Assembly: GCF_016894385.1 (NCBI RefSeq) | Contig: NZ_CP069811.1 | Coordinates: 2,022,501-2,086,500, forward strand | Length of the DNA stretch: 64,000 bases | Source of the DNA: Cupriavidus oxalaticus | Lineage (GTDB): Bacteria; Pseudomonadota; Gammaproteobacteria; Burkholderiales; Burkholderiaceae | Direction: 5' to 3' | Part shown: one piece after another, positions 1 to 64,000 of the stretch | Position numbering within the stretch: the first letter of the stretch is position 1 | Layout of the letters: every line of letters begins with the position of its first letter | Program-made: the position numbers and the translations under genes | Notes under the pieces: generated by a model | The model's database searches: none | What the model was told of the DNA's origin: nothing | What the model saw: the letters and a program-made list of their open reading frames with translations, nothing else

Positions 1-850
1 GACGCTGGCCGCGCGCCAGATCGCCACGCTCGACCAGTTCAGCGGCGGGCGGCTGGGCGTGCATGTCATCTCCGGCGGCTCCGACAGCGAACAGCAGCGC
101 GACGGCGATTTCCTCGACCATGACCAGCGCTACGCACGCACCGACGAGTACCTGCAGATCCTGCGCCGCATCTGGACCGAGCCGCAACCGTTCGACCATG
201 CTGGCGAGTTTTACCGTTTCACGCAGGGCTTTTCCGAAGTCAAGCCGGCACAGCAGCCGCATGTGCCGGTCTATTTCGGCGGCGCGTCAGAAGCGGCGCT
301 GAAGGTCGCCGGCAAGCACGCCGACGTCTATGCACTGTGGGGCGAATCGCTCGACCAGGTGCGCGAACTGACCACCCGCGTGCGTGCGGAGGCGGCAAGC
401 CATGGCCGCACGGTGCGCTTCTCGGTCTCGTTCCGCCCGGTGCTGGCCAAGACCGAGGAGAAGGCGTGGGCACGCGCCGACAGCATCCTGGAACGCACCC
501 GCGCGCTGCGCGTGCAGGCCGGCTACAGCCGGGGCGGCCCGCAGCAGAGCGAAGGCGCGCGCCGGCTGCTCGCCGCCGCCGACAGAGGCGACCGCGTCGA
601 CCAGCGGCTGTGGACCGCAATCGCGCGCGAGACCGGCGGGCGCTCCAACTCGACCGGCCTGGTCGGCACGCCCGAGCAGGTGGCGCAGGCACTGCTGGCC
701 TATTACGAACTGGGCGTGACCACCTTCCTGATCCGCGGCTTCGACCCGCTCGAAGACGCCATCGACTATGGCCGCGAGCTGATCCCGCGCGTGCGCGAGC
801 TGGTGGCGCAGCACGATGCCGCGCACCTCGCGCAGCGCCGCGCCGCCTGA
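1..850 (+). CDS. SsuD-like FMN-dependent monooxygenase (LLM class), 5' partial
   Basis: The frame is open from base 2 and ends at the TGA at 848-850, leaving 282 residues; the true start lies left of the window. The luciferase-like fold is recognisable from the SGGRLGVHVISGG stretch near the cut end, the DHDQRYARTDEYL block and the VYFGGASEAA block, all placed as in alkanesulfonate monooxygenase SsuD. Members use reduced FMN and O2, often to release sulfite from sulfonates. It is followed at 32 bp by a sulfonate-type ABC importer, which supports a role in using an organosulfur compound; the substrate cannot be read from sequence. Other LLM oxidoreductases (dibenzothiophene or nitrilotriacetate type) are less likely. 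Confidence 0.85.
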   Translation, partial: TLAARQIATLDQFSGGRLGVHVISGGSDSEQQRDGDFLDHDQRYARTDEYLQILRRIWTEPQPFDHAGEFYRFTQGFSEVKPAQQPHVPVYFGGASEAALKVAGKHADVYALWGESLDQVRELTTRVRAEAASHGRTVRFSVSFRPVLAKTEEKAWARADSILERTRALRVQAGYSRGGPQQSEGARRLLAAADRGDRVDQRLWTAIARETGGRSNSTGLVGTPEQVAQALLAYYELGVTTFLIRGFDPLEDAIDYGRELIPRVRELVAQHDAAHLAQRRAA

Positions 851-882
851 ACACCCACAACAAGAATCGGGGAGTTATCACC

Positions 883-1908
883 ATGAGCCAGAAGCACAAC
901 CACAACGACAACGACACCGACCCGCGCCGCCGCAGCGTGCTGCGCCTGGCCGGCGCCGCCGCCATCGCCGCGCCCGCGCTGATCCTGGGGCGCCAGGCGT
1001 GGTCGGCGCCGCGCAAGCTGACCTTTGCCTGGAACCAGAATGCCTTCTGCCTGACGCCCATCGTGGTGGCGCAGGAGAAAGGCTTCTTCGAGAAAAACGG
1101 CCTGCAGGTCGATTTGATCAACTACAGCGGCTCGACCGACCAGCTGCTGGAATCGATCGCCACCGGCAAGGCCGATGCCGCGGTCGGCATGATCCACCGC
1201 TGGCTCAAGCCGCTGGAGGCAGGCTTCGACGTCAAGATCATCGGCAGCTCGCACGGCGGCTGCGTGCGGCTGGTGGGAGCGAAGGCAGCGGGCGTGACCA
1301 GCCTGCAGCACCTGAAGGGCAAGACCGTGGGCGTCAGCGACCTGGCCGCGCCGGGCAAGCACTTCTTCACCATCCTGCTGGCCAAGAACGGCATCGACCC
1401 GGACAAGGACATCACCTGGCGCCAGTACCCGGCCGACCTGCTCGGCGTGGCGGTCGACAAGGGCGAGATCCAGGCCATCGCCGACGGCGATCCCAACCTG
1501 TACCTGCTGGAGAAGCGCACCAACGGCGCCTACGTGGAACTGGCCACCAACCTCACCGGCGAATACGCGCGCAAGGTCTGCTGCGTGGTCGGCGCGCGCG
1601 GGGAACTGGTGCGCAATGACAAGCCCACCGCAGCGGCGCTGGCACGTGCCATCGTGCAGGCCACCGACTATGTCGACGAGAACCCGAACGAAGCCGCCAA
1701 GGTCTTTGCAAAGTACTCGCCCAAGATCAACCCCGAGGACTTGCGCAAGCTGTTCGCCACGCTGACCTTCAACCACCACCCGACCGGCGTCGACCTGCGC
1801 GAGGAGATCGCGTTCTACGCCGACGATTTCCGCCGCATCGGCGTGCTGAAGAAGAGCACCGATGCCAAACGCCTGGCGCAGCATGTCTACGCCAATGTCC
1901 TGGGGTAA
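883..1908 (+). CDS. ABC transporter substrate-binding protein, SsuA/NMT1-like, Tat signal
   Basis: A 341-residue periplasmic binding protein. The ATG at 883 follows a GGGGAG ribosome site. The N-terminus is His/Asn/Asp-rich, then carries twin arginines in DPRRRSVLRLAG and an Ala-rich hydrophobic stretch, so export by the Tat route is likely. The mature part begins KLTFAWNQNAFCLTPIVVAQ and continues with EKGFFEKNGLQVDL, the usual opening of the nitrate/sulfonate/taurine NMT1 family. It sits between an SsuD-like monooxygenase and the permease gene, which starts 3 bp after its stop, so these genes form one operon. An aliphatic sulfonate is the likely ligand, by context only. Confidence 0.85.
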   Translation: MSQKHNHNDNDTDPRRRSVLRLAGAAAIAAPALILGRQAWSAPRKLTFAWNQNAFCLTPIVVAQEKGFFEKNGLQVDLINYSGSTDQLLESIATGKADAAVGMIHRWLKPLEAGFDVKIIGSSHGGCVRLVGAKAAGVTSLQHLKGKTVGVSDLAAPGKHFFTILLAKNGIDPDKDITWRQYPADLLGVAVDKGEIQAIADGDPNLYLLEKRTNGAYVELATNLTGEYARKVCCVVGARGELVRNDKPTAAALARAIVQATDYVDENPNEAAKVFAKYSPKINPEDLRKLFATLTFNHHPTGVDLREEIAFYADDFRRIGVLKKSTDAKRLAQHVYANVLG

Positions 1909-1911
1909 GCG

Positions 1912-2976
1912 ATGACGACAAGCCAACCTGCACTCGATGCGCGGCTGGCGCGCCAGCCGGCCGCCGCGGCTTCCGGCGTGCGCGCGCAGGATGCCAGCGC
2001 CGCTCGCATCTGGCCCGTGGGCCTGCTCGCGGCGCTGGCGTGGGCCGCTTTCGGCGCGCTGACGTGGCGCTGGCCCAACCAAGTGGTGGGCTTCAGTGAC
2101 TGGGCCTATACCGAGGAGCTCGGCCTGGCCGCGCTGTCAGCCGCCGCGCTGCTGGCGCTGCTCGCGCTGTTCGCACCGGGCGGCCAGCACGTGCGCGCGC
2201 TGCAACGGCCGCTGGCTGCGCTGCGGACCGCAGGGCCGTGGCTGGTGGCGGTGCCGGCGGTACTGTCCGCATGGGAGATCCTGACCGCCAAGACCGCGAT
2301 CCTGCCGACGCCGTTCTTCGCGCCGCCGCAGGCGCTGATCGAGGTCTATGCCGATGACTGGCGCCGGCTCGGCGACAGCGTGTTCAACACGTTGAAGCTG
2401 CTGGGGCTGGGCGTGGCGTATGGCGGGCTGGTGGGCTTCCTCGTGGGCGTATCGATCGGCTGGTCGCGGCGCATCGGCTACTGGGTGCATCCGCTGCTGC
2501 GCGTGCTGGGTCCGCTGCCGTCGACCGCGCTGCTGCCGCTGACCTTCTACTTCTTTCCGTCGAGCTATTCGGCCGCGGTGTTCCTGATCGCGCTGGCGAC
2601 CGCCTTCCCGGTGGCCGTGCTGACGTGGTCGGGCGTCGCCGGCGTCAACAAGAGCTACTACGACGTGGCGCGCACGCTGGGCGCCTCGGGCTGGTTCCTG
2701 GTGTTGCGCGTGGCGATTCCCGCAGCGCTGCCGCAGGTGTTTGTCGGGCTGTTCATGGGGCTGGGGGCGTCGTTCTCGGTGCTGGTGACGGCCGAGATGA
2801 TGGGCGTGAAATCGGGGCTGGGGTGGTACCTGACCTGGGCGCAGGGGTGGGCCTCGTACGTGAACATGTATGCGGCGCTGATCGTGATGGCGTTGCTGTT
2901 TTCCGGGGTGATCACGTTGCTGTTCGTGGCGCGGGACCGCGTGTTGTCGTGGCAGAAGGGGACGGTGAAATGGTGA
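1912..2976 (+). CDS. ABC transporter permease, SsuC/TauC-like with extra N-terminal membrane segments
   Basis: A 354-residue inner-membrane permease. The C-terminal 250 residues are a standard binding-protein-dependent permease domain, with the EAA-type loop YDVARTLGASGWFLVLRVAIP contacting the ATPase. The N-terminal 100 residues add about two or three hydrophobic segments (residues 36-55, 70-88 and 106-120) not present in ordinary 250-280 residue SsuC/TauC proteins. The start ATG lies 3 bp after the binding-protein stop. Its last codons overlap the ATPase start in ATGGTGA (2970-2976), which implies translational coupling. It should move the ligand delivered by the preceding protein; substrate unknown, sulfonate favoured. 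Confidence 0.85.
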   Translation: MTTSQPALDARLARQPAAAASGVRAQDASAARIWPVGLLAALAWAAFGALTWRWPNQVVGFSDWAYTEELGLAALSAAALLALLALFAPGGQHVRALQRPLAALRTAGPWLVAVPAVLSAWEILTAKTAILPTPFFAPPQALIEVYADDWRRLGDSVFNTLKLLGLGVAYGGLVGFLVGVSIGWSRRIGYWVHPLLRVLGPLPSTALLPLTFYFFPSSYSAAVFLIALATAFPVAVLTWSGVAGVNKSYYDVARTLGASGWFLVLRVAIPAALPQVFVGLFMGLGASFSVLVTAEMMGVKSGLGWYLTWAQGWASYVNMYAALIVMALLFSGVITLLFVARDRVLSWQKGTVKW

Positions 2977-3947
2977 GCGTGGTGGAGCGGTTGAAAGCAT
3001 CGAGATCTCACGTGCGCCCGCAGAAGGCTCCCCTCTCCCGCGCAGCGGGAGAGGGGTCGGGGGTGAGGGCAGGCGCTGGCTGGGCCGCAGGCGATACAGG
3101 TGCTGCAAACGCCGGCCCTCTCCCCCAGCCCCTCTCCCGCGAGCGGGAGAGGGGAGTTAACGCGGCGGCAGGTGATGACCCGAAAGTACAGACCGGCGCC
3201 CGCATCGACATCCACCAGGTCAGCCACTGGTTCGGCCACGGCAACGAGCGCCTGCAGGTCCTCGACGACGTCGACCTCAATGTCGCACCGGGTGAATTCG
3301 TCGCCCTGCTCGGCCCCAGCGGCTGCGGCAAGTCCACGCTGCTGCGGCTCGTTGCCGGCCTGGACCAGCCCGCGTCGGGCGAGATCCTGCAGGACGGCAC
3401 GCCCATCGCCGAGCCCGATCCCTCGCGCATCGTGGTGTTCCAGGACCCCACGCTGTACCCGTGGCGCCGCGTGTGGGACAACGTCGCGCTCGGCCTGCAG
3501 GCACAGGGCATCCTCGCGCAGCAGCGCCATCGCGTCGACGACGCGCTGCGCCGCGTCGGGCTGGAATCGTTCGCGCGCGCCTTCCCGCACCAGCTCTCCG
3601 GCGGCATGGCGCAGCGCGTGGCGCTGGCGCGCGCGCTGGTCAACGATCCGCGCCTGCTGGTGCTGGACGAACCGCTGGGCAAGCTCGATTCGCTGACGCG
3701 GCTGGCGATGCAGAGCGACCTGGTCGAACTGTGGCAGCGCTCGCGCTTCTCGGCGCTGCTGGTCACGCACGACGTGGAAGAGGCGCTGTTCCTGGCGCAG
3801 CGCGTGATCGTGTTCAGCCAGCGGCCCGCGCGCATCGCGGCGGAGCTGAAGGTCGACCTGCCCTACCCGCGCCATCGCGGCGACCCGCGCCTGACCGAAC
3901 TGCGGCACCAAGCGCTGCGCCACCTGGGACTGGACGCGAGCTGGTAA
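2970..3947 (+). CDS. ABC transporter ATPase, SsuB-like, with a repeat-encoded N-terminal extension
   Basis: A 325-residue ATPase that powers the permease. Walker A is GPSGCGKST (about residue 113), the signature is LSGGMAQRVALARAL and Walker B is LLVLDEPLGKLD, followed by the H-loop region LLVTHDVEEAL. Usual family length is about 260. The excess is an N-terminal region of about 70 residues encoded by two inverted copies of a dispersed palindromic repeat (3028-3070 and 3115-3156). No in-frame ATG, GTG or TTG occurs between 3066 and Walker A, so at least the second copy must be translated. ATG 2970 is chosen because it overlaps the permease stop; GTG 3063 inside the first repeat is the only late alternative. 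Confidence 0.85.
   Translation: MVSVVERLKASRSHVRPQKAPLSRAAGEGSGVRAGAGWAAGDTGAANAGPLPQPLSRERERGVNAAAGDDPKVQTGARIDIHQVSHWFGHGNERLQVLDDVDLNVAPGEFVALLGPSGCGKSTLLRLVAGLDQPASGEILQDGTPIAEPDPSRIVVFQDPTLYPWRRVWDNVALGLQAQGILAQQRHRVDDALRRVGLESFARAFPHQLSGGMAQRVALARALVNDPRLLVLDEPLGKLDSLTRLAMQSDLVELWQRSRFSALLVTHDVEEALFLAQRVIVFSQRPARIAAELKVDLPYPRHRGDPRLTELRHQALRHLGLDASW
3028..3070. repeat. REP-like palindrome, copy 1 (inside ABC ATPase gene)
   Basis: A 12-bp perfect stem, CCCCTCTCCCGC paired with its complement around a 3-base loop (3030-3056), followed by a GGGGGTGAGGGC tail. It faces copy 2 in inverted orientation across about 45 bp, forming a paired unit. It lies within an open reading frame. Confidence 0.9.
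3115..3156. repeat. REP-like palindrome, copy 2, inverted relative to copy 1
   Basis: The same 12-bp stem (3129-3140 with 3143-3154, loop of 2), here preceded by GCCCTCTCCCCCA, the complement of the tail seen in copy 1. It is translated as PLPQPLSRERERG within the ABC ATPase. Confidence 0.9.
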
Positions 3948-3978
3948 TGGCCCTTCGCAGCACCGGGCGGGCCGCGCC

Positions 3979-5154
3979 ATGAGCGGCCCGCCGCCCCAGG
4001 CGTGGCTCAACGCACTGCTTGTCCTGATCGAGAAATGCCAGCTGGGCCTGTTGTGGCTGTGGCATGCGCTGGGCCTGACCGGCACCAGCCATGGCCAGCC
4101 GGCCTGGCCGTGGGCGCGGCGCATTGCCGGCGAAACGCTGCTGATCGACCTGGCCCTGGCACGGCAGGTAGGCTTGAGCCTGTGCGCGCTCGCCTTTGCC
4201 GTGCTGGCGGTCGCCTTCGCCATCGCCTGGCGCCGGGGCCGCCCGATGCTGCTGGCGGCAGCGATGCTGGCCCTGCTGCTGGCGCCGTGGCCGCAGGCGT
4301 CGCTGCTGCTCGGCCCCGCCAGCCCCACCAGCTTCCACGCCAGCCCTACCCGTTTTGCGGTCGATGCCATCGCGCTGGGGCAACGCGTCTACACGCAGCA
4401 TTGCGCCGCGTGCCACGGCCATGACGGCCGCGGCGAAGGGCCGCTGGCCGGCAGCCTGCCGCAATGGCCGCCAACGCTGGCCAGTCCCCTGCTCGCGCGC
4501 CGCGCCGATGGCGAGCTGTTCTGGCACGTGCTGTCCGGCATGCAAGACCGACGCGGCCAGCAGACCATGCCGGCATTCCGTGGCGAGCTGAGGGATCGCG
4601 AGGCCTGGGCCGTGATCGACTACATGAAGGCGTTGTCGGCAGCCAACAGTGCCGACGGCAACTGGCCGGTGCCGCTGCGGTTGCCGGAGATGGCCATCCG
4701 CTGCGGCGACGCGTCCCCGGTGGCGCTGTCGCACTGGCGCGGCGAGCAGCGCGTGCGGCTGGTGGCGGTGGACGGGAGCGCCGCTTCCCTGCCCTATGAA
4801 GACCCGCGCTTCGTGACCGTGCTCGTCACACCGGACGGCCGCGCGCCGGCGCAGGTGCCGCGCTTCCGCGCCGGCTGCACGGCAACATCGACCCAGGCCT
4901 GGCAGGCCATGGCGGCGATTGCCGGCCTGCCGCCGGCACAGCTGGCCGGCACCCAACTGCTCTCCGACCGCGCGGGATGGCTGCGCGCGCGCGGCACGCC
5001 GGGCAGCGCATGGTCCGATGCCGACCTCGTCTGCGTGTCCGGGCCGGCCGCCGCGACGCGGGCCATGCCTGCCGGGATCGATGGCCTGACGGCGCTGTTG
5101 CTGCGCATGGACGCCGAGCCGGTTCGCTTCGTCAAGGGCGGTTTCATCCATTGA
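3979..5154 (+). CDS. Membrane-anchored cytochrome c with C-terminal thioredoxin-like region
   Basis: A 391-residue protein. The N-terminal 120 residues hold two or three membrane segments (for example LVLIEKCQLGLLWLWHAL and the Ala/Leu-rich stretch LLAAAMLALLLAPW). One class I heme site CAACH lies near residue 142, with a likely Met ligand in QTMPAFRGEL about 55 residues later. The last 150 residues resemble a thioredoxin-like fold (a TQAWQAMA block, then LLSDRAGWLRARG) but show no CxxC redox pair. It starts 31 bp after the ABC ATPase on the same strand, so it is probably co-transcribed with the sulfonate-type importer. A role in passing electrons from oxidation of a sulfur product such as sulfite is inference. 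Confidence 0.7.
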   Translation: MSGPPPQAWLNALLVLIEKCQLGLLWLWHALGLTGTSHGQPAWPWARRIAGETLLIDLALARQVGLSLCALAFAVLAVAFAIAWRRGRPMLLAAAMLALLLAPWPQASLLLGPASPTSFHASPTRFAVDAIALGQRVYTQHCAACHGHDGRGEGPLAGSLPQWPPTLASPLLARRADGELFWHVLSGMQDRRGQQTMPAFRGELRDREAWAVIDYMKALSAANSADGNWPVPLRLPEMAIRCGDASPVALSHWRGEQRVRLVAVDGSAASLPYEDPRFVTVLVTPDGRAPAQVPRFRAGCTATSTQAWQAMAAIAGLPPAQLAGTQLLSDRAGWLRARGTPGSAWSDADLVCVSGPAAATRAMPAGIDGLTALLLRMDAEPVRFVKGGFIH

Positions 5155-5286
5155 GCAGGGATTGTTCGCTGGCAGCGAATTCTGACTTTCCAGCCGCCGG
5201 CGCCATCGACCGCGCCCGGGACAGTACCCTCGGCTTCATGAAGGACCAGCCTGGAACGCTGACATGTTGCGGTCAAGGATGGCGCC

Positions 5287-6198
5287 ATGAGCGCCATGGG
5301 AAGTTCGCGGGCCCTGCAGGGCATCGCGCTGATGGTCGCTGCGGTGGCATGCTTTGCCGCGCTCGACACGATGACCAAGATCACCGGCGCCGCCGTCCCG
5401 GTGGTGATGGCGCTGTGGGTCCGCTATCTCGCGCAGGCGGCCCTGACCGGCGCGGTGCTGCTGCCGGCGCGCGGCCGCACCCTGCTGCGCACCCGCAGGC
5501 CGTGGCTGCAGGCCACGCGCGCGGTGACGATGGTGCTGTCCAGCGTGTGCGCGTTCTTCAGCCTGCAGGTGCTGCCGGTGGGCGAGTTCACCGCGGTGGT
5601 CAGCCTGACGCCGCTGGCGATCGCGCTGGCGGCGGCGACGCTGTTCGGCGAGCGCATGTCGGCGCTGCGCTGGCTCTGCCTGCTGGCCGGATTCGCCGGC
5701 GCGCTGGTGGTGATCCGCCCCGGCGCCGGCCTGGAGCCGGCCATGCTGCTGCCGCTTGCGGCGGTCTGCCTCAACGCCGCCTACCAGTTGCTGACCAGCG
5801 TGCTGACCCGGACCGACGGCGCCGGCACCACGCATTTCTATACCGGCTGCATTGCCGCGGTGCTCCTTTCGGCGGCGTTGCCGCTGGCGTGGACCTGGCA
5901 CATCGACGCGCTGCACTGGTGGCTGCTGGCAGGCATGGCGCTCGCCGGCTGCGCCGGGCACATGTTCCTGGTGCTGGCCTATGCGCGCGCGCCGGTCGGC
6001 GTGCTGACGCCCTATCTCTACCTGCAGATCGCCTTTGCCATGCTGGGCGGCTGGCTGGTGTTCGGCTGGCTGCCCGATGCGTGGTCGCTGCTGGGCGTGG
6101 CGATGATCGCCGCCAGCGGCGTGGCCGGCACCGCGGTGGCGGCCCGCGAGCGCGCCTTGCCGGCACGGCCGGCGGCGCGGCAGGCGGGCGCGGCCTAG
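5287..6198 (+). CDS. EamA/DMT family transporter
   Basis: A 303-residue inner-membrane protein with about ten hydrophobic segments in two EamA halves. The first half contains ALDTMTKITGAAVPVVMALW and a conserved RYLAQA; the second half begins near LLPLAAVCLNAAYQLL and ends in LLGVAMIAASGVAGTAVAAR. Drug/metabolite transporters of this type usually export metabolites. A second in-frame ATG at 5296 is possible. It stands alone: 132 bp separate it from the cytochrome gene and the next gene converges on it. Substrate unknown. Confidence 0.85.
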   Translation: MSAMGSSRALQGIALMVAAVACFAALDTMTKITGAAVPVVMALWVRYLAQAALTGAVLLPARGRTLLRTRRPWLQATRAVTMVLSSVCAFFSLQVLPVGEFTAVVSLTPLAIALAAATLFGERMSALRWLCLLAGFAGALVVIRPGAGLEPAMLLPLAAVCLNAAYQLLTSVLTRTDGAGTTHFYTGCIAAVLLSAALPLAWTWHIDALHWWLLAGMALAGCAGHMFLVLAYARAPVGVLTPYLYLQIAFAMLGGWLVFGWLPDAWSLLGVAMIAASGVAGTAVAARERALPARPAARQAGAA

Positions 6199-6202
6199 CG
6201 TT

Positions 6203-7084
6203 TCATCGTGCCGCGAGCGCCGCGCCGCCGGCGCGCGCTGCGGCCACGGGCGCGCCGTTCGTCACGGCTTCCAGCCATGCCAGCGAGCGCAGCCCGTCCC
6301 GCGCAACCGGCAGCGGGGGCGCCACGCGGAAGGCATCGTTGAACACCTCGAGCGACAGCGGCCCGCGATAGCCGGCCCGCAGCACCGCACGCGTGAAGCC
6401 GACCACGGGCAGGTCGCCCTGGCCGGGGAAATTGCGGTGGTGGCGGCTCCAGGTGCGCACGTCCAGCGGCATGCGCGGCGCGTCGGCAAGCTGGACGAAG
6501 AAGATCCGCCCGGCCGGCACTGCGTCGAGGCCATGCAGCGTATCGCCCAGCGCCAGCGTATGGAAGCTGTCCAGCATCAGCCCCAGCGCGGGATGCCCGG
6601 CGCGCTGCACGATGTCCCACGCCTGCCGCCAGCGGCGCACATGGCGGCCCCAGGCCAGCGCCTCGTAGCCCAGGCGCAGGCCGCGGCGGGCCGCGGCTTC
6701 GGCCAGCGCGTGCAGGTCGGCGGCGGCGCGCGCGGGATCGTCGAGCGCCGCGTCCTGCACGTTGCTGCAGACCAGCGCCAGGTCCACCCCGAGTTGCTCC
6801 ATCGCATCGAACTTCCGCCCGGCGCGCGCCAGTTCGGCGGCGGACAGGCCGCCCGGCATGGCCTCGAAATCACGCAGCGGCTGGTAGAGCACGATCTGCA
6901 GGCCGAGGTCGGCGGCCATGCGCCGGACCTCGGCGGGCGTGCCGGGGAACTGCAGCAGGTCGTCCTCAAAGATCTCCACGCCGTCGAAACCGGCGTCGGC
7001 AGCGGCTTGCAGCTTCTGCGGCAGCGATCCCGACAAGGTGACGGTAGCGATCGATTTGCGCAGCGGGACAGGAAAGAGGGTCAT
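6203..7084 (-). CDS. 3-dehydroshikimate dehydratase-like TIM-barrel protein (AP-endonuclease 2 family)
   Basis: A 293-residue sugar-phosphate isomerase/epimerase-fold protein. Blocks such as GYEALAWGRHVRRW, LGLMLDSFHTLALGD, FFVQLADAP, WSRHHRNFPGQGDLPV and LSLEVFNDAFR match the QuiC-type 3-dehydroshikimate dehydratases, which make protocatechuate; the Glu, Asp/His, Gln and Glu residues in these blocks are the expected metal ligands. ATG 7084 is chosen because the conserved N-terminus (RKSIATVTLSG) follows it; ATG 7147 would add 21 unconserved residues. It is divergent from an IclR gene and close to AroQ and a shikimate dehydrogenase-like gene, which fits quinate/shikimate catabolism. QuiC is a proposal from motif memory. 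Confidence 0.75.
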   Translation of the reverse strand: MTLFPVPLRKSIATVTLSGSLPQKLQAAADAGFDGVEIFEDDLLQFPGTPAEVRRMAADLGLQIVLYQPLRDFEAMPGGLSAAELARAGRKFDAMEQLGVDLALVCSNVQDAALDDPARAAADLHALAEAAARRGLRLGYEALAWGRHVRRWRQAWDIVQRAGHPALGLMLDSFHTLALGDTLHGLDAVPAGRIFFVQLADAPRMPLDVRTWSRHHRNFPGQGDLPVVGFTRAVLRAGYRGPLSLEVFNDAFRVAPPLPVARDGLRSLAWLEAVTNGAPVAAARAGGAALAAR

Positions 7085-7155
7085 GGCGGTCAGTCGAGGT
7101 AGCGGCTTGGATTTCCCAAGGTTATGGGCCATCATTGCCCGCAACAACCGTCATT

Positions 7156-7171
7156 CGCGCGCATGCGTGCG
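7156..7171. promoter_or_regulatory. 16-bp near-palindrome between dehydratase and IclR genes
   Basis: CGCGCGCATGCGTGCG matches its reverse complement at 14 of 16 positions. It lies in the 134-bp divergent region between the QuiC-like gene (start 7084) and the IclR gene (start 7219), where an IclR protein would be expected to act on both. GC-rich palindromes arise easily here, so this is only a candidate operator. Confidence 0.35.
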
Positions 7172-7218
7172 ACAATCGCTCCGATGCAATCATCTATCGC
7201 GCGAAGCAAGGGTTAACC

Positions 7219-7986
7219 ATGGAAAACGAACCGCTGAACCGGCGCGACTGGATCGCCGGGCTGGAGAAAGGCCTGGCCATCCTGGAGGCCTTCGACCACG
7301 ACCATCCGCGCCTGACGCCCACGCAGGCGGCCGAGCGCACCGGCCTGACGCGCACCGCCGCGCGCCGCTACCTGCTGACGCTGGAGCACCTGGGCTACAC
7401 CACCAGCGACGGCACGCTGTTCAGCCTGACGCCGCGTGTGCTCAAGGTGGGCTGGTCGTACTTCGACTCGGCGCGGCTGCCGCGCACGGTGCAGCCGTTC
7501 CTGCAGCAGATCACCGCGCAGCTTGGCGAGGCCGCCTACCTGAGCGTGCTCGATGGCTGGGAGCTGGTGTTCATCGCCCGCACCAGCACCAACCGCGTGA
7601 TGAGCACGGGCTTCGTGCTGGGCGCGCGGGTGCCGGCGCCGCTGGGGTCGGCGGGCGTGATGATGCTGGCGTCGCGGCCGCAGGAACAGGTCAGGGCATG
7701 GCTGGAAAACGTGGTGCTGGCGCCCTACACGCCCTACACCATCCTGCAGCACGACCGGCTGCTGGAAGAGATCCGCAAGGCCGGCGCGCAGGGCTATGCG
7801 ATGCTCGAGCAGCAGCTGCAGACCGGCGTGCGCGGCGTGGCGGTGCCGCTGCGCGACCGCCACGGCAAGGTGATCGCCGCGCTGTCGGTCAACATGCCGA
7901 TCGGCGACGAGACCCCGCAGCAGGCGCTGGACCGCGTGCTGCAGGTGCTGCAGGACACGGCGCTGCTGATCATGCGCGTGCTGTAG
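7219..7986 (+). CDS. IclR family transcriptional regulator
   Basis: A 255-residue regulator. The N-terminal winged helix-turn-helix covers residues 9-70 (LEKGLAILEAF, then LTPTQAAERTGLTRTAARRYLLTLEHLGY), followed by an IclR effector domain ending in GVRGVAVPLRDRHGKVIAALSV. It resembles the PcaR/PobR/CatR group that controls aromatic and hydroaromatic acid use. It is transcribed away from the dehydroshikimate dehydratase-like gene and next to the quinate-type genes, so it is the best candidate local regulator, responding to a pathway acid such as protocatechuate or quinate (inference). ATG 7219 was preferred over the upstream GTG-type extension because the conserved domain starts just after it. 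Confidence 0.88.
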   Translation: MENEPLNRRDWIAGLEKGLAILEAFDHDHPRLTPTQAAERTGLTRTAARRYLLTLEHLGYTTSDGTLFSLTPRVLKVGWSYFDSARLPRTVQPFLQQITAQLGEAAYLSVLDGWELVFIARTSTNRVMSTGFVLGARVPAPLGSAGVMMLASRPQEQVRAWLENVVLAPYTPYTILQHDRLLEEIRKAGAQGYAMLEQQLQTGVRGVAVPLRDRHGKVIAALSVNMPIGDETPQQALDRVLQVLQDTALLIMRVL

Positions 7987-7991
7987 GGGGC

Positions 7992-8945
7992 CTACCCTTC
8001 CAGCGATGTCGCCAGCGCGTGCGGCCCTTGTGTCAGTTGCGCCTTCAGGAAAGCGAGGCACACGCGCATGCGCGCCGAGGCCGATGCCCGCGCGCTGGTC
8101 ACGGCCCAGATGTCGGACGGATGCTGCCAGCCGGGCAGCACGCGCACCAGTTCGCCCGCCCGCACCGCGGCGGCCACGTCCCAGACCGACGCCATGATGA
8201 TGCCGTAGCCCTCCAGGGCCCACTCGTGCGTCACGTCGGCGACATTCGATGCCATCGGGCCGGTGACTTTGGTGGTCTCCCAGCCGCCACCGTCCCCCTG
8301 CAGCCGCCACACACCGAAGGCCTGGTCGCGCTCGCGCAGCAGCAGGCAGTCATGGCGCGGCAGGTCGGACGGATGCTCCGGCATGCCGCGCCGCGCCAGG
8401 TAGGCCGGCGCCGCGCACAGCACGCGGCTGCCGGTGGCGATGCGGCTGGCGATCAGGTGCGGCTCGTGCACCTCGCCCACGCGGATATCGAGGTCGAACT
8501 GCTCGCCGATCAGGTCGACGCGGCGGTCGAGCAGTTCCAGCCACACCTCCAGCGCCGGATGCTGCTGCCGCAGCAGCGACAGCACCGGCGCCACGTGCCG
8601 GCGCCCCAGCCGCAGGCTGGTGGCGATGCGCAACTGTCCGCGCGCCTCGCCGCCGGCACCGCCGACCGCTTCCAGCATGCCGTCCACGTCTTCCAGGATC
8701 TTCTGCGCCCACGCAAACGCGCTCTCGCCCTCGGCCGTGACGCTGACGCGGCGCGTGGTGCGGTGGAACAGCTTCGCGCCGAGCATGGCCTCCAGCATGG
8801 CGATGCGCTTGCTCACATGGGCCGGCGAAATGCCCGTCTCCTGGGCCGCGCCGATAAAGCTGGCGCGCCGCGCCACCGCGCAGAACAGGCGCAGGTCGCG
8901 CAGGAACGGGTCATTGTTCGCGCTGGGCGCATGCTGAATTTCCAT
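7992..8945 (-). CDS. LysR family transcriptional regulator
   Basis: A 317-residue LysR protein. The N-terminal helix-turn-helix is at LRLFCAVARRASFIGAAQE and SPAHVSKRIAMLEAMLG, followed by a standard substrate-binding domain. It is closest to the short-linker LTTR group that carries FHRTTRRVSVTAEGE. ATG 8945 is used; an upstream TTG/GTG-type extension to 9005 has no conserved residues. It is divergent from aroQ over 95 bp, and a perfect 13-bp palindrome sits between them, so control of aroQ is likely. Its stop lies only 5 bp beyond the IclR stop: the two genes converge. Confidence 0.88.
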   Translation of the reverse strand: MEIQHAPSANNDPFLRDLRLFCAVARRASFIGAAQETGISPAHVSKRIAMLEAMLGAKLFHRTTRRVSVTAEGESAFAWAQKILEDVDGMLEAVGGAGGEARGQLRIATSLRLGRRHVAPVLSLLRQQHPALEVWLELLDRRVDLIGEQFDLDIRVGEVHEPHLIASRIATGSRVLCAAPAYLARRGMPEHPSDLPRHDCLLLRERDQAFGVWRLQGDGGGWETTKVTGPMASNVADVTHEWALEGYGIIMASVWDVAAAVRAGELVRVLPGWQHPSDIWAVTSARASASARMRVCLAFLKAQLTQGPHALATSLEG

Positions 8946-8973
8946 GGCAGTCGATGATGGGGCGAGGGCTAAA

Positions 8974-8986
8974 CGATAGGCTATCG
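8974..8986. promoter_or_regulatory. LysR-type palindrome between LysR gene and aroQ
   Basis: CGATAG-G-CTATCG is a perfect 6+1+6 inverted repeat containing the ATA/TAT core often seen in LTTR sites. It lies 28 bp upstream of the LysR start and 55 bp upstream of aroQ. Operator function is inference. Confidence 0.5.
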
Positions 8987-9040
8987 GCCGTGGCCGCGCC
9001 AGCATTGCCGGCCGATGACAGGAAACACGAAGGAGACATG

Positions 9041-9490
9041 ATGAAGACAGTACTGGTGCTCAACGGGCCCAACCTCAACCTGCTCGGCACGCGCGAGCCG
9101 GCCGTCTATGGCAGCGAGACGCTCGCCGATGTGGAACGCATCTGCCAGCAGGCCGCAGAACGGCTCGGGCTGCGGGCCGAGTGCCGGCAGAGCAATCACG
9201 AAGGGCAGCTGATCGACTGGATCCACGAGGCGGGCAGGCTGTGCGCGAGCGGCGAGATGGCCGGCGTGGTGCTGAATGCGGGCGCGCTCACGCATACGTC
9301 GATCGCGCTGCACGATGCGATCAAGGGGGCTGCGGTGCCGGTGATCGAGTACCACGTCTCCAACGTGCATGCGCGCGAGGCGTTCCGGCACAAGTCGTGG
9401 ATTTCGCCGGTGGCGGTGGCGGTGATGGCGGGGCTGGGGGTGAAGGGGTATGGGCTGGCGGTGGCGGCGGTGGCGCAGGTGACGGGGTGA
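9041..9490 (+). CDS. aroQ: Type II 3-dehydroquinate dehydratase
   Basis: A 149-residue dehydroquinase that interconverts 3-dehydroquinate and 3-dehydroshikimate. Diagnostic blocks are all present: VLNGPNLNLLGTREPAVYG (with the catalytic Tyr and the mobile-lid Arg), QSNHEGQLIDWIHEA, NAGALTHTSIALHDAI and EYHVSNVHAREAFRHKS (with the catalytic His). AGGAG at 9031-9035 is 5 bp from ATG 9041, better spaced than ATG 9038. Its place beside a dehydroshikimate dehydratase-like gene, LysR and IclR regulators and a shikimate dehydrogenase-like gene suggests a catabolic rather than biosynthetic paralogue. Confidence 0.95.
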   Translation: MKTVLVLNGPNLNLLGTREPAVYGSETLADVERICQQAAERLGLRAECRQSNHEGQLIDWIHEAGRLCASGEMAGVVLNAGALTHTSIALHDAIKGAAVPVIEYHVSNVHAREAFRHKSWISPVAVAVMAGLGVKGYGLAVAAVAQVTG

Positions 9491-9540
9491 CGGGGGTGAG
9501 GGCCTGAGTTTGCCGGCAACCGTCGCACGCGGAGTGTTTG

Positions 9541-9569
9541 CTCCCCTCTCCCGCTCGCGGGAGAGGGAG
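9541..9569. repeat. REP-like palindrome, copy 3 (single)
   Basis: An 11-bp stem (9544-9554 with 9557-9567, loop TC) of the same CCCTCTCCCGC family. A GGGGGTGAGGGC tail-like string stands about 40 bp to its left (9491-9502). It separates aroQ from the convergent porin gene and may act as a shared 3' end structure. Confidence 0.85.
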
Positions 9570-9600
9570 CACACCCGCGGCGATGGATTAGGCTGCGCTG

Positions 9601-10665
9601 TTAAAACTTATGCCTGACCCCCGCCATCACCCCCAGCCGCGTCTTGTTCCCGTACGTATTCCCGCTGCTCACAAACCCCGCCCCGCCGTTCAGCGCAATC
9701 CACTGCCCCTGCAGGTGGGTGTAGTCCACCTCCACATACACATCGGTCCGCTTGCTGAAGTTGTAGTCCAGCATGCCCGCGGTAGTCAGCCGCTTGCCGC
9801 CCTGCCCCGCGTGCCGCAGCCAGTCGACCTGGAACGTGCCGATAAACACCAGCGCATCCGTCAGGCTGAAGCGCGTGCCGACATAGCCCACGTTATTGCG
9901 ATAGTCCGCCACGTCGAGCCGGTTGTTGGTATAGCCCAGGTAGTATTGCGACCGCGCCGCCTTCCACGTCCCGCCCACGCCCCACACCGTCTGCTTGCTC
10001 GCCTGCGCCGCCGGCACCGCGCCGAAATAGGCCGAGGTGACGTTCTGCGTCTGCTGGTAGACCGCGCCGATTTCCAGCGGTCCCGAGCTGTACACCAGCG
10101 ACCCCGCCGCTGCGGAACCGGTCTTCATGCTGCCCGGCACCTCGCCGAAGGTGTAGGCTGCCGCCACCTGCAGGCCGTTGAAGCTCTTGATGTACTTGAG
10201 CGTGTTGTCGTAGCGCAGCCCGGTGTAGTTGCCGCCCTGGTAGCCGACGATGGAATTGTTGGCAAAGGCCATGGCCTCATACGACGACAGCACTTCATGC
10301 GCCAGCGTGTACTGGCGGCCGAGCGCGAGCTTGCCGTAAGGACCGTCGAAGCCGACGACCGCGGTACGCCCGAACAGGCGCCCGCCCTGCTGGCTGGTCC
10401 CCGTGTCGGGCGAGAAGCCCGACTCCAGGATGAACCACGCCTTGTTGCCGCCGCCGATATCCTCGGTGCCGCGGATGCCCCAGCGGCTGCCGGTCAGCAC
10501 GCCGTCGGTCATCTGCGTGCGGCTGTGGCCGGCCGCGTCTTCGTTGGTGCTGTAGCGGATGGTGGTATCGAGCAGCCCGTAGAGCGTGACGCCGCCGGAA
10601 GTCTGGGCGACAGCGGGCACGCTGCCCGCGCCCAGCGCGAGCAGCGCAATGAATCGTTTATGCAT
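9601..10665 (-). CDS. Gram-negative porin (beta-proteobacterial general porin type)
   Basis: A 354-residue outer-membrane protein with a signal peptide (MHKRFIALLALGAG, cleaved after AVAQ). The mature start SSGVTLYGLLDT-like segment reads SGGVTLYGLLDTTIRY, and the extreme C-terminus is VMAGVRHKF, with the terminal Phe needed for assembly. Internal landmarks of the Comamonas/Burkholderia porin family include SRWGIRGTEDIGGGNKAWF and GRLFGRTAVVGF. It lies 65 bp downstream of the MFS gene on the same strand, suggesting that porin and carrier together bring the same organic acid through both membranes. Confidence 0.92.
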   Translation of the reverse strand: MHKRFIALLALGAGSVPAVAQTSGGVTLYGLLDTTIRYSTNEDAAGHSRTQMTDGVLTGSRWGIRGTEDIGGGNKAWFILESGFSPDTGTSQQGGRLFGRTAVVGFDGPYGKLALGRQYTLAHEVLSSYEAMAFANNSIVGYQGGNYTGLRYDNTLKYIKSFNGLQVAAAYTFGEVPGSMKTGSAAAGSLVYSSGPLEIGAVYQQTQNVTSAYFGAVPAAQASKQTVWGVGGTWKAARSQYYLGYTNNRLDVADYRNNVGYVGTRFSLTDALVFIGTFQVDWLRHAGQGGKRLTTAGMLDYNFSKRTDVYVEVDYTHLQGQWIALNGGAGFVSSGNTYGNKTRLGVMAGVRHKF

Positions 10666-10730
10666 CGGAGTGTTGTCCCGGTCTTTGTTGTCGTACTCGC
10701 GGCACGCGCAGTGCCGGCGAGGGATTGCCG

Positions 10731-12059
10731 TCAGACAGCGTCAGGCACCTTGCGCGGCGCGAGGAAGAACAGCCACGTCAGCGCGATGAAGTAGGCGCAC
10801 GGAATCATCGTGAACAGCACCGCGTAGTTGTTGTTGGTCACGGTCAGCACATAGCCCACCAGCTGCGTCATGAACATGCCGCCGATCGCGCCGATCATGC
10901 CGCCGAAGCCGAACACCGAGCTGACCACGTGCCTGGGCGTGTAGTCCATCACCATGCTCCAGATATTGGCGGTCCATGCCTGGTGCGCGCCGATCGCCAC
11001 CGAGATCGCGGCCACGGCCATCCACAGGCTGCTGGCGCCGGCGGCCATCACCACCGAAACGATGCACACGGCAAAGACCAGCATCGACAGCAGCCGCGCC
11101 CGCACCGCCGGCATGCCGCGCGCGATCAGCCACGACGACAGCGCGCCGCCGCCCACGCTGCCCACGTCGGCGCACAGGTAGATCACGATCAGCGGAAGGC
11201 CCATCTGCGTCACGCTGATGCCGAGCTGGTACTGCTGGTTGAGGAACGGCGGCAGCCAGTACAGGTAGAACCAGAACACCGGCGCGGTGATGGCGTAGGC
11301 CAGCGCGAAGGCCCACGTACCGCGCATGCGCAGGATCTGCGCGTAGCGGATGCGCTGTGGCACCGGCTCGACATCACGCGTGATGTGGTCCAGTTCCGCG
11401 GCGCTGACGGTCGGGTGCTGCTCGGGGTTGTGGTACCGCAGATGCCAGAACAGCAGCCAGATCGCGCCCAGCGAAGCGATCACCAGGAACGCGGCCTGCC
11501 AGCCCCATGCCTGCAGGATCAGCGGCAGCATGATCGGCGTGATCATGGCGCCGACATTGGTGCCGGCGTTGAAGATGCCGGTGGCGATGGCACGCTCGCT
11601 GGCCGGGAACCAGATGCGCGTGGTCTTGACGCAGGCCGGGTAGTTGGCCGCCTCCGTCAAGCCCAGGAAGAAGCGGCAGATCATGAAGCCGACCGCCGAC
11701 GCCGCGAACGCATGCGCGCCGCAGGCAATGCTCCACAGCAGCACCGCCAGCGCAAAGGCGCGCTTGACGCCGACCAGGTCGATAAAGCGGCCCTGCAGCG
11801 CAAAGCCGATGGCATAGCCGACCTGGAACCAGAAGTTGATATTGGCGTAGTCCTGCGCGGTCCAGGCCATGGCCTTGGCCAGCACCGGCTGCAGCACGCC
11901 CAGCGCGGCGCGGTCGACATAGTTCAGCGTGGTCGCGAAGAACACCAGCGCCAGCATGCCCCAGCGCACCTTGCCGAAGGCAAAGGCGGCACGCACCTTG
12001 TCGCCGAGCGAGTTGCCGAATGCGGAAGCCGCCGGCAGCTCCTTGTGAGTCGTTGTCAT
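10731..12059 (-). CDS. MFS transporter, anion:cation symporter (hexuronate/quinate-type)
   Basis: A 442-residue, 12-segment MFS carrier. The first helix contains ATTLNYVDRAALGVLQPVLA, typical of the ACS family that imports organic acid anions with protons. The motif between helices 2 and 3 appears as GRFIDLVGVKRAFA. ATG 12059 is preceded by GGAG nine bases away; the TTG at 12077 lacks such a site. It lies between a porin gene and a shikimate dehydrogenase-like gene, all on the minus strand, so quinate or shikimate is a reasonable substrate guess. ExuT-like sugar acid carriers are the alternative. Confidence 0.85.
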   Translation of the reverse strand: MTTTHKELPAASAFGNSLGDKVRAAFAFGKVRWGMLALVFFATTLNYVDRAALGVLQPVLAKAMAWTAQDYANINFWFQVGYAIGFALQGRFIDLVGVKRAFALAVLLWSIACGAHAFAASAVGFMICRFFLGLTEAANYPACVKTTRIWFPASERAIATGIFNAGTNVGAMITPIMLPLILQAWGWQAAFLVIASLGAIWLLFWHLRYHNPEQHPTVSAAELDHITRDVEPVPQRIRYAQILRMRGTWAFALAYAITAPVFWFYLYWLPPFLNQQYQLGISVTQMGLPLIVIYLCADVGSVGGGALSSWLIARGMPAVRARLLSMLVFAVCIVSVVMAAGASSLWMAVAAISVAIGAHQAWTANIWSMVMDYTPRHVVSSVFGFGGMIGAIGGMFMTQLVGYVLTVTNNNYAVLFTMIPCAYFIALTWLFFLAPRKVPDAV

Positions 12060-12168
12060 GTTGTCTGTCTCCACCAATGGATAAGAAGTCTTGCTTGCCG
12101 GCGTGCCTTTGTGTGGTGGCCTGCGCGCGGCGTTGGGGCAAGGGCTTGCGCCCCGGCCCGTCGATGCG

Positions 12169-13002
12169 TCAGTAGCGGATCTGCGCCACCTCGCGCAGCG
12201 CGTCGGGCGTGGCCGTGCCGTAGCCGAAGAACTCCAGGTAGGCCGGGATCATCTCGAACAGCATGTCGGTGCCCACCTGCACCTTGCAGCCGCGGGCCAG
12301 CGCGGCCTGCAGCAGCGGCGTGTATTCCTGCTTCATCACCACCTCGCCGACCATCGCGCCGGGGGCGATGCGCGCCACGTCGAACGGCAGCGGATCGCCG
12401 GGCTGCATGCCCAGCGGCGTGGCATTGACCACCACGTCGAAGCCGTCCGGGTCCGCGCAGCCGGTGCTGACGCGCAACGCCGGGTAGTGTTCGGCGAGGC
12501 GCTGCGCCAGCGCGCGCGCGGCCGCCTCGCGGGCGTCGAACAGCGCCAGCTCGGCCACGCCGGCCGCGGCCAGCGAGGCGGCAATGGCGCTGCCCACCCC
12601 GCCGCTGCCCGACACGATGGCGCGCGCCCCTTCGAGCCGGCAGCCCTTGCGCCGGATGCCGCGCACGAAGCCTTCGCCGTCGAACTGGTCGCCGACCAGC
12701 GTGCCGTCGTCGCGCCGCAGCACGGCGTTGCAGGCGCCGGCGATGCGCGCGGCGGGCGTGAGTTCGTCGACCAGCCCGACGGTGGCGACCTTGTGCGGCA
12801 TGGTCACCAGCGCGCCGCGGATATTGGTCATGCGGAACAGCGCGGGGAACACCGTGGCGTAGTCGTCCGGCTTGACCCCCATCGGGATCACGGCGGCGTC
12901 GATGCCCTGCTGGTCGAACCAGGGGTTGTAGATCATCGGCGCCTTGAACGATTCCGTCGGATAGCCGATGTGGGGGATTAACGTGGTCTTGCCGTGGATC
13001 AT
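12169..13002 (-). CDS. Atypical shikimate/quinate dehydrogenase (AroE-like)
   Basis: A 277-residue AroE-superfamily enzyme, expected to oxidise shikimate or a related hydroaromatic acid with NAD(P). The catalytic Lys is in VTMPHK and the nucleotide loop is GSGGVGSA. Two substrate-site motifs differ from biosynthetic AroE: the SxS start is PTESFKAPMIYN, and the usual NTDxxG is QFDGEG, keeping only the Asp. This suggests a catabolic paralogue of the shikimate-dehydrogenase-like group. ATG 13002 is chosen because conserved sequence (IPHIGYPTESF) begins within 10 residues; an upstream ATG at 13047 would add unconserved residues. It probably heads the operon with the MFS carrier and porin. Confidence 0.8.
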   Translation of the reverse strand: MIHGKTTLIPHIGYPTESFKAPMIYNPWFDQQGIDAAVIPMGVKPDDYATVFPALFRMTNIRGALVTMPHKVATVGLVDELTPAARIAGACNAVLRRDDGTLVGDQFDGEGFVRGIRRKGCRLEGARAIVSGSGGVGSAIAASLAAAGVAELALFDAREAAARALAQRLAEHYPALRVSTGCADPDGFDVVVNATPLGMQPGDPLPFDVARIAPGAMVGEVVMKQEYTPLLQAALARGCKVQVGTDMLFEMIPAYLEFFGYGTATPDALREVAQIRY

Positions 13003-13143
13003 GGTGTGCCTGGGTTCCGGTAATTCGCGCTTCCCGGACTCCGGCATGCGGGGCCTCTGAGGCCTGGCGGAGAGACGGGGGCGCGTCGTTGACCGGAGAT
13101 TAGTGGCCGCCCAGCGTCCAGCCAACGGTCTTATCTGTCACTT

Positions 13144-13172
13144 TGCGCGATTAATGAACGCATATGCGCGAT
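13144..13172. promoter_or_regulatory. TGCGCGAT direct repeat upstream of the AroE-like gene
   Basis: TGCGCGAT occurs at 13144-13151 and 13165-13172, exactly 21 bp apart (two helical turns), about 140 bp upstream of the AroE-like start. The 450-bp divergent region to xsc (13003-13452) holds no gene; its right third is the xsc promoter. Function is only suggested by spacing. Confidence 0.3.
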
Positions 13173-13353
13173 CAAGGCCCCGAATGCGGGTTTCTACGAG
13201 TCAGTTGCAAAGCGGGCACGCGCGGGGCAGCCGCGGTGCCGTTGCACTAAGCGGTCCGTCGCCGCAGGCCGCCATTAGTTACCTATAAGTCTCTTGCAAA
13301 CGCGTTTCGTCTCATTTTTTTGTTCAATTCATTCCGTAAACCAAAACTTCTTA

Positions 13354-13382
13354 TTGACGTCAGCCGGTCTTCCGCCTACATT
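13354..13382 (+). promoter_or_regulatory. Sigma70-type promoter of xsc
   Basis: TTGACG (13354-13359) and TACATT (13377-13382) are separated by 17 bp. The same two elements with the same spacing and the shared text CTACATTTCG occur upstream of the APC permease gene at 23255-23283. The expected transcript starts near 13389 and has a leader of about 64 bases. Confidence 0.8.
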
Positions 13383-13403
13383 TCGACCATCGCATCAATT
13401 TTT

Positions 13404-13420
13404 CGGAACGTACTGTTCCA
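13404..13420. promoter_or_regulatory. IclR-type operator of xsc (GGAAC-N5-GTTCC)
   Basis: GGAAC at 13405-13409 and GTTCC at 13415-13419 form a perfect inverted repeat, set in TTTTTCGGAAC...GTTCCATTTT. It begins 28 bp after the start of the -10 element, in a position suited to repression. The APC permease promoter has the same palindrome at nearly the same offset (27 bp). The IclR gene at 22322-23188 is the likely reader. Confidence 0.75.
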
Positions 13421-13452
13421 TTTTATAACACCCCAACCAGGAGACACCCGCC

Positions 13453-15309
13453 ATGCGCGACCTCGAAACCACCAAGCAGCCCGCCGTTTCCGGTGGCTCG
13501 GCCGCAGCGAAAGACAGCCAGGTTCCGGCTGGCCCGCAGACCATGACCCCGTCCGAAGCCTTCGTCGAAACGATGGCCGCCAACGGCGTGACCGACATGT
13601 TCGGCATCATGGGCTCGGCCTTCATGGACGCCATGGACATCTTCGCCCCCGCCGGCATCCGCCTGATCCCGGTGGTGCACGAGCAAGGCGCCGGCCACAT
13701 GGCCGACGGCTATGCGCGCGTGTCGGGCCGCCACGGCGTGGTGATCGGCCAGAACGGCCCCGGCATCTCCAACTGCGTGACCTCCATCGCCGCCGCCTAC
13801 TGGGCCCACAGCCCGGTGGTGATCGTCACCCCCGAAGCCGGCACCATGGGCATCGGCCTGGGCGGCTTCCAGGAAGCCAACCAGCTGCCGATGTTCCAGG
13901 AGTTCACCAAGTACCAGGGCCACGTCACCAACCCGGCGCGCATGGCCGAGTTCACCGCGCGCTGCTTCGACCGCGCCAAGGCCGAAATGGGCCCGACGCA
14001 GCTGAACATCCCGCGCGACCACTTCTACGGCAAGATCACCGCCGAGATCCCGAAGCCGCAGAACCTCGATCGCGGCCCCGGCGGCGAGCAGAGCCTGAAC
14101 GAAGCCGCCGAGCTGCTGGCCAACGCCAAATTCCCGGTGATCATCTCGGGCGGCGGCGTGGTGATGGCCGATGCGATCGAGGAATGCAAGGCACTGGCCG
14201 AGCGCCTGGGCGCGCCGGTGGTCAACAGCTACCTGCACAACGACTCCTTCCCCGCCAGCCACCCGCTGTGGTGCGGCCCGCTGGGCTACCAGGGCTCCAA
14301 GGCGGCGATGAAGCTGATCTCGCGCGCCGACGTGGTGGTGGCACTGGGCTCGCGCCTGGGGCCGTTCGGCACGCTGCCGCAGCACGGCATGGACTACTGG
14401 CCGAAGAACGCCAAGATCATCCAGATCGATGCCGACCACAAGATGCTGGGCCTGGTGAAGAAGATCTCGGTGGGCATCTGCGGCGACGCCAAGGCTGCCG
14501 CCATCGCGCTGACCCAGCGCCTGGCCGGCCGCACGCTGGCCTGCGACGCCACCCGCGACGGCCGCGCCACCGACATCGCCAACGAGAAGGCTGCGTGGGA
14601 GAAGGAGCTGGACGACTGGACGCATGAGCGCGACCCGTACAGCCTGGACATGATCGAGGAGCAGAAGCAGGAGCGCACGCCCACCGGCGGCCACTACCTG
14701 CATCCGCGCCAGGTGCTGCGCGAGCTGGAAAAGGCCATGCCGGAAGATGTGATGGTCTCGACCGACATCGGCAACATCAACTCGGTGGCCAACAGCTACC
14801 TGCGCTTCGAGAAGCCGCGCAGCTTCTTTGCGGCGATGAGCTGGGGCAACTGCGGCTATGCCTTCCCGACCATCATCGGCGCCAAGGTCGCGGCGCCGCA
14901 TCGCCCGGCCGTGTCGTACGCCGGTGACGGCGCCTGGGGCATGAGCCTGATGGAAACCATGACCTGCGTGCGCCACAACATCCCGGTGACCGCGGTGGTG
15001 TTCCACAACCGCCAGTGGGGCGCGGAGAAGAAGAACCAGGTGGACTTCTACAACCGCCGCTTCGTCGCGGGCGAGCTCGACAACCAGAGCTTCGCCGAAA
15101 TCGCCAAGGCGATGGGCGCGGAAGGCATCGTGGTGGATCGCCTGGAAGACGTGGGCCCGGCCCTGAAGCGCGCCATCGACCTGCAGATGAATCATGGCAA
15201 GACCACGATCATCGAGATCATGTGCACGCGTGAACTGGGCGACCCGTTCCGCCGCGACGCGCTGGCCAAGCCGGTGCGTTACCTGGACAAGTACAAGGAC
15301 TACGTCTGA
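13453..15309 (+). CDS. xsc: Sulfoacetaldehyde acetyltransferase
   Basis: A 618-residue thiamine-diphosphate enzyme that converts sulfoacetaldehyde and phosphate to acetyl phosphate and sulfite. The Pyr domain has the catalytic Glu in VVHEQGAGHMADGYARV, the middle domain follows from about residue 215, and the PP domain has the ThDP motif GDGAWGMSLMETMTCVRHN. Blocks such as MGSAFMDAMDIFAPAGI, VNSYLHNDSFPASHPL and FHNRQWGAEKKNQVDF are characteristic of Xsc and separate it from acetolactate synthase. AGGAGACA precedes ATG 13453. It carries its own promoter and palindromic operator and is followed by pta and the sulfite exporter gene. The N-terminus is about 25 residues longer than the conserved TPSEAFVETM start. 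Confidence 0.97.
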   Translation: MRDLETTKQPAVSGGSAAAKDSQVPAGPQTMTPSEAFVETMAANGVTDMFGIMGSAFMDAMDIFAPAGIRLIPVVHEQGAGHMADGYARVSGRHGVVIGQNGPGISNCVTSIAAAYWAHSPVVIVTPEAGTMGIGLGGFQEANQLPMFQEFTKYQGHVTNPARMAEFTARCFDRAKAEMGPTQLNIPRDHFYGKITAEIPKPQNLDRGPGGEQSLNEAAELLANAKFPVIISGGGVVMADAIEECKALAERLGAPVVNSYLHNDSFPASHPLWCGPLGYQGSKAAMKLISRADVVVALGSRLGPFGTLPQHGMDYWPKNAKIIQIDADHKMLGLVKKISVGICGDAKAAAIALTQRLAGRTLACDATRDGRATDIANEKAAWEKELDDWTHERDPYSLDMIEEQKQERTPTGGHYLHPRQVLRELEKAMPEDVMVSTDIGNINSVANSYLRFEKPRSFFAAMSWGNCGYAFPTIIGAKVAAPHRPAVSYAGDGAWGMSLMETMTCVRHNIPVTAVVFHNRQWGAEKKNQVDFYNRRFVAGELDNQSFAEIAKAMGAEGIVVDRLEDVGPALKRAIDLQMNHGKTTIIEIMCTRELGDPFRRDALAKPVRYLDKYKDYV

Positions 15310-15342
15310 TCTAAGCCGCACCCTTTCGTTCTCGATTGGGTG

Positions 15343-15381
15343 CTCCCTCTCCCGCTTGCGGGAGAGGGTTGGGGTGAGGGC
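15343..15381. repeat. REP-like palindrome, copy 4 (left half of inverted pair)
   Basis: An 11-bp stem (15345-15355 with 15358-15368, loop TT) followed by a TTGGGGTGAGGGC tail. With copy 5 it repeats the arrangement of copies 1 and 2: stem, tail, about 45 bp, inverted tail, stem. Confidence 0.9.
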
Positions 15382-15426
15382 GGGAGCATCCACGGAGTGA
15401 AGCGCTGTCGTGCTTGCCACGCGCCT

Positions 15427-15470
15427 GCCCTCACCCCCCTGCCCCTCTCCCGCAAGCGGGAGAGGGGAGC
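15427..15470. repeat. REP-like palindrome, copy 5 (right half of inverted pair)
   Basis: A 12-bp stem (15442-15453 with 15456-15467, loop AA), preceded by GCCCTCACCCCCCT. It lies between xsc and pta, so it will be present in any read-through transcript. Confidence 0.9.
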
Positions 15471-15486
15471 CAACCACCAGCATGAC

Positions 15487-15506
15487 AAGGGCTTCGGCCC
15501 TTTTTT
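15487..15506 (+). terminator. Intrinsic terminator between xsc and pta
   Basis: AAGGGC-TTCG-GCCCTT forms a 6-bp stem with a stable UUCG tetraloop and runs directly into a T tract. It ends 22 bp upstream of the pta ATG, so it would limit or attenuate read-through from xsc. Confidence 0.75.
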
Positions 15507-15528
15507 CAGTTTCACCGAGCCAACCACC

Positions 15529-16560
15529 ATGAAACCCATCCTCCGCATCATCGACCGCGCCCGCGCCGCCCCCCGCCGCATCGTGCTGTGCGAGGCCGAA
15601 GACCCGCGCATCCTGCAGGCCGCGCAGCGTGCCACGCAGGAAGGCATCGCGCGCATCGTGCTGGCCGGCAACCCGCGCCAGATCAACGCGGCTGCCGCCA
15701 TCCACGGCATCGCGCTGGACGGCATCACGCTGGTCGATCCGGCCACCTCCGCGCTGACGCCCTCGTTCGCGCAACAGCTCTACGCATTGCGCCAGAAGAA
15801 AGGCATGACGCTGGACGAAGCCAGGCGCGCGGTGCTGGACCCGCTGTGCTTCGCCAACCTGATGGTGCGCCTCGGCCATGCGGACGGCTCGGTCGCGGGG
15901 GCGGAGCACACCACCGCTGACGTGGTGCGCAACGCGATCCAGCTGATCGGGCTGGCGCCCGGCTTCCGGCTGGTGTCGAGCTTTTTCCTGATGATGCTGT
16001 GCGAGCCCTTCCACACGCTCAAGGGCGGGCTGATCTTCTCTGACTGCGGGCTGGTGGTGAATCCCGATGCCGAAGAGCTGTCGGAGATCGCCATGGCCGC
16101 CGCCGACAGCGCACGTGCGCTGCTGAACGACGAGCCGCGCGTGGCGATGCTGTCGTTCTCCACCAGCGGCAGCGCGCACCACGCCGCCGTCGACAAGGTG
16201 GTGGCCGCGACCGAGCGCGTGCGCGCGCAGCGCCCCGGCCTGGCCATCGATGGCGACGTGCAGCTCGATGCCGCCATCGTCGCCGAGATCGCCGCGCGCA
16301 AGGTCGCGCATTCGCAGGTCAATGGCCGCGCCAACGTGCTGGTGTTCCCCAACCTGGAGTCCGGCAATATCGGCTACAAGCTGGCCGAGCGCGTCGGTGG
16401 CGCCAAGGCCATCGGACCGATGCTGCAGGGGCTGAGCAAGCCCGCCAACGACCTGTCGCGCGGCTGCAGCGCGGACGATGTGTTCCATGTCATCGCCGTC
16501 ACCGTGGTCCAGGCGCAAGCCTGCGCGGAACAGGCCGGCAAGGGCGAGCAGGCGGCATGA
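15529..16560 (+). CDS. pta: Phosphate acetyltransferase (short form)
   Basis: A 343-residue short-type Pta lacking the N-terminal DRTGG/AAA region of long enzymes. It converts the acetyl phosphate made by Xsc to acetyl-CoA. It begins RRIVLCEAEDPRILQAAQ, continues with NLMVRLGHADGSVAGAEHTTADV, and ends with the FPNLESGNIGYKLAERVGGAKAIGP block that contributes Ser/Arg/Asp residues of the active site. It follows xsc after 219 bp containing two repeats and a terminator, and overlaps the sulfite exporter gene by ATGA (16557-16560). Confusion with a phosphate butyryltransferase is possible in principle, but the xsc linkage argues for Pta. Confidence 0.95.
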   Translation: MKPILRIIDRARAAPRRIVLCEAEDPRILQAAQRATQEGIARIVLAGNPRQINAAAAIHGIALDGITLVDPATSALTPSFAQQLYALRQKKGMTLDEARRAVLDPLCFANLMVRLGHADGSVAGAEHTTADVVRNAIQLIGLAPGFRLVSSFFLMMLCEPFHTLKGGLIFSDCGLVVNPDAEELSEIAMAAADSARALLNDEPRVAMLSFSTSGSAHHAAVDKVVAATERVRAQRPGLAIDGDVQLDAAIVAEIAARKVAHSQVNGRANVLVFPNLESGNIGYKLAERVGGAKAIGPMLQGLSKPANDLSRGCSADDVFHVIAVTVVQAQACAEQAGKGEQAA

Positions 16561-17327
16561 AAGCGGAATTGTTGTTGCCGCTGCTGGGGCTGCAGGCCCT
16601 GCTCGGCGCGGGTACCTACTTCCAGACGGTGACCGGCTTCGGCCTGGGCATGATCGTGATGGGCGCCACCAGCGGGCTGGGCCTCGCGCCGGTGGCCACC
16701 GTGGCGGCCGTGGTCAGCCTGGTGACGCTGGCCAACAGCGCCTGCGCGCTGCCCGGCAAGTTCCAGCATATCGACTGGCGCGCCGTGGGCGCGGCCGCGA
16801 TCGGCATCCTGCCCTCCGTGCTGGTGGGCGTGCTGGTGCTGGAGTACCTGAGTTCCAGCGCCGCCACGCTGCTGCAACTGCTGCTGGGCGCGGTGATCCT
16901 GTACGGCGGCCTGAGCGCCGCGTTCAAACCCGACCCGCTGCCGCGGCGCTCCGGCGATGGCAGCTTCTTCATGAGCGGCGTGTTCGGCGGGCTGCTGAGC
17001 GGCATGTTCGGCGTGTCCGGGCCGCCGCTGATCTTCCAGTTCTACCGGCAGCCGATGAAGCCCGTGGAGATCCGCTGCGCGCTGATCCTGGTGTTCACCG
17101 TCACGTCCAGCGTGCGCACGCTGTTCTCGGCGTGGCAGGGCCAGCTCGATGGCGCAATCTGGCTGCAGGCGGCGCTCGGCGTGCCGGTGGTGGTGGCCGC
17201 CACGCTGCTGGGACGGCGCTTTCCGCCGCCGTTCTCGCCGGCCACGACGCGGCGGGTAGCGTTCGGGGTGTTGATCGGGATCGGGGTCAGCCTGATGCTG
17301 CCGGCGATTTCGGCGTGGGTGCGGTAG
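16557..17327 (+). CDS. tauE: TauE/SafE-family (TSUP) sulfite exporter
   Basis: A 256-residue inner-membrane protein with about eight hydrophobic segments in two similar halves. The N-terminal half shows TVTGFGLGMIVMGATSGLGLAP and the second half shows SGVFGGLLSGMFGVSGPPLIFQFY, the repeated G-rich motif of the TSUP family. The start overlaps the pta stop (ATGA), so the two are translationally coupled. Since Xsc releases sulfite, a sulfite (or sulfoacetate) exporter at this place fits family knowledge; substrate is by context. Confidence 0.88.
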   Translation: MKAELLLPLLGLQALLGAGTYFQTVTGFGLGMIVMGATSGLGLAPVATVAAVVSLVTLANSACALPGKFQHIDWRAVGAAAIGILPSVLVGVLVLEYLSSSAATLLQLLLGAVILYGGLSAAFKPDPLPRRSGDGSFFMSGVFGGLLSGMFGVSGPPLIFQFYRQPMKPVEIRCALILVFTVTSSVRTLFSAWQGQLDGAIWLQAALGVPVVVAATLLGRRFPPPFSPATTRRVAFGVLIGIGVSLMLPAISAWVR

Positions 17328-17337
17328 GGGCGCGGTA

Positions 17338-17356
17338 GGGGCGCCGGCGGCGCCCC
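17338..17356 (+). terminator. Strong hairpin after tauE
   Basis: GGGGCGCC-GGC-GGCGCCCC, an 8-bp stem with a 3-base loop, starts 10 bp after the tauE stop. There is no T tract, so it is either a weak terminator or an mRNA-end stabiliser for xsc-pta-tauE. Confidence 0.5.
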
Positions 17357-17481
17357 CTGCGCTTCGTGTCGACCGCTCCATGGGGATATCGCGGTGTCGT
17401 GGCAGCCGAAGGAGACTGTGCGGGCGTGATTGAGGGAGCGGCTGCTCGAGGCAGCTAACAGCGGCGGCTGCGGACAGGGGC

Positions 17482-18357
17482 CTACCGCTCCAATCCAAGT
17501 AGCGGCAGGAACTCCGCCCGAAACGCCTGCATCCTTGGATGCACCCGCCGCGGATCCATGCCGTCGCCAACGACTGCCTGGCGATCGCCGAACGCCATGT
17601 GGTCAAGCAATCGTTGAAAGACCCGCTCGTCCCCGAGTACCGTAACGATCTGCTTCGTCGCCGCTTCGGCCCCGCGAGCCAGCAACGCTGCTGCTGCGAT
17701 GTCGATATCGAAGTCGTATTTCTCCAGCAGGTCAGCCTCCTGTCCGAACAGGCGATCCTGGTTGCCGGCCGATTCATAGCTGCAGAGCAGGGTCAGCAGG
17801 TCGGTAGCGTCGCGCCGGTCGTCGCCATGGCGGTCATGCCACGCAAGGAGCTTGAGCATTGCCAGGCCCGGCAGCGATGCAAACGGAACGACGAGGCTGT
17901 CGTCAACAACAATGCGAATCGCCGCGTCAAAGGCTTGCCGGAATCCGGCAACGTTCATCACCGTGTCCATGGCCGGCGGCCACGCGATGCTGGCAGCGGG
18001 CTTCTCGATGTCGCCGAAGGGAATCAGGTCGAGAACCATCACCCGCTCCCCATCGCGGTGATAAGTCAGCTTGTGCGGGTTCTTGTCGACCGGCCTGAAC
18101 CGGCCCGCGGCAATCAGTTGCCGGCATAGCAACTCATGCTCCGCCCAGTCTGCAATGCAGATGCCGATGTCGATATCGTGCGTGCGCCGGCCCGGCTGGT
18201 TGCCGAAGACGTTTTCCAGGATGACCTGCCTGGCCGTCGCGCCGCCAATGAAGTAGCGGATGCCAAGCTGACTCGCGGCGGCGTCCAGATCGCCAAGCAG
18301 GGATCTGCTGTCAGCGTCGATCGGGCGTGTCGCCGGGAGTTCATGGACGATGGGCAA
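17482..18357 (-). CDS. AbiEii-like nucleotidyltransferase (type IV toxin-like)
   Basis: A 291-residue nucleotidyltransferase-fold protein. FIGGATARQVILENVFG followed by RRTHDIDIGI gives the GG...DxD core of the AbiEii/AbiGii toxin family; a third acidic position may be the Asp in VMVLDLIPFGD. The start is TTG 18357, which overlaps the 3' end of the upstream gene by 17 bp, the usual close coupling of such pairs. Together with that gene it looks like an AbiE-type toxin-antitoxin or phage-defence module. AbiEii-family toxins transfer nucleotides onto RNA targets such as tRNA; this has not been shown for this protein. Housekeeping nucleotidyltransferases are less likely given the partner. Confidence 0.78.
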   Translation of the reverse strand: MPIVHELPATRPIDADSRSLLGDLDAAASQLGIRYFIGGATARQVILENVFGNQPGRRTHDIDIGICIADWAEHELLCRQLIAAGRFRPVDKNPHKLTYHRDGERVMVLDLIPFGDIEKPAASIAWPPAMDTVMNVAGFRQAFDAAIRIVVDDSLVVPFASLPGLAMLKLLAWHDRHGDDRRDATDLLTLLCSYESAGNQDRLFGQEADLLEKYDFDIDIAAAALLARGAEAATKQIVTVLGDERVFQRLLDHMAFGDRQAVVGDGMDPRRVHPRMQAFRAEFLPLLGLER

Positions 18358-19390
18358 GGTATAGCTCTCTTATCTGCCGCGCAGCCTCGACATTGCGCGA
18401 TTCGCCGGTATCCAGCAGGTCGGCATACACCAGAATGGGATGCGCAACATCCGGTGTGCCAGTGGCGACAGTCTTGGATGAGGCGGGCCAGAAGCGCTGC
18501 ACGACTTCGACTTCGCCATCGGGATCCGCTTTCAGCCGCGCTTCGAGGAGAAGTTCGCGAGGGGTTGCCGAGGCCGCGTACAGCATGATGCGCTCGGCCC
18601 GCAGATGATGGGCGAGCTTTTCTGCGGCCGCCTCTCCACCCAAAACAGCATCGTGCCGGGCCAGGTCGATGGCCTGCCACCAGTCGGGCCGCGTCGCGGC
18701 AAATCGCCGTGACGCCAGTCGGGGCTTAAGGCGCAGCGGGTACAGCGCGGCCCATTCGTCGACCACGCGCTCCCAGTCGCTGAAACGGCGCCTGCCATCC
18801 GGGCCGACTGCCAGCAGGCCGCGGTGCTGCAAGTCATCCAGTGCCAGGTTGACCGTGCTCAGGGCAACGCCCGCCGCGCTGGCGATAGTGCGGTAAGGCG
18901 CGGCCGCCAAAGCGGGATCTGCGATCAGGGCGAACAAGACTTCCAGGTGTTTTGGGCTGGCGGTGCGCGCCCGCGGCTTCGGCACCCCGCGTTCCGGCGG
19001 CCGGCGGCCCACCACGTAGAGCAACGCGTCCGGCAAGCGCAGCGAAACGTTGCCTGCGGTATCGAGAAAGGCAATGTCGTTGCTACGCAGGCGCTCCGCC
19101 ATGTCCTGCGAGACATGCGAGGTAACCAGCAACAGCGTCTTCCCTACCCGATGCTGCAATTCGGCGATGCCGGAGACCGCGGAGAAGCGGTCGACCGAAT
19201 GCCTGGTCGCGACTGGCAAGATAACGGTCCGTCCCTGCCCCAGGTCGAAGCGCATCGCACCGTTCAGTGGGAGGCCGGCTGCGTCCGGCATTGGCGGGAC
19301 CGGCTCTGCGTGCATGGCGGTGGCGTCATGGAAGGCGTCGGCTGCCGCTTGCAGCAACGCATTGGCGTCAACGCGTGCTTTAGGATTCAC
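18341..19390 (-). CDS. AbiEi-like winged-helix regulator/antitoxin
   Basis: A 349-residue protein. A winged-helix segment lies near residues 165-200 (YRTIASAAGVALSTVNLALDDLQHRGLL). Other conserved parts are SDIAFLDTAGN-like RSNDIAFLDTAGNVSLRLPD and a C-terminal ERIMLYAASATPRELL...HPILVYADLLDTG, as in AbiEi-type antitoxins and related predicted regulators. The start is GTG 19390, with GGAATGAG upstream. The gene precedes and overlaps the AbiEii-like gene. Two perfect palindromes lie within 115 bp upstream, consistent with the autoregulation known for AbiEi antitoxins. Confidence 0.75.
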   Translation of the reverse strand: MNPKARVDANALLQAAADAFHDATAMHAEPVPPMPDAAGLPLNGAMRFDLGQGRTVILPVATRHSVDRFSAVSGIAELQHRVGKTLLLVTSHVSQDMAERLRSNDIAFLDTAGNVSLRLPDALLYVVGRRPPERGVPKPRARTASPKHLEVLFALIADPALAAAPYRTIASAAGVALSTVNLALDDLQHRGLLAVGPDGRRRFSDWERVVDEWAALYPLRLKPRLASRRFAATRPDWWQAIDLARHDAVLGGEAAAEKLAHHLRAERIMLYAASATPRELLLEARLKADPDGEVEVVQRFWPASSKTVATGTPDVAHPILVYADLLDTGESRNVEAARQIRELYLAHRP

Positions 19391-19414
19391 TTATATCTCA
19401 TTCCGGTGTGTATC

Positions 19415-19437
19415 GATGTACGCGTAACGCGTACATC
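19415..19437. promoter_or_regulatory. Palindromic operator 1 of the AbiE-like module
   Basis: A perfect 23-bp palindrome: arm GATGTACGCGT, central A, then the complementary arm. Its centre is 36 bp upstream of the AbiEi-like GTG start. The TGTACGCG half-sites recur in operator 2, with centres 69 bp apart. Confidence 0.8.
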
Positions 19438-19485
19438 CTCAGATAATCATACAGCACCGCATCGATTCGTACGGATTTTCTTTGA

Positions 19486-19504
19486 TGTACGCGTATCGCG
19501 TACA
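19486..19504. promoter_or_regulatory. Palindromic operator 2 of the AbiE-like module
   Basis: TGTACGCG-TAT-CGCGTACA, an 8+3+8 perfect inverted repeat using the same half-site as operator 1. It lies in the 141-bp AT-richer region between the CobT-like stop and the AbiEi-like start, near where the promoter should be. Confidence 0.8.
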
Positions 19505-19531
19505 GGCAAGAAATCAGACAAGGCGGCGGAC

Positions 19532-21253
19532 TCACCGCCGCCTCGCCCCCACCAACCCCGCCACCTCATCCAGCATCGCCATATCCACCGGCTGCGCCAG
19601 GTCCAGCGCCAGCGTGTGCCGGTAATACGGACTGAGATCCAGCCCCACCCCCAGCCCCAGCACCTCCACGTCACGCAACGCCTCATGCCGCGCCACGACG
19701 GCCTTGAGGTGGTTGTCGAGATAGCACGCATCGTTGGCCAGCCCGGTGGCGGTATCCATCGGGCTGCCGTCGGACACCACCAGCAGGATGCGGCGCGCCT
19801 TGCCGGTGGCGTGCAGGCGGGCGCACGCCCACTCGACGGCCTCGCCGTCCACGCCTTCGCGGAACAGGTCGGCCTTGAGCAAGGCGGTCATGTCGGTGCG
19901 CGCACGGCGCCAGCTGCGCGCGGCATCCTTGAATACCATGTGGCAGGTTTCGTTGAGCCGGCCAGGGTGCGCCGGCCGGCCGCGCGCGAGCCAGTCGGAG
20001 CGGGCGCGCCCGCCATTCCACGCATTGGTGGTGAAGCCCAGCACCTCGGTGGCCACGCCGGCCTGGTCGAGGGCCCGCGCGAGCAGGTCGAGCAGCAATG
20101 TCAGCGGCTCCGCGCGCGCCTTCATCGATCCCGAGCAGTCCACCAGGAAGCCCACCACGCAATCGGCATGCGCCTTGTACGCTTCGCGGCGGAACAGGCG
20201 CCGTTCGGCGGGCGAACTGACCAGCTGTGCCAGCCGGCGTCCGTCGATGCGGCCGCTTTCCTCGCCGAAGGACCAGCCGTCGACGCGCGGCTGCGCCAGC
20301 GCGGCGCGCAGCTTGCGGGCCAGCCGCGCCACGTTGACGCCGGCGCGGGCAATGCGCGCGTCGAGGCGCGTGCGGTATTCGTCGAGCAAGGCGCGGCGCA
20401 CCAGCGTGGCGGCGCGCACTTCGCGGTCGTAGCGGGTGGTGAAGATGCGGTAGCCGTCGGTGGCGTCGGCCAGCACGCGGCTGTGGCCGCTGTCGGCGAG
20501 CGCGAAGGCCTCGGCCGCCGGCTCGTCGAAATCGAGCCACAGCGCAAAGCCCGCGCGTGCCGATGAAACGGCGTTGTCGCCGTCCGCGCCGGCTTGCGGT
20601 GCTTCGCTGCGGACCATCTCCGCGACGGCACGTGCCAGCGCCAGCGCATGCACGGCAAACGCGGACTGGTCGTGGCGCTGCGCGCGCAGGCCGGCCAGCG
20701 CCGTGCCCAGCACCGGGACGATGGCGGCGCGTGTGGCCTCGATCAGGTCTTCGGTGTCTTCGAGCACCGGCTCGCCGCTCAGGCGCGACCACGCCACCTG
20801 CGCCACGGTATAGAGCAGGATGCCGAGATGGCCCTCGGTCAGCCCCGAGCGATGGAACGCGCGCGACCACGCCATGAAGCGGTGCCGCAGGTTGGCTGCC
20901 ACGCCGGCCATGCCGCGCGGCAGGTGGGTCTCGCAGCGCAGCTGCTCGAGCAGTTCGAAGAGCAGGCGTTCGACCGGATCGGCGGGGCAGAGGCTGCGGT
21001 GCAGCGCGGCATCGGAATGCGCCTGCCGCAGCGCGGCGCCGTCGGCGGCGCCGCGCAGGCAGGCAGCCGTGTCGGTGCCCGGATCGGTGCGCAGGTGCGG
21101 CGCATGCTGCGGCACCGGCCGCATCGCGCGCCATAGCTGGCCGTCGCGAAAATGCAGCGCCGCGTCGCCGGTCAGCGCGCGCACGGCGGCGCCGGAGAGT
21201 TCGTCCTGCCGCTGGCGCCGGCGCAGCTGCTGCGCTGCCGACGCCGCGGTCAT
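19532..21253 (-). CDS. cobT: CobT-like protein with C-terminal VWA domain
   Basis: A 573-residue protein of the aerobic cobaltochelatase CobT type. The C-terminal third is a von Willebrand A domain with the MIDAS motif DCSGSMKA near residue 380 and the later [11 protein letters not shown]. The N-terminal two thirds are helical and charged. In vitamin B12 synthesis CobS and CobT form the ATPase chaperone that helps CobN insert cobalt into hydrogenobyrinic acid diamide. Here ATG 21253 overlaps the stop of the CobS-like ATPase gene (ATGA), so the two are coupled, but no cobN lies nearby. A MoxR/VWA chaperone for another metalloenzyme is the alternative. Confidence 0.8.
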
Positions 21254-22263
21254 CGCGCGGACTCCGACGCGGCCGCAACCGCGGCGGGGTCGCCGGGCAG
21301 TTGCCCGAAGCAGCGCTGGTAATACTCCGCCACCACCGGCCGCTCGGCCTCGTCGCACTTGTTCAGGAAGGTCAGCCGGAACGCCAGGCCCGGATCGCGA
21401 AAGATCTGGCAGTTTTCGGCCCAGCTGATCACGGTGCGCGGCGACATCAGCGCCGACAGGTCGCCCGCCGCAAACCCGCGCCGCGTCAGCCCCGCCATGG
21501 CCACCATGGCGTCGACCAGCGCGCGGCCGGCGTCGTTGTCCAGCTCGGGCACGCGCGCGAGCACGATGCCCGCCTCTTCCTCATGCGGCAGGTAGTCCAG
21601 CGTGGCAACCACGTTCCAGCGGTCGATCTGCGCGTGGTTGAGCAGCTGGGTGCCGTGATAGAGCCCGTTGACGTTGCCGAGCCCCACGGTATTGGAGGTG
21701 GCGAACAGCCGGAACGACGGATGCGGCCGGATCACGCGGTTCTGGTCTAGCAGCGTGAACTTGCCGTCGCGTTCCAGGATGCGCTGGATCACGAACATCA
21801 CGTCGGGACGGCCCGCGTCGTATTCATCGAAGATCAGCGCCACCGGCCGCTGCAGCGCCCACGGCACGATGCCTTCCTGGAATTCGGTCACCTGGCGCCC
21901 GTCGCGCACGACGATGGCGTCCTTGCCGACCAGGTCGAGCCGGCTGATATGCCCGTCCAGGTTCACGCGCACGCACGGCCAGTTGAGCCGCGCCGCCACC
22001 TGCTCGATATGGGTCGACTTGCCGCTGCCATGCAGCCCCTGCACCATCACGCGCCGGTCGCGCATGAAGCCGGACAGGATCGCCAACGTCACCTCGGGCT
22101 GGAAGCGGTACGCCGGGTCAAGCCCCGGCACGTGGTCGTCGCGCTCGCTGAAGGCCGGCACCATCAGTCCGGAATCGATGCCGAACACCTCGCGCACCGG
22201 AATCATCCGGTCCGGCTTGCCATACTGCTCTTGCGTCACCTCATGCTCCTCGTTGGTCGCCAT
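21250..22263 (-). CDS. cobS: CobS-like AAA+ ATPase
   Basis: A 337-residue AAA+ ATPase, the normal length for CobS. It begins [20 protein letters not shown] and [17 protein letters not shown], as CobS does. Walker A is [10 protein letters not shown], Walker B is ALIFDEYD, and sensor 1 is [13 protein letters not shown] 22263 was chosen because upstream sequence in the same frame is low-complexity Arg/Lys and lies over the 3' end of the IclR gene region. It is followed by the overlapping CobT-like gene. It drives the cobaltochelatase ATPase cycle if a CobN partner exists elsewhere in the genome. Confidence 0.85.
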
Positions 22264-22321
22264 GCCTTTTGTCACCCTGGCACCGCGACCAGCGGAGCAA
22301 CTCCGCGTGACGCCGTGCGCG

Positions 22322-23188
22322 CTATTCGTCCTCTTCGGCGCTTTCCGCGCTTTCCCCGCTTTCCGCGCCTTCCGAGCCGCCTTGCCAGCTGCTGGCGCTT
22401 TCGGCCTCGATCGCCGCCAGCGCGCTGGCCGCGCGCTGCAGCGCGGGCAGCAGCTGCACCACCTTGTCGCGCGCCACGCGCATGACCGGGGCCTGCAGCG
22501 CCAGCCCGAGGTTCGACTTGCCGCCGTCGACGGCCGGCACCAGCACGCCGAAGCAGACCAGCCCGGGCAGGAATTCCTCGTCATCCAGCGCGTAGCCGTC
22601 GCGCTTCACGCGCTCCAGCTCCGCTTCCAGCTGCGCGGGGTCGGTCAGCGTGTTCTGCGTGTACCGCTCCAGCTCCGCGTGCGCCAGCAGCCGCTGCCGC
22701 TGCGCCGGCGCCAGCTGCGCCAGGAACAGCTTGCCGGTGGCCGAGCAGTGCGCCGGCACGCGCGAGCCCGGATGCAGGTAGAAGCGCAGCGGCGCCGCGG
22801 TTTCCACACGGTCCAGGTACAGCACCTCGCCGCCCGAAAACGCGGTCAGGTTGCAGCTCTCGCCCACTTCTTCCACCAGCCGCCGCAGCACCATGTGGCG
22901 CGCGCCGTGCGAGGTGCTGTTGAGCAACAGGTTCTCCGCCAGCCGGCGCAGCCGCAGGCCGGTGCCGTATTGCCGCCCGTCGCCGTTGCGCTGGATCAGC
23001 CCCGCCGCCTCGAGCTGCTGCAGCATGCGGTGCAGCGTGGGCTTGGGCAGGCCGGTCTCTTCCACCAGCGCCTGCAGGTTGAAGGACTGGTCCTTCTCCG
23101 CGATGACTTCGAGCAGGCCGAACAAACGCAGTGCCGGCGTGTCTCCGTCCGGCTTGGCGTCACTTTTGGCGAGGCGCATATCGTTCAT
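22322..23188 (-). CDS. IclR family regulator, likely of xsc and the permease
   Basis: A 288-residue IclR protein. The winged helix-turn-helix is at [37 protein letters not shown] (reported in pieces: recognition helix near KPTLHRML), and the effector domain runs through [25 protein letters not shown] to [12 protein letters not shown]. The C-terminus is a 20-residue acidic Ser/Glu/Ala tail not usual for the family. ATG 23188 has GGAG six bases upstream; ATG 23203 and 23200 lack a site. It is divergent from the APC permease gene, whose promoter carries GGAAC-N5-GTTCC, also present at xsc. Repression relieved by a taurine-pathway metabolite is the simplest model. Confidence 0.85.
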
Positions 23189-23254
23189 GCCTGGCTCCAT
23201 CATAGGTAAGTTTCATTTTCAGAGTCAAATCATATCAATTATCGAAACTTCTGG

Positions 23255-23283
23255 TTGACCTTCCGCCGGGGAGGGCCTACATT
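23255..23283 (+). promoter_or_regulatory. Sigma70-type promoter of the APC permease gene
   Basis: TTGACC (23255-23260) and TACATT (23278-23283) with 17-bp spacing, a near copy of the xsc promoter, including the shared GAAACTTCT/AAAACTTCT text before the -35. The leader to ATG 23522 is long (about 230 bases) and shows no gene. Confidence 0.8.
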
Positions 23284-23303
23284 TCGGTCAAACAATTATT
23301 TTT

Positions 23304-23320
23304 CGGAACAACTGGTTCCG
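23304..23320. promoter_or_regulatory. IclR-type operator of the APC permease gene
   Basis: CGGAAC-AACTG-GTTCCG is a perfect inverted repeat with 6-bp arms, set in TTTTTCGGAAC and followed by GATTTTT. It starts 27 bp after the -10 start, matching xsc. It is 116 bp from the IclR start codon and may also control that gene. Confidence 0.78.
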
Positions 23321-23521
23321 GATTTTTAAGCAGACACCGGAGACTAGTCGACATGGACGGATAAGCATCCCGCACCGGGATTGCCAACACTGAACCGACC
23401 ACGGCCCCGGCTGGCGTTTCCCGCGCCGCCACCTATACAGAAGAGAAGCCGTGGCGCCTGCCAAAAACGCTGGTCTGGCTGCAAGTAGCACCGGCAGCAC
23501 GCGCAGCACAGGAGACACACC

Positions 23522-24958
23522 ATGATCCAACAACCACAGTCCGGCAACGGACTATCCCACGGCCTCAAGCAACGCCACATGACCATGATCGCGCTTGGCG
23601 GCGTGATCGGCGCCGGCCTGTTCGTCGGCAGCGGCGTCGTCATCAAGTCGGCCGGCCCCGGCGCGGTCCTTTCCTTCCTGATCACCGGCCTGCTGGTCGT
23701 GCTGGTCATGCGCATGCTGGGCGAGATGGCGTGCGCCCTGCCCGGCACGGGCGGCTTCTACGAGTATGCGCGCGAAGCCTGGCACGACCGCCCCGCGGTG
23801 GGCAACCTCGCCGGCTTCCTGACCGGCTGGATGTACTGGTATTTCTGGGTCATCGTGGTGGCGCTCGAAGCCGTCGCCGGCGCCGACCTGGTGCGCTACT
23901 GGCTGCCCGACGTGCCCAACTGGATCATCAGCCTGGTGCTGCTGGTGATGCTGACGCTGACCAACCTGGTGTCGGTCAAGTCGTTCGGCGAGTTCGAGTT
24001 CTGGTTCGCCTCGATCAAGGTCGCGGCAATCATCGTGTTCCTGTTCATCGCCGGCGTGTACGTGCTGGGCCTGGCTCCCGGCGCCCAGGGCATGCAGGTG
24101 GCCAACCTGACCGCCAACGGTGGCTTCATGCCGAACGGCATCGTGCCGGTGCTGACCGGCGCGGTCGCGGCCACCGGCTTCTACTTCGGCGCCGAGATCG
24201 TCACCATCGCCGCCGCCGAGACGGCAGAACCGCAGAAGGCCGTGGCCAAGGCCACCAGCTCGGTAATCACGCGCGTGCTGGTGTTCTATGTCGGCTCGAT
24301 CCTGCTGGTGGTATGCCTGGTGCCGTGGAACTCCAACAGCATCGCCACGCCGTACGTGAGCGCGCTGAACGTGATGGGCGTGCCCGCCGCCGCGCAGATC
24401 ATGAACGCGATCGTGCTGACCGCGGTGCTGTCGGCGCTCAACTCCGGCCTGTACGCTTCGTCGCGCATGCTGTTCGCGCTGACCCGCCGCGGCGATGCGC
24501 CGCAGTCGCTGGCCCGCGTCAGCCGCAAGGGCGTGCCGGTCCGCGCGATCCTGGTGGCCACGCTGTTCGGCTACGGCGCGGTGGTGATGTCTTATGTCTC
24601 GCCCGACACGGTGTTTGCCTTCCTGGTCAACTCGTATGGCACCGTCGCCATCTTCGTCTACATCCTGATCGCGATCTCGCAGCTGCGCCTGCGCTCGCGG
24701 CTGGAGCGCGAAGCGCCGGACCTGCTGCGCGTGCGCATGTGGTGCTTCCCGTATCTCACCTATGTCGCGATCCTGGGCATGCTCGGCATCGTGGTCGCCA
24801 TGGCCTTCATCCCCGACCAGCGCACGCCGCTTGCACTGGGAGTGATCAGCCTGCTGATCCTGCTGATTGCCTACGGCGCGCGGCAACTGTTTCGTCGCGG
24901 CGTGGAGCCGGTAGTACCGCTGGCAGAGATGCCAAGGCCCGACCTCCACAAGTATTGA
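23522..24958 (+). CDS. APC-superfamily amino acid permease, candidate taurine permease
   Basis: A 478-residue, 12-segment carrier of the GabP/AnsP branch. Helix 1 is GGVIGAGLFVGSGVVIKSAGPGA, with the unwound Gly-rich substrate site, and helix 6 is in TGFYFGAEIVTIAAAETAEPQ. Family members import amino acids such as GABA by proton symport. It has the same promoter and operator as xsc, lies beside TauR and TauXY, and taurine is a beta-amino sulfonate similar in size to GABA, so taurine uptake is likely (inference). AGGAGAC precedes ATG 23522. A strong hairpin follows the stop. Confidence 0.85.
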   Translation: MIQQPQSGNGLSHGLKQRHMTMIALGGVIGAGLFVGSGVVIKSAGPGAVLSFLITGLLVVLVMRMLGEMACALPGTGGFYEYAREAWHDRPAVGNLAGFLTGWMYWYFWVIVVALEAVAGADLVRYWLPDVPNWIISLVLLVMLTLTNLVSVKSFGEFEFWFASIKVAAIIVFLFIAGVYVLGLAPGAQGMQVANLTANGGFMPNGIVPVLTGAVAATGFYFGAEIVTIAAAETAEPQKAVAKATSSVITRVLVFYVGSILLVVCLVPWNSNSIATPYVSALNVMGVPAAAQIMNAIVLTAVLSALNSGLYASSRMLFALTRRGDAPQSLARVSRKGVPVRAILVATLFGYGAVVMSYVSPDTVFAFLVNSYGTVAIFVYILIAISQLRLRSRLEREAPDLLRVRMWCFPYLTYVAILGMLGIVVAMAFIPDQRTPLALGVISLLILLIAYGARQLFRRGVEPVVPLAEMPRPDLHKY

Positions 24959-24969
24959 TGTGCCACGCG

Positions 24970-25006
24970 GCGCGCCAGTGCAGTAAGCTGGCGCGCTGTT
25001 TCATTT
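24970..25006 (+). terminator. Terminator-like hairpin after the permease gene
   Basis: GCGCGCCAG pairs with CTGGCGCGC (9-bp perfect stem, 9-base loop), followed by TGTTTCATTT. It lies between the permease stop and the tauR start and should isolate the two transcripts. Confidence 0.6.
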
Positions 25007-25021
25007 AGCTGCCCCCGCACC

Positions 25022-26593
25022 ATGAGCCTCAAGTCTCCCGCCACCATGTGGTTCCAGCTGTTCCAGCAGCACGCGCTGTCCGGCCTGAGCCTGCAGGGCA
25101 AGATCCGCCAGATGCTGGTGTCGGCGATCCTCGACCAGCAGCTGCCGCAGGGCGAGCCGCTGCCAAGCAGCCGCGAACTGTCCGCGCAGCTGCGCGTGGC
25201 GCGCAACACCGTGGTGCTGGCGTACCAGCAGCTGGTCGATGAAGGCTACCTGGTGGCGCGCGAGCGCAGCGGCTATTTCGTCAATCCCGAGATCCTCGGC
25301 ACGCGCGTCAGCGGCGTGGCCTCGCTGCGCGGCGAGCCGGTGCCCGCGCGCGGCGGCGAACCGGACTGGGAGCGGCGCTTCGTGTTCCGCCCGACACAGC
25401 AGCGCAATATCGTCAAGCGCGCCAACTGGCGCGACTATCCCTACCCCTTCATCTACGGCCAGTACGACCCCGCGCTGTTCCCCACCGCCGACTGGCGCGA
25501 ATGCTGCCTGAAGGCGCTGAGCGTGCTCGACATCCACGACTGGGCCCAGGACATGATCCTGCGCGACGACGAGTCGCTGGTGCAGCAGATCCGCACGCGC
25601 GTGCTGCCGCGCCGCGGCGTCTGGGCCGGCGCCGACGAGATCGTGGTCACCGTGGGCGCGCAGCAGGCGCTGTACCTGCTGGCCGACCTGCTGGTCAGCC
25701 CCGATACGCCGGTCGGCATCGAAGACCCCGGCTATCCGGATGCGCGCAATATCTTCGGCTCGCATACCTCGCATCTGGTGCCGCTGCCGGTCGATGGCGA
25801 GGGGCTGGCACTGTCCGACGCGCAGCGCGCGTGCGACTACGTCTACGTCACGCCCAGCCACCAGTGCCCCACCACGGTCACCATGCCGCTGGCGCGCCGC
25901 CAGGCGCTGCTGCGCCAGGCCGAGGAAGCGGACTTCGTGCTGATCGAGGACGACTACGAAAGCGAGAGCCGCTTCGAGGGCGACCCCACGCCCACGCTCA
26001 AGAGCCTGGATCGCGGCAACCGCGTGATCTACGTGGGCAGCCTGTCCAAGAGCCTGGCGCCGGGGCTGCGCATCGGCTATGTGGTCGGTCCGGCGCCGCT
26101 GATTGCCGAGCTGCGCGCGGCGCGGCGGCTGATGCTGCGGCACCCGTCGGCGTATATCCAGCGCGCGTTCTCGCTGTTCCTGTCACTGGGCCACTACGAC
26201 GCGCACCTGCGGCGCCTGTCGGCCGCGCACCGCGAGCGCGCCGAGGCGGTGCTCGCCGCACTGGCCACGCATATGCCCGACTTCCGCCCGGTACCGATCG
26301 CCGGCGGCGCGTCATGCTGGATCGAAGGGCCGTCCTGGCTCGACGCCGACGCGCTGACGCGCCTGGCCGAGCTGCAGGGCGTGCTGATCGAGCCCGGCAG
26401 CGTCTTCTTCATGGCCGAGCCGGCGCCGCGCAACGTGTTCCGGCTCGGCTACTCGTCGATCTCGCTGGACCGTATCGAGCCCGGCATCCGTGTGCTGGCG
26501 GATGTCGCGCGTGAACTGCAGGCCACCGCCGGGGCGGCTGGCGCGGCCGCAGCAGACGCCACCGTCACTTCCCGCGCCCGCCCGGCCGCCTGA
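25022..26593 (+). CDS. tauR: TauR, MocR-type GntR/aminotransferase regulator
   Basis: A 523-residue fusion of an N-terminal GntR winged helix (about residues 20-85: PSSRELSAQLRVARNTVVLAYQQL, given here by its core ELSAQLRVARNTVV) and a C-terminal fold-type I aminotransferase domain with the PLP Lys in VGSLSKSLAPGLRIGY. TauR of this family activates taurine catabolism in Rhodobacter, binding CTGG-containing direct repeats. Here the gene directly precedes tauXY, and paired CTGG repeats lie just after its stop and again upstream of tauA. ATG 25022 has no clear ribosome site. Other MocR regulators (PdxR, GabR) are possible, but the neighbours favour TauR. Confidence 0.88.
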   Translation: MSLKSPATMWFQLFQQHALSGLSLQGKIRQMLVSAILDQQLPQGEPLPSSRELSAQLRVARNTVVLAYQQLVDEGYLVARERSGYFVNPEILGTRVSGVASLRGEPVPARGGEPDWERRFVFRPTQQRNIVKRANWRDYPYPFIYGQYDPALFPTADWRECCLKALSVLDIHDWAQDMILRDDESLVQQIRTRVLPRRGVWAGADEIVVTVGAQQALYLLADLLVSPDTPVGIEDPGYPDARNIFGSHTSHLVPLPVDGEGLALSDAQRACDYVYVTPSHQCPTTVTMPLARRQALLRQAEEADFVLIEDDYESESRFEGDPTPTLKSLDRGNRVIYVGSLSKSLAPGLRIGYVVGPAPLIAELRAARRLMLRHPSAYIQRAFSLFLSLGHYDAHLRRLSAAHRERAEAVLAALATHMPDFRPVPIAGGASCWIEGPSWLDADALTRLAELQGVLIEPGSVFFMAEPAPRNVFRLGYSSISLDRIEPGIRVLADVARELQATAGAAGAAAADATVTSRARPAA

Positions 26594-26610
26594 GCACGCG
26601 CCGGCTGGCG

Positions 26611-26642
26611 CTGGCCCAAGCGATTGTCCCGAACTGGCGCTA
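26611..26642 (+). promoter_or_regulatory. TauR direct repeats upstream of tauX
   Basis: CTGGCCCAA (26611-26619) and CTGGCGCTA (26634-26642) are 23 bp apart. The 41-bp stretch 26610-26650 matches 37246-37286 upstream of tauA at 31 positions. A -10-like TATCCT (26664-26669) starts 30 bp after the second box, placing that box next to the -35 region, as expected for an activator. Confidence 0.75.
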
Positions 26643-26736
26643 CAGCGCCGCGGCCGGCTTCCCTATCCTCGAGTCATGGCCGGTTCCGCAGCGCCTTCTT
26701 GCGCGGACCGGTGGACAACACTCAGGAGACCAAGAC

Positions 26737-27153
26737 ATGTCCGATCGCAACACCGCCGCCGGCATCGAACTGCTGCAAGCCTTCAACGACGCCTGGAACC
26801 GCCACGACCTCGAGGCCCTGATGGGCTTCATGGCCGACGACTGCGCCTTCCACGGCGTGGCCGGCAGCGAACTGCTCGGCCGCAGCTTCATCGGCCGCGA
26901 CGCCGTGCGCGAAGGCTTCCAGCTCGCCTGGCAGACCTTCCCCGACGCGCAATGGGTCGATGGCGAGCACTTTGTCGTGGGCGACCGCGGCGTCAGCGAA
27001 TCCACCTTCAAGGGCACCCGCGCCGACGGGGCCCGCATCGAGGCGCGCATGGTCGACGTCTTCACCTTCCGCGACGGCAAGATCGCGGTGAAGAACGCCT
27101 ACCGCAAGGACCGCCCGCCCGTGGTGGCGCCCGTGGTTGCCGCGCAAGCCTGA
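26737..27153 (+). CDS. tauX: Taurine dehydrogenase small subunit (SnoaL/NTF2-like)
   Basis: A 138-residue SnoaL-like protein (FNDAWNRHDLEALMGFMADDC, FIGRDAVREGFQLAWQTFPD, VDVFTFRDGKIAVKNAYRK). By itself the fold does not define a function. Its position, 16 bp before the FAD oxidoreductase gene, behind a TauR-box promoter and next to tauR, matches the small subunit TauX of membrane-linked taurine dehydrogenase TauXY. AGGAG at 26724 precedes ATG 26737. The role of the small subunit is not well defined; it may stabilise or localise TauY. Confidence 0.78.
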   Translation: MSDRNTAAGIELLQAFNDAWNRHDLEALMGFMADDCAFHGVAGSELLGRSFIGRDAVREGFQLAWQTFPDAQWVDGEHFVVGDRGVSESTFKGTRADGARIEARMVDVFTFRDGKIAVKNAYRKDRPPVVAPVVAAQA

Positions 27154-27169
27154 ACGCAGGAGACGCGCC

Positions 27170-28612
27170 ATGGAAGCCGTAGTCCCCCGCAGTGCCCTGG
27201 GCGGCGAGCACACGACCGCGCCGTCGCGTCCGTACGACCCCGCCTACGACCCGCTGCATACCCCCACCCCCGGCCAGGGCCGCGAGTACGCCCCCACCTA
27301 CTGGATCGGCACCGCCGGCACGCCGCCCGCCGACGACGGCCCGATCACGCATGACATCGACGTCGACGTGGCCATCATCGGCTCCGGCTTCACCGGCCTG
27401 ACCTGCGCGATCTTCCTGGCGCAGCAGTACGGCATCAAGGCCACCGTGCTCGAAGCCAACCGCGTCAGCTGGGGCTGCAGCACGCGCAACGGCGGCCAGG
27501 CGCAATGCGCGTCGGGGCGGCTCAAGCGTTCGCAGTGGATCCAGCGCTACGGGCTCGATACCGCGCTGCGCCTGCATGAAGAAGTCTGCGACGGCATGGA
27601 AACCTTCAAGGGCCTGATCAAGGACATCGACTGCGACCCGCAGCCGGGTGGGCACCTATACATCGCGCACCGCGACAAGGTGATGCCCGGGCTGGAGAAA
27701 GAAGCGAAGATCCTGCGCGAGGTGTTCAACTACGACGCGCGCATCCTCGACGCCGACACCGTGCGGCGCGAATACGTCGACGACAAGGAAGCCTGCGGGG
27801 CGATGCACGAGCCCGAAGGCATCGGCATCCACGCCGGCAAGCTGGCCTTCGGCTACCTGCGCCGCGCGCGCGAGCTGGGCGCCAAGGTGCATCCGTCCAG
27901 CCCCGTGACCGGCTGGGAAACGCGCAACGGCGTCCACTACCTGCGCACCCCCGGCGGCATCGTGCGCGCCCGCGCGGTGGGCGTGGCCACCGGCGGCTAC
28001 ACCTCGCAGTCGCTGCACCGCGAGCTCAAGAACCGGCTGTTCCCGATCCTGTCGAACTCGATCGTCACGCGCCCGCTGACCCCCGACGAAATCGCCGCGT
28101 GCAACTTCCGCACCACGCAGGTCATCACCGACACGCGCATCCTGCGCCACTACTACCGGCTGATGCCCGACGGCCGCCTGCAGATCGGCAGCCGCAGCGC
28201 CATTACCGGCAACGACGCGCCGCAGGACCAGTACAAGCAGAAGCTGATCGCCGACATGTACCGCAAGTTCCCGGCGCTGCGCGGCATCCAGATCGACTAC
28301 TCATGGTGGGGCTGGGTCGACGTGAGCCACGACATGATGCCGCGCATCACGCAGCCAGACCCGTCGCAATCGATCTACTACGCGATGGGCTATGGCGGCA
28401 ACGGCGTGATGTACTCCGCGCAGGCGGGCAAGCGGCTGGCGGCGCTGATCGCCGGCAAGGAATCGTCGCTGCCGGAGCTGCCGATCTTCCGCTCGCCGCT
28501 GCCGTTCCCGAACGTGCGCGAGATGGTGGAGTCGCAGATGTTCGCGCCGTTCCGGCGGATGGGGCAGCGGGTGCTGTATCACTGGTATCACTGGAAGGAT
28601 GATGTGTTTTGA
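27170..28612 (+). CDS. tauY: Taurine dehydrogenase large subunit (FAD-dependent DAO family)
   Basis: A 480-residue FAD enzyme of the DAO/glycine oxidase family. The dinucleotide motif is VDVAIIGSGFTGLTCAIFLAQ, starting near residue 65, followed by EANRVSWGCSTRNGGQ, and the C-terminal FAD contact is YYAMGYGGNGVMYSAQAGK. The 60-residue N-terminal extension before the Rossmann fold is typical of this subgroup, which also includes gamma-glutamylputrescine oxidases. It should deaminate taurine to sulfoacetaldehyde and ammonia, passing electrons to the respiratory chain (cytochrome c in Paracoccus). AGGAGAC precedes ATG 27170. Putrescine-type oxidase is the alternative; tauR/tauX context favours TauY. 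Confidence 0.85.
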   Translation: MEAVVPRSALGGEHTTAPSRPYDPAYDPLHTPTPGQGREYAPTYWIGTAGTPPADDGPITHDIDVDVAIIGSGFTGLTCAIFLAQQYGIKATVLEANRVSWGCSTRNGGQAQCASGRLKRSQWIQRYGLDTALRLHEEVCDGMETFKGLIKDIDCDPQPGGHLYIAHRDKVMPGLEKEAKILREVFNYDARILDADTVRREYVDDKEACGAMHEPEGIGIHAGKLAFGYLRRARELGAKVHPSSPVTGWETRNGVHYLRTPGGIVRARAVGVATGGYTSQSLHRELKNRLFPILSNSIVTRPLTPDEIAACNFRTTQVITDTRILRHYYRLMPDGRLQIGSRSAITGNDAPQDQYKQKLIADMYRKFPALRGIQIDYSWWGWVDVSHDMMPRITQPDPSQSIYYAMGYGGNGVMYSAQAGKRLAALIAGKESSLPELPIFRSPLPFPNVREMVESQMFAPFRRMGQRVLYHWYHWKDDVF

Positions 28613-28998
28613 GGCGGCCGCTGCCGCATGACATCGGCTTCTAACCCACACAGTTACCGCTGCTTACGCGGTGCGTCCTTCGGGGATCAGGTCAAGGCCA
28701 TGCTCTGAGCTGGCCGCGCCTGGTCCCCCTTCCCTCGTGCACGAATCCGCGACTGTCTTGCCCGTTGGCGCTTGCCGCTTTCTGAGGCGGCCAACTTGCG
28801 CCAGGCAGGCGTCACATCCTTACGTCGTCGATTCCGATGACTTCAACCTACCCGTTCGAAAGAAAGTCTCGATAGCGCACCGCCAAGTCTGCAACGTCTT
28901 TGCAAGCGCCGCTGCAAATTCAGACATTTCCGGTTGAGTTCCGTTGCCAGTCCTGGTTCATTAGTTACTCCGCAAAAAAGCAAACTCAAGGAGCAACG
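28613..28998. other. Non-coding stretch after tauY
   Basis: No gene or clear structure was seen. Composition shifts here from the high GC of tauY to a lower GC that continues to about 29900, so this marks the left side of a likely acquired patch. Confidence 0.6.
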
Positions 28999-29052
28999 AT
29001 GAACACCCGTCTATTATCCCGATCGCATATAAGGGGCCGTTATGCCCGATAA
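28999..29052 (+). CDS. Short leader ORF overlapping the PAAR gene start
   Basis: A 17-codon frame, MNTRLLSRSHIRGRYAR, starts at ATG 28999 behind a strong AAGGAG site and stops at TAA 29050-29052, overlapping the PAAR ATG at 29042. It may couple translation into the PAAR frame, or be a relic of an earlier gene start. Too short to judge by coding signal. Confidence 0.3.
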   Translation: MNTRLLSRSHIRGRYAR

Positions 29053-29314
29053 TCGCTTCGCGCTTAGAAACGGAGACAAGACCAGCACGGACGGCGAACT
29101 TATCGCCACAGGCCGCAGCGTATTCCATCATGATGCGATCGTAGGTGTAGAAGGCGATCATGCAACATGCCCCGCCTGCAAGGCTGGCGGGCCGGTCATG
29201 AACGACTGCTACCCAGCCTTCGAAATAGGTGGCAAGCAGGTGCCCGTGTCTACTGCAAATGCGCTATCCACCCGATCGTCGCTCACTCGCGCACAGACTT
29301 TTCCATCGAGGTAA
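29042..29314 (+). pseudogene. PAAR-domain protein, probably frameshifted
   Basis: The frame from ATG 29042 (AAGGGG site at 29031) encodes RNGDKTSTDGELIATG, then IVGVEGDHATCPACKAGG and AFEIGGKQ, the pattern of PAAR proteins that tip type VI secretion spikes. The expected ending is missing in this frame, but in the next frame, from 29242, ARVYCKCAIHPIVAHSRTDF continues the domain naturally. Loss of one base after 29241 would explain this; restoring it gives KQVARVYCKC. The continuing frame then runs open into the small gene at 29401. It is either a broken gene or a sequencing error. No other secretion genes are near, so it would be an orphan PAAR. Confidence 0.65.
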
Positions 29315-29400
29315 ACCGGGGTGGTCGCCAGGCATTACCACGGCCGCAGGCGTCGCCATTGGTTTCGTCAGAACCCGATAGACGAAAAATAGCTGGCACA

Positions 29401-29901
29401 ATGAAAATTCGAGAAAGAAAATCTTTCCGGTTTCTTTTCGCATTGGCCTGTTTCGCGGGCGGTGCATGCGCAGTATCAATCTATCCCCTTCCCTTATCTG
29501 ATCCGAACATAATCATAGAAGTCCGCCACATGTCTTATGCCTGCGGAGAATGTTATGCACAAGAACGAGTTACCCGGGTCCTTGACAAGGATAGCGGCAA
29601 TTTCATTGACAAACATGACTACGAATCAGAAAGTAATACGCCATTTCGCTACCTCGGATGGGACGTCGTCGTAAATTACAAGGGAAATACCGATGGACTA
29701 CTAAATTCCCTCGACACCATATCAAGGAACGGCCCAAATTGCGCATGGCCAGATTTTAGATTGAGAGGTCAATTCAAACGCCGCATAATTTATTTTCTAT
29801 ATTTCAGGGGTGATCATTATGATGGGATCTATTTCGATACAGACGACGCGACGGCAATCTATTCATCAAACATGAACTGCCCAGAGGTGAAGCTCCCATA
29901 G
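29401..29901 (+). CDS. Small exported protein of unknown function downstream of PAAR
   Basis: A 166-residue protein, not recognised. The N-terminus RERKSFRFLFALACFAGGACAVS is a signal peptide, possibly a lipoprotein signal, with Cys at residues 17 and 23 (given here only as positions). The mature part has four further Cys (ACGECYA, NCAW, NCPE) and many Asn, Tyr and Asp residues. Codon use is clearly AT-rich compared with every neighbour, indicating transfer. Its frame is open upstream into the repaired PAAR frame, so it may once have been part of, or coupled to, it. Immunity or effector partner of the PAAR protein is a guess. No strong ribosome site precedes ATG 29401. Confidence 0.55.
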   Translation: MKIRERKSFRFLFALACFAGGACAVSIYPLPLSDPNIIIEVRHMSYACGECYAQERVTRVLDKDSGNFIDKHDYESESNTPFRYLGWDVVVNYKGNTDGLLNSLDTISRNGPNCAWPDFRLRGQFKRRIIYFLYFRGDHYDGIYFDTDDATAIYSSNMNCPEVKLP

Positions 29902-30089
29902 GGTGCCAAATCCCCGCCGCTTCCGCATCAGTTGGCGATCAACCTTGCACGTCTTGTCGGACCACCACCGACACCCAAACCGGACCCCGCCGCCTCCTCA
30001 CCCCACCTGCCGCCGCAGTATGATGCCCAAGTCTCCCGCCCCGGGAGCATCGCGGCCGCATGGCGGCCGCAGTGCATCAGGAGGCACGC

Positions 30090-31199
30090 TTGGACCACCC
30101 CCGGCCGTTTCCGTCAGCACCCGCGCGCCCCGGCGACCTGGTCGTCGCCCGGCCTGAAGGGTTGTATTGCCCGCCCGGCGACTTCTATATCGATCCGTGG
30201 CGCCCGGTGCAGCGGGCGGTTATCACCCACGCCCACTCCGACCACGCCCGCTTCGGCCATGCGCACTACCTCTGTTCAGAGCCCGGCCGCGGCGTGCTGC
30301 TGGCGCGGCTGCCCGGCATCCACCTGGACACCCTGCCCTACGGCGAACGCATCACCCATCACGGCGTCACGCTGAGCCTGCATCCGGCCGGGCACGTGCT
30401 CGGCTCGTCGCAGGTGCGGCTGGAATATGGCGGCCAGGTCTGGGTGGCCTCCGGCGACTACAAGCTGGAGGCCGACGGTACCTGCGACCCGTTCGAGCCG
30501 GTGCCGTGCGATACCTTCATCACCGAAAGCACCTTCGGCCTGCCGATCTACCGCTGGCCTTCGCAGCCAACGCTGATGGCGGAAATCTTCCACTGGTGGC
30601 AGGCCAATGCGAAGGCGGGCCGCGCCAGCATCGTCTACGCCTACAGCTTCGGCAAGGCGCAGCGCATCCTGCATGGGTTGCTGCACCACGCTGGCGTCGC
30701 TGGCCTGCCCGGCCCGGTGATCGTGCACGGCGCGCTGAGCACGCTCAATGCCGCCTATGCCGACGCCGGCGTGGCGCTGCCGCCGATGGCGCTGGCGTCC
30801 GAACTGCCGCCGCGCAGCCCGCTGCTGCGCCGGGCACTGGTGGTGGCGCCGCCGTCGGCACAGCGTTCGCCCTGGCTGCGGCGCTTCGGCGATGCGTCCG
30901 ACGCCTTTGCCAGCGGCTGGATGCAGCTGCGCGGCACGCGCCGGCGCCGCGGCGTCGATCGCGGCTTTGCGCTGTCGGACCACGCCGACTGGCCGGGGCT
31001 GCTGCAGGCGATCAGCGCCACCGGCGCGGGCCGCATCATCGTGACCCATGGCAACGTGCCGGTGATGGTGCGCTACCTGAACGAACGCGGCTGGCAGGCG
31101 CAGGCGTTCGAGACCGAGTACGGCGACGACGATGAAGCGGTGCGCGTGGCGGCGCAGGCCGAAGCCGTGAGCGCAGCCGGCAACGAGGCTGCCCCATGA
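30090..31199 (+). CDS. Ligase-associated DNA exonuclease (metallo-beta-lactamase/CPSF fold)
   Basis: A 369-residue MBL-fold nuclease. THAHSDHARFGH is the metal-binding HxHxDH motif. Further landmarks are LHPAGHVLGSSQVRLEY, VASGDYK, TFITESTFGLPIYRWP, YSFGKAQRIL and the C-terminal ALSDHADW and VTHGN. This is the exonuclease that always accompanies a bacterial ATP-dependent ligase and Lhr-type helicase. TTG 30090 is chosen because AGGAGG stands five bases upstream; ATG 30060 has no such site. The stop overlaps the ligase start (ATGA), and all four repair genes overlap in this way. Confidence 0.92.
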   Translation: MDHPRPFPSAPARPGDLVVARPEGLYCPPGDFYIDPWRPVQRAVITHAHSDHARFGHAHYLCSEPGRGVLLARLPGIHLDTLPYGERITHHGVTLSLHPAGHVLGSSQVRLEYGGQVWVASGDYKLEADGTCDPFEPVPCDTFITESTFGLPIYRWPSQPTLMAEIFHWWQANAKAGRASIVYAYSFGKAQRILHGLLHHAGVAGLPGPVIVHGALSTLNAAYADAGVALPPMALASELPPRSPLLRRALVVAPPSAQRSPWLRRFGDASDAFASGWMQLRGTRRRRGVDRGFALSDHADWPGLLQAISATGAGRIIVTHGNVPVMVRYLNERGWQAQAFETEYGDDDEAVRVAAQAEAVSAAGNEAAP

Positions 31200-32878
31200 A
31201 GGCCTTCGCCGATCTCTACGCCGCGCTCGACGGCACCACCTCCACCAAGGCCCGGCTGGCCGCACTGGTCGACTACCTGCGCGCCGCCCCGCCGCAGGAC
31301 GCGGCGTGGGCCGTGTATTTCCTGGCCGGCGGCAAGCCGCGGCAGATCGTGCCGGTGTCGGTGCTGCGCGAACTCGCGCGCGAGGCCGCCGGCCTGCCCG
31401 ACTGGCTGTTCGAGGAGAGCTACCAGGCCGTGGGCGACCTCGCCGAAACCATCGCCCTGCTGCTGCCCGACCCCATGGACGCCGACCACGCCGGCCTGGC
31501 CGAATGGGTCGAGCAGCGCCTGCTGCCGCTGCGCGGCCTGCCGCCGGAAGACCTGATGCCGCGGCTCGATGCGCTGTGGCGGCCGCTGGGCGCGCAAGGC
31601 CGGCTGGTGCTGTTCAAGCTGATCACCGGCGCCTTCCGCGTCGGCGTGTCGCGCCTGCTGGTCACGCGCGCGCTGGGCGAGGTGGCGGGCATCGAACCCA
31701 AGCGCGTGGCCGAGCGCATGGTCGGCTACACCGACCTGTCGGCGCGGCCCGACGCCGCGCGCTTCCTCGCCCTGCTGGCGCCGGAGAGCGATGACGACCG
31801 CCAGCAGCGCGCCGGCGGCCAGCCCTATCCGTTCTTTCTCGCGCATCCGCTGCAGGCGCCCGTGGAGCAGTTCGGCGACGTGCTCGGCGCGCCCGGCAAC
31901 TGGCTGGTCGAATGGAAATGGGACGGCATCCGCGCGCAGCTGGTGCGGCGCGGCGGACAAACGTGGCTGTGGTCGCGCGGCGAGGAGCTGATCACCGAGC
32001 GCTTCCCCGAGATCATCGAGGCGGCCGCAGAATTGCCCGATGGCACCGTGCTCGACGGCGAGATCGTGATCTGGCAGCACGGCCGCGTGCAGCCGTTCGC
32101 GCTGCTGCAGCAGCGCATCGGCCGCAAGACGCTGAGCGCGAAGCTGCTGCGCGATGCGCCGGCGATCCTGATGGCCTATGACCTGCTCGAATGGCAGGGC
32201 GAGGACTGGCGCGGCCGGCCGCAGGCGGAACGCCGCGCACGGCTCGAGCAGGTGGTCGCCAGCCATGTCCATCCCGCGCTGGAGCTGAGCCCGCTGGTCG
32301 AGGCCGACAGCTGGGCGCACTACGCGCGGCTGCGCGATGCCTCGCGCGACCTTGGCGTGGAAGGCTTCATGCTGAAGGCCGCGGATGCGGCCTACGGCGC
32401 CGGCCGTACCAAGGACGTGGGCGTATGGTGGAAATGGAAGATCGACCCCTATTCGGTCGATGCGGTGCTGATCTACGCGCAGCGCGGCCACGGCCGCCGC
32501 GCCAGCCTCTATACCGACTTCACCTTCGCGGTGTGGAGCGCGCCGCAGGGAACGCCGGGCCGCGCGCTGGTGCCGTTCGCCAAGGCCTATTCCGGGCTGA
32601 CCGACCAGGAGATGCGCGCGGTCGACGCCATCATCCGCCGCACCACGGTCGAGAAATTCGGCCCGGTGCGCAGCGTGGAACCCACGCAGGTGTTCGAGCT
32701 CGGCTTCGAAGGCATTGCCCGCAGCGGCCGCCACAAGAGCGGCATCGCGGTGCGCTTCCCGCGCATGCTGCGCTGGCGCACCGACAAGCCCATCGAGGAA
32801 GCCGACACGCTGGCCACGCTGGAGGCCATGCTGCCCGGCGCCCAGGGAGCGACGCCGGCGCAGGAGGATGCCGCATGA
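31196..32878 (+). CDS. ATP-dependent DNA ligase (repair operon type)
   Basis: A 560-residue ligase. The N-terminal DNA-binding domain spans about residues 1-200. The nucleotidyl Lys lies in [14 protein letters not shown] (K about 241). Motif III is LDGEIVIW, motif IV is [11 protein letters not shown] and motif V is WWKWKID. An OB-fold domain follows, with [25 protein letters not shown]. It seals nicks after 3'-end processing by the neighbouring exonuclease and remodelling by the helicase. It starts with ATGA overlap on the exonuclease stop and ends with ATGA overlap on the helicase start. Confidence 0.95.
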
Positions 32879-35580
32879 CCCCGCCGCGTGCCGCGCGCAA
32901 GCCGGCGCAGGACGCCGACAACGCCGACAACGCCGCCACCGAGCCGCTGACCGTCGCGCAGGGCCTGCAGGCACTGTTCGATGCGCGCGGCTGGCAGCCG
33001 TTCGCGTTCCAGCGCGAAGTCTGGACCGCCATCGCGCGCGGCCAGAGCGGCCTGCTGCATGCCACCACCGGCACCGGCAAGACCTATGCGGCATGGCTGG
33101 GTGCGCTGATGGCATTCGGCACGCCGCGCGCCGCGCCGTCGCACGACAAGCCCGCGCCACCGCTGACGGTGCTATGGCTGACGCCGATGCGCGCGCTCGC
33201 CGCCGACACCACGCGCGCGCTGCAGGCGCCGCTGGCGGAACTCGGTCTCGACTGGACCGTGGCGCTGCGCACCGGCGACACCGGCAGCGCCGAGCGCGCC
33301 GCACAGCAGCGCCGCCTGCCGACCGCGCTGGTGACCACGCCGGAAAGCCTGACGCTGATGCTGACGCGCGCCGACGCACAGGACACCCTGCGGCGCGTGC
33401 GCATGGTGGTGGTCGACGAATGGCACGAACTGATCGGCAACAAGCGTGGCGTGCAGGCGCAACTGGCGCTGGCAAGGCTGCGGCAATGGCAGCCAGCGCT
33501 GATGGTGTGGGGGCTGTCCGCCACGCTCGGCAACCTGCCGCATGCCGCCGACGTGCTGCTGTCCGGCGTGCCGGAAGACCAGCGCGTGCTGGTGCACGGC
33601 CACACGCCCAAGACGCTCATCATCGACACGCTGCTGCCCGGCAATGCCAGCCGCTTCCCGTTTGCCGGCCACCTGGGGCTGTCGATGCTGCCTCACGTGG
33701 TGGAGGAGCTTGAGCACAGCGGCACCACACTGGTCTTCCTCAACACCCGCTCGCAGGCCGAGCTGTGGTACCAGGCGCTGCTCGATGCGCGCCCCGACTG
33801 GGCCGGCCAGATCGCGCTGCACCACGGCTCGCTCGACCGCGCGGTGCGCGAGTGGGTGGAGCTGAACCTGAAGAACGGCGAGCTGCGCGCGGTGGTCTGC
33901 ACTTCGAGCCTCGATCTCGGCGTCGACTTCCTGCCGGTGGAGCGCGTGCTGCAGGTCGGCTCGCCCAAGGGCGTGGCGCGGCTGCTGCAGCGCGCCGGGC
34001 GCTCCGGCCACGCGCCGGGCCGCGCGTCACGCGTGACGGTGGTGCCCACCCACAGCCTGGAGCTGGTGGAAGCGGTGGCCGCGCGGCACGCGGTGCAGGC
34101 GGGCCGGATCGAAGCGCGCGAATCGCCCGACAAGCCGCTCGACGTGCTGGTGCAGCACCTGGTCACGGTGGCGCTGGGCGGCGGCTTCCGGCCCGAGGCG
34201 CTGCTGGCCGAGGTACGCGGCGCCTGGGCCTACCGCGGCCTGACCGATGCCGAATGGCAGTGGTGCCTGGACTTCGTGCGCCAGGGCGGCGCCACGCTGT
34301 CGGCCTATCCCGACTTCCGCCGCGCGGTGCCGGACGACGCAGGCGTCTGGCGCGTGCCCGACGTGGGGCTGGCGCGGCGCCACCGCATGAGCGTGGGCAC
34401 CATCGTCAGCGACGCCACCATGCAGGTGCGCTACTGGAGCCGCGCCGGCAGCGGCGGCGCTTCGCTGGGATCGGTCGAGGAAGGCTTTATCGCGCGGCTG
34501 GCGCCGGGCGACTGCTTCCTGTTCGGCGGCCGGCTGCTGGAGCTGGTGCGCGTGCAAGAGATGACCGCCTACGTGCGCCGCGCCACCGGCAGGCGCCCGG
34601 TGGTGCCGCGCTGGAACGGCGGCAAGATGCCGATGTCGACCGAGCTGGCCGAAGCGGTGATCGATACGCTCGAGGCCGCCGCCGCGGGCCGGCTCGATCC
34701 GCACGCCACGCCCGAGCTGCCGCTGATCCAGCCGCTGGTGGACCTGCAGGCGCAGTGGTCGGCGCTGCCCACGCGCCAGACCCTGCTGGCCGAGTCGCTG
34801 CACTCGCGCGAGGGCTGGCACCTGTTCCTCTATCCCTTCGCCGGCCGCTCTGTGCACCTCGGGCTGGGCAGCCTGCTGGCATGGCGGCTCGGGCAGAAGG
34901 TGCCGGCGACGTTCTCGGTCGCGGTCAACGACTACGGGCTGGAACTGCTGGCCTCGGCGCCGCTGGACTGGGGCCACTGGCTGCCGCAGGTGCTGGCCGA
35001 GGAGCGCCGGCGCGACCTGGCCGCCGACGTGCTCGGCAGCCTCAACGCGGGCGAGCTGTCGCTGCGGCGCTTCCGCGAGATCGCGCGCGTGGCCGGGCTG
35101 ATTTTCCAGGGCTATCCGGGCGCGCCCAAGAGCGCGCGGCAGCTGCAGGCATCGTCGTCTCTGTTCTACGAGGTCTTCCGCAGGCACGATCCCGGCAACC
35201 TGCTGCTCGGCCAGGCCGAACGCGAAGTGCTGATGCAGGAGCTGGATGCGCACCGGCTGGCCGAAACGCTCGAACGGCTGGCTGCGCTCAGGCTCGACCT
35301 GCACGAACTGAAGCGGCCCACGCCGCTGTCGTTCCCGCTGGTGGTGGAATTCCTGCGCGAAAAGCTCAGCACCGAGAAGCTGGCCGACCGCATCGCGCGC
35401 ATGCTGGCCGAACTGGAACTGGCGGCCGGGCCCGAGCCCGGTGAAGCCGCCGGCATGCAGGCCGAAGCGGTGGCCGAGGCGGCGCGCTTCGGCATGACCG
35501 ATCACGCCGGCCCGTCCGGCCGCACGCCGCGCAAGCCACGCCGGCCGCGCAAGCCCTCCAGACCCTTGCCGCTGCTATGA
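32875..35580 (+). CDS. Ligase-associated Lhr-type DEXH helicase
   Basis: A 901-residue superfamily 2 helicase, Lhr-core size. The Q-motif region is FAFQREVW. Walker A is ATTGTGKT, motif II is VVDEWHEL and motif III is LSATLGN. Domain 2 contains [17 protein letters not shown] and motif [14 protein letters not shown]. The Lhr winged-helix and beta-barrel domains follow, for example [21 protein letters not shown]. Lhr-core enzymes are 3'-to-5' ATP-dependent translocases that unwind RNA:DNA and DNA duplexes. It overlaps the ligase stop and the phosphoesterase start by ATGA. The N-terminal 30 residues are Ala/Asp-rich and unconserved. Confidence 0.94.
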
Positions 35581-36296
35581 CACCCGACGCCGGCACCCTG
35601 CAGGCCCATGGCGCGTGCGCCGTCTCGGTGGCGGGAGAAACGCTGTGGCTGCTGCCCGAGCATGCGGCGTGGTGGCCGGCGGCGGGCATGCTGATGGTGG
35701 CCGACGTGCATTTCGGCAAGGCGGCGGCGTTCCGCGCGCTGGGGCAGCCGGTGCCGCACGGCACCACCGGAGACAACCTCGGCCTGCTGACGCAGCTGAC
35801 GCGGCAGTTGCCAGTCGAGGAACTGGTCTTCCTTGGCGATTTCCTGCATGCGCGCGCGGCACGAACGCCTGCGGTATTGGCGGCGCTGGACGGCTGGCGC
35901 CGCAGCCTGCCGCCGCAGGTACGCTGCACGCTGGTGCGCGGCAACCACGACGCACGCGCCGGCGACCCGCCCGAGTCGCTGCAGATCCGCGTGGTGACGG
36001 AGCCCGCCGTGGCGAGTCCTTTCGCGCTGTGCCACTTGCCCGGCGTGTCGCCGCTGGGCTACGTGCTGGCCGGCCACCTGCACCCGGCCTGCCGCCTGCG
36101 CGGCGCCGGCGCCGACAGCCTGCGCCTGCCCTGCTTCCTGTTCGGCCCGCGCGGCGCCATCCTGCCCGCCTTCGGCGCCTTCACCGGCCACGCCACGGTG
36201 CGGCCGCAGCCTGACGAACGTGTCTACGTGGCCGGCGGCGGCCGCGTCTGGCCGGTTGGCCACGCGCCTCGGAACAGCACTCAGAACAACGTATAG
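35577..36296 (+). CDS. pdeM: Ligase-associated metallophosphoesterase
   Basis: A 239-residue calcineurin-like phosphoesterase that completes the repair operon. Metal motifs in order are [31 protein letters not shown], a His in FALCHLPG, and AGHLHP. Homologues are manganese-dependent DNA endonucleases/phosphodiesterases. It starts by ATGA overlap with the helicase stop. Its last 16 bases overlap the 3' end of the SDR gene on the opposite strand, so the two transcripts converge without a spacer. Confidence 0.92.
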
Positions 36297-37051
36297 CCGC
36301 CGTCGATGACGAAGGTGTCGCCGGTGTGGTAGGCCGACGCCGGGCTCATCAGGTACACCGCAATGCCGGCAAAATCGCTGCCCTCGCCCCAGCGGCGCAT
36401 CGGCACGCGCTTGTGCACCATTTCCTGGAAGGCATCGTTGGCCTGCGCGGCGCCGGTCATCTCGGTCTTGATCCAGCCGGGCAGGATCGAATGCGCGCGG
36501 ATGCCCTTGCGCGCATATTCGACGGCCAGGCCGCGCATCATCGAGATCACGCCGCCCTTGGTGGCGGCATAGTGCTCGGTGCGCGGCGCGCCCTCGATGG
36601 CCGCGACCGAGGCGGTGCTGCACAGCACGCCGCCCTCGCCCTGCACGAGCATCTGCCGCACCGCCGCGCGCAGCGTGAAGAAGGCGCCATCCAGGTTGAC
36701 GCGCATGGTCTTGCGCCAGACCTCCGCCGTCATCGCATCGAACGGGGCCTTGTTGCCGCCGATGCCGGCATTGGCAAAGCAGCCGTCGATCCGGCCCAGC
36801 GCCGCCACCGTGCGCTGCATCGCAGCATCGACCGCCTGCTCGTCGCCCACGTCGCACACCTCGGTGTGCACCCGGCGGCCATGCTGCGCCAGCCGGTCGG
36901 CGGCGGCGGCGTTCTTGTCCGCGTTGGTGCCCCAGATGGCGATATCCGCGCCGGCCGCGGCCAGGCCCTCGGCAATGCCCAGCCCGATGCCGCCGTTGCC
37001 GCCGGTCACCAGGGCCACTTTTCCTGCCAGGTCGAAGGGGTGCTTGCTCAT
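36281..37051 (-). CDS. Short-chain dehydrogenase/reductase (SDR)
   Basis: A 256-residue classical SDR. The cofactor motif is TGGNGGIGLGIAEGLA, followed by the NAG motif in CFANAGIGGNK. The catalytic triad is Ser in CSTASVAAIEG and Tyr/Lys in HYAATKGGV. The NTD-type ending [21 protein letters not shown] is conserved. Substrate cannot be read; glucose/3-oxoacyl type dehydrogenases share this pattern. ATG 37051 follows a GGAGACAGAC site. It is divergent from tauA over 294 bp and tail-to-tail with pdeM. Confidence 0.85.
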   Translation of the reverse strand: MSKHPFDLAGKVALVTGGNGGIGLGIAEGLAAAGADIAIWGTNADKNAAAADRLAQHGRRVHTEVCDVGDEQAVDAAMQRTVAALGRIDGCFANAGIGGNKAPFDAMTAEVWRKTMRVNLDGAFFTLRAAVRQMLVQGEGGVLCSTASVAAIEGAPRTEHYAATKGGVISMMRGLAVEYARKGIRAHSILPGWIKTEMTGAAQANDAFQEMVHKRVPMRRWGEGSDFAGIAVYLMSPASAYHTGDTFVIDGGYTLF

Positions 37052-37246
37052 GTCTGTCTCCTCGGATGGTGGGTCGCTGCCTCGACCGGACATTGTTGAC
37101 CCGTCACGGCACAAAGCTCGTCGTCGGAACCGATGAGTTTGGATGCGCGCCGGCGCACTTTCGGGCCGCTAAGGATTTCCATGATTGACGCTGGCCCGGG
37201 CCACCGCTCCGCCCGGCCTGTCGCCATTTCCAGCCCCATAGCGGGG

Positions 37247-37278
37247 CTGGCCCCAGCGAATCCGGCCAACTGGTCCTA
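37247..37278 (+). promoter_or_regulatory. TauR direct repeats upstream of tauA
   Basis: CTGGCCCCA (37247-37255) and CTGGTCCTA (37270-37278) are 23 bp apart, exactly as upstream of tauX, and are followed by the same AGCGCCG text. A -10-like TATAAA (37301-37306) begins 31 bp after the second box. The rest of the 294-bp region to the SDR gene shows nothing else definite. Confidence 0.75.
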
Positions 37279-37345
37279 TAGCGCCGGATCGGCCCTCACC
37301 TATAAAGCCGAGACCTTCAACCCTTTCCTTTCGAGGAGCAGAACC

Positions 37346-38344
37346 ATGCGGTGGATCAAGCGACTTGCGACGTATTTCGCCCTGGCAGCAGCACTTGTGC
37401 CAGCCGCTCACGCGCAAAGCAAGGATGTAGTGATTGCTTACCAGGACATGGTGGTGCCCTGGCGTTATGCGCAGGACATGAAGGAGCTGGAGAAGCAGAC
37501 CGGCTACAAGGTGTCGTTCCGCCAGTTCGGCGGCGGCGGCGATGTGATCCGCGCGATGGCGTCTGGCCAGATCGCCATCGGCGAGGCGGGCACTTCGCCG
37601 ATCGCCTCGGCGCTGTCGCAAGGGCTGGACGTGGAGCTGTTCTGGATCCTCGACGACATCAATGCGGCCGAGGCCATGGTCGCGCGCAACGGCAGCAAGA
37701 TCGCCAGCATCGCCGACCTGAAGGGCAAGCGCGTGGGCGTGCCGTTCGTGTCGACCACGCACTACCACACGCTGGTCGCGCTGGAGCGCGCCAAGGTCAA
37801 TCCCAAGGATGTGCGCATCCTCAACATGCGCCCGCCCGAGGTCGCGGCCGCGTGGGAGCGCGGCGACATCGACGCGACCTTTATCTGGGACCCGGTGCTG
37901 GCCAAGCTCAAGCAGTCGGGCACGGTGCTGACGACCTCCGGCCAGATCGCCGCCGATACCGGCAAGGCCACCTTCGACGGGATGATCGCCAACAAGAAGT
38001 TCGCGCGGGAGAACCCGGAGTTCATGGTCAAGCTGGTGCGCGTGCTGGCCGCCGCGGACGACAACTACCGCAGGAACAAGGCGTCGTGGACCGCCGATTC
38101 GCCGATGGTCAAGGCGGTGGCCAAGGTCTCGGGCGCCAAGGCCGAGACGGTGCCCGCGAGCATGGCGCTGTATGCCTTCCCGACGCTGGAAGAGCAGGTC
38201 TCGGAGCGCTGGCTCGGGGGCGGCGCGGCGCGCGCGCTGCAGTCGGCGGCGCAGTTCCTGAAGGAGCAGGGCACCATCCAGACGGTGCTGCCGGACTACG
38301 GCAAGGGCGTCAATGCGGAATGGGCCAAGCGTGCGCTTCAGTAA
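37346..38344 (+). CDS. tauA: Taurine ABC transporter substrate-binding protein
   Basis: A 332-residue periplasmic protein. A Sec signal peptide runs to about AAHAQ (residue 24). The mature protein starts [18 protein letters not shown] and includes [39 protein letters not shown] and [17 protein letters not shown], which match TauA rather than SsuA. It captures taurine for TauBC. A GAGGAG site precedes ATG 37346. The TauR-type box upstream places it under the same control as tauXY although 9 kb away. Confidence 0.92.
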
Positions 38345-38385
38345 CGCGCACTGGGTGTGGAACGGCAAGAGCAGCGGAAATCGTC

Positions 38386-39162
38386 ATGAACAAACTTGAA
38401 ATCGATAATCTCAGCGTGAACTACGGCGCCGCCGGCGGCGCCCGCACGCTGGCCCTGTCGCAGGTCAATCTCACCATGGAGCGCGGCGATTTCGTCGTCG
38501 CGCTGGGCGCCTCGGGCTGCGGCAAGACCACGCTGCTGTCGTGCATCGCCGGCTTCATGGAGCCGTCGGAAGGCGAGATCCGGCTCAACGGCAAGGCCGT
38601 GCGCGGGCCCGGTGCCGAACGCGGCGTGGTGTTCCAGAAGCATGCGCTGATGCCGTGGCTGAGCGTGGCCGACAACGTCGCGCTGGGCCTGCGCCTGCGC
38701 GGCGTGCCGCGTGCCGAGCGCCTGCGCATTGCGCGCGAGAAGCTGGCCGCGGTGGGGCTGGAAGCGGCGGCGGCCAAGCCGGTCTACCAGCTCTCGGGCG
38801 GCATGCAGCAGCGCGTGGGGATTGCGCGCGCGCTGGCCTGCGACCCCGCCGTAATGCTGATGGACGAGCCGCTGGGCGCGCTCGACGCGCTGACGCGCGA
38901 GTCGATCCAGGCGCTGATCCTCAGGCTGTGGGCCAAGGAGCAGAAGATCGTCTTCTTCATCACCCACAGCGTGGAAGAGGCGCTGTTCCTGGCAACGCGG
39001 CTGATCGTGATGACGCCATCGCCGGGGCGCATCGCGCATACCTATGAACTGCCCTTCGCACGCCGCTTCATCGAGTGCGGCGATGCCCGCCAGGTCAAGT
39101 CCGACCCGGAATTCATCCGCTACCGCGAAGAGATCGTCGACCTGATCCATGCCACCGCCTGA
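38386..39162 (+). CDS. tauB: Taurine ABC transporter ATPase
   Basis: A 258-residue ATPase. Walker A is [11 protein letters not shown], the Q-loop region is [14 protein letters not shown], the signature is [16 protein letters not shown], Walker B is [16 protein letters not shown], and the H-loop is [16 protein letters not shown]. It energises taurine uptake through TauC. The gene begins 41 bp after tauA and ends 10 bp before tauC. Unlike the ATPase near the left edge of the window, it has no N-terminal extension. Confidence 0.92.
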
Positions 39163-39172
39163 GGAATACAAG

Positions 39173-40069
39173 ATGCCCGCTTCCGCTCAACGCATCGAAA
39201 CCGCGCCGCGCACAGCGCCCGCCGCCGCGCCTGTCGCCGCGCCTGTCGCCGCACCTTCCGGCAAGCCGATGAAAGCCGTCTCCGGCTACCGCCTGCCCGG
39301 CGAAGGCTCGAGCTCGCGCATTTCCACCATCACCGTGGTGAGCCTGCTGGCTCTGTGGTGGGTCGCCAGCCACCTGCGCTGGCTGCCGCCGCTGTTCCTG
39401 CCCACGCCGGAGTCGATCGTCACCGCCTTCATCGATGCCTGGCAGGGCAACCTGCAAGGCGGCCAGCCGCTCACCGAGCATTTCACCGCGAGCATGGTGC
39501 GCGTGTTCGGCGCGTTCGGACTGGCGGTGGCCACCGCGGTGCCGATCGGCGTGCTGATGGGCGTATCGCGCATCGCGCGCGGCATCTTCGATCCGCCCAT
39601 CGAGTTCTATCGCCCGCTGCCGCCGCTGGCCTACCTGCCGCTGATCGTGATCTGGTTCGGCATCGACGAAACCTCCAAGGTGCTGCTGATCTTCCTGGCG
39701 TGCTTCGCGCCGCTGGCGATGTCGGCGCAGGCTGGCGTGCGCTCGGTGACCATCGAGCAGATCAACGCGGCTTATTCGATGGGCGCCACGCCGTGGCAGG
39801 TGGTGCGGCATGTGGTGCTGCCCGCCGCGCTGCCGGACATCCTGACCGGGATGCGGATTGCGATCGGTTTCGGCTGGACCACGCTGGTGGCGGCCGAGAT
39901 GGTCGCGGCGACCGCCGGGCTGGGGCAGATGGTGCTGAATGCTTCGAACTTCCTGCGGACTGACGTGGTGATCATGGGGATCGTGCTGATCGGGCTGATT
40001 GCTTATGTGTTTGATCTGCTGATGAGGAAGATGGCGAAGTGGTTGGTGCCTTGGAAGGGGAGGATGTAA
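39173..40069 (+). CDS. tauC: Taurine ABC transporter permease
   Basis: A 298-residue inner-membrane permease with six predicted segments. The cytoplasmic coupling loop is INAAYSMGATPWQVVRHVVLPAALPDILTG (core AAYSMGATPWQVV), with FYRPLPPLAYLPLIVIWFG typical of TauC. The first 50 residues are Ala/Pro-rich and unconserved. ATG 39173 has GAGGA seven bases upstream, preferred over ATG 39149, which would overlap tauB. It completes tauABC. A double hairpin element lies about 80 bp after the stop. Confidence 0.92.
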   Translation: MPASAQRIETAPRTAPAAAPVAAPVAAPSGKPMKAVSGYRLPGEGSSSRISTITVVSLLALWWVASHLRWLPPLFLPTPESIVTAFIDAWQGNLQGGQPLTEHFTASMVRVFGAFGLAVATAVPIGVLMGVSRIARGIFDPPIEFYRPLPPLAYLPLIVIWFGIDETSKVLLIFLACFAPLAMSAQAGVRSVTIEQINAAYSMGATPWQVVRHVVLPAALPDILTGMRIAIGFGWTTLVAAEMVAATAGLGQMVLNASNFLRTDVVIMGIVLIGLIAYVFDLLMRKMAKWLVPWKGRM

Positions 40070-40150
40070 GGCTGCGCGGAGTACGTTCTGCTGGCCGCGG
40101 GGGTTTGCCTGCCTGCGGCTGGCATCCGGCGGTGTTTGATATGCCCGGTT

Positions 40151-40194
40151 CCGCCCTAAAGGGCGGGTAACTCTTTGTCCGAGCGACAAAGAGT
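40151..40194. repeat. Twin-hairpin intergenic element
   Basis: CCGCCC-TAAA-GGGCGG (40151-40166) is followed by a 10-bp perfect stem, ACTCTTTGTC (40170-40179) with its complement (40185-40194). The text resembles a dispersed element often seen between genes in Ralstonia, Cupriavidus and Xanthomonas (from memory). It may end the tauABC transcript. The rest of 40070-40606 shows no gene, only this and the repeat at 40511. Confidence 0.55.
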
Positions 40195-40510
40195 CACCAG
40201 AAAGCGCGTTTACTGCCCTGCGAGCGGCCACTCTTAACGTAGTGTGCCTGGGCTTTCGTACGGGGCTTGGCTTCGTTGCAGGGCGGGACTGCCTGACGCC
40301 CTGGTGCGCCACAGTGGCTCGGGATTAACGCGGTGATTGAACGAGCCCAGAGCTGTGATTGGCCCCTGCTGCGTGGGTCAACGTAGGAACGCCTTCGGCT
40401 GCGCTGCGCGCCGGCAGTATCTCAGGTCACGGGCTCGGGCACGCAACGCGCTGCGCTCGCTTGGCACTATCGCCGATGAGCCCACAAGCCTGTCCCTCCC
40501 CGCTTGTTTG

Positions 40511-40552
40511 CTCCCCTCTCCCGCCCGCGGGAGAGGGGCCGGGGGTGAGGGC
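40511..40552. repeat. REP-like palindrome, copy 6 (single)
   Basis: A 12-bp stem (40513-40524 with 40527-40538, loop CC) followed by CCGGGGGTGAGGGC, the same layout as copies 1 and 4. It is downstream of the small hypothetical gene at 40607-40879. Confidence 0.9.
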
Positions 40553-40606
40553 CGGAGCATCAACGAAGTGCTGCACTTGACTGCAGACAACGGCATCCTG
40601 CACGCC

Positions 40607-40879
40607 TCACTGGCACTCCAAAATCACGTCAATCAACCGCTTGCCGAAATGCAGCGCCCCCTGCTCCGCCGCGGCGCGCGTGAAGTAATCCTGCTCGTCG
40701 GCGTCGAGGCCGTACTGCATGTCGGTCGTCGGCGCCTTCGAGCGTCCGACGCCGAGCAGGTAGCCCCACTTCGGGCCAGGCGTGTTCCCGGCCACCGCGA
40801 TATCCGCCACCTCGAAGGCCATCACGTGGACATACATGCCGCGATAGCCCTCGGTGATCCACCTCAAGGGTTCTGCCAT
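40607..40879 (-). CDS. Conserved-looking small protein of unknown function
   Basis: A 90-residue soluble protein, not recognised. It is acidic, with aromatic and Gly-rich blocks (WITEGYRGMYVHVMAFE and GPKWGYLLGVGRSKAP), no signal peptide and no membrane segment. ATG 40879 has GAGGAGAC directly upstream, which is strong evidence for translation; the open frame further upstream is unconserved in character. It is divergent from the LysR gene over 153 bp, so the regulator may control it. Confidence 0.6.
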   Translation of the reverse strand: MAEPLRWITEGYRGMYVHVMAFEVADIAVAGNTPGPKWGYLLGVGRSKAPTTDMQYGLDADEQDYFTRAAAEQGALHFGKRLIDVILECQ

Positions 40880-41032
40880 GGTCTCCTCGCCTGTCGCAGG
40901 TACTCCCCGGTAAGCCCCCAATGCTACGCAACGCCGCCCGGTCCCGTCACTTGTACGAAATTCCCGCCTTTTCGAACCAGCGGGGCGGTTCCGCACTATC
41001 ATCGGCACATTCCCAACCGCCAGTTGCCAATC

Positions 41033-41962
41033 ATGGACAAGGCCCGCGTCCTCACCCTCTTCATCGGCGTGGTGCGCGCCGGCAGTTTCCAACGCGCCGC
41101 GGTGGAAGCCGGCGTGACCCCGCAAGCCGTCAGCAAGGCGGTGCGCACGCTGGAAGACGACCTAGGCGTGCGCCTGCTGCACCGGACCACGCGCAAACTC
41201 AGCCTCACCACTGAAGGCGCGCGCCTGTTCGAGCTGGCCGCGCCGGGCATGCGCCAGCTGGACGAGGCGCTGGACCAGGTGCGCAGCAGCAAGAGCGACG
41301 ACGACGGCCTGATCCGCCTGACCGCGCCGCCGTCGATCGGCAGCCGCGTGCTGGTGCCGCTGGTGCGCGCCTTCCGCGAGCTGCATCCGGGCATCACCTT
41401 CGACGTGGTGCTGAGCGACCTCTTCACCGACCTGGTCGAGTCCCGCATCGATGTCGGCTTCCGCGCCGGCACCAGCCCCGGCCAGAACCTGGTGGCGCGC
41501 CGGCTGTGCGACCTGCCGCTGGTCATCTGCGCCGCGCCCGACTACCTGGCGCGGCACGGCGAGCCGGCCACGCTGGACGAACTGCTGCAGCACCAGTGCA
41601 CGGGGTTCCGCCGACCCGCGACCGGGCGCATGGTGCCGTGGGAACTGCAGGTCGATGGCGCGCTGGTCTACCAGGAGGTGCCCGCCGTCGCCAGCTTCAA
41701 CGACGTGGAGACCGAGGTTGAAGCCGTGCGCGCCGGCATGGGCATCGGCCAGCTGTCCGCGTACATGATCCACGCCGACCTCGTCAGCGGCCGGCTCAAG
41801 GCGATCCTGACGGAATTCAGCAGCAGCAATGTCGGGCTGTACATGTACTACCCGCACCGCAGCCAGATGCCGGTGCGGGTCCGGCGCTTCATCGACTTCG
41901 TGGTGGAAGCCGGGCGCGGCGCGGAACAATCCCTGTCGCGGCTCGCGGGGCTGGTGCCCTGA
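41033..41962 (+). CDS. LysR family transcriptional regulator
   Basis: A 309-residue LysR protein of the CrgA-like group. The helix-turn-helix is FIGVVRAGSFQRAAVEAGVTPQ with recognition part QAVSKAVRTLEDDLGVRLLHRTTR, and the effector domain includes DVGFRAGTSPGQNLVARRL and a typical FIDFVVEA end. It is divergent from the small hypothetical gene and lies upstream of the CoA-thioester operon, separated from it by a 155-bp palindromic element. Either neighbour may be its target. Confidence 0.87.
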   Translation: MDKARVLTLFIGVVRAGSFQRAAVEAGVTPQAVSKAVRTLEDDLGVRLLHRTTRKLSLTTEGARLFELAAPGMRQLDEALDQVRSSKSDDDGLIRLTAPPSIGSRVLVPLVRAFRELHPGITFDVVLSDLFTDLVESRIDVGFRAGTSPGQNLVARRLCDLPLVICAAPDYLARHGEPATLDELLQHQCTGFRRPATGRMVPWELQVDGALVYQEVPAVASFNDVETEVEAVRAGMGIGQLSAYMIHADLVSGRLKAILTEFSSSNVGLYMYYPHRSQMPVRVRRFIDFVVEAGRGAEQSLSRLAGLVP

Positions 41963-41998
41963 TCGTTCAGGCGCGAAAGCAAACCCCACTCTCGCCCT

Positions 41999-42153
41999 AA
42001 TGCCGTTCAGTTAACCACCGTCGTTCCCGCGCAGGCGGGAACCCGGTGACTTCATCCCCGAAGGGGACGTGATCCCCAAGGGGACGTGAAGACACTGGAT
42101 TCCCGCCTGCGCGGGAATGACCGTAGTGGTTGATACCGTAACTGAACGGCATT
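41999..42153. mobile_element. 155-bp MITE-like nested palindromic element
   Basis: The ends are 15-bp perfect inverted repeats, AATGCCGTTCAGTTA (41999-42013) and its complement (42139-42153). Inside each end lies a hairpin of TTCCCGC/GCGGGAA, in opposite order. The centre holds two near-identical 18-bp tandem units of the form ATCCCC..AGGGGACGTG. There is no coding sequence. The layout suggests a non-autonomous transposable element or a composite repeat; a target duplication was not evident. Confidence 0.7.
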
Positions 42154-42192
42154 TCCACTCTCTCTCCCTTCTCCTGACGCCCCTGCGCCGGC

Positions 42193-42221
42193 CATTCGCT
42201 TGACTTTTTCTCAAGCGAATG
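42193..42221. promoter_or_regulatory. 11-bp-arm dyad upstream of the CoA-thioester operon
   Basis: CATTCGCTTGA, a 7-base spacer CTTTTTC, and the exact complementary arm. It ends 76 bp before the GTG start at 42298. The size fits an operator for a dimeric repressor; a hairpin terminator for the region upstream is the alternative, though the T-run is in the loop. Confidence 0.55.
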
Positions 42222-42297
42222 CACCGGAAATGTCGTTTGTCGCACGCGCAGCCAGCGACAACCATTACGCCAAGGCCCACCAACACAGGAGACTGCC

Positions 42298-42651
42298 GTG
42301 TCAGACCAAGCCTATCCGCTCTGGAGTGCGGACCCCCTTCCCCACCTGATCGCCTCGCGCCACCGCGCCAGCGGCGAATGGATCTTCCCGGCCGTGCCGG
42401 CCGATTCGCCGCTCGCCGCCGAGCATGAGCCGGTCGCCATCCGCGGCTCCGGCGTGGTCTACAGCTTCACCGTGATCCATCCCGCGCCCAAGAGCGGCCA
42501 GCCGCCGTACGCGCTGGGCTATGTCGACTTCGTCGGTCCGGTGCGCATCTTCGGGCGCCTGCAGGGCAAGGCGCGCCCGGTGATCGGCGACCGCTATGAA
42601 GCGCGCCCGGACGCCGAGTTCGGCTATGTCTTCGAGGCCGTCACGGCCTGA
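42298..42651 (+). CDS. DUF35 OB-fold protein, thiolase partner
   Basis: A 117-residue OB-fold acyl-CoA-associated protein. GSGVVYSFTVIHPAPKSG and VDFVGPVRIFGRLQG are typical of the DUF35 C-terminal OB domain; the usual N-terminal zinc-ribbon cysteines are absent. Such proteins form complexes with thiolase-like enzymes (for example Ltp2 aldolases) and are encoded next to them, as here: the thiolase gene begins 36 bp later. The start is GTG 42298, with AGGAGA ten bases upstream. It is the first gene of an eight-gene operon. Confidence 0.8.
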   Translation: MSDQAYPLWSADPLPHLIASRHRASGEWIFPAVPADSPLAAEHEPVAIRGSGVVYSFTVIHPAPKSGQPPYALGYVDFVGPVRIFGRLQGKARPVIGDRYEARPDAEFGYVFEAVTA

Positions 42652-42687
42652 CCGATCGAAAGAATGCAGAAGGAAAGGGAAAGCAAC

Positions 42688-43833
42688 ATGCAGGACATCT
42701 ACATCCACGGCGGCGCAATGACGCCGTTCGGCCGCCACCCCGGCGTGCTGGCGCCCGAACTGGCGCAACAGGCCATCCTCAAGGCACTGGCCGATGCCGA
42801 CGTGCCGCTCGGCCGCATCCAGGCGGTGTATTGCGCCAATGTGCTCGGCGGCATGATCCTCGGCCAGCTGATCGTGCGCGACCTGGGGCTGAAGGGCATC
42901 CCGGTCTACAACATCGAGAACGCCTGCGCCAGCGGCGCCACCGGCGTGCACCTGGCGCGGCACGCGCTGCTGGCCGGGCAATATGACACGGTGCTGGTGT
43001 TCGGCATCGAGCAGCTCACCGCGCTTGGCGGCGGCACCATTCCGCTGCAGCGCAACGACCACAAGACGGACCTCTATGCCAGGGCCGGCATGGTGCTGCC
43101 CGCGGTGTATGCGATGCGCGGCACGCGCTTCCTGCACGAGCGCGACGCTTCGCCCGCCGACCTGGCGGAAGTGGCGGTCAAGAACCGCTACCACGGCTCG
43201 CTCAACCCGTATGCGCAGCAGCGCAAGGCCACCACGTTGGAAGAAGTGCTGGGCTCGCGCATGATCGCCGACCCGCTGACGCTGCTGCAGTGCTGCCCGT
43301 CGCAGGTCGACGGCGCCGCCGCGGTGGTGCTGAGCACGCGCCGTCCGGCGCAGGCGCGTCCGGTCAAGGTGCTGTCGTCGGTGGTGGTCTCTGGCCTGCG
43401 CGAAGAGGCCAATGACGACATCCTCGATGCCGAGATCACCGCCCGTGCCGCGCGCCAGGCGTACGAACAGGCCGGGCTGGGGCCGCAGGACGTCGACGTG
43501 GTCGAGCTGCACGACGCCTTCACCATCGCCGAACTGCTTTACTACGAAGCGCTGGGCCTGGCCGAGCCAGGCGAAGCGGTGCCGCTGCTGAAGTCCGGCG
43601 CGACCCGGCTGGGCGGCCGCGTGCCGGTCAACCCCAGCGGCGGCCTGCTGGCCAAGGGGCACCCGCTCGGCGCCACCGGCGTGGCGCAGATGGTGGAGAT
43701 CCGGTGGCACCTGCAGGGGCGCGCCGGCGAGCGCCAGGTCGACAATGCCCGCGTCGGGCTGACGCAATGCACCGGCGGCGGCATCGCGGGTGTCGACCAC
43801 GCCGCTTCGTCCGTCCACCTGCTGGGAGTCTGA
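42688..43833 (+). CDS. Thiolase family protein (acetyl-CoA acetyltransferase/SCP-x type)
   Basis: A 381-residue thiolase. The nucleophilic Cys is in IENACASGATG (about residue 80), the His is in GHPLGATG and the second Cys in CTGGG near the C-terminus, so all catalytic residues are present. It would cleave a 3-oxoacyl-CoA, or act as a retro-aldolase if it works like Ltp2 with its DUF35 partner. ATG 42688 is preferred because the conserved sequence IYIHGGAMTPFGRHPG follows at once and purine-rich AAGGAAAGGG precedes; ATG 42664 is possible. The next gene follows after 1 bp. Confidence 0.87.
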   Translation: MQDIYIHGGAMTPFGRHPGVLAPELAQQAILKALADADVPLGRIQAVYCANVLGGMILGQLIVRDLGLKGIPVYNIENACASGATGVHLARHALLAGQYDTVLVFGIEQLTALGGGTIPLQRNDHKTDLYARAGMVLPAVYAMRGTRFLHERDASPADLAEVAVKNRYHGSLNPYAQQRKATTLEEVLGSRMIADPLTLLQCCPSQVDGAAAVVLSTRRPAQARPVKVLSSVVVSGLREEANDDILDAEITARAARQAYEQAGLGPQDVDVVELHDAFTIAELLYYEALGLAEPGEAVPLLKSGATRLGGRVPVNPSGGLLAKGHPLGATGVAQMVEIRWHLQGRAGERQVDNARVGLTQCTGGGIAGVDHAASSVHLLGV

Positions 43834-43834
43834 G

Positions 43835-44599
43835 ATGGGTACGCAACGATTCGATCCCACGCATGTGGCCGTGGTCACGGGCGCCGCGCGCGGCATCGGC
43901 CTCGGTATCGCCACGCAACTGGCACGGCAAGGGCTGACCGTGGCGCTGCTCGACCGCGATGGCGGTGCGCTGGACGAGGCCGTCGGCGCGCTGGCCGCCG
44001 AAGGGCTGAATGCCTTCGGCGCCACCGCCGACCTGACCGATTCCGCCGCGGTCAACGACGCCTTTGCGCAGGTGTCCGCACGCGCCGGCCGCGTGGATTA
44101 CCTGGTCAACAACGCAGGCGCCGTGCGCGACATGCGCTTCCTCAAGATGACCGACGACGACTGGGACCTGGTCATCGACACCAACCTGCGCTCGCAGTTC
44201 CTGTGCTGCCGCGCGGCGCTGCCCGGCATGGTCGAGCGCGGCTACGGGCGCGTGGTCAATATCTCGTCGCGGGCCTGGCTGGGGGGCTTCGGGCAGGCCA
44301 ACTACTCCGCGGCCAAGGGTGGCGTGGTCAGCCTGACGCGCTCGCTGGCGATCGAGTTCGCAAGCAAGGGCATCACCGTCAACGCGGTCGCGCCCGGCAT
44401 CGTCGATACGCCGCTGTTCCGTGGCTTCGCGCCGGAGGTGCAGGCGCGGCTGCAGACATCGGTGCCGGTGCAGCGCATCGGCACCGCCGACGATATCGCC
44501 AATGCGGTCAGCTTCTTCCTCGATCCGCAATCGTCGTACGTGACCGGCCAGACGCTGTACGTCTGCGGCGGGCGCAGCCTGTCGTCGCCCAGCGTGTAA
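43835..44599 (+). CDS. SDR family dehydrogenase, FabG/3-hydroxyacyl-CoA type
   Basis: A 254-residue classical SDR. The cofactor site is VVTGAARGIGLGIATQLA, with NNAG in LVNNAGAVRD, the catalytic Ser in VNISSRAW and Tyr/Lys in NYSAAKGGV. The C-terminal part PGIVDTPLFRGF and FFLDPQSSYVTGQTLYVCGG is FabG-like. Placed between thiolase and enoyl-CoA hydratase genes, it most likely oxidises the 3-hydroxyacyl-CoA intermediate of a beta-oxidation-like route. ATG 43835 begins 1 bp after the thiolase stop. Confidence 0.85.
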   Translation: MGTQRFDPTHVAVVTGAARGIGLGIATQLARQGLTVALLDRDGGALDEAVGALAAEGLNAFGATADLTDSAAVNDAFAQVSARAGRVDYLVNNAGAVRDMRFLKMTDDDWDLVIDTNLRSQFLCCRAALPGMVERGYGRVVNISSRAWLGGFGQANYSAAKGGVVSLTRSLAIEFASKGITVNAVAPGIVDTPLFRGFAPEVQARLQTSVPVQRIGTADDIANAVSFFLDPQSSYVTGQTLYVCGGRSLSSPSV

Positions 44600-44609
44600 G
44601 GGGGCCACC

Positions 44610-45413
44610 ATGACCATCCAACGCCATATCGAAGGCGCGGTCGCCGTGCTGACCATCGACCGCCCCGACGCGCTCAATGCGCTCGACGTGACCACGCTGC
44701 GCGAACTGCGCGCGCACCTGGCCGCGGTGCGCGACCGCGACGACCTGCGCGTCGCGGTGCTGACCGGTGCCGGCACGCGCGCCTTCTGCGCCGGCGCGGA
44801 CCTGAAAGGCACGCGCACTTCCGCCGCCACCTATCCCGAGGCGCTGTTCCGCGCGCCGGAGCAGGCCGCGGACCTCGGGCTCTACATTCGCCTGATGGAC
44901 CTGAGCGACCTCGGCCTTGGCAAGCCGCTGGTGGCTGCGGTCAATGGGCACTGCCTGGGCGCCGGTCTGGAGATCGCGCTGCAGTGCGACTTGCGCATTG
45001 CGTCGACCCAGGCCACTTTCGGCCTGCCGGAAGTGGCGGTCGGCTCGATCCCCGCGGTTTCCGGCCTGCATCGCCTGCTCAAGGCCGTGCCCGCGGCCCA
45101 CGCGATGCAGATGGTGCTCACCGGCGAGCGGATCGACGCCGCACACGCCGCGCGCATCGGCCTGGTCACCGAGACGATGGCGCCCGATGCCTTGCTCGAC
45201 CGCGCCCTGGCGCTGGCCGCCCGCATCGCCGCCAACGCGCCGCTGGCGGTACAGGCGGTCAAGAAGCTGTCGCGGCAGACCAGCCACCTCAGCGAGGCCG
45301 ACGCACAGCAACTGACCGAACTCTACTGGGGCGTGCTGCGCGATACGGCCGACCGCAGGGAAGGCCGCCAGGCTTTCGCCGAAAAACGGCAGCCCCGCTA
45401 CACGGGCCGCTGA
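44610..45413 (+). CDS. Enoyl-CoA hydratase/isomerase family protein
   Basis: A 267-residue crotonase. The oxyanion-hole segments are FCAGADLKG and AVNGHCLGAGLEIALQCD, and the catalytic Glu region is FGLPEVAVGSIPAVSGLHRL. One Glu (PEV) is clear; the other conserved Glu of hydratases is replaced in GHCLGAGLEIAL-type context by a normal family pattern, so hydratase activity is plausible but isomerase or hydrolase is not excluded. It lies 10 bp after the SDR gene and shares its operon. Confidence 0.87.
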   Translation: MTIQRHIEGAVAVLTIDRPDALNALDVTTLRELRAHLAAVRDRDDLRVAVLTGAGTRAFCAGADLKGTRTSAATYPEALFRAPEQAADLGLYIRLMDLSDLGLGKPLVAAVNGHCLGAGLEIALQCDLRIASTQATFGLPEVAVGSIPAVSGLHRLLKAVPAAHAMQMVLTGERIDAAHAARIGLVTETMAPDALLDRALALAARIAANAPLAVQAVKKLSRQTSHLSEADAQQLTELYWGVLRDTADRREGRQAFAEKRQPRYTGR

Positions 45414-45444
45414 CCAACCGACAAGAACCACGCAGGAGACAACC

Positions 45445-46428
45445 ATGGCAGGTATTTCCCGAATCATGCGCGCGGCAATGGCTGGCGTGCTCGCGGCCAC
45501 CGCGCTGGGCGCGGCGGCACAGGCGCCCTACCCCGCGCAGAAGCCGATCACGATGGTCGTGCCGTTCGCCCCGGGCGGCGGCAACGACATCCTGGCACGC
45601 GCCATCGCGCCCAAGATGAGCCAGCTGCTGGGCCAGACCATCGTGATCGAGAACAAGCCCGGTGCCGGCGGCAACCTGGGCGCCGACTACGTTGCGCATG
45701 CCGCGCCGGACGGCTACACGCTGGTGATTGCGTCGAGCCAGATCACGATGAACCCGTTCCTCGGCATGAAGGTCCCGTTCCAGGTCGAGCGCGACTTCGA
45801 ACCCGTCGGCTTGATCGCGTCGGTGCCGATCATGCTGGTCGCCAATCCGGCGCAACCGTTCCGCACGCTGCAGGAGTTCATCCAGTACACCCGCGCCAAC
45901 CCGGGCAAGCTCAGCTACAGCAGCCCGGGGCCCGGCACGCCCCAGCACCTGGCGGGCGAAGTCTTTGCCAAGCTGAACAAGACCGAGCTGCTGCACGTGC
46001 CCTACCGCGGCACCGGCCCGTCGATCACCGACCTGATGGGCGGCCAGGTGCAGATCTCGTTCGCCACCTTTGCCTCGTCGATCCAGTTCGTGCGCGCCGG
46101 CAAGCTGCGCGCGCTCGGCATCGCCGGCAAGAAGCGCAGCGCGCTGATGCCCGACCTGCCGACCTTTGCCGAAGCCGGCATCGCCGGCTACGACGCGGAA
46201 CTCTGGTACAGCCTGCTGGCGCCGGCGCGCACGCCCAAGGCCGTGGTCGACAAGGTCAACGCCGCGCTGGTGGCGGCGCTGAAGTCACCCGACGTTGCCG
46301 GGCAGCTGGCCAAGCAGGGCTTCGAGCCGCAAGCCTCCACGCCGGCAGAACTGAAAGCCTATATCGGCAAGGAAATGTCGCGCTGGCAGCGCGTGATCCA
46401 GGACAACGACATCAAGGTGGCGCTGTGA
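45445..46428 (+). CDS. Bug-type (TctC) periplasmic binding protein
   Basis: A 327-residue extracytoplasmic receptor. A signal peptide is cleaved after GAAAQA. Family marks are ITMVVPFAPGGGNDILARAI, IENKPGAGGNLGADYVA and APDGYTLVIASS. Bug proteins bind carboxylates, often aromatic or dicarboxylic acids, through water-mediated contacts. No TctA/TctB membrane proteins are encoded here, so it is an orphan receptor, as is common in this group. Its place inside a CoA-thioester operon suggests that it binds the growth substrate. The stop overlaps the thioesterase GTG start (GTGA). AGGAGAC precedes ATG 45445. Confidence 0.9.
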   Translation: MAGISRIMRAAMAGVLAATALGAAAQAPYPAQKPITMVVPFAPGGGNDILARAIAPKMSQLLGQTIVIENKPGAGGNLGADYVAHAAPDGYTLVIASSQITMNPFLGMKVPFQVERDFEPVGLIASVPIMLVANPAQPFRTLQEFIQYTRANPGKLSYSSPGPGTPQHLAGEVFAKLNKTELLHVPYRGTGPSITDLMGGQVQISFATFASSIQFVRAGKLRALGIAGKKRSALMPDLPTFAEAGIAGYDAELWYSLLAPARTPKAVVDKVNAALVAALKSPDVAGQLAKQGFEPQASTPAELKAYIGKEMSRWQRVIQDNDIKVAL

Positions 46429-46850
46429 ACGCGCCCATTGAACACCCCATGCTGCCGCCCACCGACAACCCGCTGCTGGACTACCTCGGCATCCGCCTGG
46501 CCAGCGTCGGCGACGGCCGCTGCACCTTCGAGCTCGACGTCGAGCCGCGCCACCTGAACCGGCAGGGCAGCGTGCAGGGCGGCGTGATCGCCACGCTGCT
46601 GGACGCCGCCTGCGGCTACGCCGGCCTGCCGACGGGTCCCGATGGCGCCCTCGGGCACGCGGTGACGGTGATGCTGGCCATCAGCTACCTGAGCAAGGCC
46701 AGCGCGGGCCGGCTGCGCGCCACCGCCACGGTGAGCCGCGCCGGCAGGAGCCTGTACTTTGCCTCGGCCGAACTGGCCACCGACGCCGGCCTGCTGGTCG
46801 CCACCGCGCAGGGCACGTTCAAACGATCCCGCACCCTTCCGGAGACCTGA
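46425..46850 (+). CDS. PaaI-type hotdog thioesterase
   Basis: A 141-residue hotdog-fold protein. The core is HLNRQGSVQGGVIATLLDAACGYA, with the helix residue Asp in LLDAACG, and ends in AQGTFKR. It hydrolyses acyl-CoA esters, probably relieving CoA trapping or releasing an end product. The start is GTG 46425, overlapping the Bug stop by GTGA, which shows tight coupling. The next gene starts 1 bp after its stop. Confidence 0.85.
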   Translation: MNAPIEHPMLPPTDNPLLDYLGIRLASVGDGRCTFELDVEPRHLNRQGSVQGGVIATLLDAACGYAGLPTGPDGALGHAVTVMLAISYLSKASAGRLRATATVSRAGRSLYFASAELATDAGLLVATAQGTFKRSRTLPET

Positions 46851-46851
46851 C

Positions 46852-48084
46852 ATGCTGCGCGATGCACTGGACGGCCTGACCGTCATCGACTTCACCCAGA
46901 TCGGCGCCGGGCCGACCTGCACCATGCTGCTGGCCGACATGGGCGCCAGGGTCATCAAGGTAGAGCCGCCCGGCGGCGAACTGGGCCGCGGGCTCGGCCC
47001 CGGCTGGCTGGGCGACGACAGCGCGCTGTTCCACGGCTTCAACCGCAACAAGCTGGGCGTGGCGCTGGACCTGAAATCCCCCGACGGGCTCGCGGTGGCG
47101 CACCGCATGGCGACGGAAGCCGACATCGTGGTGGAAAGCATGCGCCCCGGCGTGATGGACCGCCTCGGGCTGGGCCATGCCGAACTGGCGGCGCTGAACC
47201 CGGCGCTGGTCTACTGCTCGATCTCCGCCTATGGCCAGGACGGGCCGTATGCCGGCCGTGCCGGCGTCGACGGCATCATCCAGGCCGATGCCGGGCTGAT
47301 GAGCCTGATCGGCCTGCCCGACGGCGAGCCGTGCAAGGTGCAGGCACCGGTGGTCGACGTGATGACGGGCTATGTCGCCTGCGTGGGCATCCTGGGCAAG
47401 CTGGCGCAACGGGCGCGCGACGGCCAGGGCGGGCATCTCGACGTCAGCCTGCTCAACGCCGCGCTGGCGCTGCAGCAATCGTCGCTCACCAGCTATTGCG
47501 CCGACGGGCAGCTGCCGGAACGCGCGGGCAGCGCCGCCCCCTACTCGGCGCCCAACCAGGCCTTCCGCACCGCCGACGGCTGGATCATGGTCGCCGCCTA
47601 CATGCCCGAGCGCTGGCGCCGGCTGTGCGACGTGCTGGGCCTGCCGGCGCTTGCCGACGATCCGCGCTTTGCCACTTCGCCGCTGCGCGTGGCCAACCGC
47701 GGGGCCATGGTCGAGGCACTGACCAGCGTGCTAGTGACCCGCTCCACCGATGCATGGCTCGCAGTGCTGCAGGACGCCGACATCCTGTGCGCACGCGTGG
47801 CCACCTATGAAGACCTGATGGCGCACCCGCAGGTGGCGGCCAACCGCATGATGCAGCGCATTCCGCACGAGACGCTGGGCGAGATCCGCATGCCCGGCTT
47901 CCCGATCAACAGTGCCCAGGAAAACGCGCGACCGGCGCGGCCGGCGCCGGCGTGCGGACAGCACACCCAGGCAGTGCTCGCGCAGCTTGGCTTCAGCGCG
48001 GCACAGATCGCCGCCCTGCAGGCGCGGGGTGCGGTCCGCTGCGCCGACGCCGTCGAGGCGCCGCTCACGGCGACGGCATCATGA
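46852..48084 (+). CDS. CaiB/BaiF family (class III) CoA-transferase
   Basis: A 410-residue class III CoA-transferase. The N-terminus TVIDFTQIGAGPTCTMLLADMGARVIKVEPP (core LLADMGARVIKVEPP) is typical. The catalytic Asp is expected near residue 140 in AGVDGIIQA. It would activate a carboxylic acid by moving CoA from a donor thioester, so it is the probable entry step of the operon, which has no acyl-CoA ligase. It begins 1 bp after the thioesterase and overlaps the nitroreductase start by ATGA. Confidence 0.9.
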   Translation: MLRDALDGLTVIDFTQIGAGPTCTMLLADMGARVIKVEPPGGELGRGLGPGWLGDDSALFHGFNRNKLGVALDLKSPDGLAVAHRMATEADIVVESMRPGVMDRLGLGHAELAALNPALVYCSISAYGQDGPYAGRAGVDGIIQADAGLMSLIGLPDGEPCKVQAPVVDVMTGYVACVGILGKLAQRARDGQGGHLDVSLLNAALALQQSSLTSYCADGQLPERAGSAAPYSAPNQAFRTADGWIMVAAYMPERWRRLCDVLGLPALADDPRFATSPLRVANRGAMVEALTSVLVTRSTDAWLAVLQDADILCARVATYEDLMAHPQVAANRMMQRIPHETLGEIRMPGFPINSAQENARPARPAPACGQHTQAVLAQLGFSAAQIAALQARGAVRCADAVEAPLTATAS

Positions 48085-48761
48085 ACCGCGCCGACATCAT
48101 CGCCGCGCTCTACGCCCGCCGCAGCGCGCGCGGCTTTCTCGACACGCCGGTGCCGCGCCAGACCGTGGCGGCAATCCTGGCCCACGCGGCGCGCAGCCCG
48201 AGCGCGTCGAACACGCAGCCCTGGCGCGTCTACGCCTGCGCCGGCGCCGTGCGCGACCGGCTCAGCGACGCCTTGCTGGCGCTGCACGACAGCGGCGGCC
48301 ACGGCCATTGCGAGGAATACGTCTACTACCCGCCCGCGTGGCGCGAGCCCTACCTGGCGCGCCGCCGCACGCTGGGCAAGGCGCTGTACGGCCTGCTCGG
48401 CATCCCACGCGGCGATGCCGCCGGCATGGCGCTGCAGTATGCGCGCAACTACGCGTTCTTCGGCGCGCCGGTGGGGCTGTTCTTCACCATCGAGCGCGGG
48501 CAGGGGCAGGCTGCGTGGCTGGACCTTGGCATGTTCCTGCATGCGGTGATGATGGCGGCGCTGGGGCACGGCCTGGAAACCTGCGCGCAGCAGGCCTTCG
48601 CGCGCTACCACCAGGTCATCCGCGCGCAGCTTGCCATTCCCGACAGCGAAATCCTGGTGTGCGGCATGTCGCTCGGACACGCCGATCCCGCCGAGCCGGC
48701 CAACCGGCTGCGCACCGCGCGCGAGCCGGTGGAGGCATTTGCCCGCTTCGCCGGCTGGTGA
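48081..48761 (+). CDS. Nitroreductase family FMN oxidoreductase
   Basis: A 226-residue nitroreductase-fold flavoprotein. The FMN-binding start is LYARRSARGFLDTPVP, followed by AARSPSASNTQPWRVYA, and the C-terminal phosphate contact is MSLGHADP. Members reduce nitro groups, quinones or enones with NAD(P)H. It ends the CoA-thioester operon and starts by ATGA overlap with the CoA-transferase gene. That position suggests reduction of a substrate or intermediate, for example a nitro or enone group, rather than a housekeeping role; the compound is unknown. Confidence 0.87.
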   Translation: MNRADIIAALYARRSARGFLDTPVPRQTVAAILAHAARSPSASNTQPWRVYACAGAVRDRLSDALLALHDSGGHGHCEEYVYYPPAWREPYLARRRTLGKALYGLLGIPRGDAAGMALQYARNYAFFGAPVGLFFTIERGQGQAAWLDLGMFLHAVMMAALGHGLETCAQQAFARYHQVIRAQLAIPDSEILVCGMSLGHADPAEPANRLRTAREPVEAFARFAGW

Positions 48762-48786
48762 GCGGCGCGCGCCGCGCTAGTGCCCA

Positions 48787-49683
48787 CTAGCCCTGCGTCT
48801 CGCACTGCGCCAGCAGCCACTCGCGGAACACGGCCATGCTGGCGCTCTCCTTGCGGTCGGCTGGCGTCAGCAGGTAGTAGGTGAAATCGCCCATGTCGAC
48901 CGTCTGCCGGAACGGCGCCACCAGCCGCCCGGCCTCCAGGTCGCCCGCGACCAGGAAGCGCTGGGCGATGGCGAAGCCCTGCCCTTCCACAGCCGCCGCA
49001 TACGCCATGGCGGAACTCTGGAACGTCATGCCGCTGCGCGCATCGACCTGCGCATCGGCGCGTGCGGCCTTCAGCCAGTGCGCCCAGTCGTCCGGACGCG
49101 CGATCGAATGCAGCAGTGTCTGGTGCTGCAGGTCGGCAGGCTTCTTCACTTTCGGGCTGCCGGCCGCAACGCCGGGGCTGCAGACCGGCACCAGGATGTT
49201 GGACACCAGCCGGTAGGCATTCACGCTGCTCCACTTGCCGTCGCCGAGGCGGATCGCGCCGTCGATGTCTTCCTTGCGGAAGTCGACCGGGTCCAGCGAA
49301 GCGGTCAATAGCACCTCGATGCCGGGATTGGCCGCATGGAAGCTCGACAGCCGCGGGATCAGCCAGCGCATGGCGAAGGTGGTGTAGGCGCGCACCTTGA
49401 GCTGCTTGCGCCTGGCCCGCTTGCTGAGCCGCCGCGTGGCTTCGCGCAGGTCGTCCATCGCGCGGGTCACGGCGCGGTAATAGTCCTCGCCGGTGCGGGT
49501 CAGCGAGATCTGCCGATGGCCGCGATGCAGCAGCTGCACGCCCAGGCCCTCTTCCAGCGCGCGAATCTGGCGGCTGACGGCGCCCGGCGTCACGTGCAAC
49601 TCTTCCGCCGCGGTGGTGATGCTCAGGTGCCGCGCCGCCGCTTCAAAGGCGCGCAGGGCATTCAGGGGAGGCAGTTTGTCCAT
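48787..49683 (-). CDS. LysR family regulator, GcvA-like
   Basis: A 298-residue LysR protein of the GcvA/AmpR group. It opens LPPLNALRAFEAAARHLSITTAAEELHVTPGAVSRQIRALE (core AAEELHVTPGAVSRQI), with YTTFAMRWLIPRL and DGAIRLGDGKW in the effector domain. ATG 49683 is used; upstream extension to 49719 overlaps a palindrome. It is divergent from the SDR gene and converges on the nitroreductase gene. The 189-bp divergent region has two inverted repeats suited to LysR binding. Confidence 0.87.
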   Translation of the reverse strand: MDKLPPLNALRAFEAAARHLSITTAAEELHVTPGAVSRQIRALEEGLGVQLLHRGHRQISLTRTGEDYYRAVTRAMDDLREATRRLSKRARRKQLKVRAYTTFAMRWLIPRLSSFHAANPGIEVLLTASLDPVDFRKEDIDGAIRLGDGKWSSVNAYRLVSNILVPVCSPGVAAGSPKVKKPADLQHQTLLHSIARPDDWAHWLKAARADAQVDARSGMTFQSSAMAYAAAVEGQGFAIAQRFLVAGDLEAGRLVAPFRQTVDMGDFTYYLLTPADRKESASMAVFREWLLAQCETQG

Positions 49684-49704
49684 GCCGGCGAGTCTGCCAC
49701 ACGG

Positions 49705-49719
49705 TTGAGAATTTCTCAA
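49705..49719. promoter_or_regulatory. LysR-type palindrome between LysR and SDR genes
   Basis: TTGAGAA-T-TTCTCAA is a perfect 15-bp palindrome, 21 bp upstream of the LysR start. A second dyad, CAACT-TAT-AGTTG (49743-49755), overlaps a TTGACA (49739-49744) that could be the -35 of the SDR gene. Together they look like recognition and activation sites. Confidence 0.6.
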
Positions 49720-49872
49720 TCGATGTCGCCGGGCGTTATTGACAACTTATAGTTGATTTTTAAACGTTATTAGATCGCCTAGTGTTGCTGATCCTGCGCA
49801 CCTAAATTTGTTTCCGTGGCTCCCGCCATCAGACAACGCAGTCAGACCGAGCACCACCCAAGGAGATTCACC

Positions 49873-50763
49873 ATGTCCGCCAACACCACCATCGCCACCA
49901 ACGCTACCAACGCCAACACCGCCGGCAAGGTCTGGTTCATCACCGGCGCCTCGCGCGGCTTCGGCCTGGAACTGACCCGTGCCGCGCTGGCCCGCGGCGA
50001 CCGCGTCGCCGCCACCGCGCGCCGCCCCGAAACAATCACTGACGCCGTGGGCGCGCACGACAACCTGCTCGCCCTTGCGCTCGACGTCACCAGCGAGGCG
50101 CAGGCGATCGCCGCCGCGGAGGCCGCGGCGGCCCGCTTCGGCCGCATCGACGTGCTGGTCAACAACGCCGGCTACGGCCTGCTGGGCGCGGTGGAGGAAG
50201 CGTCGGCGCAGGAAGTCGAGCAGCAATTCGCCACCAACGTCTTCGGCGTGCTGAACGTGACGCGCGCGGTGCTGCCGCAGATGCGCCGCCAGCGCAGCGG
50301 CCACGTCGTCAATATCTCGTCGATCGGCGGCTATGCGGCCTACCCCGGGTGGGGTGTCTACGGTGCCACCAAGTTCGCGGTGGAAGGCCTGACCGAAGCG
50401 CTCGATGCAGAACTCTCGCCGCTGGGCATCCGCGCCACCGTGGTCGAACCGGGCTTCTTCCGCACCGACTTCCTCGATGCCAGCTCGCTGGTCCGCGTTG
50501 GCACCGAGATCGCCGAATACGCCGAAACCGTCGGCGCGATGCGCGGCCACATGGCGTCGGCCAACCACCAGCAGCCCGGCGATCCCGCCAAGCTGGCCGC
50601 TGCGCTGCTCGTCCTTGCCGACAGCGACAACCCGCCGGTGCGGCTGCCGCTGGGCTCCGATACCGTCGCCCGCATTGCGGACAAGAACCGCAAGGTAGAG
50701 AGCGAACTGGCGGCGTGGCAGGCACTGGCGGTATCGACCGACCACACCGACGTGCACGCGTAA
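49873..50763 (+). CDS. SDR family oxidoreductase
   Basis: A 296-residue SDR. The cofactor motif is WFITGASRGFGLELTRAAL, NNAG is in VLVNNAGYGLLG, catalytic Ser is in VNISSIGGYAAYPG and Tyr/Lys in VYGATKFAVEGL. The longer C-terminus and the VEPGFFRTDFLD segment place it with broad-specificity SDRs often found alone beside a LysR gene. AGGAG precedes ATG 49873. Substrate unknown. Confidence 0.88.
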   Translation: MSANTTIATNATNANTAGKVWFITGASRGFGLELTRAALARGDRVAATARRPETITDAVGAHDNLLALALDVTSEAQAIAAAEAAAARFGRIDVLVNNAGYGLLGAVEEASAQEVEQQFATNVFGVLNVTRAVLPQMRRQRSGHVVNISSIGGYAAYPGWGVYGATKFAVEGLTEALDAELSPLGIRATVVEPGFFRTDFLDASSLVRVGTEIAEYAETVGAMRGHMASANHQQPGDPAKLAAALLVLADSDNPPVRLPLGSDTVARIADKNRKVESELAAWQALAVSTDHTDVHA

Positions 50764-50958
50764 TACAGCGCCGGGACGAGCCCGGCGCGCCAAGCCGCGC
50801 GGCTCGTTCCGCAAGCAGAACACTGAGGCTTGTCTTTGCGCCCTGGCGCAGGCGGCTGTCCGTGGCTATCTTTCTTGCATCGCCCGGCATGAACGAGGAG
50901 CCCAGATCATGACTCGACCCGCGGACTTCCATGGCGAGCGCCCCGCACCCGCGCCGCC

Positions 50959-52365
50959 ATGACCCGCGCCATTGCGCCGATCCTGGCGCTTTCCATCGCC
51001 GTGGCGGGCGCGCCGTGCCATGCAGAGGCGCAGGGCACTGCCCCGCCCTACAATTTCCTGCGCTACAACGAGGACTACCGCTATCTGCAGGATCCGGCGC
51101 GGCGCACCGATGCATGGGACCCCGTCAAATGGATCCCCCTGGGCGAGCCGCACAACTACCTGAGCCTGGGCGGCGAAGTCCGCGAACGCTTCGAACATTA
51201 CTCGGCACCGAACTTCGGCGTGCCGGGCCCTTCGGCGGACGGTTACCTGCTGCACCGCATCCTTTTCCATGCCGACCTGCATGTCGGCGATCTGTTCCGC
51301 GGATTCCTCCAGCTCGGCAACCACTTCGCATTTGGCAAGGACATCGCCACGCCGCCGTACGAAGACCGGCTGGATGTGCAGCAAGCCTTTCTCGACATCC
51401 ATCTGCCAACGACGGCGGATTCGGTTGCCGCTTCCGAGCGCCCGTTCCTGCGCATCGGCCGGCAGGAAATGGCGTTCGGCTCGCAGCGCCTGGTGTCGGT
51501 GCGCGATGCCCCGAACGTCCGGCGTTCCTTTGACGGCGCGCGGCTTTCCGGCAAGGCCGGCGATACGAAGCTGGACATCTTCGCCACACGCACGGTCCTG
51601 TTGAAAGCGGGGAATTTCGATGACCACCCCAACCATGCGCAGGGATTCTGGGGCGTCTACTCGACCTTTCCGAAGAGCGTCGTGCCAGCGTCCGGCGCGG
51701 ATCTCTACTACCTCGGTTTCGAGAACAGCCTCGGACGGTACAGCATCGGCACTGGCGCGGAGCGCCGGCATTCCGTGGGCGGGCGCATCTTCGGCGGCCA
51801 TGGGGCGTGGGACTGGGACTGGGAAGCGCTTGCGCAGTTTGGCAGCTTCGGCCGGCAGGATCTGTTCGCCTGGGGCTTTTCCACCGATACCGGCTATGCC
51901 TTCAAGCTGGCAGGATGGGGAGCGCGCGCGGGGCTGAAGGCCACCGTGGGCAGCGGCGACCGCGATCCCGGCGATGGCAAGCTGGGCACATTCAACGGAC
52001 TGTTCCCGAAGCTCGCGTACTTCAACCAGGCAGGACTGCTCGGCGCATCGAACGTGATGGACCTGCAGCCGTCACTGACGCTGAAGCCCACATCGACGCT
52101 CCGCCTGACGCTGTCCTGGGACTTCATCTGGCGGCAGAGCACGAATGACGCGGTCTATACGGCAGCGGCGGCACCCATCGCCGGCACGGCGGGGCGGCCG
52201 GGGCGCTATACGGGTAGCCAGCTGGCATTCGATGTCGTGTGGCAAATCGACCGGCATATTGCGATCAATGCCGGCATCGTGCATGTGGATGTGGCGCCGG
52301 TGCTGGGCAACACAGGCGGCCACAATACCAACTTCACTTATGTGTCGGCGGCCTATACGTTCTGA
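50959..52365 (+). CDS. Alginate-export-type outer membrane beta-barrel protein
   Basis: A 468-residue exported protein with a signal peptide cleaved near CHAEAQ. It reads as a beta-barrel: alternating aromatic strands, YLSLGGEVRERFEHY, FLRIGRQEMAFGSQRLVSVRDAPNVRRSFDG and a C-terminal FTYVSAAYTF ending in Phe. These blocks match the alginate export (AlgE-like) domain found in many beta-proteobacteria that do not make alginate, where it probably acts as a channel for organic acids. It is not linked to polysaccharide genes here. It starts 195 bp after the SDR gene and a porin gene converges on it. Confidence 0.85.
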   Translation: MTRAIAPILALSIAVAGAPCHAEAQGTAPPYNFLRYNEDYRYLQDPARRTDAWDPVKWIPLGEPHNYLSLGGEVRERFEHYSAPNFGVPGPSADGYLLHRILFHADLHVGDLFRGFLQLGNHFAFGKDIATPPYEDRLDVQQAFLDIHLPTTADSVAASERPFLRIGRQEMAFGSQRLVSVRDAPNVRRSFDGARLSGKAGDTKLDIFATRTVLLKAGNFDDHPNHAQGFWGVYSTFPKSVVPASGADLYYLGFENSLGRYSIGTGAERRHSVGGRIFGGHGAWDWDWEALAQFGSFGRQDLFAWGFSTDTGYAFKLAGWGARAGLKATVGSGDRDPGDGKLGTFNGLFPKLAYFNQAGLLGASNVMDLQPSLTLKPTSTLRLTLSWDFIWRQSTNDAVYTAAAAPIAGTAGRPGRYTGSQLAFDVVWQIDRHIAINAGIVHVDVAPVLGNTGGHNTNFTYVSAAYTF

Positions 52366-52532
52366 CGGCGATGCCCATCCGGCCGCAGCCTGGCACCGGC
52401 GCCGACGGTCGGCACGGTGGCGAACCGCGGCAACGCGGCTTTTTCGGTGGAGATCACACCGGATACCAGGCCGATGGCCGGTGCGATGCAGCAGGGCTGC
52501 TGCGGCCCGGCAAGCCTTTCGCGGACGTGCCG

Positions 52533-53609
52533 CTAGAACTTGTGCCTGATGCCAAGCGCCACCCCAGTCTGGCTGCGCGCGCCGGGAGCAAGGGTCGCCA
52601 GCGCTGCGAAATTCAGGCCGGCATTGCGCACGTATGCCACTGCCCCGTACAGATCCGTGCGCTTCGAAACGGCATAGACACCCTGCAGGACATACTGCCT
52701 GGGGTTGGGCGGGCTGGCGCTGCCGTCCGTGGCTTTGATATCGTCGTAGTAAAAGGCTGCATTCATCTGGAATGCCGGCGTCAGGCGATACCCCACGCCC
52801 GCCCACCACATATCGTCGCGATGCTTCCTCTCCCCGCTCGCTATGGTTTCCTCCGCCCATCGGTATCCCGCCGTCAACCGCCATGCGCCTGGCGCGTAGG
52901 TAGCCGCTACCGCTACCTTGCGCATCCTGCCGGAGCCAGTCGCCGTATCCTGGCCATTGGCCTGGTCATATACCGCAGCCAGCCCGAGATCGCCGCTGAT
53001 ATAGCTGGCGCCGCCTCCCCACGAGGCATTGCCCTGCCAGGATCCGACCTGTTCGCCGAATCCGTAGTGCGCCTGCGCAGCCAAGGGCCCGCGCTCAATG
53101 CGGTACTTGACAGCATTGTCCACGCGCAGCGGGCTCATCAGGAACGGCATCGGCTCATAGGCCCCGGCATAGGTAAGTGGCATGAAAAGCGGAAGCAGAT
53201 CGAACATGCTGGTGTACTGGCGCCCGAACGTAAGCCTGCCAAAGCCCTTCGTGTTCAAGCCCATGAACGCCTGTCGGTTGAACAGACGGCCAGCCTCGCC
53301 CATGGTGCCAGCATCGATATTGAAGCCGCTCTCCAGCGCGAAGACCGCTTGCACGCCCCCGCCGAGATCCTCGACGCCGCGCAGGCCCCAGCGGGATCCG
53401 GCCAGCCCGCCGGAGTTCAACCGCACCCGGGATCCGCCCTCCGACGCTGCACCCGCGGCCGTCCGCAGATGATTGCTGTACTCGAGGAACGTGTCCGCCA
53501 CGCCATACAGCGTGACGCTTGACTGCGCATTCCCCGCCGGCACGACGCCAGCTATCGCAAGCAGGCCGGAAAGGTGGGTAAGGACGGTAACCCGCATGTT
53601 TTTCTTCAT
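52533..53609 (-). CDS. Gram-negative porin (second copy in window)
   Basis: A 358-residue outer-membrane porin. A signal peptide ends near GNAQ, followed by SSVTLYGVADTFLEYSN. Family blocks are AGSRWGLRGVEDLGGGVQAVFALESGF and a GVALGIRHKF end. It is diverged from the porin at 9601-10665 in the loops but has the same frame of strands. It converges with the alginate-export-type gene and lies downstream (same strand) of the Tat amidohydrolase, 239 bp away, in which nothing else was seen; co-expression with that enzyme is possible. Confidence 0.92.
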   Translation of the reverse strand: MKKNMRVTVLTHLSGLLAIAGVVPAGNAQSSVTLYGVADTFLEYSNHLRTAAGAASEGGSRVRLNSGGLAGSRWGLRGVEDLGGGVQAVFALESGFNIDAGTMGEAGRLFNRQAFMGLNTKGFGRLTFGRQYTSMFDLLPLFMPLTYAGAYEPMPFLMSPLRVDNAVKYRIERGPLAAQAHYGFGEQVGSWQGNASWGGGASYISGDLGLAAVYDQANGQDTATGSGRMRKVAVAATYAPGAWRLTAGYRWAEETIASGERKHRDDMWWAGVGYRLTPAFQMNAAFYYDDIKATDGSASPPNPRQYVLQGVYAVSKRTDLYGAVAYVRNAGLNFAALATLAPGARSQTGVALGIRHKF

Positions 53610-53848
53610 GAAGTAACTCCCTGTTCGTTCGCGGCTTCGGGCGTCGGCGCCGTTATTGCAACGGCCGCAGGCAATAAGGTCCCGTGCCGCGCAATTCCAG
53701 ATCGCGCGGCAGCCGAATGGGTGGATGTGAAATTGAGGAGCTTCCCGCTCGGCGTCGTTAGCGCCGCTGCCGTCGCCGGCGCTAGGCCGGCGTCAAGGGC
53801 GCAGGGCTGCCGGAGTTCACCGGGAAACCAGGCGTTGCCGGAAGCGGT

Positions 53849-55438
53849 TCAGGCGGTGAATGTGATGGTCGCCATCTGTCTGGCAAGGCGTTGTTGCGCG
53901 GCGGCCAGCTCCCGCTTCAGCTTGGGCCAGTCCACGCCGAGCATGGTCCCGTTGCGCTTGCGCGCCTTGCCTGCGATCCAGACGCTGTCCACATCCGCAA
54001 GCGAGGCAAAGTTCGCCACGCGATCGGCAAGGCTGCCCTGCATGGCGAAACCGATCCGATCGGTTCGCAGCAGTACAAGATCCGCACGCCTGCCCACGGC
54101 GACAGTGCCGATCTCATCGCCCAGGCGTACCGCCCTCGCACCGAGTGCCGTCGCAAAGTCCAGACTGTCTTGCGATTTGTAGGCGCGTACGATGTCACGC
54201 CCTTCCGGCTCAAGGAACAGGCTGAGGAACGCACCGCGCACGTGCTCGAAAAAGTCCTGCTGCACGACCAGCGGCCCGTCGATGCCGATTCCCGCCGCAA
54301 CGCCCGCATGCCGGGCCCGGCCGTGCGACGACGCCATCATGTGCGGCGTCAGCATGTAAGGAAACTCGCCGACCACCGTGGAACAGAGCATGCCGCCGGT
54401 CTCGCGCAGCAGCCCGAGCTCGTCCGTGGTCAACCGGTTGCCATGCGACGCGTGATAGTCCGGCCCGAGCAGGCCCGCCTCATAGAGGTCCCGGATGCCG
54501 GAATCCCGCTGGCCGATCGTTCCCGGCGCGGTGGGCTTGACCGGCTTGTGCAAGTGTGCGGCGAGCATTCTGACGCCGGTGCCGCGCGCCCGCTCCCATT
54601 CCCTGCGGACCTCCGCCACGGAGCGGCCGATCGCGTTAGACGGTGCCAGGCCAAGCTGCAATGGCGACGTGCCATCCGAAAAGATCTCCTTTTGCAGCCG
54701 TTCAACGGTCTTCCAGCTTTGCTCGGTCGTGGTATTGAGGTCCGCGTGGACGCGTGCCATCGAGACCGTCGATCCCGGCCCGAATGCAACGGCGCGGCCG
54801 AGCTGGTATGTGAACCATCCCGACACGCCCGAATCCCGTACGCCACGGGCCGCGGCCAGCGCCGTCTCTTCGCTGGGCTGCCCGTGGGCAAAATCCAGCA
54901 CGGTCGTCACGCCGGAGTCGATTGCCTGAAGTCCTCCGATCAGTTCCACCAGGTAGTTGTCTTCCGGCGTCATGCACGCCATCATGCGGCGCTGCCACCC
55001 CAGGTAGGCCCGCGAGTAGCCCGACGGATCCATCTTGATCAGCCGGCCGGCATCCACGCATTGCCACAGATGCCGGTGGCCGTCGACCATGCCCGGCATC
55101 AGGATCATGCCGCCCGCGTCGATCGTTTCCGCGTCAGCGGCCGCGATGTTCTTCCCTATCGACGCAATCCGACCGTCGTCGATCAGCACATCGACAGCAT
55201 GCAGCTCACGGAACTGGGCGTCCATGGTGAGCACATCCGCGTTCCGGATCAACGTGCGGCGCGGCGCGGCGCCCGCCGGCATGGCAGCACCGGCAGCCCG
55301 CGGCGCCGGCTGCGCACCGGCCTTGCCGCCCAAGGCTGCGGCAACGATGCCTGCCCCCGACAGGCGCAGGAATGCCTTGCGCGACATGGTCAGCGGCTCA
55401 CGCGCGTCATCCGATATCCCGGTCTTCTTCTCGCTCAC
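53849..55438 (-). CDS. Amidohydrolase family protein with Tat-like signal (paralogue 1)
   Basis: A 529-residue amidohydrolase (cytosine deaminase/TRZ-like). The metal site is MVDGHRHLW, with later His in LAAHLHKP and YHASHGNRL and a terminal Asp region GIGIDGPL. The N-terminus carries SRKAFLRLSGAGIVAAAL, a twin-arginine-like signal with RK in place of RR, so export is likely. GTG 55438 has GGAG upstream; ATG 55387 would keep the signal. It shares long identical stretches with the gene at 56605-58017 (TPEDNYL, ELIGGLQAIDSGVTTV, RDSGIRDLYEAGLLGPDY), so the two are paralogues. Substrate unknown; guanine/triazine/amino-purine deaminases share this fold. Confidence 0.83.
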   Translation of the reverse strand: MSEKKTGISDDAREPLTMSRKAFLRLSGAGIVAAALGGKAGAQPAPRAAGAAMPAGAAPRRTLIRNADVLTMDAQFRELHAVDVLIDDGRIASIGKNIAAADAETIDAGGMILMPGMVDGHRHLWQCVDAGRLIKMDPSGYSRAYLGWQRRMMACMTPEDNYLVELIGGLQAIDSGVTTVLDFAHGQPSEETALAAARGVRDSGVSGWFTYQLGRAVAFGPGSTVSMARVHADLNTTTEQSWKTVERLQKEIFSDGTSPLQLGLAPSNAIGRSVAEVRREWERARGTGVRMLAAHLHKPVKPTAPGTIGQRDSGIRDLYEAGLLGPDYHASHGNRLTTDELGLLRETGGMLCSTVVGEFPYMLTPHMMASSHGRARHAGVAAGIGIDGPLVVQQDFFEHVRGAFLSLFLEPEGRDIVRAYKSQDSLDFATALGARAVRLGDEIGTVAVGRRADLVLLRTDRIGFAMQGSLADRVANFASLADVDSVWIAGKARKRNGTMLGVDWPKLKRELAAAQQRLARQMATITFTA

Positions 55439-55536
55439 GTCTCACTCCATCGTTATCGTGCCGAGGATATTGACAGCGATGCCGCCGCGATTGAACATTC
55501 GTTCCCGAAAGAATAGGTTTCCGGGCGAGAAAAAGT

Positions 55537-56457
55537 ATGGACCGTCTTACAGCGATGAGCGTTTTCTGCAGGGTGGTCGAGCGCGGCAGTTTCACGGTCG
55601 CGGCTGAGCGCCTGGACATGTCGACGGCGTCGGTCAGCAAGTATGTCTCCGCACTGGAGAGCCACATCGGGACGCCGCTGCTGGCCCGCACAACCCGCCG
55701 GATCGTACTGACCGAGGCAGGCAGGAACTACTATGAGAAATGCACGCGTATCCTCGATGAAATCGAGGAAGCCGAGCGCTCGGCCGGCGTGGTGCAGACA
55801 GTCCCGCGTGGCCTGCTCAAGGTCCGCGCGCCGGTATCGCTTGGCAACGCCAGCCTCGGACGCACCGTGGCCGAGTTCACGGCGAGATTCCCGGAGGTCA
55901 GCGTCGAGATGACGCTCAACGACCGCTTCGTCGATCCCGCCGAGGAAGGCGTCGATGTTGCCTTCTACATTGCCACAACCCCGAAGGGTTCGGCCGAAGG
56001 CGCCCACCCCATCGCAACGATGCCACGGCTCCTGGTCGCCGCACCCGGCTACATCAGCCGCCACAGTTCTCCCCTCGATCTCGCCGACCTGGCAAGACAC
56101 AGTTGCCTGGTCTACACGCGCGGCATCGCCCCCAACGAGTGGCGCTTCACCCGGGACGGAGCAGAGCACGCGGTGCATGTCACTGGCGCATTTCGCTGCA
56201 ACAACAGCCTGACGCTGCGGGAAGCCGTGCTCGACGGCGCCGGCATCTGCCTGCTGCCCGCCTTCCTCGTCATCGACGACCTGGCAGCCGGGCGATTGCG
56301 CGCCATCCTGCCGGACTGGTGTCCGCAGGCCAGGACGCTCTATGCCGCCTATCCGCAACCGCGGCGCGCCTCGCCAAAAGTGCGGGAGTTCGTCAGCCTC
56401 GTGTCGCGGCGGTTCGACTTCGGCACATCGCTGCCTTTCAGGACACAAGACGCCTGA
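55537..56457 (+). CDS. LysR family transcriptional regulator
   Basis: A 306-residue LysR protein of the CrgA group. The helix-turn-helix is MSVFCRVVERGSFTVAAERL with STASVSKYVSALESHIG, followed by LARTTRRIVLTEAG. It is divergent from the Tat amidohydrolase gene over 98 bp and lies upstream of the second amidohydrolase gene, so it is placed to control both. An imperfect 18-bp dyad (ATTC...GAAT, 55497-55514) lies in the divergent region. Confidence 0.88.
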   Translation: MDRLTAMSVFCRVVERGSFTVAAERLDMSTASVSKYVSALESHIGTPLLARTTRRIVLTEAGRNYYEKCTRILDEIEEAERSAGVVQTVPRGLLKVRAPVSLGNASLGRTVAEFTARFPEVSVEMTLNDRFVDPAEEGVDVAFYIATTPKGSAEGAHPIATMPRLLVAAPGYISRHSSPLDLADLARHSCLVYTRGIAPNEWRFTRDGAEHAVHVTGAFRCNNSLTLREAVLDGAGICLLPAFLVIDDLAAGRLRAILPDWCPQARTLYAAYPQPRRASPKVREFVSLVSRRFDFGTSLPFRTQDA

Positions 56458-56604
56458 CATCTCTCCCTCCGCGTCTTGCATCGGATCGCCGCATAGCCGC
56501 CGGCGATTCTTTTCCTGCTGGAAAGCCATTGTTTCCTGCGCACCGGTTTATCCGGCGATCCGGGAATGCCAGCATCCAGGCTCCCCTATAGGAGCCAATG
56601 GAAC

Positions 56605-58017
56605 ATGAACAGAACCCTGATCAAGAACGCCGATATCCTGACGATGGATGCCGGACTCGGCGAATTGCGCGCGGACGTGCTGATCGAAGGCGATCGTATC
56701 GCTGCGATCGGCGCGGACCTGCCGGTGCGGGATGCAGAGATCATCGACGCGACCGGCATGATCCTGATGCCCGGGATGATCGACGGGCACCGGCATGTCT
56801 GGGAGATCATCGACATGGGGCGGCTGGTCAAGTCCCGGCCTTCCGAGTACGCCCGGTACTACCAGCAATGGAAGATGCGGACCATCGTCTGCATGACGCC
56901 AGAGGACAATTACCTGGCCGAACTGATCGGCGGCCTCCAGGCGATCGATTCAGGCGTCACCACGGTCTTCGACTTCGCCCATGGGCAGCCCACCGAGGCT
57001 TGCGCCATGAGCGCGGCACAGGGCCTGAAGGACTCTGGCATTGCCGGCTGGTTCGGCTTCCAGCTGGGCGTTTCCTCGTCGTACAAGGCGGGCGACACCG
57101 TGTCGCTGGCCAAGGCCGACGCGGAACGTATTGCCAGGACGACCGAAAGCCACTGGGCAACGGCCGAGCGCCTGCAGCGCGAACTGTTCTCCGACAGTGC
57201 CGCAACGCTGCAGCTGGCGCTCGCCCCCAGCGGCAATGCCGGATCCGCGCTGGAAGACATCCGCAGCGAATGGACCCGCGCGCGCGGCATGGGCGTGGGC
57301 ATGCTTGCCGCGCATATCCACAAGCCCGAGCGCCCCTATCCTGCCGGGGTCATGGGCCACCGCGATTCAGGCATCCGCGATCTCTATGAGGCCGGCCTGC
57401 TCGGTCCCGACTACCAGGCCACCCATGCCAATCGCCTGACGCCTGACGAACTCGCCATGCTGCGCGACACCGGCGGCATGATCTGCGCCACAGCCATGGG
57501 CGAGTTTCCCTATGTCATGTCCGAAAGCAAAGGCCCCTCTGTGCATGGACGCTCGCGCAGCGCCGGAGTGCCCACCAGCATGGGCATCGATATCTCGCTC
57601 GCGCTGCCCGGCGACTATTTCGAGCACGTCAGGGCAACCTACTGGAACCTCTACCTCGACCCTGAATGCCGTGAACAGATGCGCGCATGCACCTCCGAGT
57701 ACATACTCGACTTTGCCACGGCCTACGGTGCGCAAGCGCTTCGGCTTGGCGATACGATCGGCTCGATCCGGGTTGGCAAGCGCGCCGACCTTGTCCTGCT
57801 GAGCACCGAGCGGGTCGGCTTCGGCATGGCGGGAAGCCTGGCGGACCGCGTGGTCACGTTCGCCAGCACGGCTGATGTCGACAGCGTCTGGATCGCCGGC
57901 AAGGCGCGCAAGCGCCACGGCAAGATGCTGGGCGTGGACTGGCGCGCGCTCAAGGCGCAGCTCGTCGAGGCCCAGCAGCGAATCGGCCGCCAGGCAGCCA
58001 CCATCCGCTTTACCTGA
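56605..58017 (+). CDS. Amidohydrolase family protein, cytoplasmic (paralogue 2)
   Basis: A 470-residue amidohydrolase closely related to the gene at 53849-55438 but without signal peptide. Metal ligands are in MIDGHRHVW, LAAHIHKP, YQATHANRL and GIDISLAL. At the last site the usual Asp is followed by ISLA rather than GPLV, a difference between the two copies near the active site. ATG 56605 follows GGAG by ten bases. It precedes a Bug binding-protein gene on the same strand by 96 bp, suggesting uptake and hydrolysis of the same compound. Reaction type (deamination or ring opening) cannot be decided. Confidence 0.85.
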   Translation: MNRTLIKNADILTMDAGLGELRADVLIEGDRIAAIGADLPVRDAEIIDATGMILMPGMIDGHRHVWEIIDMGRLVKSRPSEYARYYQQWKMRTIVCMTPEDNYLAELIGGLQAIDSGVTTVFDFAHGQPTEACAMSAAQGLKDSGIAGWFGFQLGVSSSYKAGDTVSLAKADAERIARTTESHWATAERLQRELFSDSAATLQLALAPSGNAGSALEDIRSEWTRARGMGVGMLAAHIHKPERPYPAGVMGHRDSGIRDLYEAGLLGPDYQATHANRLTPDELAMLRDTGGMICATAMGEFPYVMSESKGPSVHGRSRSAGVPTSMGIDISLALPGDYFEHVRATYWNLYLDPECREQMRACTSEYILDFATAYGAQALRLGDTIGSIRVGKRADLVLLSTERVGFGMAGSLADRVVTFASTADVDSVWIAGKARKRHGKMLGVDWRALKAQLVEAQQRIGRQAATIRFT

Positions 58018-58113
58018 ATAGGGCCCCGCGCCGGCGGCAACACCCGCCCGCTTCGGCATCCCTCGCCAAGCGGGCGCTACGGATCCCCCTCATCGACCAT
58101 CGACAACGCCAAA

Positions 58114-59091
58114 ATGAAAAGACGCCACCTCATTCTTGCCTTCGCCGCCATGCACCTGACGGCAGGAGTTGCCCTGGCCCAGGCACCCGACGCCTGGCCG
58201 GGCAAGCCCATCCGGATCATCCATGGCTTCGCCGCGGGCGGCCCCATCGACAGCTTCGCGCGGCTGCTCGCTGCCCAGTTCCACGAACGCTTCGGCCAGC
58301 CCGCCATCGTCGAGGCAAAGCCCGGTGCAGGCGGCACGATTGCGGCCAGGTACGTGGCGCGCAGCGCTCCGGACGGCTACACGCTCTATCTGATGGCCTC
58401 GGGGCACGCCACCGCTCCCGGACTCTACAAGTCTCTGGGCTATGACCCGGTCAAGGACTTTGCCGTGATCTCCATGGTGGCTCGCAGCCCCTACGCGATC
58501 GTCGCGAACCCGAAGGCGGGGTTCGATACTGTGGGGCAATTGTTCAGCGCGGCAAGGCAGCAACCCGGCAAGGTTGACTACGGCAGCGGCGGCAACGGCA
58601 CCGGCATGCACCTGGCGGCGGCGGTACTGCAGGCAAGAACGGGCGTGCGCCTGAGCCACGTTGCCTACAAGGGAGGCAGTGCAACGGCGCTGGCCGTGGT
58701 CGGCGGAGAAGTCCCGGTGATCTTCACCTCGCTGGCAGGCATGAGCCCCTATATCGACAGCGGCAAGGTCAAGGTGCTGGCCGTTACCACGCGTGAGCGC
58801 TTCCGCCTGTACCCCAACGTTCCGACGATCGCAGAGACCGTGCTCCCCGGCTTCGATGTCACCGCCTGGTATGCCTTCGCGGGCCCGAAAGGCTTGCGTG
58901 CCGACGTCATGGCGAAGCTGGGCGAGATGGTGCGCGTGACCCTGCAGCGCGCCGATGTCGCCGAGTCGCTCCGGATGCAGGCGGCCGAGCCGTGGCACAC
59001 CAGCCACGACACCGCCCAGCGCTTCGTCGCCGAAGAAGTCAGCCAGTGGCGAAAGGTGATTCAGGACGAGAAGCTTTCCGAGATGAACTGA
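58114..59091 (+). CDS. Bug-type (TctC) periplasmic binding protein
   Basis: A 325-residue receptor with a signal peptide cleaved after GVALAQA. Family marks are IRIIHGFAAGGPIDSFARLL, VEAKPGAGGTIAARYVA, APDGYTLYLMASG and VKVLAVTTRERF. It follows the cytoplasmic amidohydrolase gene and probably supplies its substrate through a tripartite transporter encoded elsewhere, or acts as a sensor. A strong hairpin follows the stop. Confidence 0.9.
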   Translation: MKRRHLILAFAAMHLTAGVALAQAPDAWPGKPIRIIHGFAAGGPIDSFARLLAAQFHERFGQPAIVEAKPGAGGTIAARYVARSAPDGYTLYLMASGHATAPGLYKSLGYDPVKDFAVISMVARSPYAIVANPKAGFDTVGQLFSAARQQPGKVDYGSGGNGTGMHLAAAVLQARTGVRLSHVAYKGGSATALAVVGGEVPVIFTSLAGMSPYIDSGKVKVLAVTTRERFRLYPNVPTIAETVLPGFDVTAWYAFAGPKGLRADVMAKLGEMVRVTLQRADVAESLRMQAAEPWHTSHDTAQRFVAEEVSQWRKVIQDEKLSEMN

Positions 59092-59107
59092 ACGGCCAGC
59101 GCCGGAT

Positions 59108-59129
59108 CCGGCGCCTTGCGCGGCGCCGG
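59108..59129 (+). terminator. Hairpin after the Bug gene
   Basis: CCGGCGCC and GGCGCCGG form an 8-bp perfect stem with a 6-base loop; an overlapping 16-bp palindrome (59099-59114) allows an alternative fold. There is no T tract. The remaining 160 bp to the convergent Bug gene show nothing else. Confidence 0.45.
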
Positions 59130-59290
59130 CGACCCCTCGCCTGTGCGCGCCAACACGGCGCGTACTCCCGCTTCCAGTTTCCGGAGCACTCCGCAAGAAA
59201 GCCGGTGGAGCGGAAGCCACACCGGCAAGATGCTGAGTCAGCAGCAATTTGCAGTTCGACAATTGGCAGTTCACCGGCCAATGTCCTTGT

Positions 59291-60250
59291 CTATTGCGCG
59301 CGGATCCCCGCCTTGTCGATCATTTCGCGCCAGAAGATGCCATCTCGCTCCAGGAAAGCGGTGAACTCCTTGAGCCCCATGGTCATCGGCAGGTTGCCCT
59401 GGGCACTGATCTGGCGCTGCACCTGGGGGTCATTCATGGTCTCGGCGAACGCTGCGTTCAGCCGCGCCAGGACCGGCTGCGGCACGCCGGCCGGGGCCAC
59501 CACGCCATACCACGTGAGGATATCGAAACCCGGCACCGTGGCAGCAATCGGCGGCAGGTCGGGCATCTGCGCAATGGGCTTCGGCGTGGACACGGCGATC
59601 GGGCGGACTTTGCCGGTTTCAAGCATGGCGCGGCTGGCACCGAGGCCGGCAAAGGCAAAATCCACCTCGCCGGTCGACAGTGCCACCATGGCTGGCGCTG
59701 CCCCCTTGTAGGCGACGGCCGTGAGGTCAGCACCGGACTTGTACTTGAACCATTCGCTGGTGATCGCCTGCAGGCTGGTCGGGCCCAGTGAGGCGTAGTT
59801 CATGGTGCCCGGGCGCTTGCGGCTGGCGGCGATCAGTTCCGCCAGGCTGGCGCTGGGCGCCTCCCGGGGCACCAGGGCCAGCAGCGGCACGCCCACCAGC
59901 GGCGCTACCGCCACGAATTGCGCGGGCTTGTAGGGCAGCTTCGGGTCCAGCACCCAGTTGACCGAATAGGTGCTGGTGACGAGGCCAATGGTGTAGCCGT
60001 CCGCGGGCGCCCGCGCCACGCTGCCGGTGCCGACCACCTCGCTGGCGCCGGGCTTGTTTTCGATCACGACGGGCTGGCCCAGCACCACCTGCAGCTTCTG
60101 TACGATGGTCCGCGCCACCGCATCGGTGCCGCCGCCGGGCGGATACGGCACCACCAGGCGGATGGGCTTGTTCGGAAAATCCTGCGCCTGTACGGCAACG
60201 CTCCACAACAGGGTGCCCAGCAACGCGGCCAGGACATTTCGTTTGCTCAT
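59291..60250 (-). CDS. Bug-type (TctC) periplasmic binding protein
   Basis: A 319-residue receptor with a signal peptide cleaved near VAVQAQ. It has IRLVVPYPPGGGTDAVARTI, IENKPGASEVVGTGSVAR and APADGYTIGLV. It differs clearly from the convergent Bug protein at 58114. ATG 60250 has GGGAG eight bases upstream; ATG 60265 would place that site inside the gene. Ligand unknown. Its promoter side faces a 430-bp region that contains only a short possible gene. Confidence 0.9.
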   Translation of the reverse strand: MSKRNVLAALLGTLLWSVAVQAQDFPNKPIRLVVPYPPGGGTDAVARTIVQKLQVVLGQPVVIENKPGASEVVGTGSVARAPADGYTIGLVTSTYSVNWVLDPKLPYKPAQFVAVAPLVGVPLLALVPREAPSASLAELIAASRKRPGTMNYASLGPTSLQAITSEWFKYKSGADLTAVAYKGAAPAMVALSTGEVDFAFAGLGASRAMLETGKVRPIAVSTPKPIAQMPDLPPIAATVPGFDILTWYGVVAPAGVPQPVLARLNAAFAETMNDPQVQRQISAQGNLPMTMGLKEFTAFLERDGIFWREMIDKAGIRAQ

Positions 60251-60340
60251 GGTAGATGCTCCCATACTGCTCTCATGTTGAAACCTGCCTGCTCCGGCAG
60301 GTCAGGCCGAACCAACGTCATGACAGCCTCAGCGTGGTGG

Positions 60341-60499
60341 TCAGAGCGAAAACGGCGCAGGCTTTTCCGCATCGACGCCATAGCGTGCCAGCGCCTCTGC
60401 AATGCGGTAGTCAAGCATCGAGCCGGCGTCTTCGGGCTGGTACAGCCGGCCCGGCAGGTAACACGCCCACTCCTGTCGGCGTGCGCGGTAGTTGGGCAT
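60341..60499 (-). CDS. Possible short gene or gene remnant
   Basis: A 52-residue frame below usual length cut-offs: it starts MPNYRARRQEWACYLPG and ends GVDAEKPAPFSL. Its composition (aromatic, charged, helix-forming centre) looks like real protein rather than shadow. No ribosome site precedes the ATG at 60499. A separate ATG at 60526, in another frame and preceded by GGAG, starts MSVTKLASP; joining the two frames would give a natural-looking start. It may be a decayed gene. Not recognised. Confidence 0.35.
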   Translation of the reverse strand: MPNYRARRQEWACYLPGRLYQPEDAGSMLDYRIAEALARYGVDAEKPAPFSL

Positions 60500-60682
60500 G
60501 GGGAGAAGCGAGCTTGGTCACGGACATGGCTCCGAATGGCTTTGCTTCATTCCATTCTATGGAGGGGTCCGCAGCATGAGATGCCGGGTTCGCGGCCGGG
60601 CTGCGCGGATTTCAGCATGGGACACTGCGGAAAGCCGCTTCCACGAACGAGGGTTCCGCGAGTTCGCGCCCCGGAAATCGGA

Positions 60683-61354
60683 TCAGGGCCTGAACGTGTC
60701 GGCCGGCATGCGATCGATGAATTCGCTGGCGCGGATGAGATGGTCGCGCATCAGCTGGGCTGACTTGTCGGCATCGCCGCTCACGATGGCCTGGGCAATA
60801 AGGCGGTGCTCATTGACCGACTCTTGCAAGGCTTCGCCATGGATGGCGTTGCCGAGCTGGAACATGAGCATCGGCAGTTGCAGGCGGCCGATGAAATCGG
60901 AGAGCTTCGCATTGCCGCATTCGTCCGCGATGGCCTGGTGGAAGCGCCGGTTCTCTTCAAAGTAGGCCGCCGGACTCATGGCATGGTGGTCTTCCCAGAT
61001 CGGCTGGGTCGCCTTCAGGAACCGTTCACGAACGCACGCCTCGTCCATGCGCCTGGCCGCGCGGCCTGCAGCCAGCGCCTCAAGCGCCGCGCGCACCTCG
61101 AACAGTTCTTTCATCTCGAGGTGCGAGTAACGCTTGACCATGGTGGTCTGGTTGGGAATGCTCTCGACCAGGCCCTCGGCCGACAGCCGGCGAAATGACT
61201 CGCGCACGGGGCCGCGGCTGACGCCAAGCTCGCGCGTCAGGTCTGCCTCGACAAGCCGCTGGCCCGGCACCAGGCGGCCGCTCAGGATCGCCTGCCTCAG
61301 GCTGTCGACGACATATTCAAGCGTGCTGCGTGCCGGTACGGATGCATCCGTCAT
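60683..61354 (-). CDS. GntR family regulator, FadR/FCD subgroup
   Basis: A 223-residue regulator. The GntR winged helix is at LRQAILSGRLVPGQRLVEADLTRELGVSRGPVRESFRRL (core LTRELGVSRGPVRESF), followed by an all-helical FCD effector domain with the metal-site pattern ENRRFHQAIADECGN and MRDHLIRA. ATG 61354 is chosen as conserved sequence begins soon after; upstream in-frame ATGs fall in the promoter. Two identical TTGTCCTACAA sites, matching the FCD consensus TNGTNNNACNA, lie upstream of this gene and of the divergent MFS operon, so it should repress both and respond to a carboxylic acid. Confidence 0.9.
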   Translation of the reverse strand: MTDASVPARSTLEYVVDSLRQAILSGRLVPGQRLVEADLTRELGVSRGPVRESFRRLSAEGLVESIPNQTTMVKRYSHLEMKELFEVRAALEALAAGRAARRMDEACVRERFLKATQPIWEDHHAMSPAAYFEENRRFHQAIADECGNAKLSDFIGRLQLPMLMFQLGNAIHGEALQESVNEHRLIAQAIVSGDADKSAQLMRDHLIRASEFIDRMPADTFRP

Positions 61355-61407
61355 AGGTGGTGTTCTCCCGCGATTACCCTGATTGTATCTCAGCATATCG
61401 CACATTA

Positions 61408-61418
61408 TTGTCCTACAA
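61408..61418. promoter_or_regulatory. FCD-type GntR operator 1
   Basis: TTGT-CCT-ACAA, within TATTGTCCTACAA, followed 8 bases later by GTTCAA. It lies 54 bp upstream of the GntR start, where it would overlap that gene's promoter. Confidence 0.75.
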
Positions 61419-61562
61419 CTTCGTTGTTCAATGATGCGAATGCAGGTGGGAGAGTCAACCCGTGCGCTTGCAGGCCACTTCGCCCAACATCGCTTGACGC
61501 CTTAGCCACTTTCGATTTTGATCAGGACTAACCCTCATGGCAGATCCTCTGCATCGACACTA

Positions 61563-61573
61563 TTGTCCTACAA
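61563..61573. promoter_or_regulatory. FCD-type GntR operator 2
   Basis: The same TATTGTCCTACAA, again followed 8 bases later by GTTCAA, 133 bp upstream of the MFS start. The two 26-base blocks (61406-61431 and 61561-61586) are a clear direct repeat 155 bp apart, allowing looping. The rest of the 351-bp divergent region shows no gene. Confidence 0.75.
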
Positions 61574-61705
61574 AATAGTCGTTCAAAATCGACAGCAGCT
61601 AAACAGAGTTGGCCGGCTCGCCGCGACGCCACTGCAGCGCCAACCCTGTCATGGGGCCGATCCCGCACGTCCCCCGGCACAAGACAAGGCGAAATGGAGA
61701 CAGTC

Positions 61706-63055
61706 ATGACCGCAAGCATTCAGCAAGCCCCGCTCGAAGCCGCATTGCCCGACCTTGAGAAAAGCACCTACGACAAGGTGTTCTGGCGAACGGTGCCTTT
61801 GTTCTTTGTCTGCTACGTGATCTCGTACCTCGATCGCGTCAACATCGGTTTCGCCAAGCTGCAGATGCTCGGCGACCTGGACCTGAGCGACAACGTCTAC
61901 GCGCTCGCGGCCAGCATGCTCTTCTGGGGCTATGTGCTCTTTGAGATGCCAAGCAACATGATCCTGCACCGTGTAGGCGCCCGGCGCTGGATCTCGCGGA
62001 TCATGATCAGCTGGGGTTTCGTCTCGATTTCGATGATGTATATCGGGCCGCTCGCCACCCTGTTCCACACCACGCCGGCAAACGTCTTCTACGTGCTGCG
62101 CTTTCTGCTGGGCGTGTGCGAGGCGGGGTTCTTCCCCGGCGTCGTGCTCTATCTGAACCAGTGGTTCCCGTCGCACAAGCAGAACCGCGTGCTGGCCGGC
62201 TTCATGTTCGCGCTGCCGCTGAGCCTGTGCATCGGCGGACCGGTGTCGGGCTGGATCCTGCAGAACATGCATGACGCGCTGGGCCATCGCGGCTGGCAAT
62301 GGATGCTGCTGATCGAAGGGCTGCCCGCGGTGATCCTGGGCATCGTGGTGCTGGCCTGCCTGACGGACTCGGTCGACAAGGCACGCTGGCTGAGCGCCGA
62401 CGAGAAGGCGCTGATCAGGCGCAACCTTGCCACGGACAACGCGCACAAGACCCACAACTTCGGCGCCGCCCTGAAGAGCCCGGTGATCTGGCTGCTGTGC
62501 GCGATCCTGCTGACCATGAACACCGGCTTCTACGGCCTGTCGTTCTGGCTGCCGTCGATCATCCAGGCGACCGGCATTCAGAACGTGTACCACGTCGGCC
62601 TGCTGTCCGCGCTGCCCTACGTGGTGGCCGGCGCGTTCATCGTGGTCAATGCCATGCATTCGAACCGCACCGGCGAACGCCGCCTGCACGCGGCCATTCC
62701 TGCGGGTTGCGCCGGCATCGGCCTGATCCTGAGCGCAGCCTGGGCCGGCCAGCTGGAACTGTCGCTGCTGCTGATCTCCGTCTCCGCCGCCGGCATCCTC
62801 GGCGTGGCGCCGCTCTTCTGGATCTTCTCCGGGCGCGCACTCACGGGTGTGGCCGCCGCCGCCGGCCTGGCCATGATCAATTCGGTGGGCAGCCTGGCTG
62901 GCGTGACGGGCGCCATGATCACCAATGTCGCCAAGAACATCACCGGCAATGTCAACAGCGGCACCTATGTGCTGGGTGCCTGCCTGCTGCTGTGCTGCGT
63001 ACTGATCCTGCTGCTGCCGCGCGCCATTGTCTCGGCGGACGCGGCCAGGCCCTGA
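61706..63055 (+). CDS. MFS transporter, anion:cation symporter family
   Basis: A 449-residue, 12-segment carrier. Helix 1 holds FVCYVISYLDRVNIGFAKLQM, the ACS family signature of carboxylate:proton symporters (tartrate, phthalate, 4-hydroxyphenylacetate). The central loop after helix 6 contains KARWLSADEKALIRRNL, also typical. GGAGA six bases upstream supports ATG 61706 over ATG 61694. It heads an operon with the citryl-CoA lyase-like gene 43 bp later. The FCD-type operator upstream suggests induction by the imported acid, probably a di- or tricarboxylate. Confidence 0.88.
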   Translation: MTASIQQAPLEAALPDLEKSTYDKVFWRTVPLFFVCYVISYLDRVNIGFAKLQMLGDLDLSDNVYALAASMLFWGYVLFEMPSNMILHRVGARRWISRIMISWGFVSISMMYIGPLATLFHTTPANVFYVLRFLLGVCEAGFFPGVVLYLNQWFPSHKQNRVLAGFMFALPLSLCIGGPVSGWILQNMHDALGHRGWQWMLLIEGLPAVILGIVVLACLTDSVDKARWLSADEKALIRRNLATDNAHKTHNFGAALKSPVIWLLCAILLTMNTGFYGLSFWLPSIIQATGIQNVYHVGLLSALPYVVAGAFIVVNAMHSNRTGERRLHAAIPAGCAGIGLILSAAWAGQLELSLLLISVSAAGILGVAPLFWIFSGRALTGVAAAAGLAMINSVGSLAGVTGAMITNVAKNITGNVNSGTYVLGACLLLCCVLILLLPRAIVSADAARP

Positions 63056-63098
63056 CCGGCACGCCCGGACGGACTCAAGCATTCAACCGGAGGAAATC

Positions 63099-63893
63099 AT
63101 GGAAAAACAGACACTGCGCTCGGACATGGGCTGGAGCACCGCCGATCGCATCACGGTGCGCGGACTGGATTTGTGCCAGGACGTGCTGGGCAAGATCGCC
63201 TTGGGTGACTTTGCCTTCCTCGAAGTCACCGGCCGCCGGCCAACGAGCGCCGAATCGACGGTCTTCAACGCCATCCTGGCGGTGCTGGTGGAGCACGGCA
63301 TGACGCCCTCGGCCATGGTGGCCCGCCTGACCTACCTCGGTGCGCCGGAATCGATGCAGGCCGCCATCGCCGCAGGCCTGTGCGGCATGGGCACCACCTT
63401 TGCCGGGACGGCCGAAGGCGCCGCCCGCCTGTTGCAAGACGCGCATCCCCTTGGCTCGGCAGGAAACCACGACGTGGCGGAAACCGCCGCGCGCATCGTG
63501 CTGGAGCATCGACAGCAACGCCTGCCGGTGCCGGGCATCGGCCACCCCGTGCACAAGCCGGTCGATCCGCGCGCGGTGGCGCTGTTCGCCATCGCCGGGC
63601 AGAACGGCCTGGCCGGCTCCTACGTGACGCTGATGCAGGCGATCTCGCTGGAAGCCGAGCGCGCCTACGGCAAGCCCGGGCAACTGCCCGTGAACGCGAC
63701 CGGCGCGATCGGTGCCATCGCATCCGAGCTGGGCCTGTCCTGGAAGCTGTGCCGCGGCCTGGCAGTGGTGAGCCGCGCGGTTGGCCTGCTCGGCCATCTG
63801 GCCGAAGAAATCGAACACCCCATCGCCAACGCGCTGTGGGTGCGCACGGAAGAAGAAGCGTCGTCGCACCTGGTACCGAAGGAGTCGCAATGA
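63099..63893 (+). CDS. Citryl-CoA lyase / short citrate-synthase-like protein
   Basis: A 264-residue protein of the citrate synthase superfamily lacking the large N-terminal part of true synthases. The catalytic-type His lies in GIGHPVHKPVDPRA, preceded by GTTFAGTAEGAARLL and a distant His in SAGNHDVAE. Such short forms act as citryl-CoA (or citramalyl-CoA-like) lyases, cutting a CoA thioester to acetyl-CoA and an oxo acid. The next gene, a class III CoA-transferase, overlaps by ATGA and could make the thioester, so the operon reads as uptake, activation, cleavage. CGGAGG precedes ATG 63099. Confidence 0.8.
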   Translation: MEKQTLRSDMGWSTADRITVRGLDLCQDVLGKIALGDFAFLEVTGRRPTSAESTVFNAILAVLVEHGMTPSAMVARLTYLGAPESMQAAIAAGLCGMGTTFAGTAEGAARLLQDAHPLGSAGNHDVAETAARIVLEHRQQRLPVPGIGHPVHKPVDPRAVALFAIAGQNGLAGSYVTLMQAISLEAERAYGKPGQLPVNATGAIGAIASELGLSWKLCRGLAVVSRAVGLLGHLAEEIEHPIANALWVRTEEEASSHLVPKESQ

Positions 63894-64000
63894 AAATCCT
63901 GCAGAACATCCGCGTCATCGAGATCGGACGCTTTATCACCGCGCCGCTCGCGGCCCAGCTGCTGGGCGAACTCGGCGCCGAGGTCATCAAGATCGAATCG
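63890..64000 (+). CDS. CaiB/BaiF family CoA-transferase, 3' partial
   Basis: Only 37 codons are in the window. They read MKILQNIRVIEIGRFITAP and LLGELGAEVIKIES, the standard N-terminus of class III CoA-transferases. ATG 63890 overlaps the lyase stop (ATGA). It is probably the activating enzyme of this operon; the catalytic Asp lies beyond the edge. Confidence 0.88.
   Translation, partial: MKILQNIRVIEIGRFITAPLAAQLLGELGAEVIKIES

Follow-up and report, generated by a model that had tools for sequence, protein, structure and literature searches.

Taurine genes and the promoter elements of xsc and the permease gene

The window, by which we mean the whole 64-kb stretch of DNA analysed here, contains one taurine cluster, consisting of xsc-pta-tauE, iclR with cobS/cobT-like genes, and permease-mocR-tauX-tauY, into which an AbiE-like pair is inserted. 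The genes are as follows:

13453..15309, + strand: xsc, sulfoacetaldehyde acetyltransferase (equivalog profile TIGR03457, 1081.1 bits against a cut-off of 676.4)
15343..16560, + strand: pta, phosphate acetyltransferase, true start probably further in (PF01515; TIGR00651 above its cut-off)
16557..17327, + strand: tauE-like sulfite exporter (PF01925)
17482..19390: AbiE-like pair, interrupting the cluster
19532..21358, - strand: CobT-like VWA protein, start uncertain (PF11775, PF06213; under the NCBIfam CobT cut-off)
21250..22263, - strand: CobS-like AAA+ protein (PF12556, PF07728; under the NCBIfam CobS cut-off, scanned with an N-terminal extension)
22322..23203, - strand: iclR, candidate regulator, with a possible ATG at 23188 (PF01614 and PF09339 over gathering scores; tree clade)
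23522..24958, + strand: GABA-permease-type amino-acid permease, probably for taurine uptake (PF00324; GABA permease profile 552.2 bits, under the cut-off of 678.1)
25022..26593, + strand: MocR-type regulator, TauR-like by neighbourhood only (GntR and aminotransferase domains; NCBIfam PdxR passed, 357.6 against a cut-off of 320)
26737..27153, + strand: SnoaL-like protein, probable TauX (PF12680)
27170..28612, + strand: FAD oxidoreductase, probable TauY (PF01266; start taken as the ATG at about 27170, although the open frame extends back to 27137)

The probable identity of TauY is based on its neighbourhood and on a 95% homologue (P0002) that is named putative taurine dehydrogenase large subunit. 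An earlier note on this DNA had described the genes between xsc and the permease gene as unrelated; this holds only for the AbiE-like pair, since the rest form a single taurine cluster. The common membership of xsc and the permease gene in this taurine-degradation cluster accounts for the likeness of their promoters, in which the following elements were found:

13354..13382, + strand: xsc promoter, TTGAC(G)-17 bp-TACATT (consensus only; TTGAC 13354-13358, TACATT 13377-13382)
13405..13419: O2 of the xsc promoter, putative operator GGAAC-GTACT-GTTCC (centre near +23, start site estimated)
23255..23283, + strand: permease promoter, TTGAC(C)-17 bp-TACATT (consensus only; TTGAC 23255-23259, TACATT 23278-23283)
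23305..23319: O2 of the permease promoter, putative operator GGAAC-AACTG-GTTCC (centre near +22)

Both promoters carry TTGAC, a 17-bp spacer and TACATTTCG, followed by the palindrome GGAAC-N5-GTTCC, and the -35, -10 and palindrome described in the earlier note were found again at the same coordinates and with the same spacings. Measured from the start of the -10 element, GGAAC begins after 28 bp in the xsc promoter and 27 bp in the permease promoter, and the longer sequence TTTTTCGGAAC after 22 and 21 bp, respectively. Furthermore, AAACTTCT lies directly 5' of the -35 element in both. The bare palindrome is weak evidence when taken alone, because its five matches in the window (with up to one mismatch; 1.37 expected) were also reached in two of 100 shuffles. 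A search of the 6.69-Mb genome for TACATTTCG-N(5-25)-CGGAAC returned only the xsc and permease places. Within the 64-kb window, only the xsc and permease O2 sites, both of which belong to the training set of the position matrix, score 13 or more.

A wider regulon in this genome was sought with less specific patterns and with the matrix, the matrix scan covering the 64-kb window and selected loci rather than the whole genome. The degenerate pattern led to three further places, none of them strong or paired by the matrix, and the exact pattern to two (L001 and L005) among the matches listed, neither strong nor paired. At least seven further copies of the exact GGAAC-N5-GTTCC without the preceding C occur in the genome; L021, the one examined, is neither strong nor paired when scored with the matrix. 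The sole scored further place outside long frames (L203) has a score of 1.3.

That one promoter was recently duplicated, and that this alone explains the likeness without any palindrome-specific regulator, seems extremely improbable. Such an origin would fit a similarity that spans the -35, the -10 and the operator, and also a permease leader in which a ribosome-binding-site-like stretch and an ATG stand at nearly the same distance as in xsc. However, the bases between the elements have diverged in the two promoters while the elements themselves stay identical, and the same promoter and operator elements recur in several Pseudomonadota families and in Rhodococcus. Remnants of xsc were looked for in the permease leader and none were found.

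The IclR protein as candidate regulator

The window IclR belongs to the IclR family (PF09339, 46.8 bits against a cut-off of 22; PF01614, 120.6 bits against 24), and lies under the NCBIfam cut-offs for PcaR/PcaU (133.4 versus 284.75), E. coli IclR (118.8 versus 380) and BhcR of P. denitrificans, its best NCBIfam profile (151.6, far below 350). IclR proteins more than 60% identical to it were found in six of 398 genomes of the phylum, and all six are among the 27 that have xsc. A site with a matrix score of at least 14 precedes xsc in seven of seven loci, namely the six with such an IclR and G002, whose IclR proteins are only 42–46% identical. By comparison, none of 21 control xsc loci without a close IclR has such a site (best score 10.2), although this set also differs by lineage, because its Xsc proteins are only 45–48% identical to the window Xsc. 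Among 13 clade A loci that were fetched in addition, 12 likewise have the site upstream of iclR, versus two of 16 loci of 38–46% paralogues; of the clade A loci, L215 has no site, L218 came without upstream sequence, the L212 site was in the training set, and the L205 site is identical to the (trained) window permease site. Strong sites in 1.58 Mb of sequence numbered 143, and 127 of them lie before xsc, iclR, tauX, permease, pta or tauA. Directly divergent iclR-xsc pairs are present in 10 of the 80 xsc loci, including those of Azoarcus, Halomonas, Cobetia and Rhodococcus opacus. Burkholderia-type genomes have the site together with IclR proteins of other clades (38–48%), G292 has a 51–52% IclR beside xsc and lacks the site, and G506 has a 52% IclR and lacks xsc. 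A related palindrome, GAGAC-N5-GTCTC, is present in several of the control xsc loci.

This comparison, whose counts are not independent because the species are related, supports the proposals of the earlier note that the palindrome marks a regulon with the IclR protein as the best candidate, the site tracking the IclR clade, and that this protein has a role in taurine/sulfoacetaldehyde metabolism. We put the probability that the window IclR is the cognate factor of the xsc and permease promoters at about 0.82, judging from sequence comparison, and it would most likely be a SauR-related regulator of taurine dissimilation. A literature search that covered few subscription journals found no paper in which taurine or xsc is linked to a protein of the IclR family, so the neighbouring iclR may have been mentioned before.

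In the tree, the window IclR falls in a clade of 19 rows that is separate from SauR (support 100/99). The sister clade (support 89/77) is that of SauR of Cupriavidus necator H16, which we take to be a member of the IclR family. SauR of C. necator is described as a sulfoacetate-responsive activator (PMC7057948). Both proteins concern C2 sulfonates that meet at sulfoacetaldehyde; SauR differs in its target genes and in a sauR-sauS region without GGAAC-N5-GTTCC. Moreover, the window iclR adjoins the permease and cobS/cobT-like genes rather than sauS, which together with its separate clade places it outside SauR proper. The nearest paralogue in this genome (C2, 43% identity) is SauR-like and adjoins sauS, and has a similar recognition helix, so it might be thought to bind the xsc and permease sites itself. 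This we regard as highly improbable: the 13-kb sauR-sauS region contains no site scoring above 2.2, and three Cupriavidus loci with 42–43% SauR-like proteins (L224-L226) have no site either. SauR was rejected as the owner of the sites for lack of any in its own sauR-sauS region.

Taurine is an abundant organosulfonate, and the control of its breakdown in bacteria has been explained through TauR. TauR, of the MocR family and unrelated to IclR proteins, activates taurine genes; its regulons contain the same pathway genes as here, and those predicted in betaproteobacteria are said to resemble the alphaproteobacterial ones (PMC5320631). With a mocR gene inside the cluster, the palindrome could belong to the MocR/TauR-like protein (25022-26593) while the IclR does something else, a reading that we consider very unlikely. 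Published TauR sites are CTGGACYTAA direct repeats; the best match to one such box in either promoter region has three mismatches, and no pair of boxes with up to four mismatches in total occurs in the window. In addition, relatives of the window MocR protein (E<=1e-60) are absent from five of 17 genomes that keep the sites. TauR was rejected as site owner on box mismatch and co-occurrence, and the same two results partly uphold the statement of the earlier note that the regulon is distinct from TauR control. That statement is weakened by the position of mocR inside the putative permease operon, because of which layered control with MocR is possible.

Paired putative operators and a predicted switch

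The earlier note had taken one operator per promoter as the whole site, and missed a degenerate second copy about 83–84 bp upstream of each O2:

13321..13335: xsc promoter, O1, a degenerate copy of the putative operator centred near -61 (best match to the O2 matrix on the upstream side, at a distance of 84 bp; shuffle p=0.03)
23222..23236: permease promoter, O1, a weak copy likewise centred near -61 and lying 19 bp from the start of iclR (best upstream match, offset 83; shuffle p=0.28)

The matrix was trained without any O1 copy, whereas the O2 scores are partly circular because some of the scored sites had served in training. In a shuffle test of 30 promoters (the two in the window plus 28 chosen among 80 loci, with each genus represented by one or several), a second copy was found at an offset of 80–86 bp in 26, with p<0.05 in 21. 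Each row was scored with a matrix trained without rows of its own genus label, except that other Cupriavidus rows stayed in training when the window rows were scored and that two Azoarcus rows bore different genus labels. Counted over 78 of the 80 xsc loci (L127 and L130 are too short), the best site and its best partner are 78–86 bp apart in 66 xsc promoters versus two of 21 controls, and 12 of the 78 lack a partner at this distance; the chance level of 10% is 9/91 offsets and is not derived from shuffles. The promoter is therefore flanked by a pair of sites, one near -61 and the other near +23.

We predict that the window IclR binds paired palindromes near GRWAC-N5-GTWCC flanking each target promoter, O1 and O2 lying about 82 bp, or some eight helical turns, apart. 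It would control two units, xsc-pta-tauE and permease-mocR-tauX-tauY, which together would cover the pathway from uptake through to acetyl-CoA and the export of sulfite, and probably also iclR-cobS-cobT, through the O1 that abuts iclR. With no inducer, an IclR tetramer would bridge O1 and O2 and keep the promoter closed; when a pathway intermediate, most likely sulfoacetaldehyde, is bound, O2 would be released, and O1, which lies where activators commonly bind, would then support transcription. Bridging and sulfoacetaldehyde as inducer are, taken jointly, a tentative proposal, quite possible but short of probable. Among known family members, E. coli IclR is a tetramer or a dimer depending on its ligand, and BhcR may both activate and repress (PMC11323563). 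Transfer of the effector from E. coli IclR by residue was rejected; only Asp212 of its oxygen-contacting residues is kept in the window IclR, and SauR has Asn, not Asp, at this position.

If the main reading is true, a second regulator, unrelated to TauR and with a defined paired operator, would explain how many beta- and gammaproteobacteria control xsc, and taurine regulons would become predictable from sequence. It would also add to SauR another sensor of C2 sulfonates, and link a chaperone pair of the CobS/CobT-like kind with the taurine pathway. A more speculative and doubtful extension is that this clade, separate from SauR and acting independently of TauR, represents an old taurine switch of many beta- and gammaproteobacteria and of Rhodococcus, which bridges two operators about 82 bp apart around the promoter, senses sulfoacetaldehyde, and drives, together with iclR, an orphan AAA+/VWA pair (CobS/CobT-like) whose function would be the maturation or reactivation of Xsc or of taurine dehydrogenase.

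Simple repression, in which IclR would sit at O2 only as a roadblock while O1 autoregulates iclR without bridging, is a serious contender, though an unlikely one. It agrees with O2 being the stronger copy in most promoters, and with O1 abutting the iclR start both in this genome and in directly divergent iclR-xsc loci. However, O1 persists even in loci where iclR and xsc are not neighbours, within the same narrow spacing of 78–86 bp, which autoregulation does not need.

Shared promoter and operator in the window

The promoters of xsc (sulfoacetaldehyde acetyltransferase, 13453-15309, plus strand) and of the permease gene (23522-24958, plus strand) are built as the earlier note described: TTGAC, a 17-bp spacer, TACATTTCG and then the palindrome TTTTTCGGAAC-N5-GTTCC (O2), with GGAAC placed 28 bp (xsc) or 27 bp (permease) downstream of the first base of the -10 element. 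They also share AAACTTCT directly 5' of TTGAC. The bare palindrome, with up to one mismatch, is too common to count alone, because it has five matches in the window versus 1.37 expected. The combination of -10 element and palindrome, which the note took to define a regulon, occurs just twice in the 6.69-Mb assembly by genome-wide pattern search, and a position matrix (score of at least 13) finds only the same two sites within the window. Exact CGGAAC-N5-GTTCC falls in four distinct places of the genome among the matches listed; the other two are within long reading frames, score 11.1 and have no partner site.

The permease leader also holds a three-codon open frame, Met-Asp-Gly-stop (23354-23365), preceded by a GGAGAC stretch. 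The same frame is found in loci L041 and L057, and L043 has Met-Tyr-Gly-stop; the stop codons differ. It is either a leader peptide or the relic of an old gene start.

Genes of the taurine cluster

Profiles and neighbourhoods contradict the earlier view that the genes between xsc and the permease gene are unrelated. The genes xsc (TIGR03457), pta and that of a TauE-like exporter form one run; 3' of iclR (22322-23203, minus strand), on the same strand, lie a CobS-like AAA+ gene and a CobT-like VWA gene; and 3' of the permease gene, with short gaps, follow the genes of a MocR protein, a SnoaL-like protein and an FAD oxidoreductase. Since the oxidoreductase has a 95% homologue annotated as putative taurine dehydrogenase large subunit, the SnoaL-like protein and the oxidoreductase are probably TauX and TauY, the presumed subunits of that enzyme. 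The MocR protein exceeds the NCBIfam PdxR cut-off (357.6 versus 320), and its "TauR-like" label is based on neighbouring genes.

17482-19390, AbiEii/AbiEi-like type IV toxin-antitoxin pair, flanked by tauE and the cobT-like gene
19532-22263, minus strand, CobS/CobT-like AAA+/VWA pair

In Cupriavidus laharis (L057) the blocks of the cluster are adjacent without the insertion, and the AbiE-like pair is missing from the corresponding place; within the cluster, only this pair looks foreign. Of 80 xsc loci, 65 have the cobS/cobT-like pair close by. Six genomes were checked for CobN, and four of them (two Vibrio-like, Shewanella and Janthinobacterium) have the CobS-like gene without it, so that the CobS-like protein in these four cannot be an ordinary cobaltochelatase; the pair may serve in maturation or reactivation of Xsc or taurine dehydrogenase.

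The candidate regulator that accompanies the site

In a tree of 45 IclR proteins, the window protein belongs to a clade of 19 (support 100/99) from Zoogloeaceae, Oxalobacteraceae, Halomonadaceae, Vibrionaceae, Shewanellaceae and Rhodococcus. The sister group of this clade, weakly supported (89/77), consists of SauR-like proteins. Another two IclR clades found near xsc come mainly from Burkholderia, Caballeronia, Pandoraea and their kin.

Scanning 150 family genomes for TTTCGGAAC-N5-GTTCC matched 12, counting the own genome, and 12 of the 17 places adjoin genes of the taurine cluster, related species entering such counts many times over. Among 398 phylum genomes, the profile finds xsc in 27, seven of them close, and the six with an IclR protein >60% identical to the window protein all belong to those seven. 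The xsc promoters of these seven genomes all score at least 14 (palindrome mismatches 0-1 in five, two in two Vibrio-like genomes). None of 21 xsc loci that lack a close IclR protein does so, the best control reaching 10.2; lineage is a confounder in this comparison, because the control Xsc proteins are just 45-48% identical to that of the window. GAGAC-N5-GTCTC, or a sequence near it, was seen as a related palindrome in the xsc promoters of controls L164-L166, L172, L174, L177 and L178, which are distant proteobacteria without the IclR clade of the window.

The iclR and xsc genes are directly divergent in 10 of 80 loci, including those of Azoarcus, Halomonas, Cobetia and Rhodococcus opacus. 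For 21 loci without a flanking IclR gene, 19 genomes have one elsewhere (E<=1e-45), 14 of these in clade A, that of the window protein. The site lies upstream of iclR in 12 of the 13 clade A loci (of 14) having upstream sequence; at loci of paralogues (38-46% identity) it was found in two of 16. A relative of the MocR protein (E<=1e-60) was not found in five of 17 genomes keeping the sites, nor was the published TauR box (PMC5320631) found in the xsc or permease promoter.

Burkholderia-type genomes have the same site and IclR proteins of other clades. The proteobacterium G292 (L147, L162) has a 51-52% identical IclR gene divergent from xsc and no GGAAC-N5-GTTCC palindrome at that locus; iclR and xsc may therefore have been paired before this operator sequence arose. 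Genome G506 has a 52% IclR protein and no xsc. In Caballeronia/Pandoraea loci L064, L065, L068, L072 and L074, two IclR genes lie near each other and near xsc. They belong to the two further clades, and the single operator copies preceding many of them suggest autoregulation or a two-protein system.

Paired operators, proposed switch and ligand

Promoters of many genera aligned on the palindrome revealed a half-conserved copy (O1) 5' of the -35 element. With a search matrix built from the downstream sites alone, the best upstream match lies 80-86 bp from O2 in 26 of 30 promoters and has p<0.05 against shuffles in 21.

13321-13335, upstream copy in the xsc promoter, p=0.03
23222-23236, upstream copy in the permease promoter, weak, p=0.28

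The distance from best site to best partner is 78-86 bp in 66 of 78 usable loci (around 10% expected), and such a partner exists in six of seven phylum loci versus two of 21 controls. With transcription assumed to start about seven bases past the -10 element, the two sites are centred near -61 and at about +22 to +23. The neighbourhoods, 1.58 Mb in all, contain 143 strong sites, a count to which a paired promoter may contribute two; 127 of them lie upstream of xsc, iclR, tauX, permease, pta or tauA. What the sequences show is confined to the sites with their pairing and distribution, and to the genes.

The best reading of the paired operators is a two-site switch, for which binding, bridging, ligand and sign of control are taken by analogy from the IclR family; simple repression by the IclR protein at O2 is plausible but less likely. 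Without inducer, an IclR tetramer would hold O1 and O2 on either side of the promoter. As inducer, an intermediate that the targets share would loosen O2; the simplest candidate is sulfoacetaldehyde, which Xsc consumes and TauXY presumably produces. O1, remaining at a position usual for activators, would then aid RNA polymerase.

Of the glyoxylate- or pyruvate-contacting residues of E. coli IclR listed in PMC11323563, Asp212 is kept in 28 of 28 sequences of the window clade. Position 160 is Ala in 25 and Ser in 3, and all 28 have Ala at 239 and Gln at 241. The changes at 160, 239 and 241 argue for a ligand other than glyoxylate or pyruvate.

The closest paralogue in the own genome (43% identity) lies next to the gene of SauS, an acylating sulfoacetaldehyde dehydrogenase (696.6 bits versus a cut-off of 600). 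SauR of C. necator H16 has been validated by others as a sulfoacetate-responsive activator (PMC7057948). The sauR-sauS gap on chromosome 2 of the own genome (L032 2244-2423) contains GGGACGCCATGGCGTCCC and the similar GGGACGGCATGCCTGTCC, possibly a SauR site with wider spacing, and a transposase-like frame adjoins sauR.
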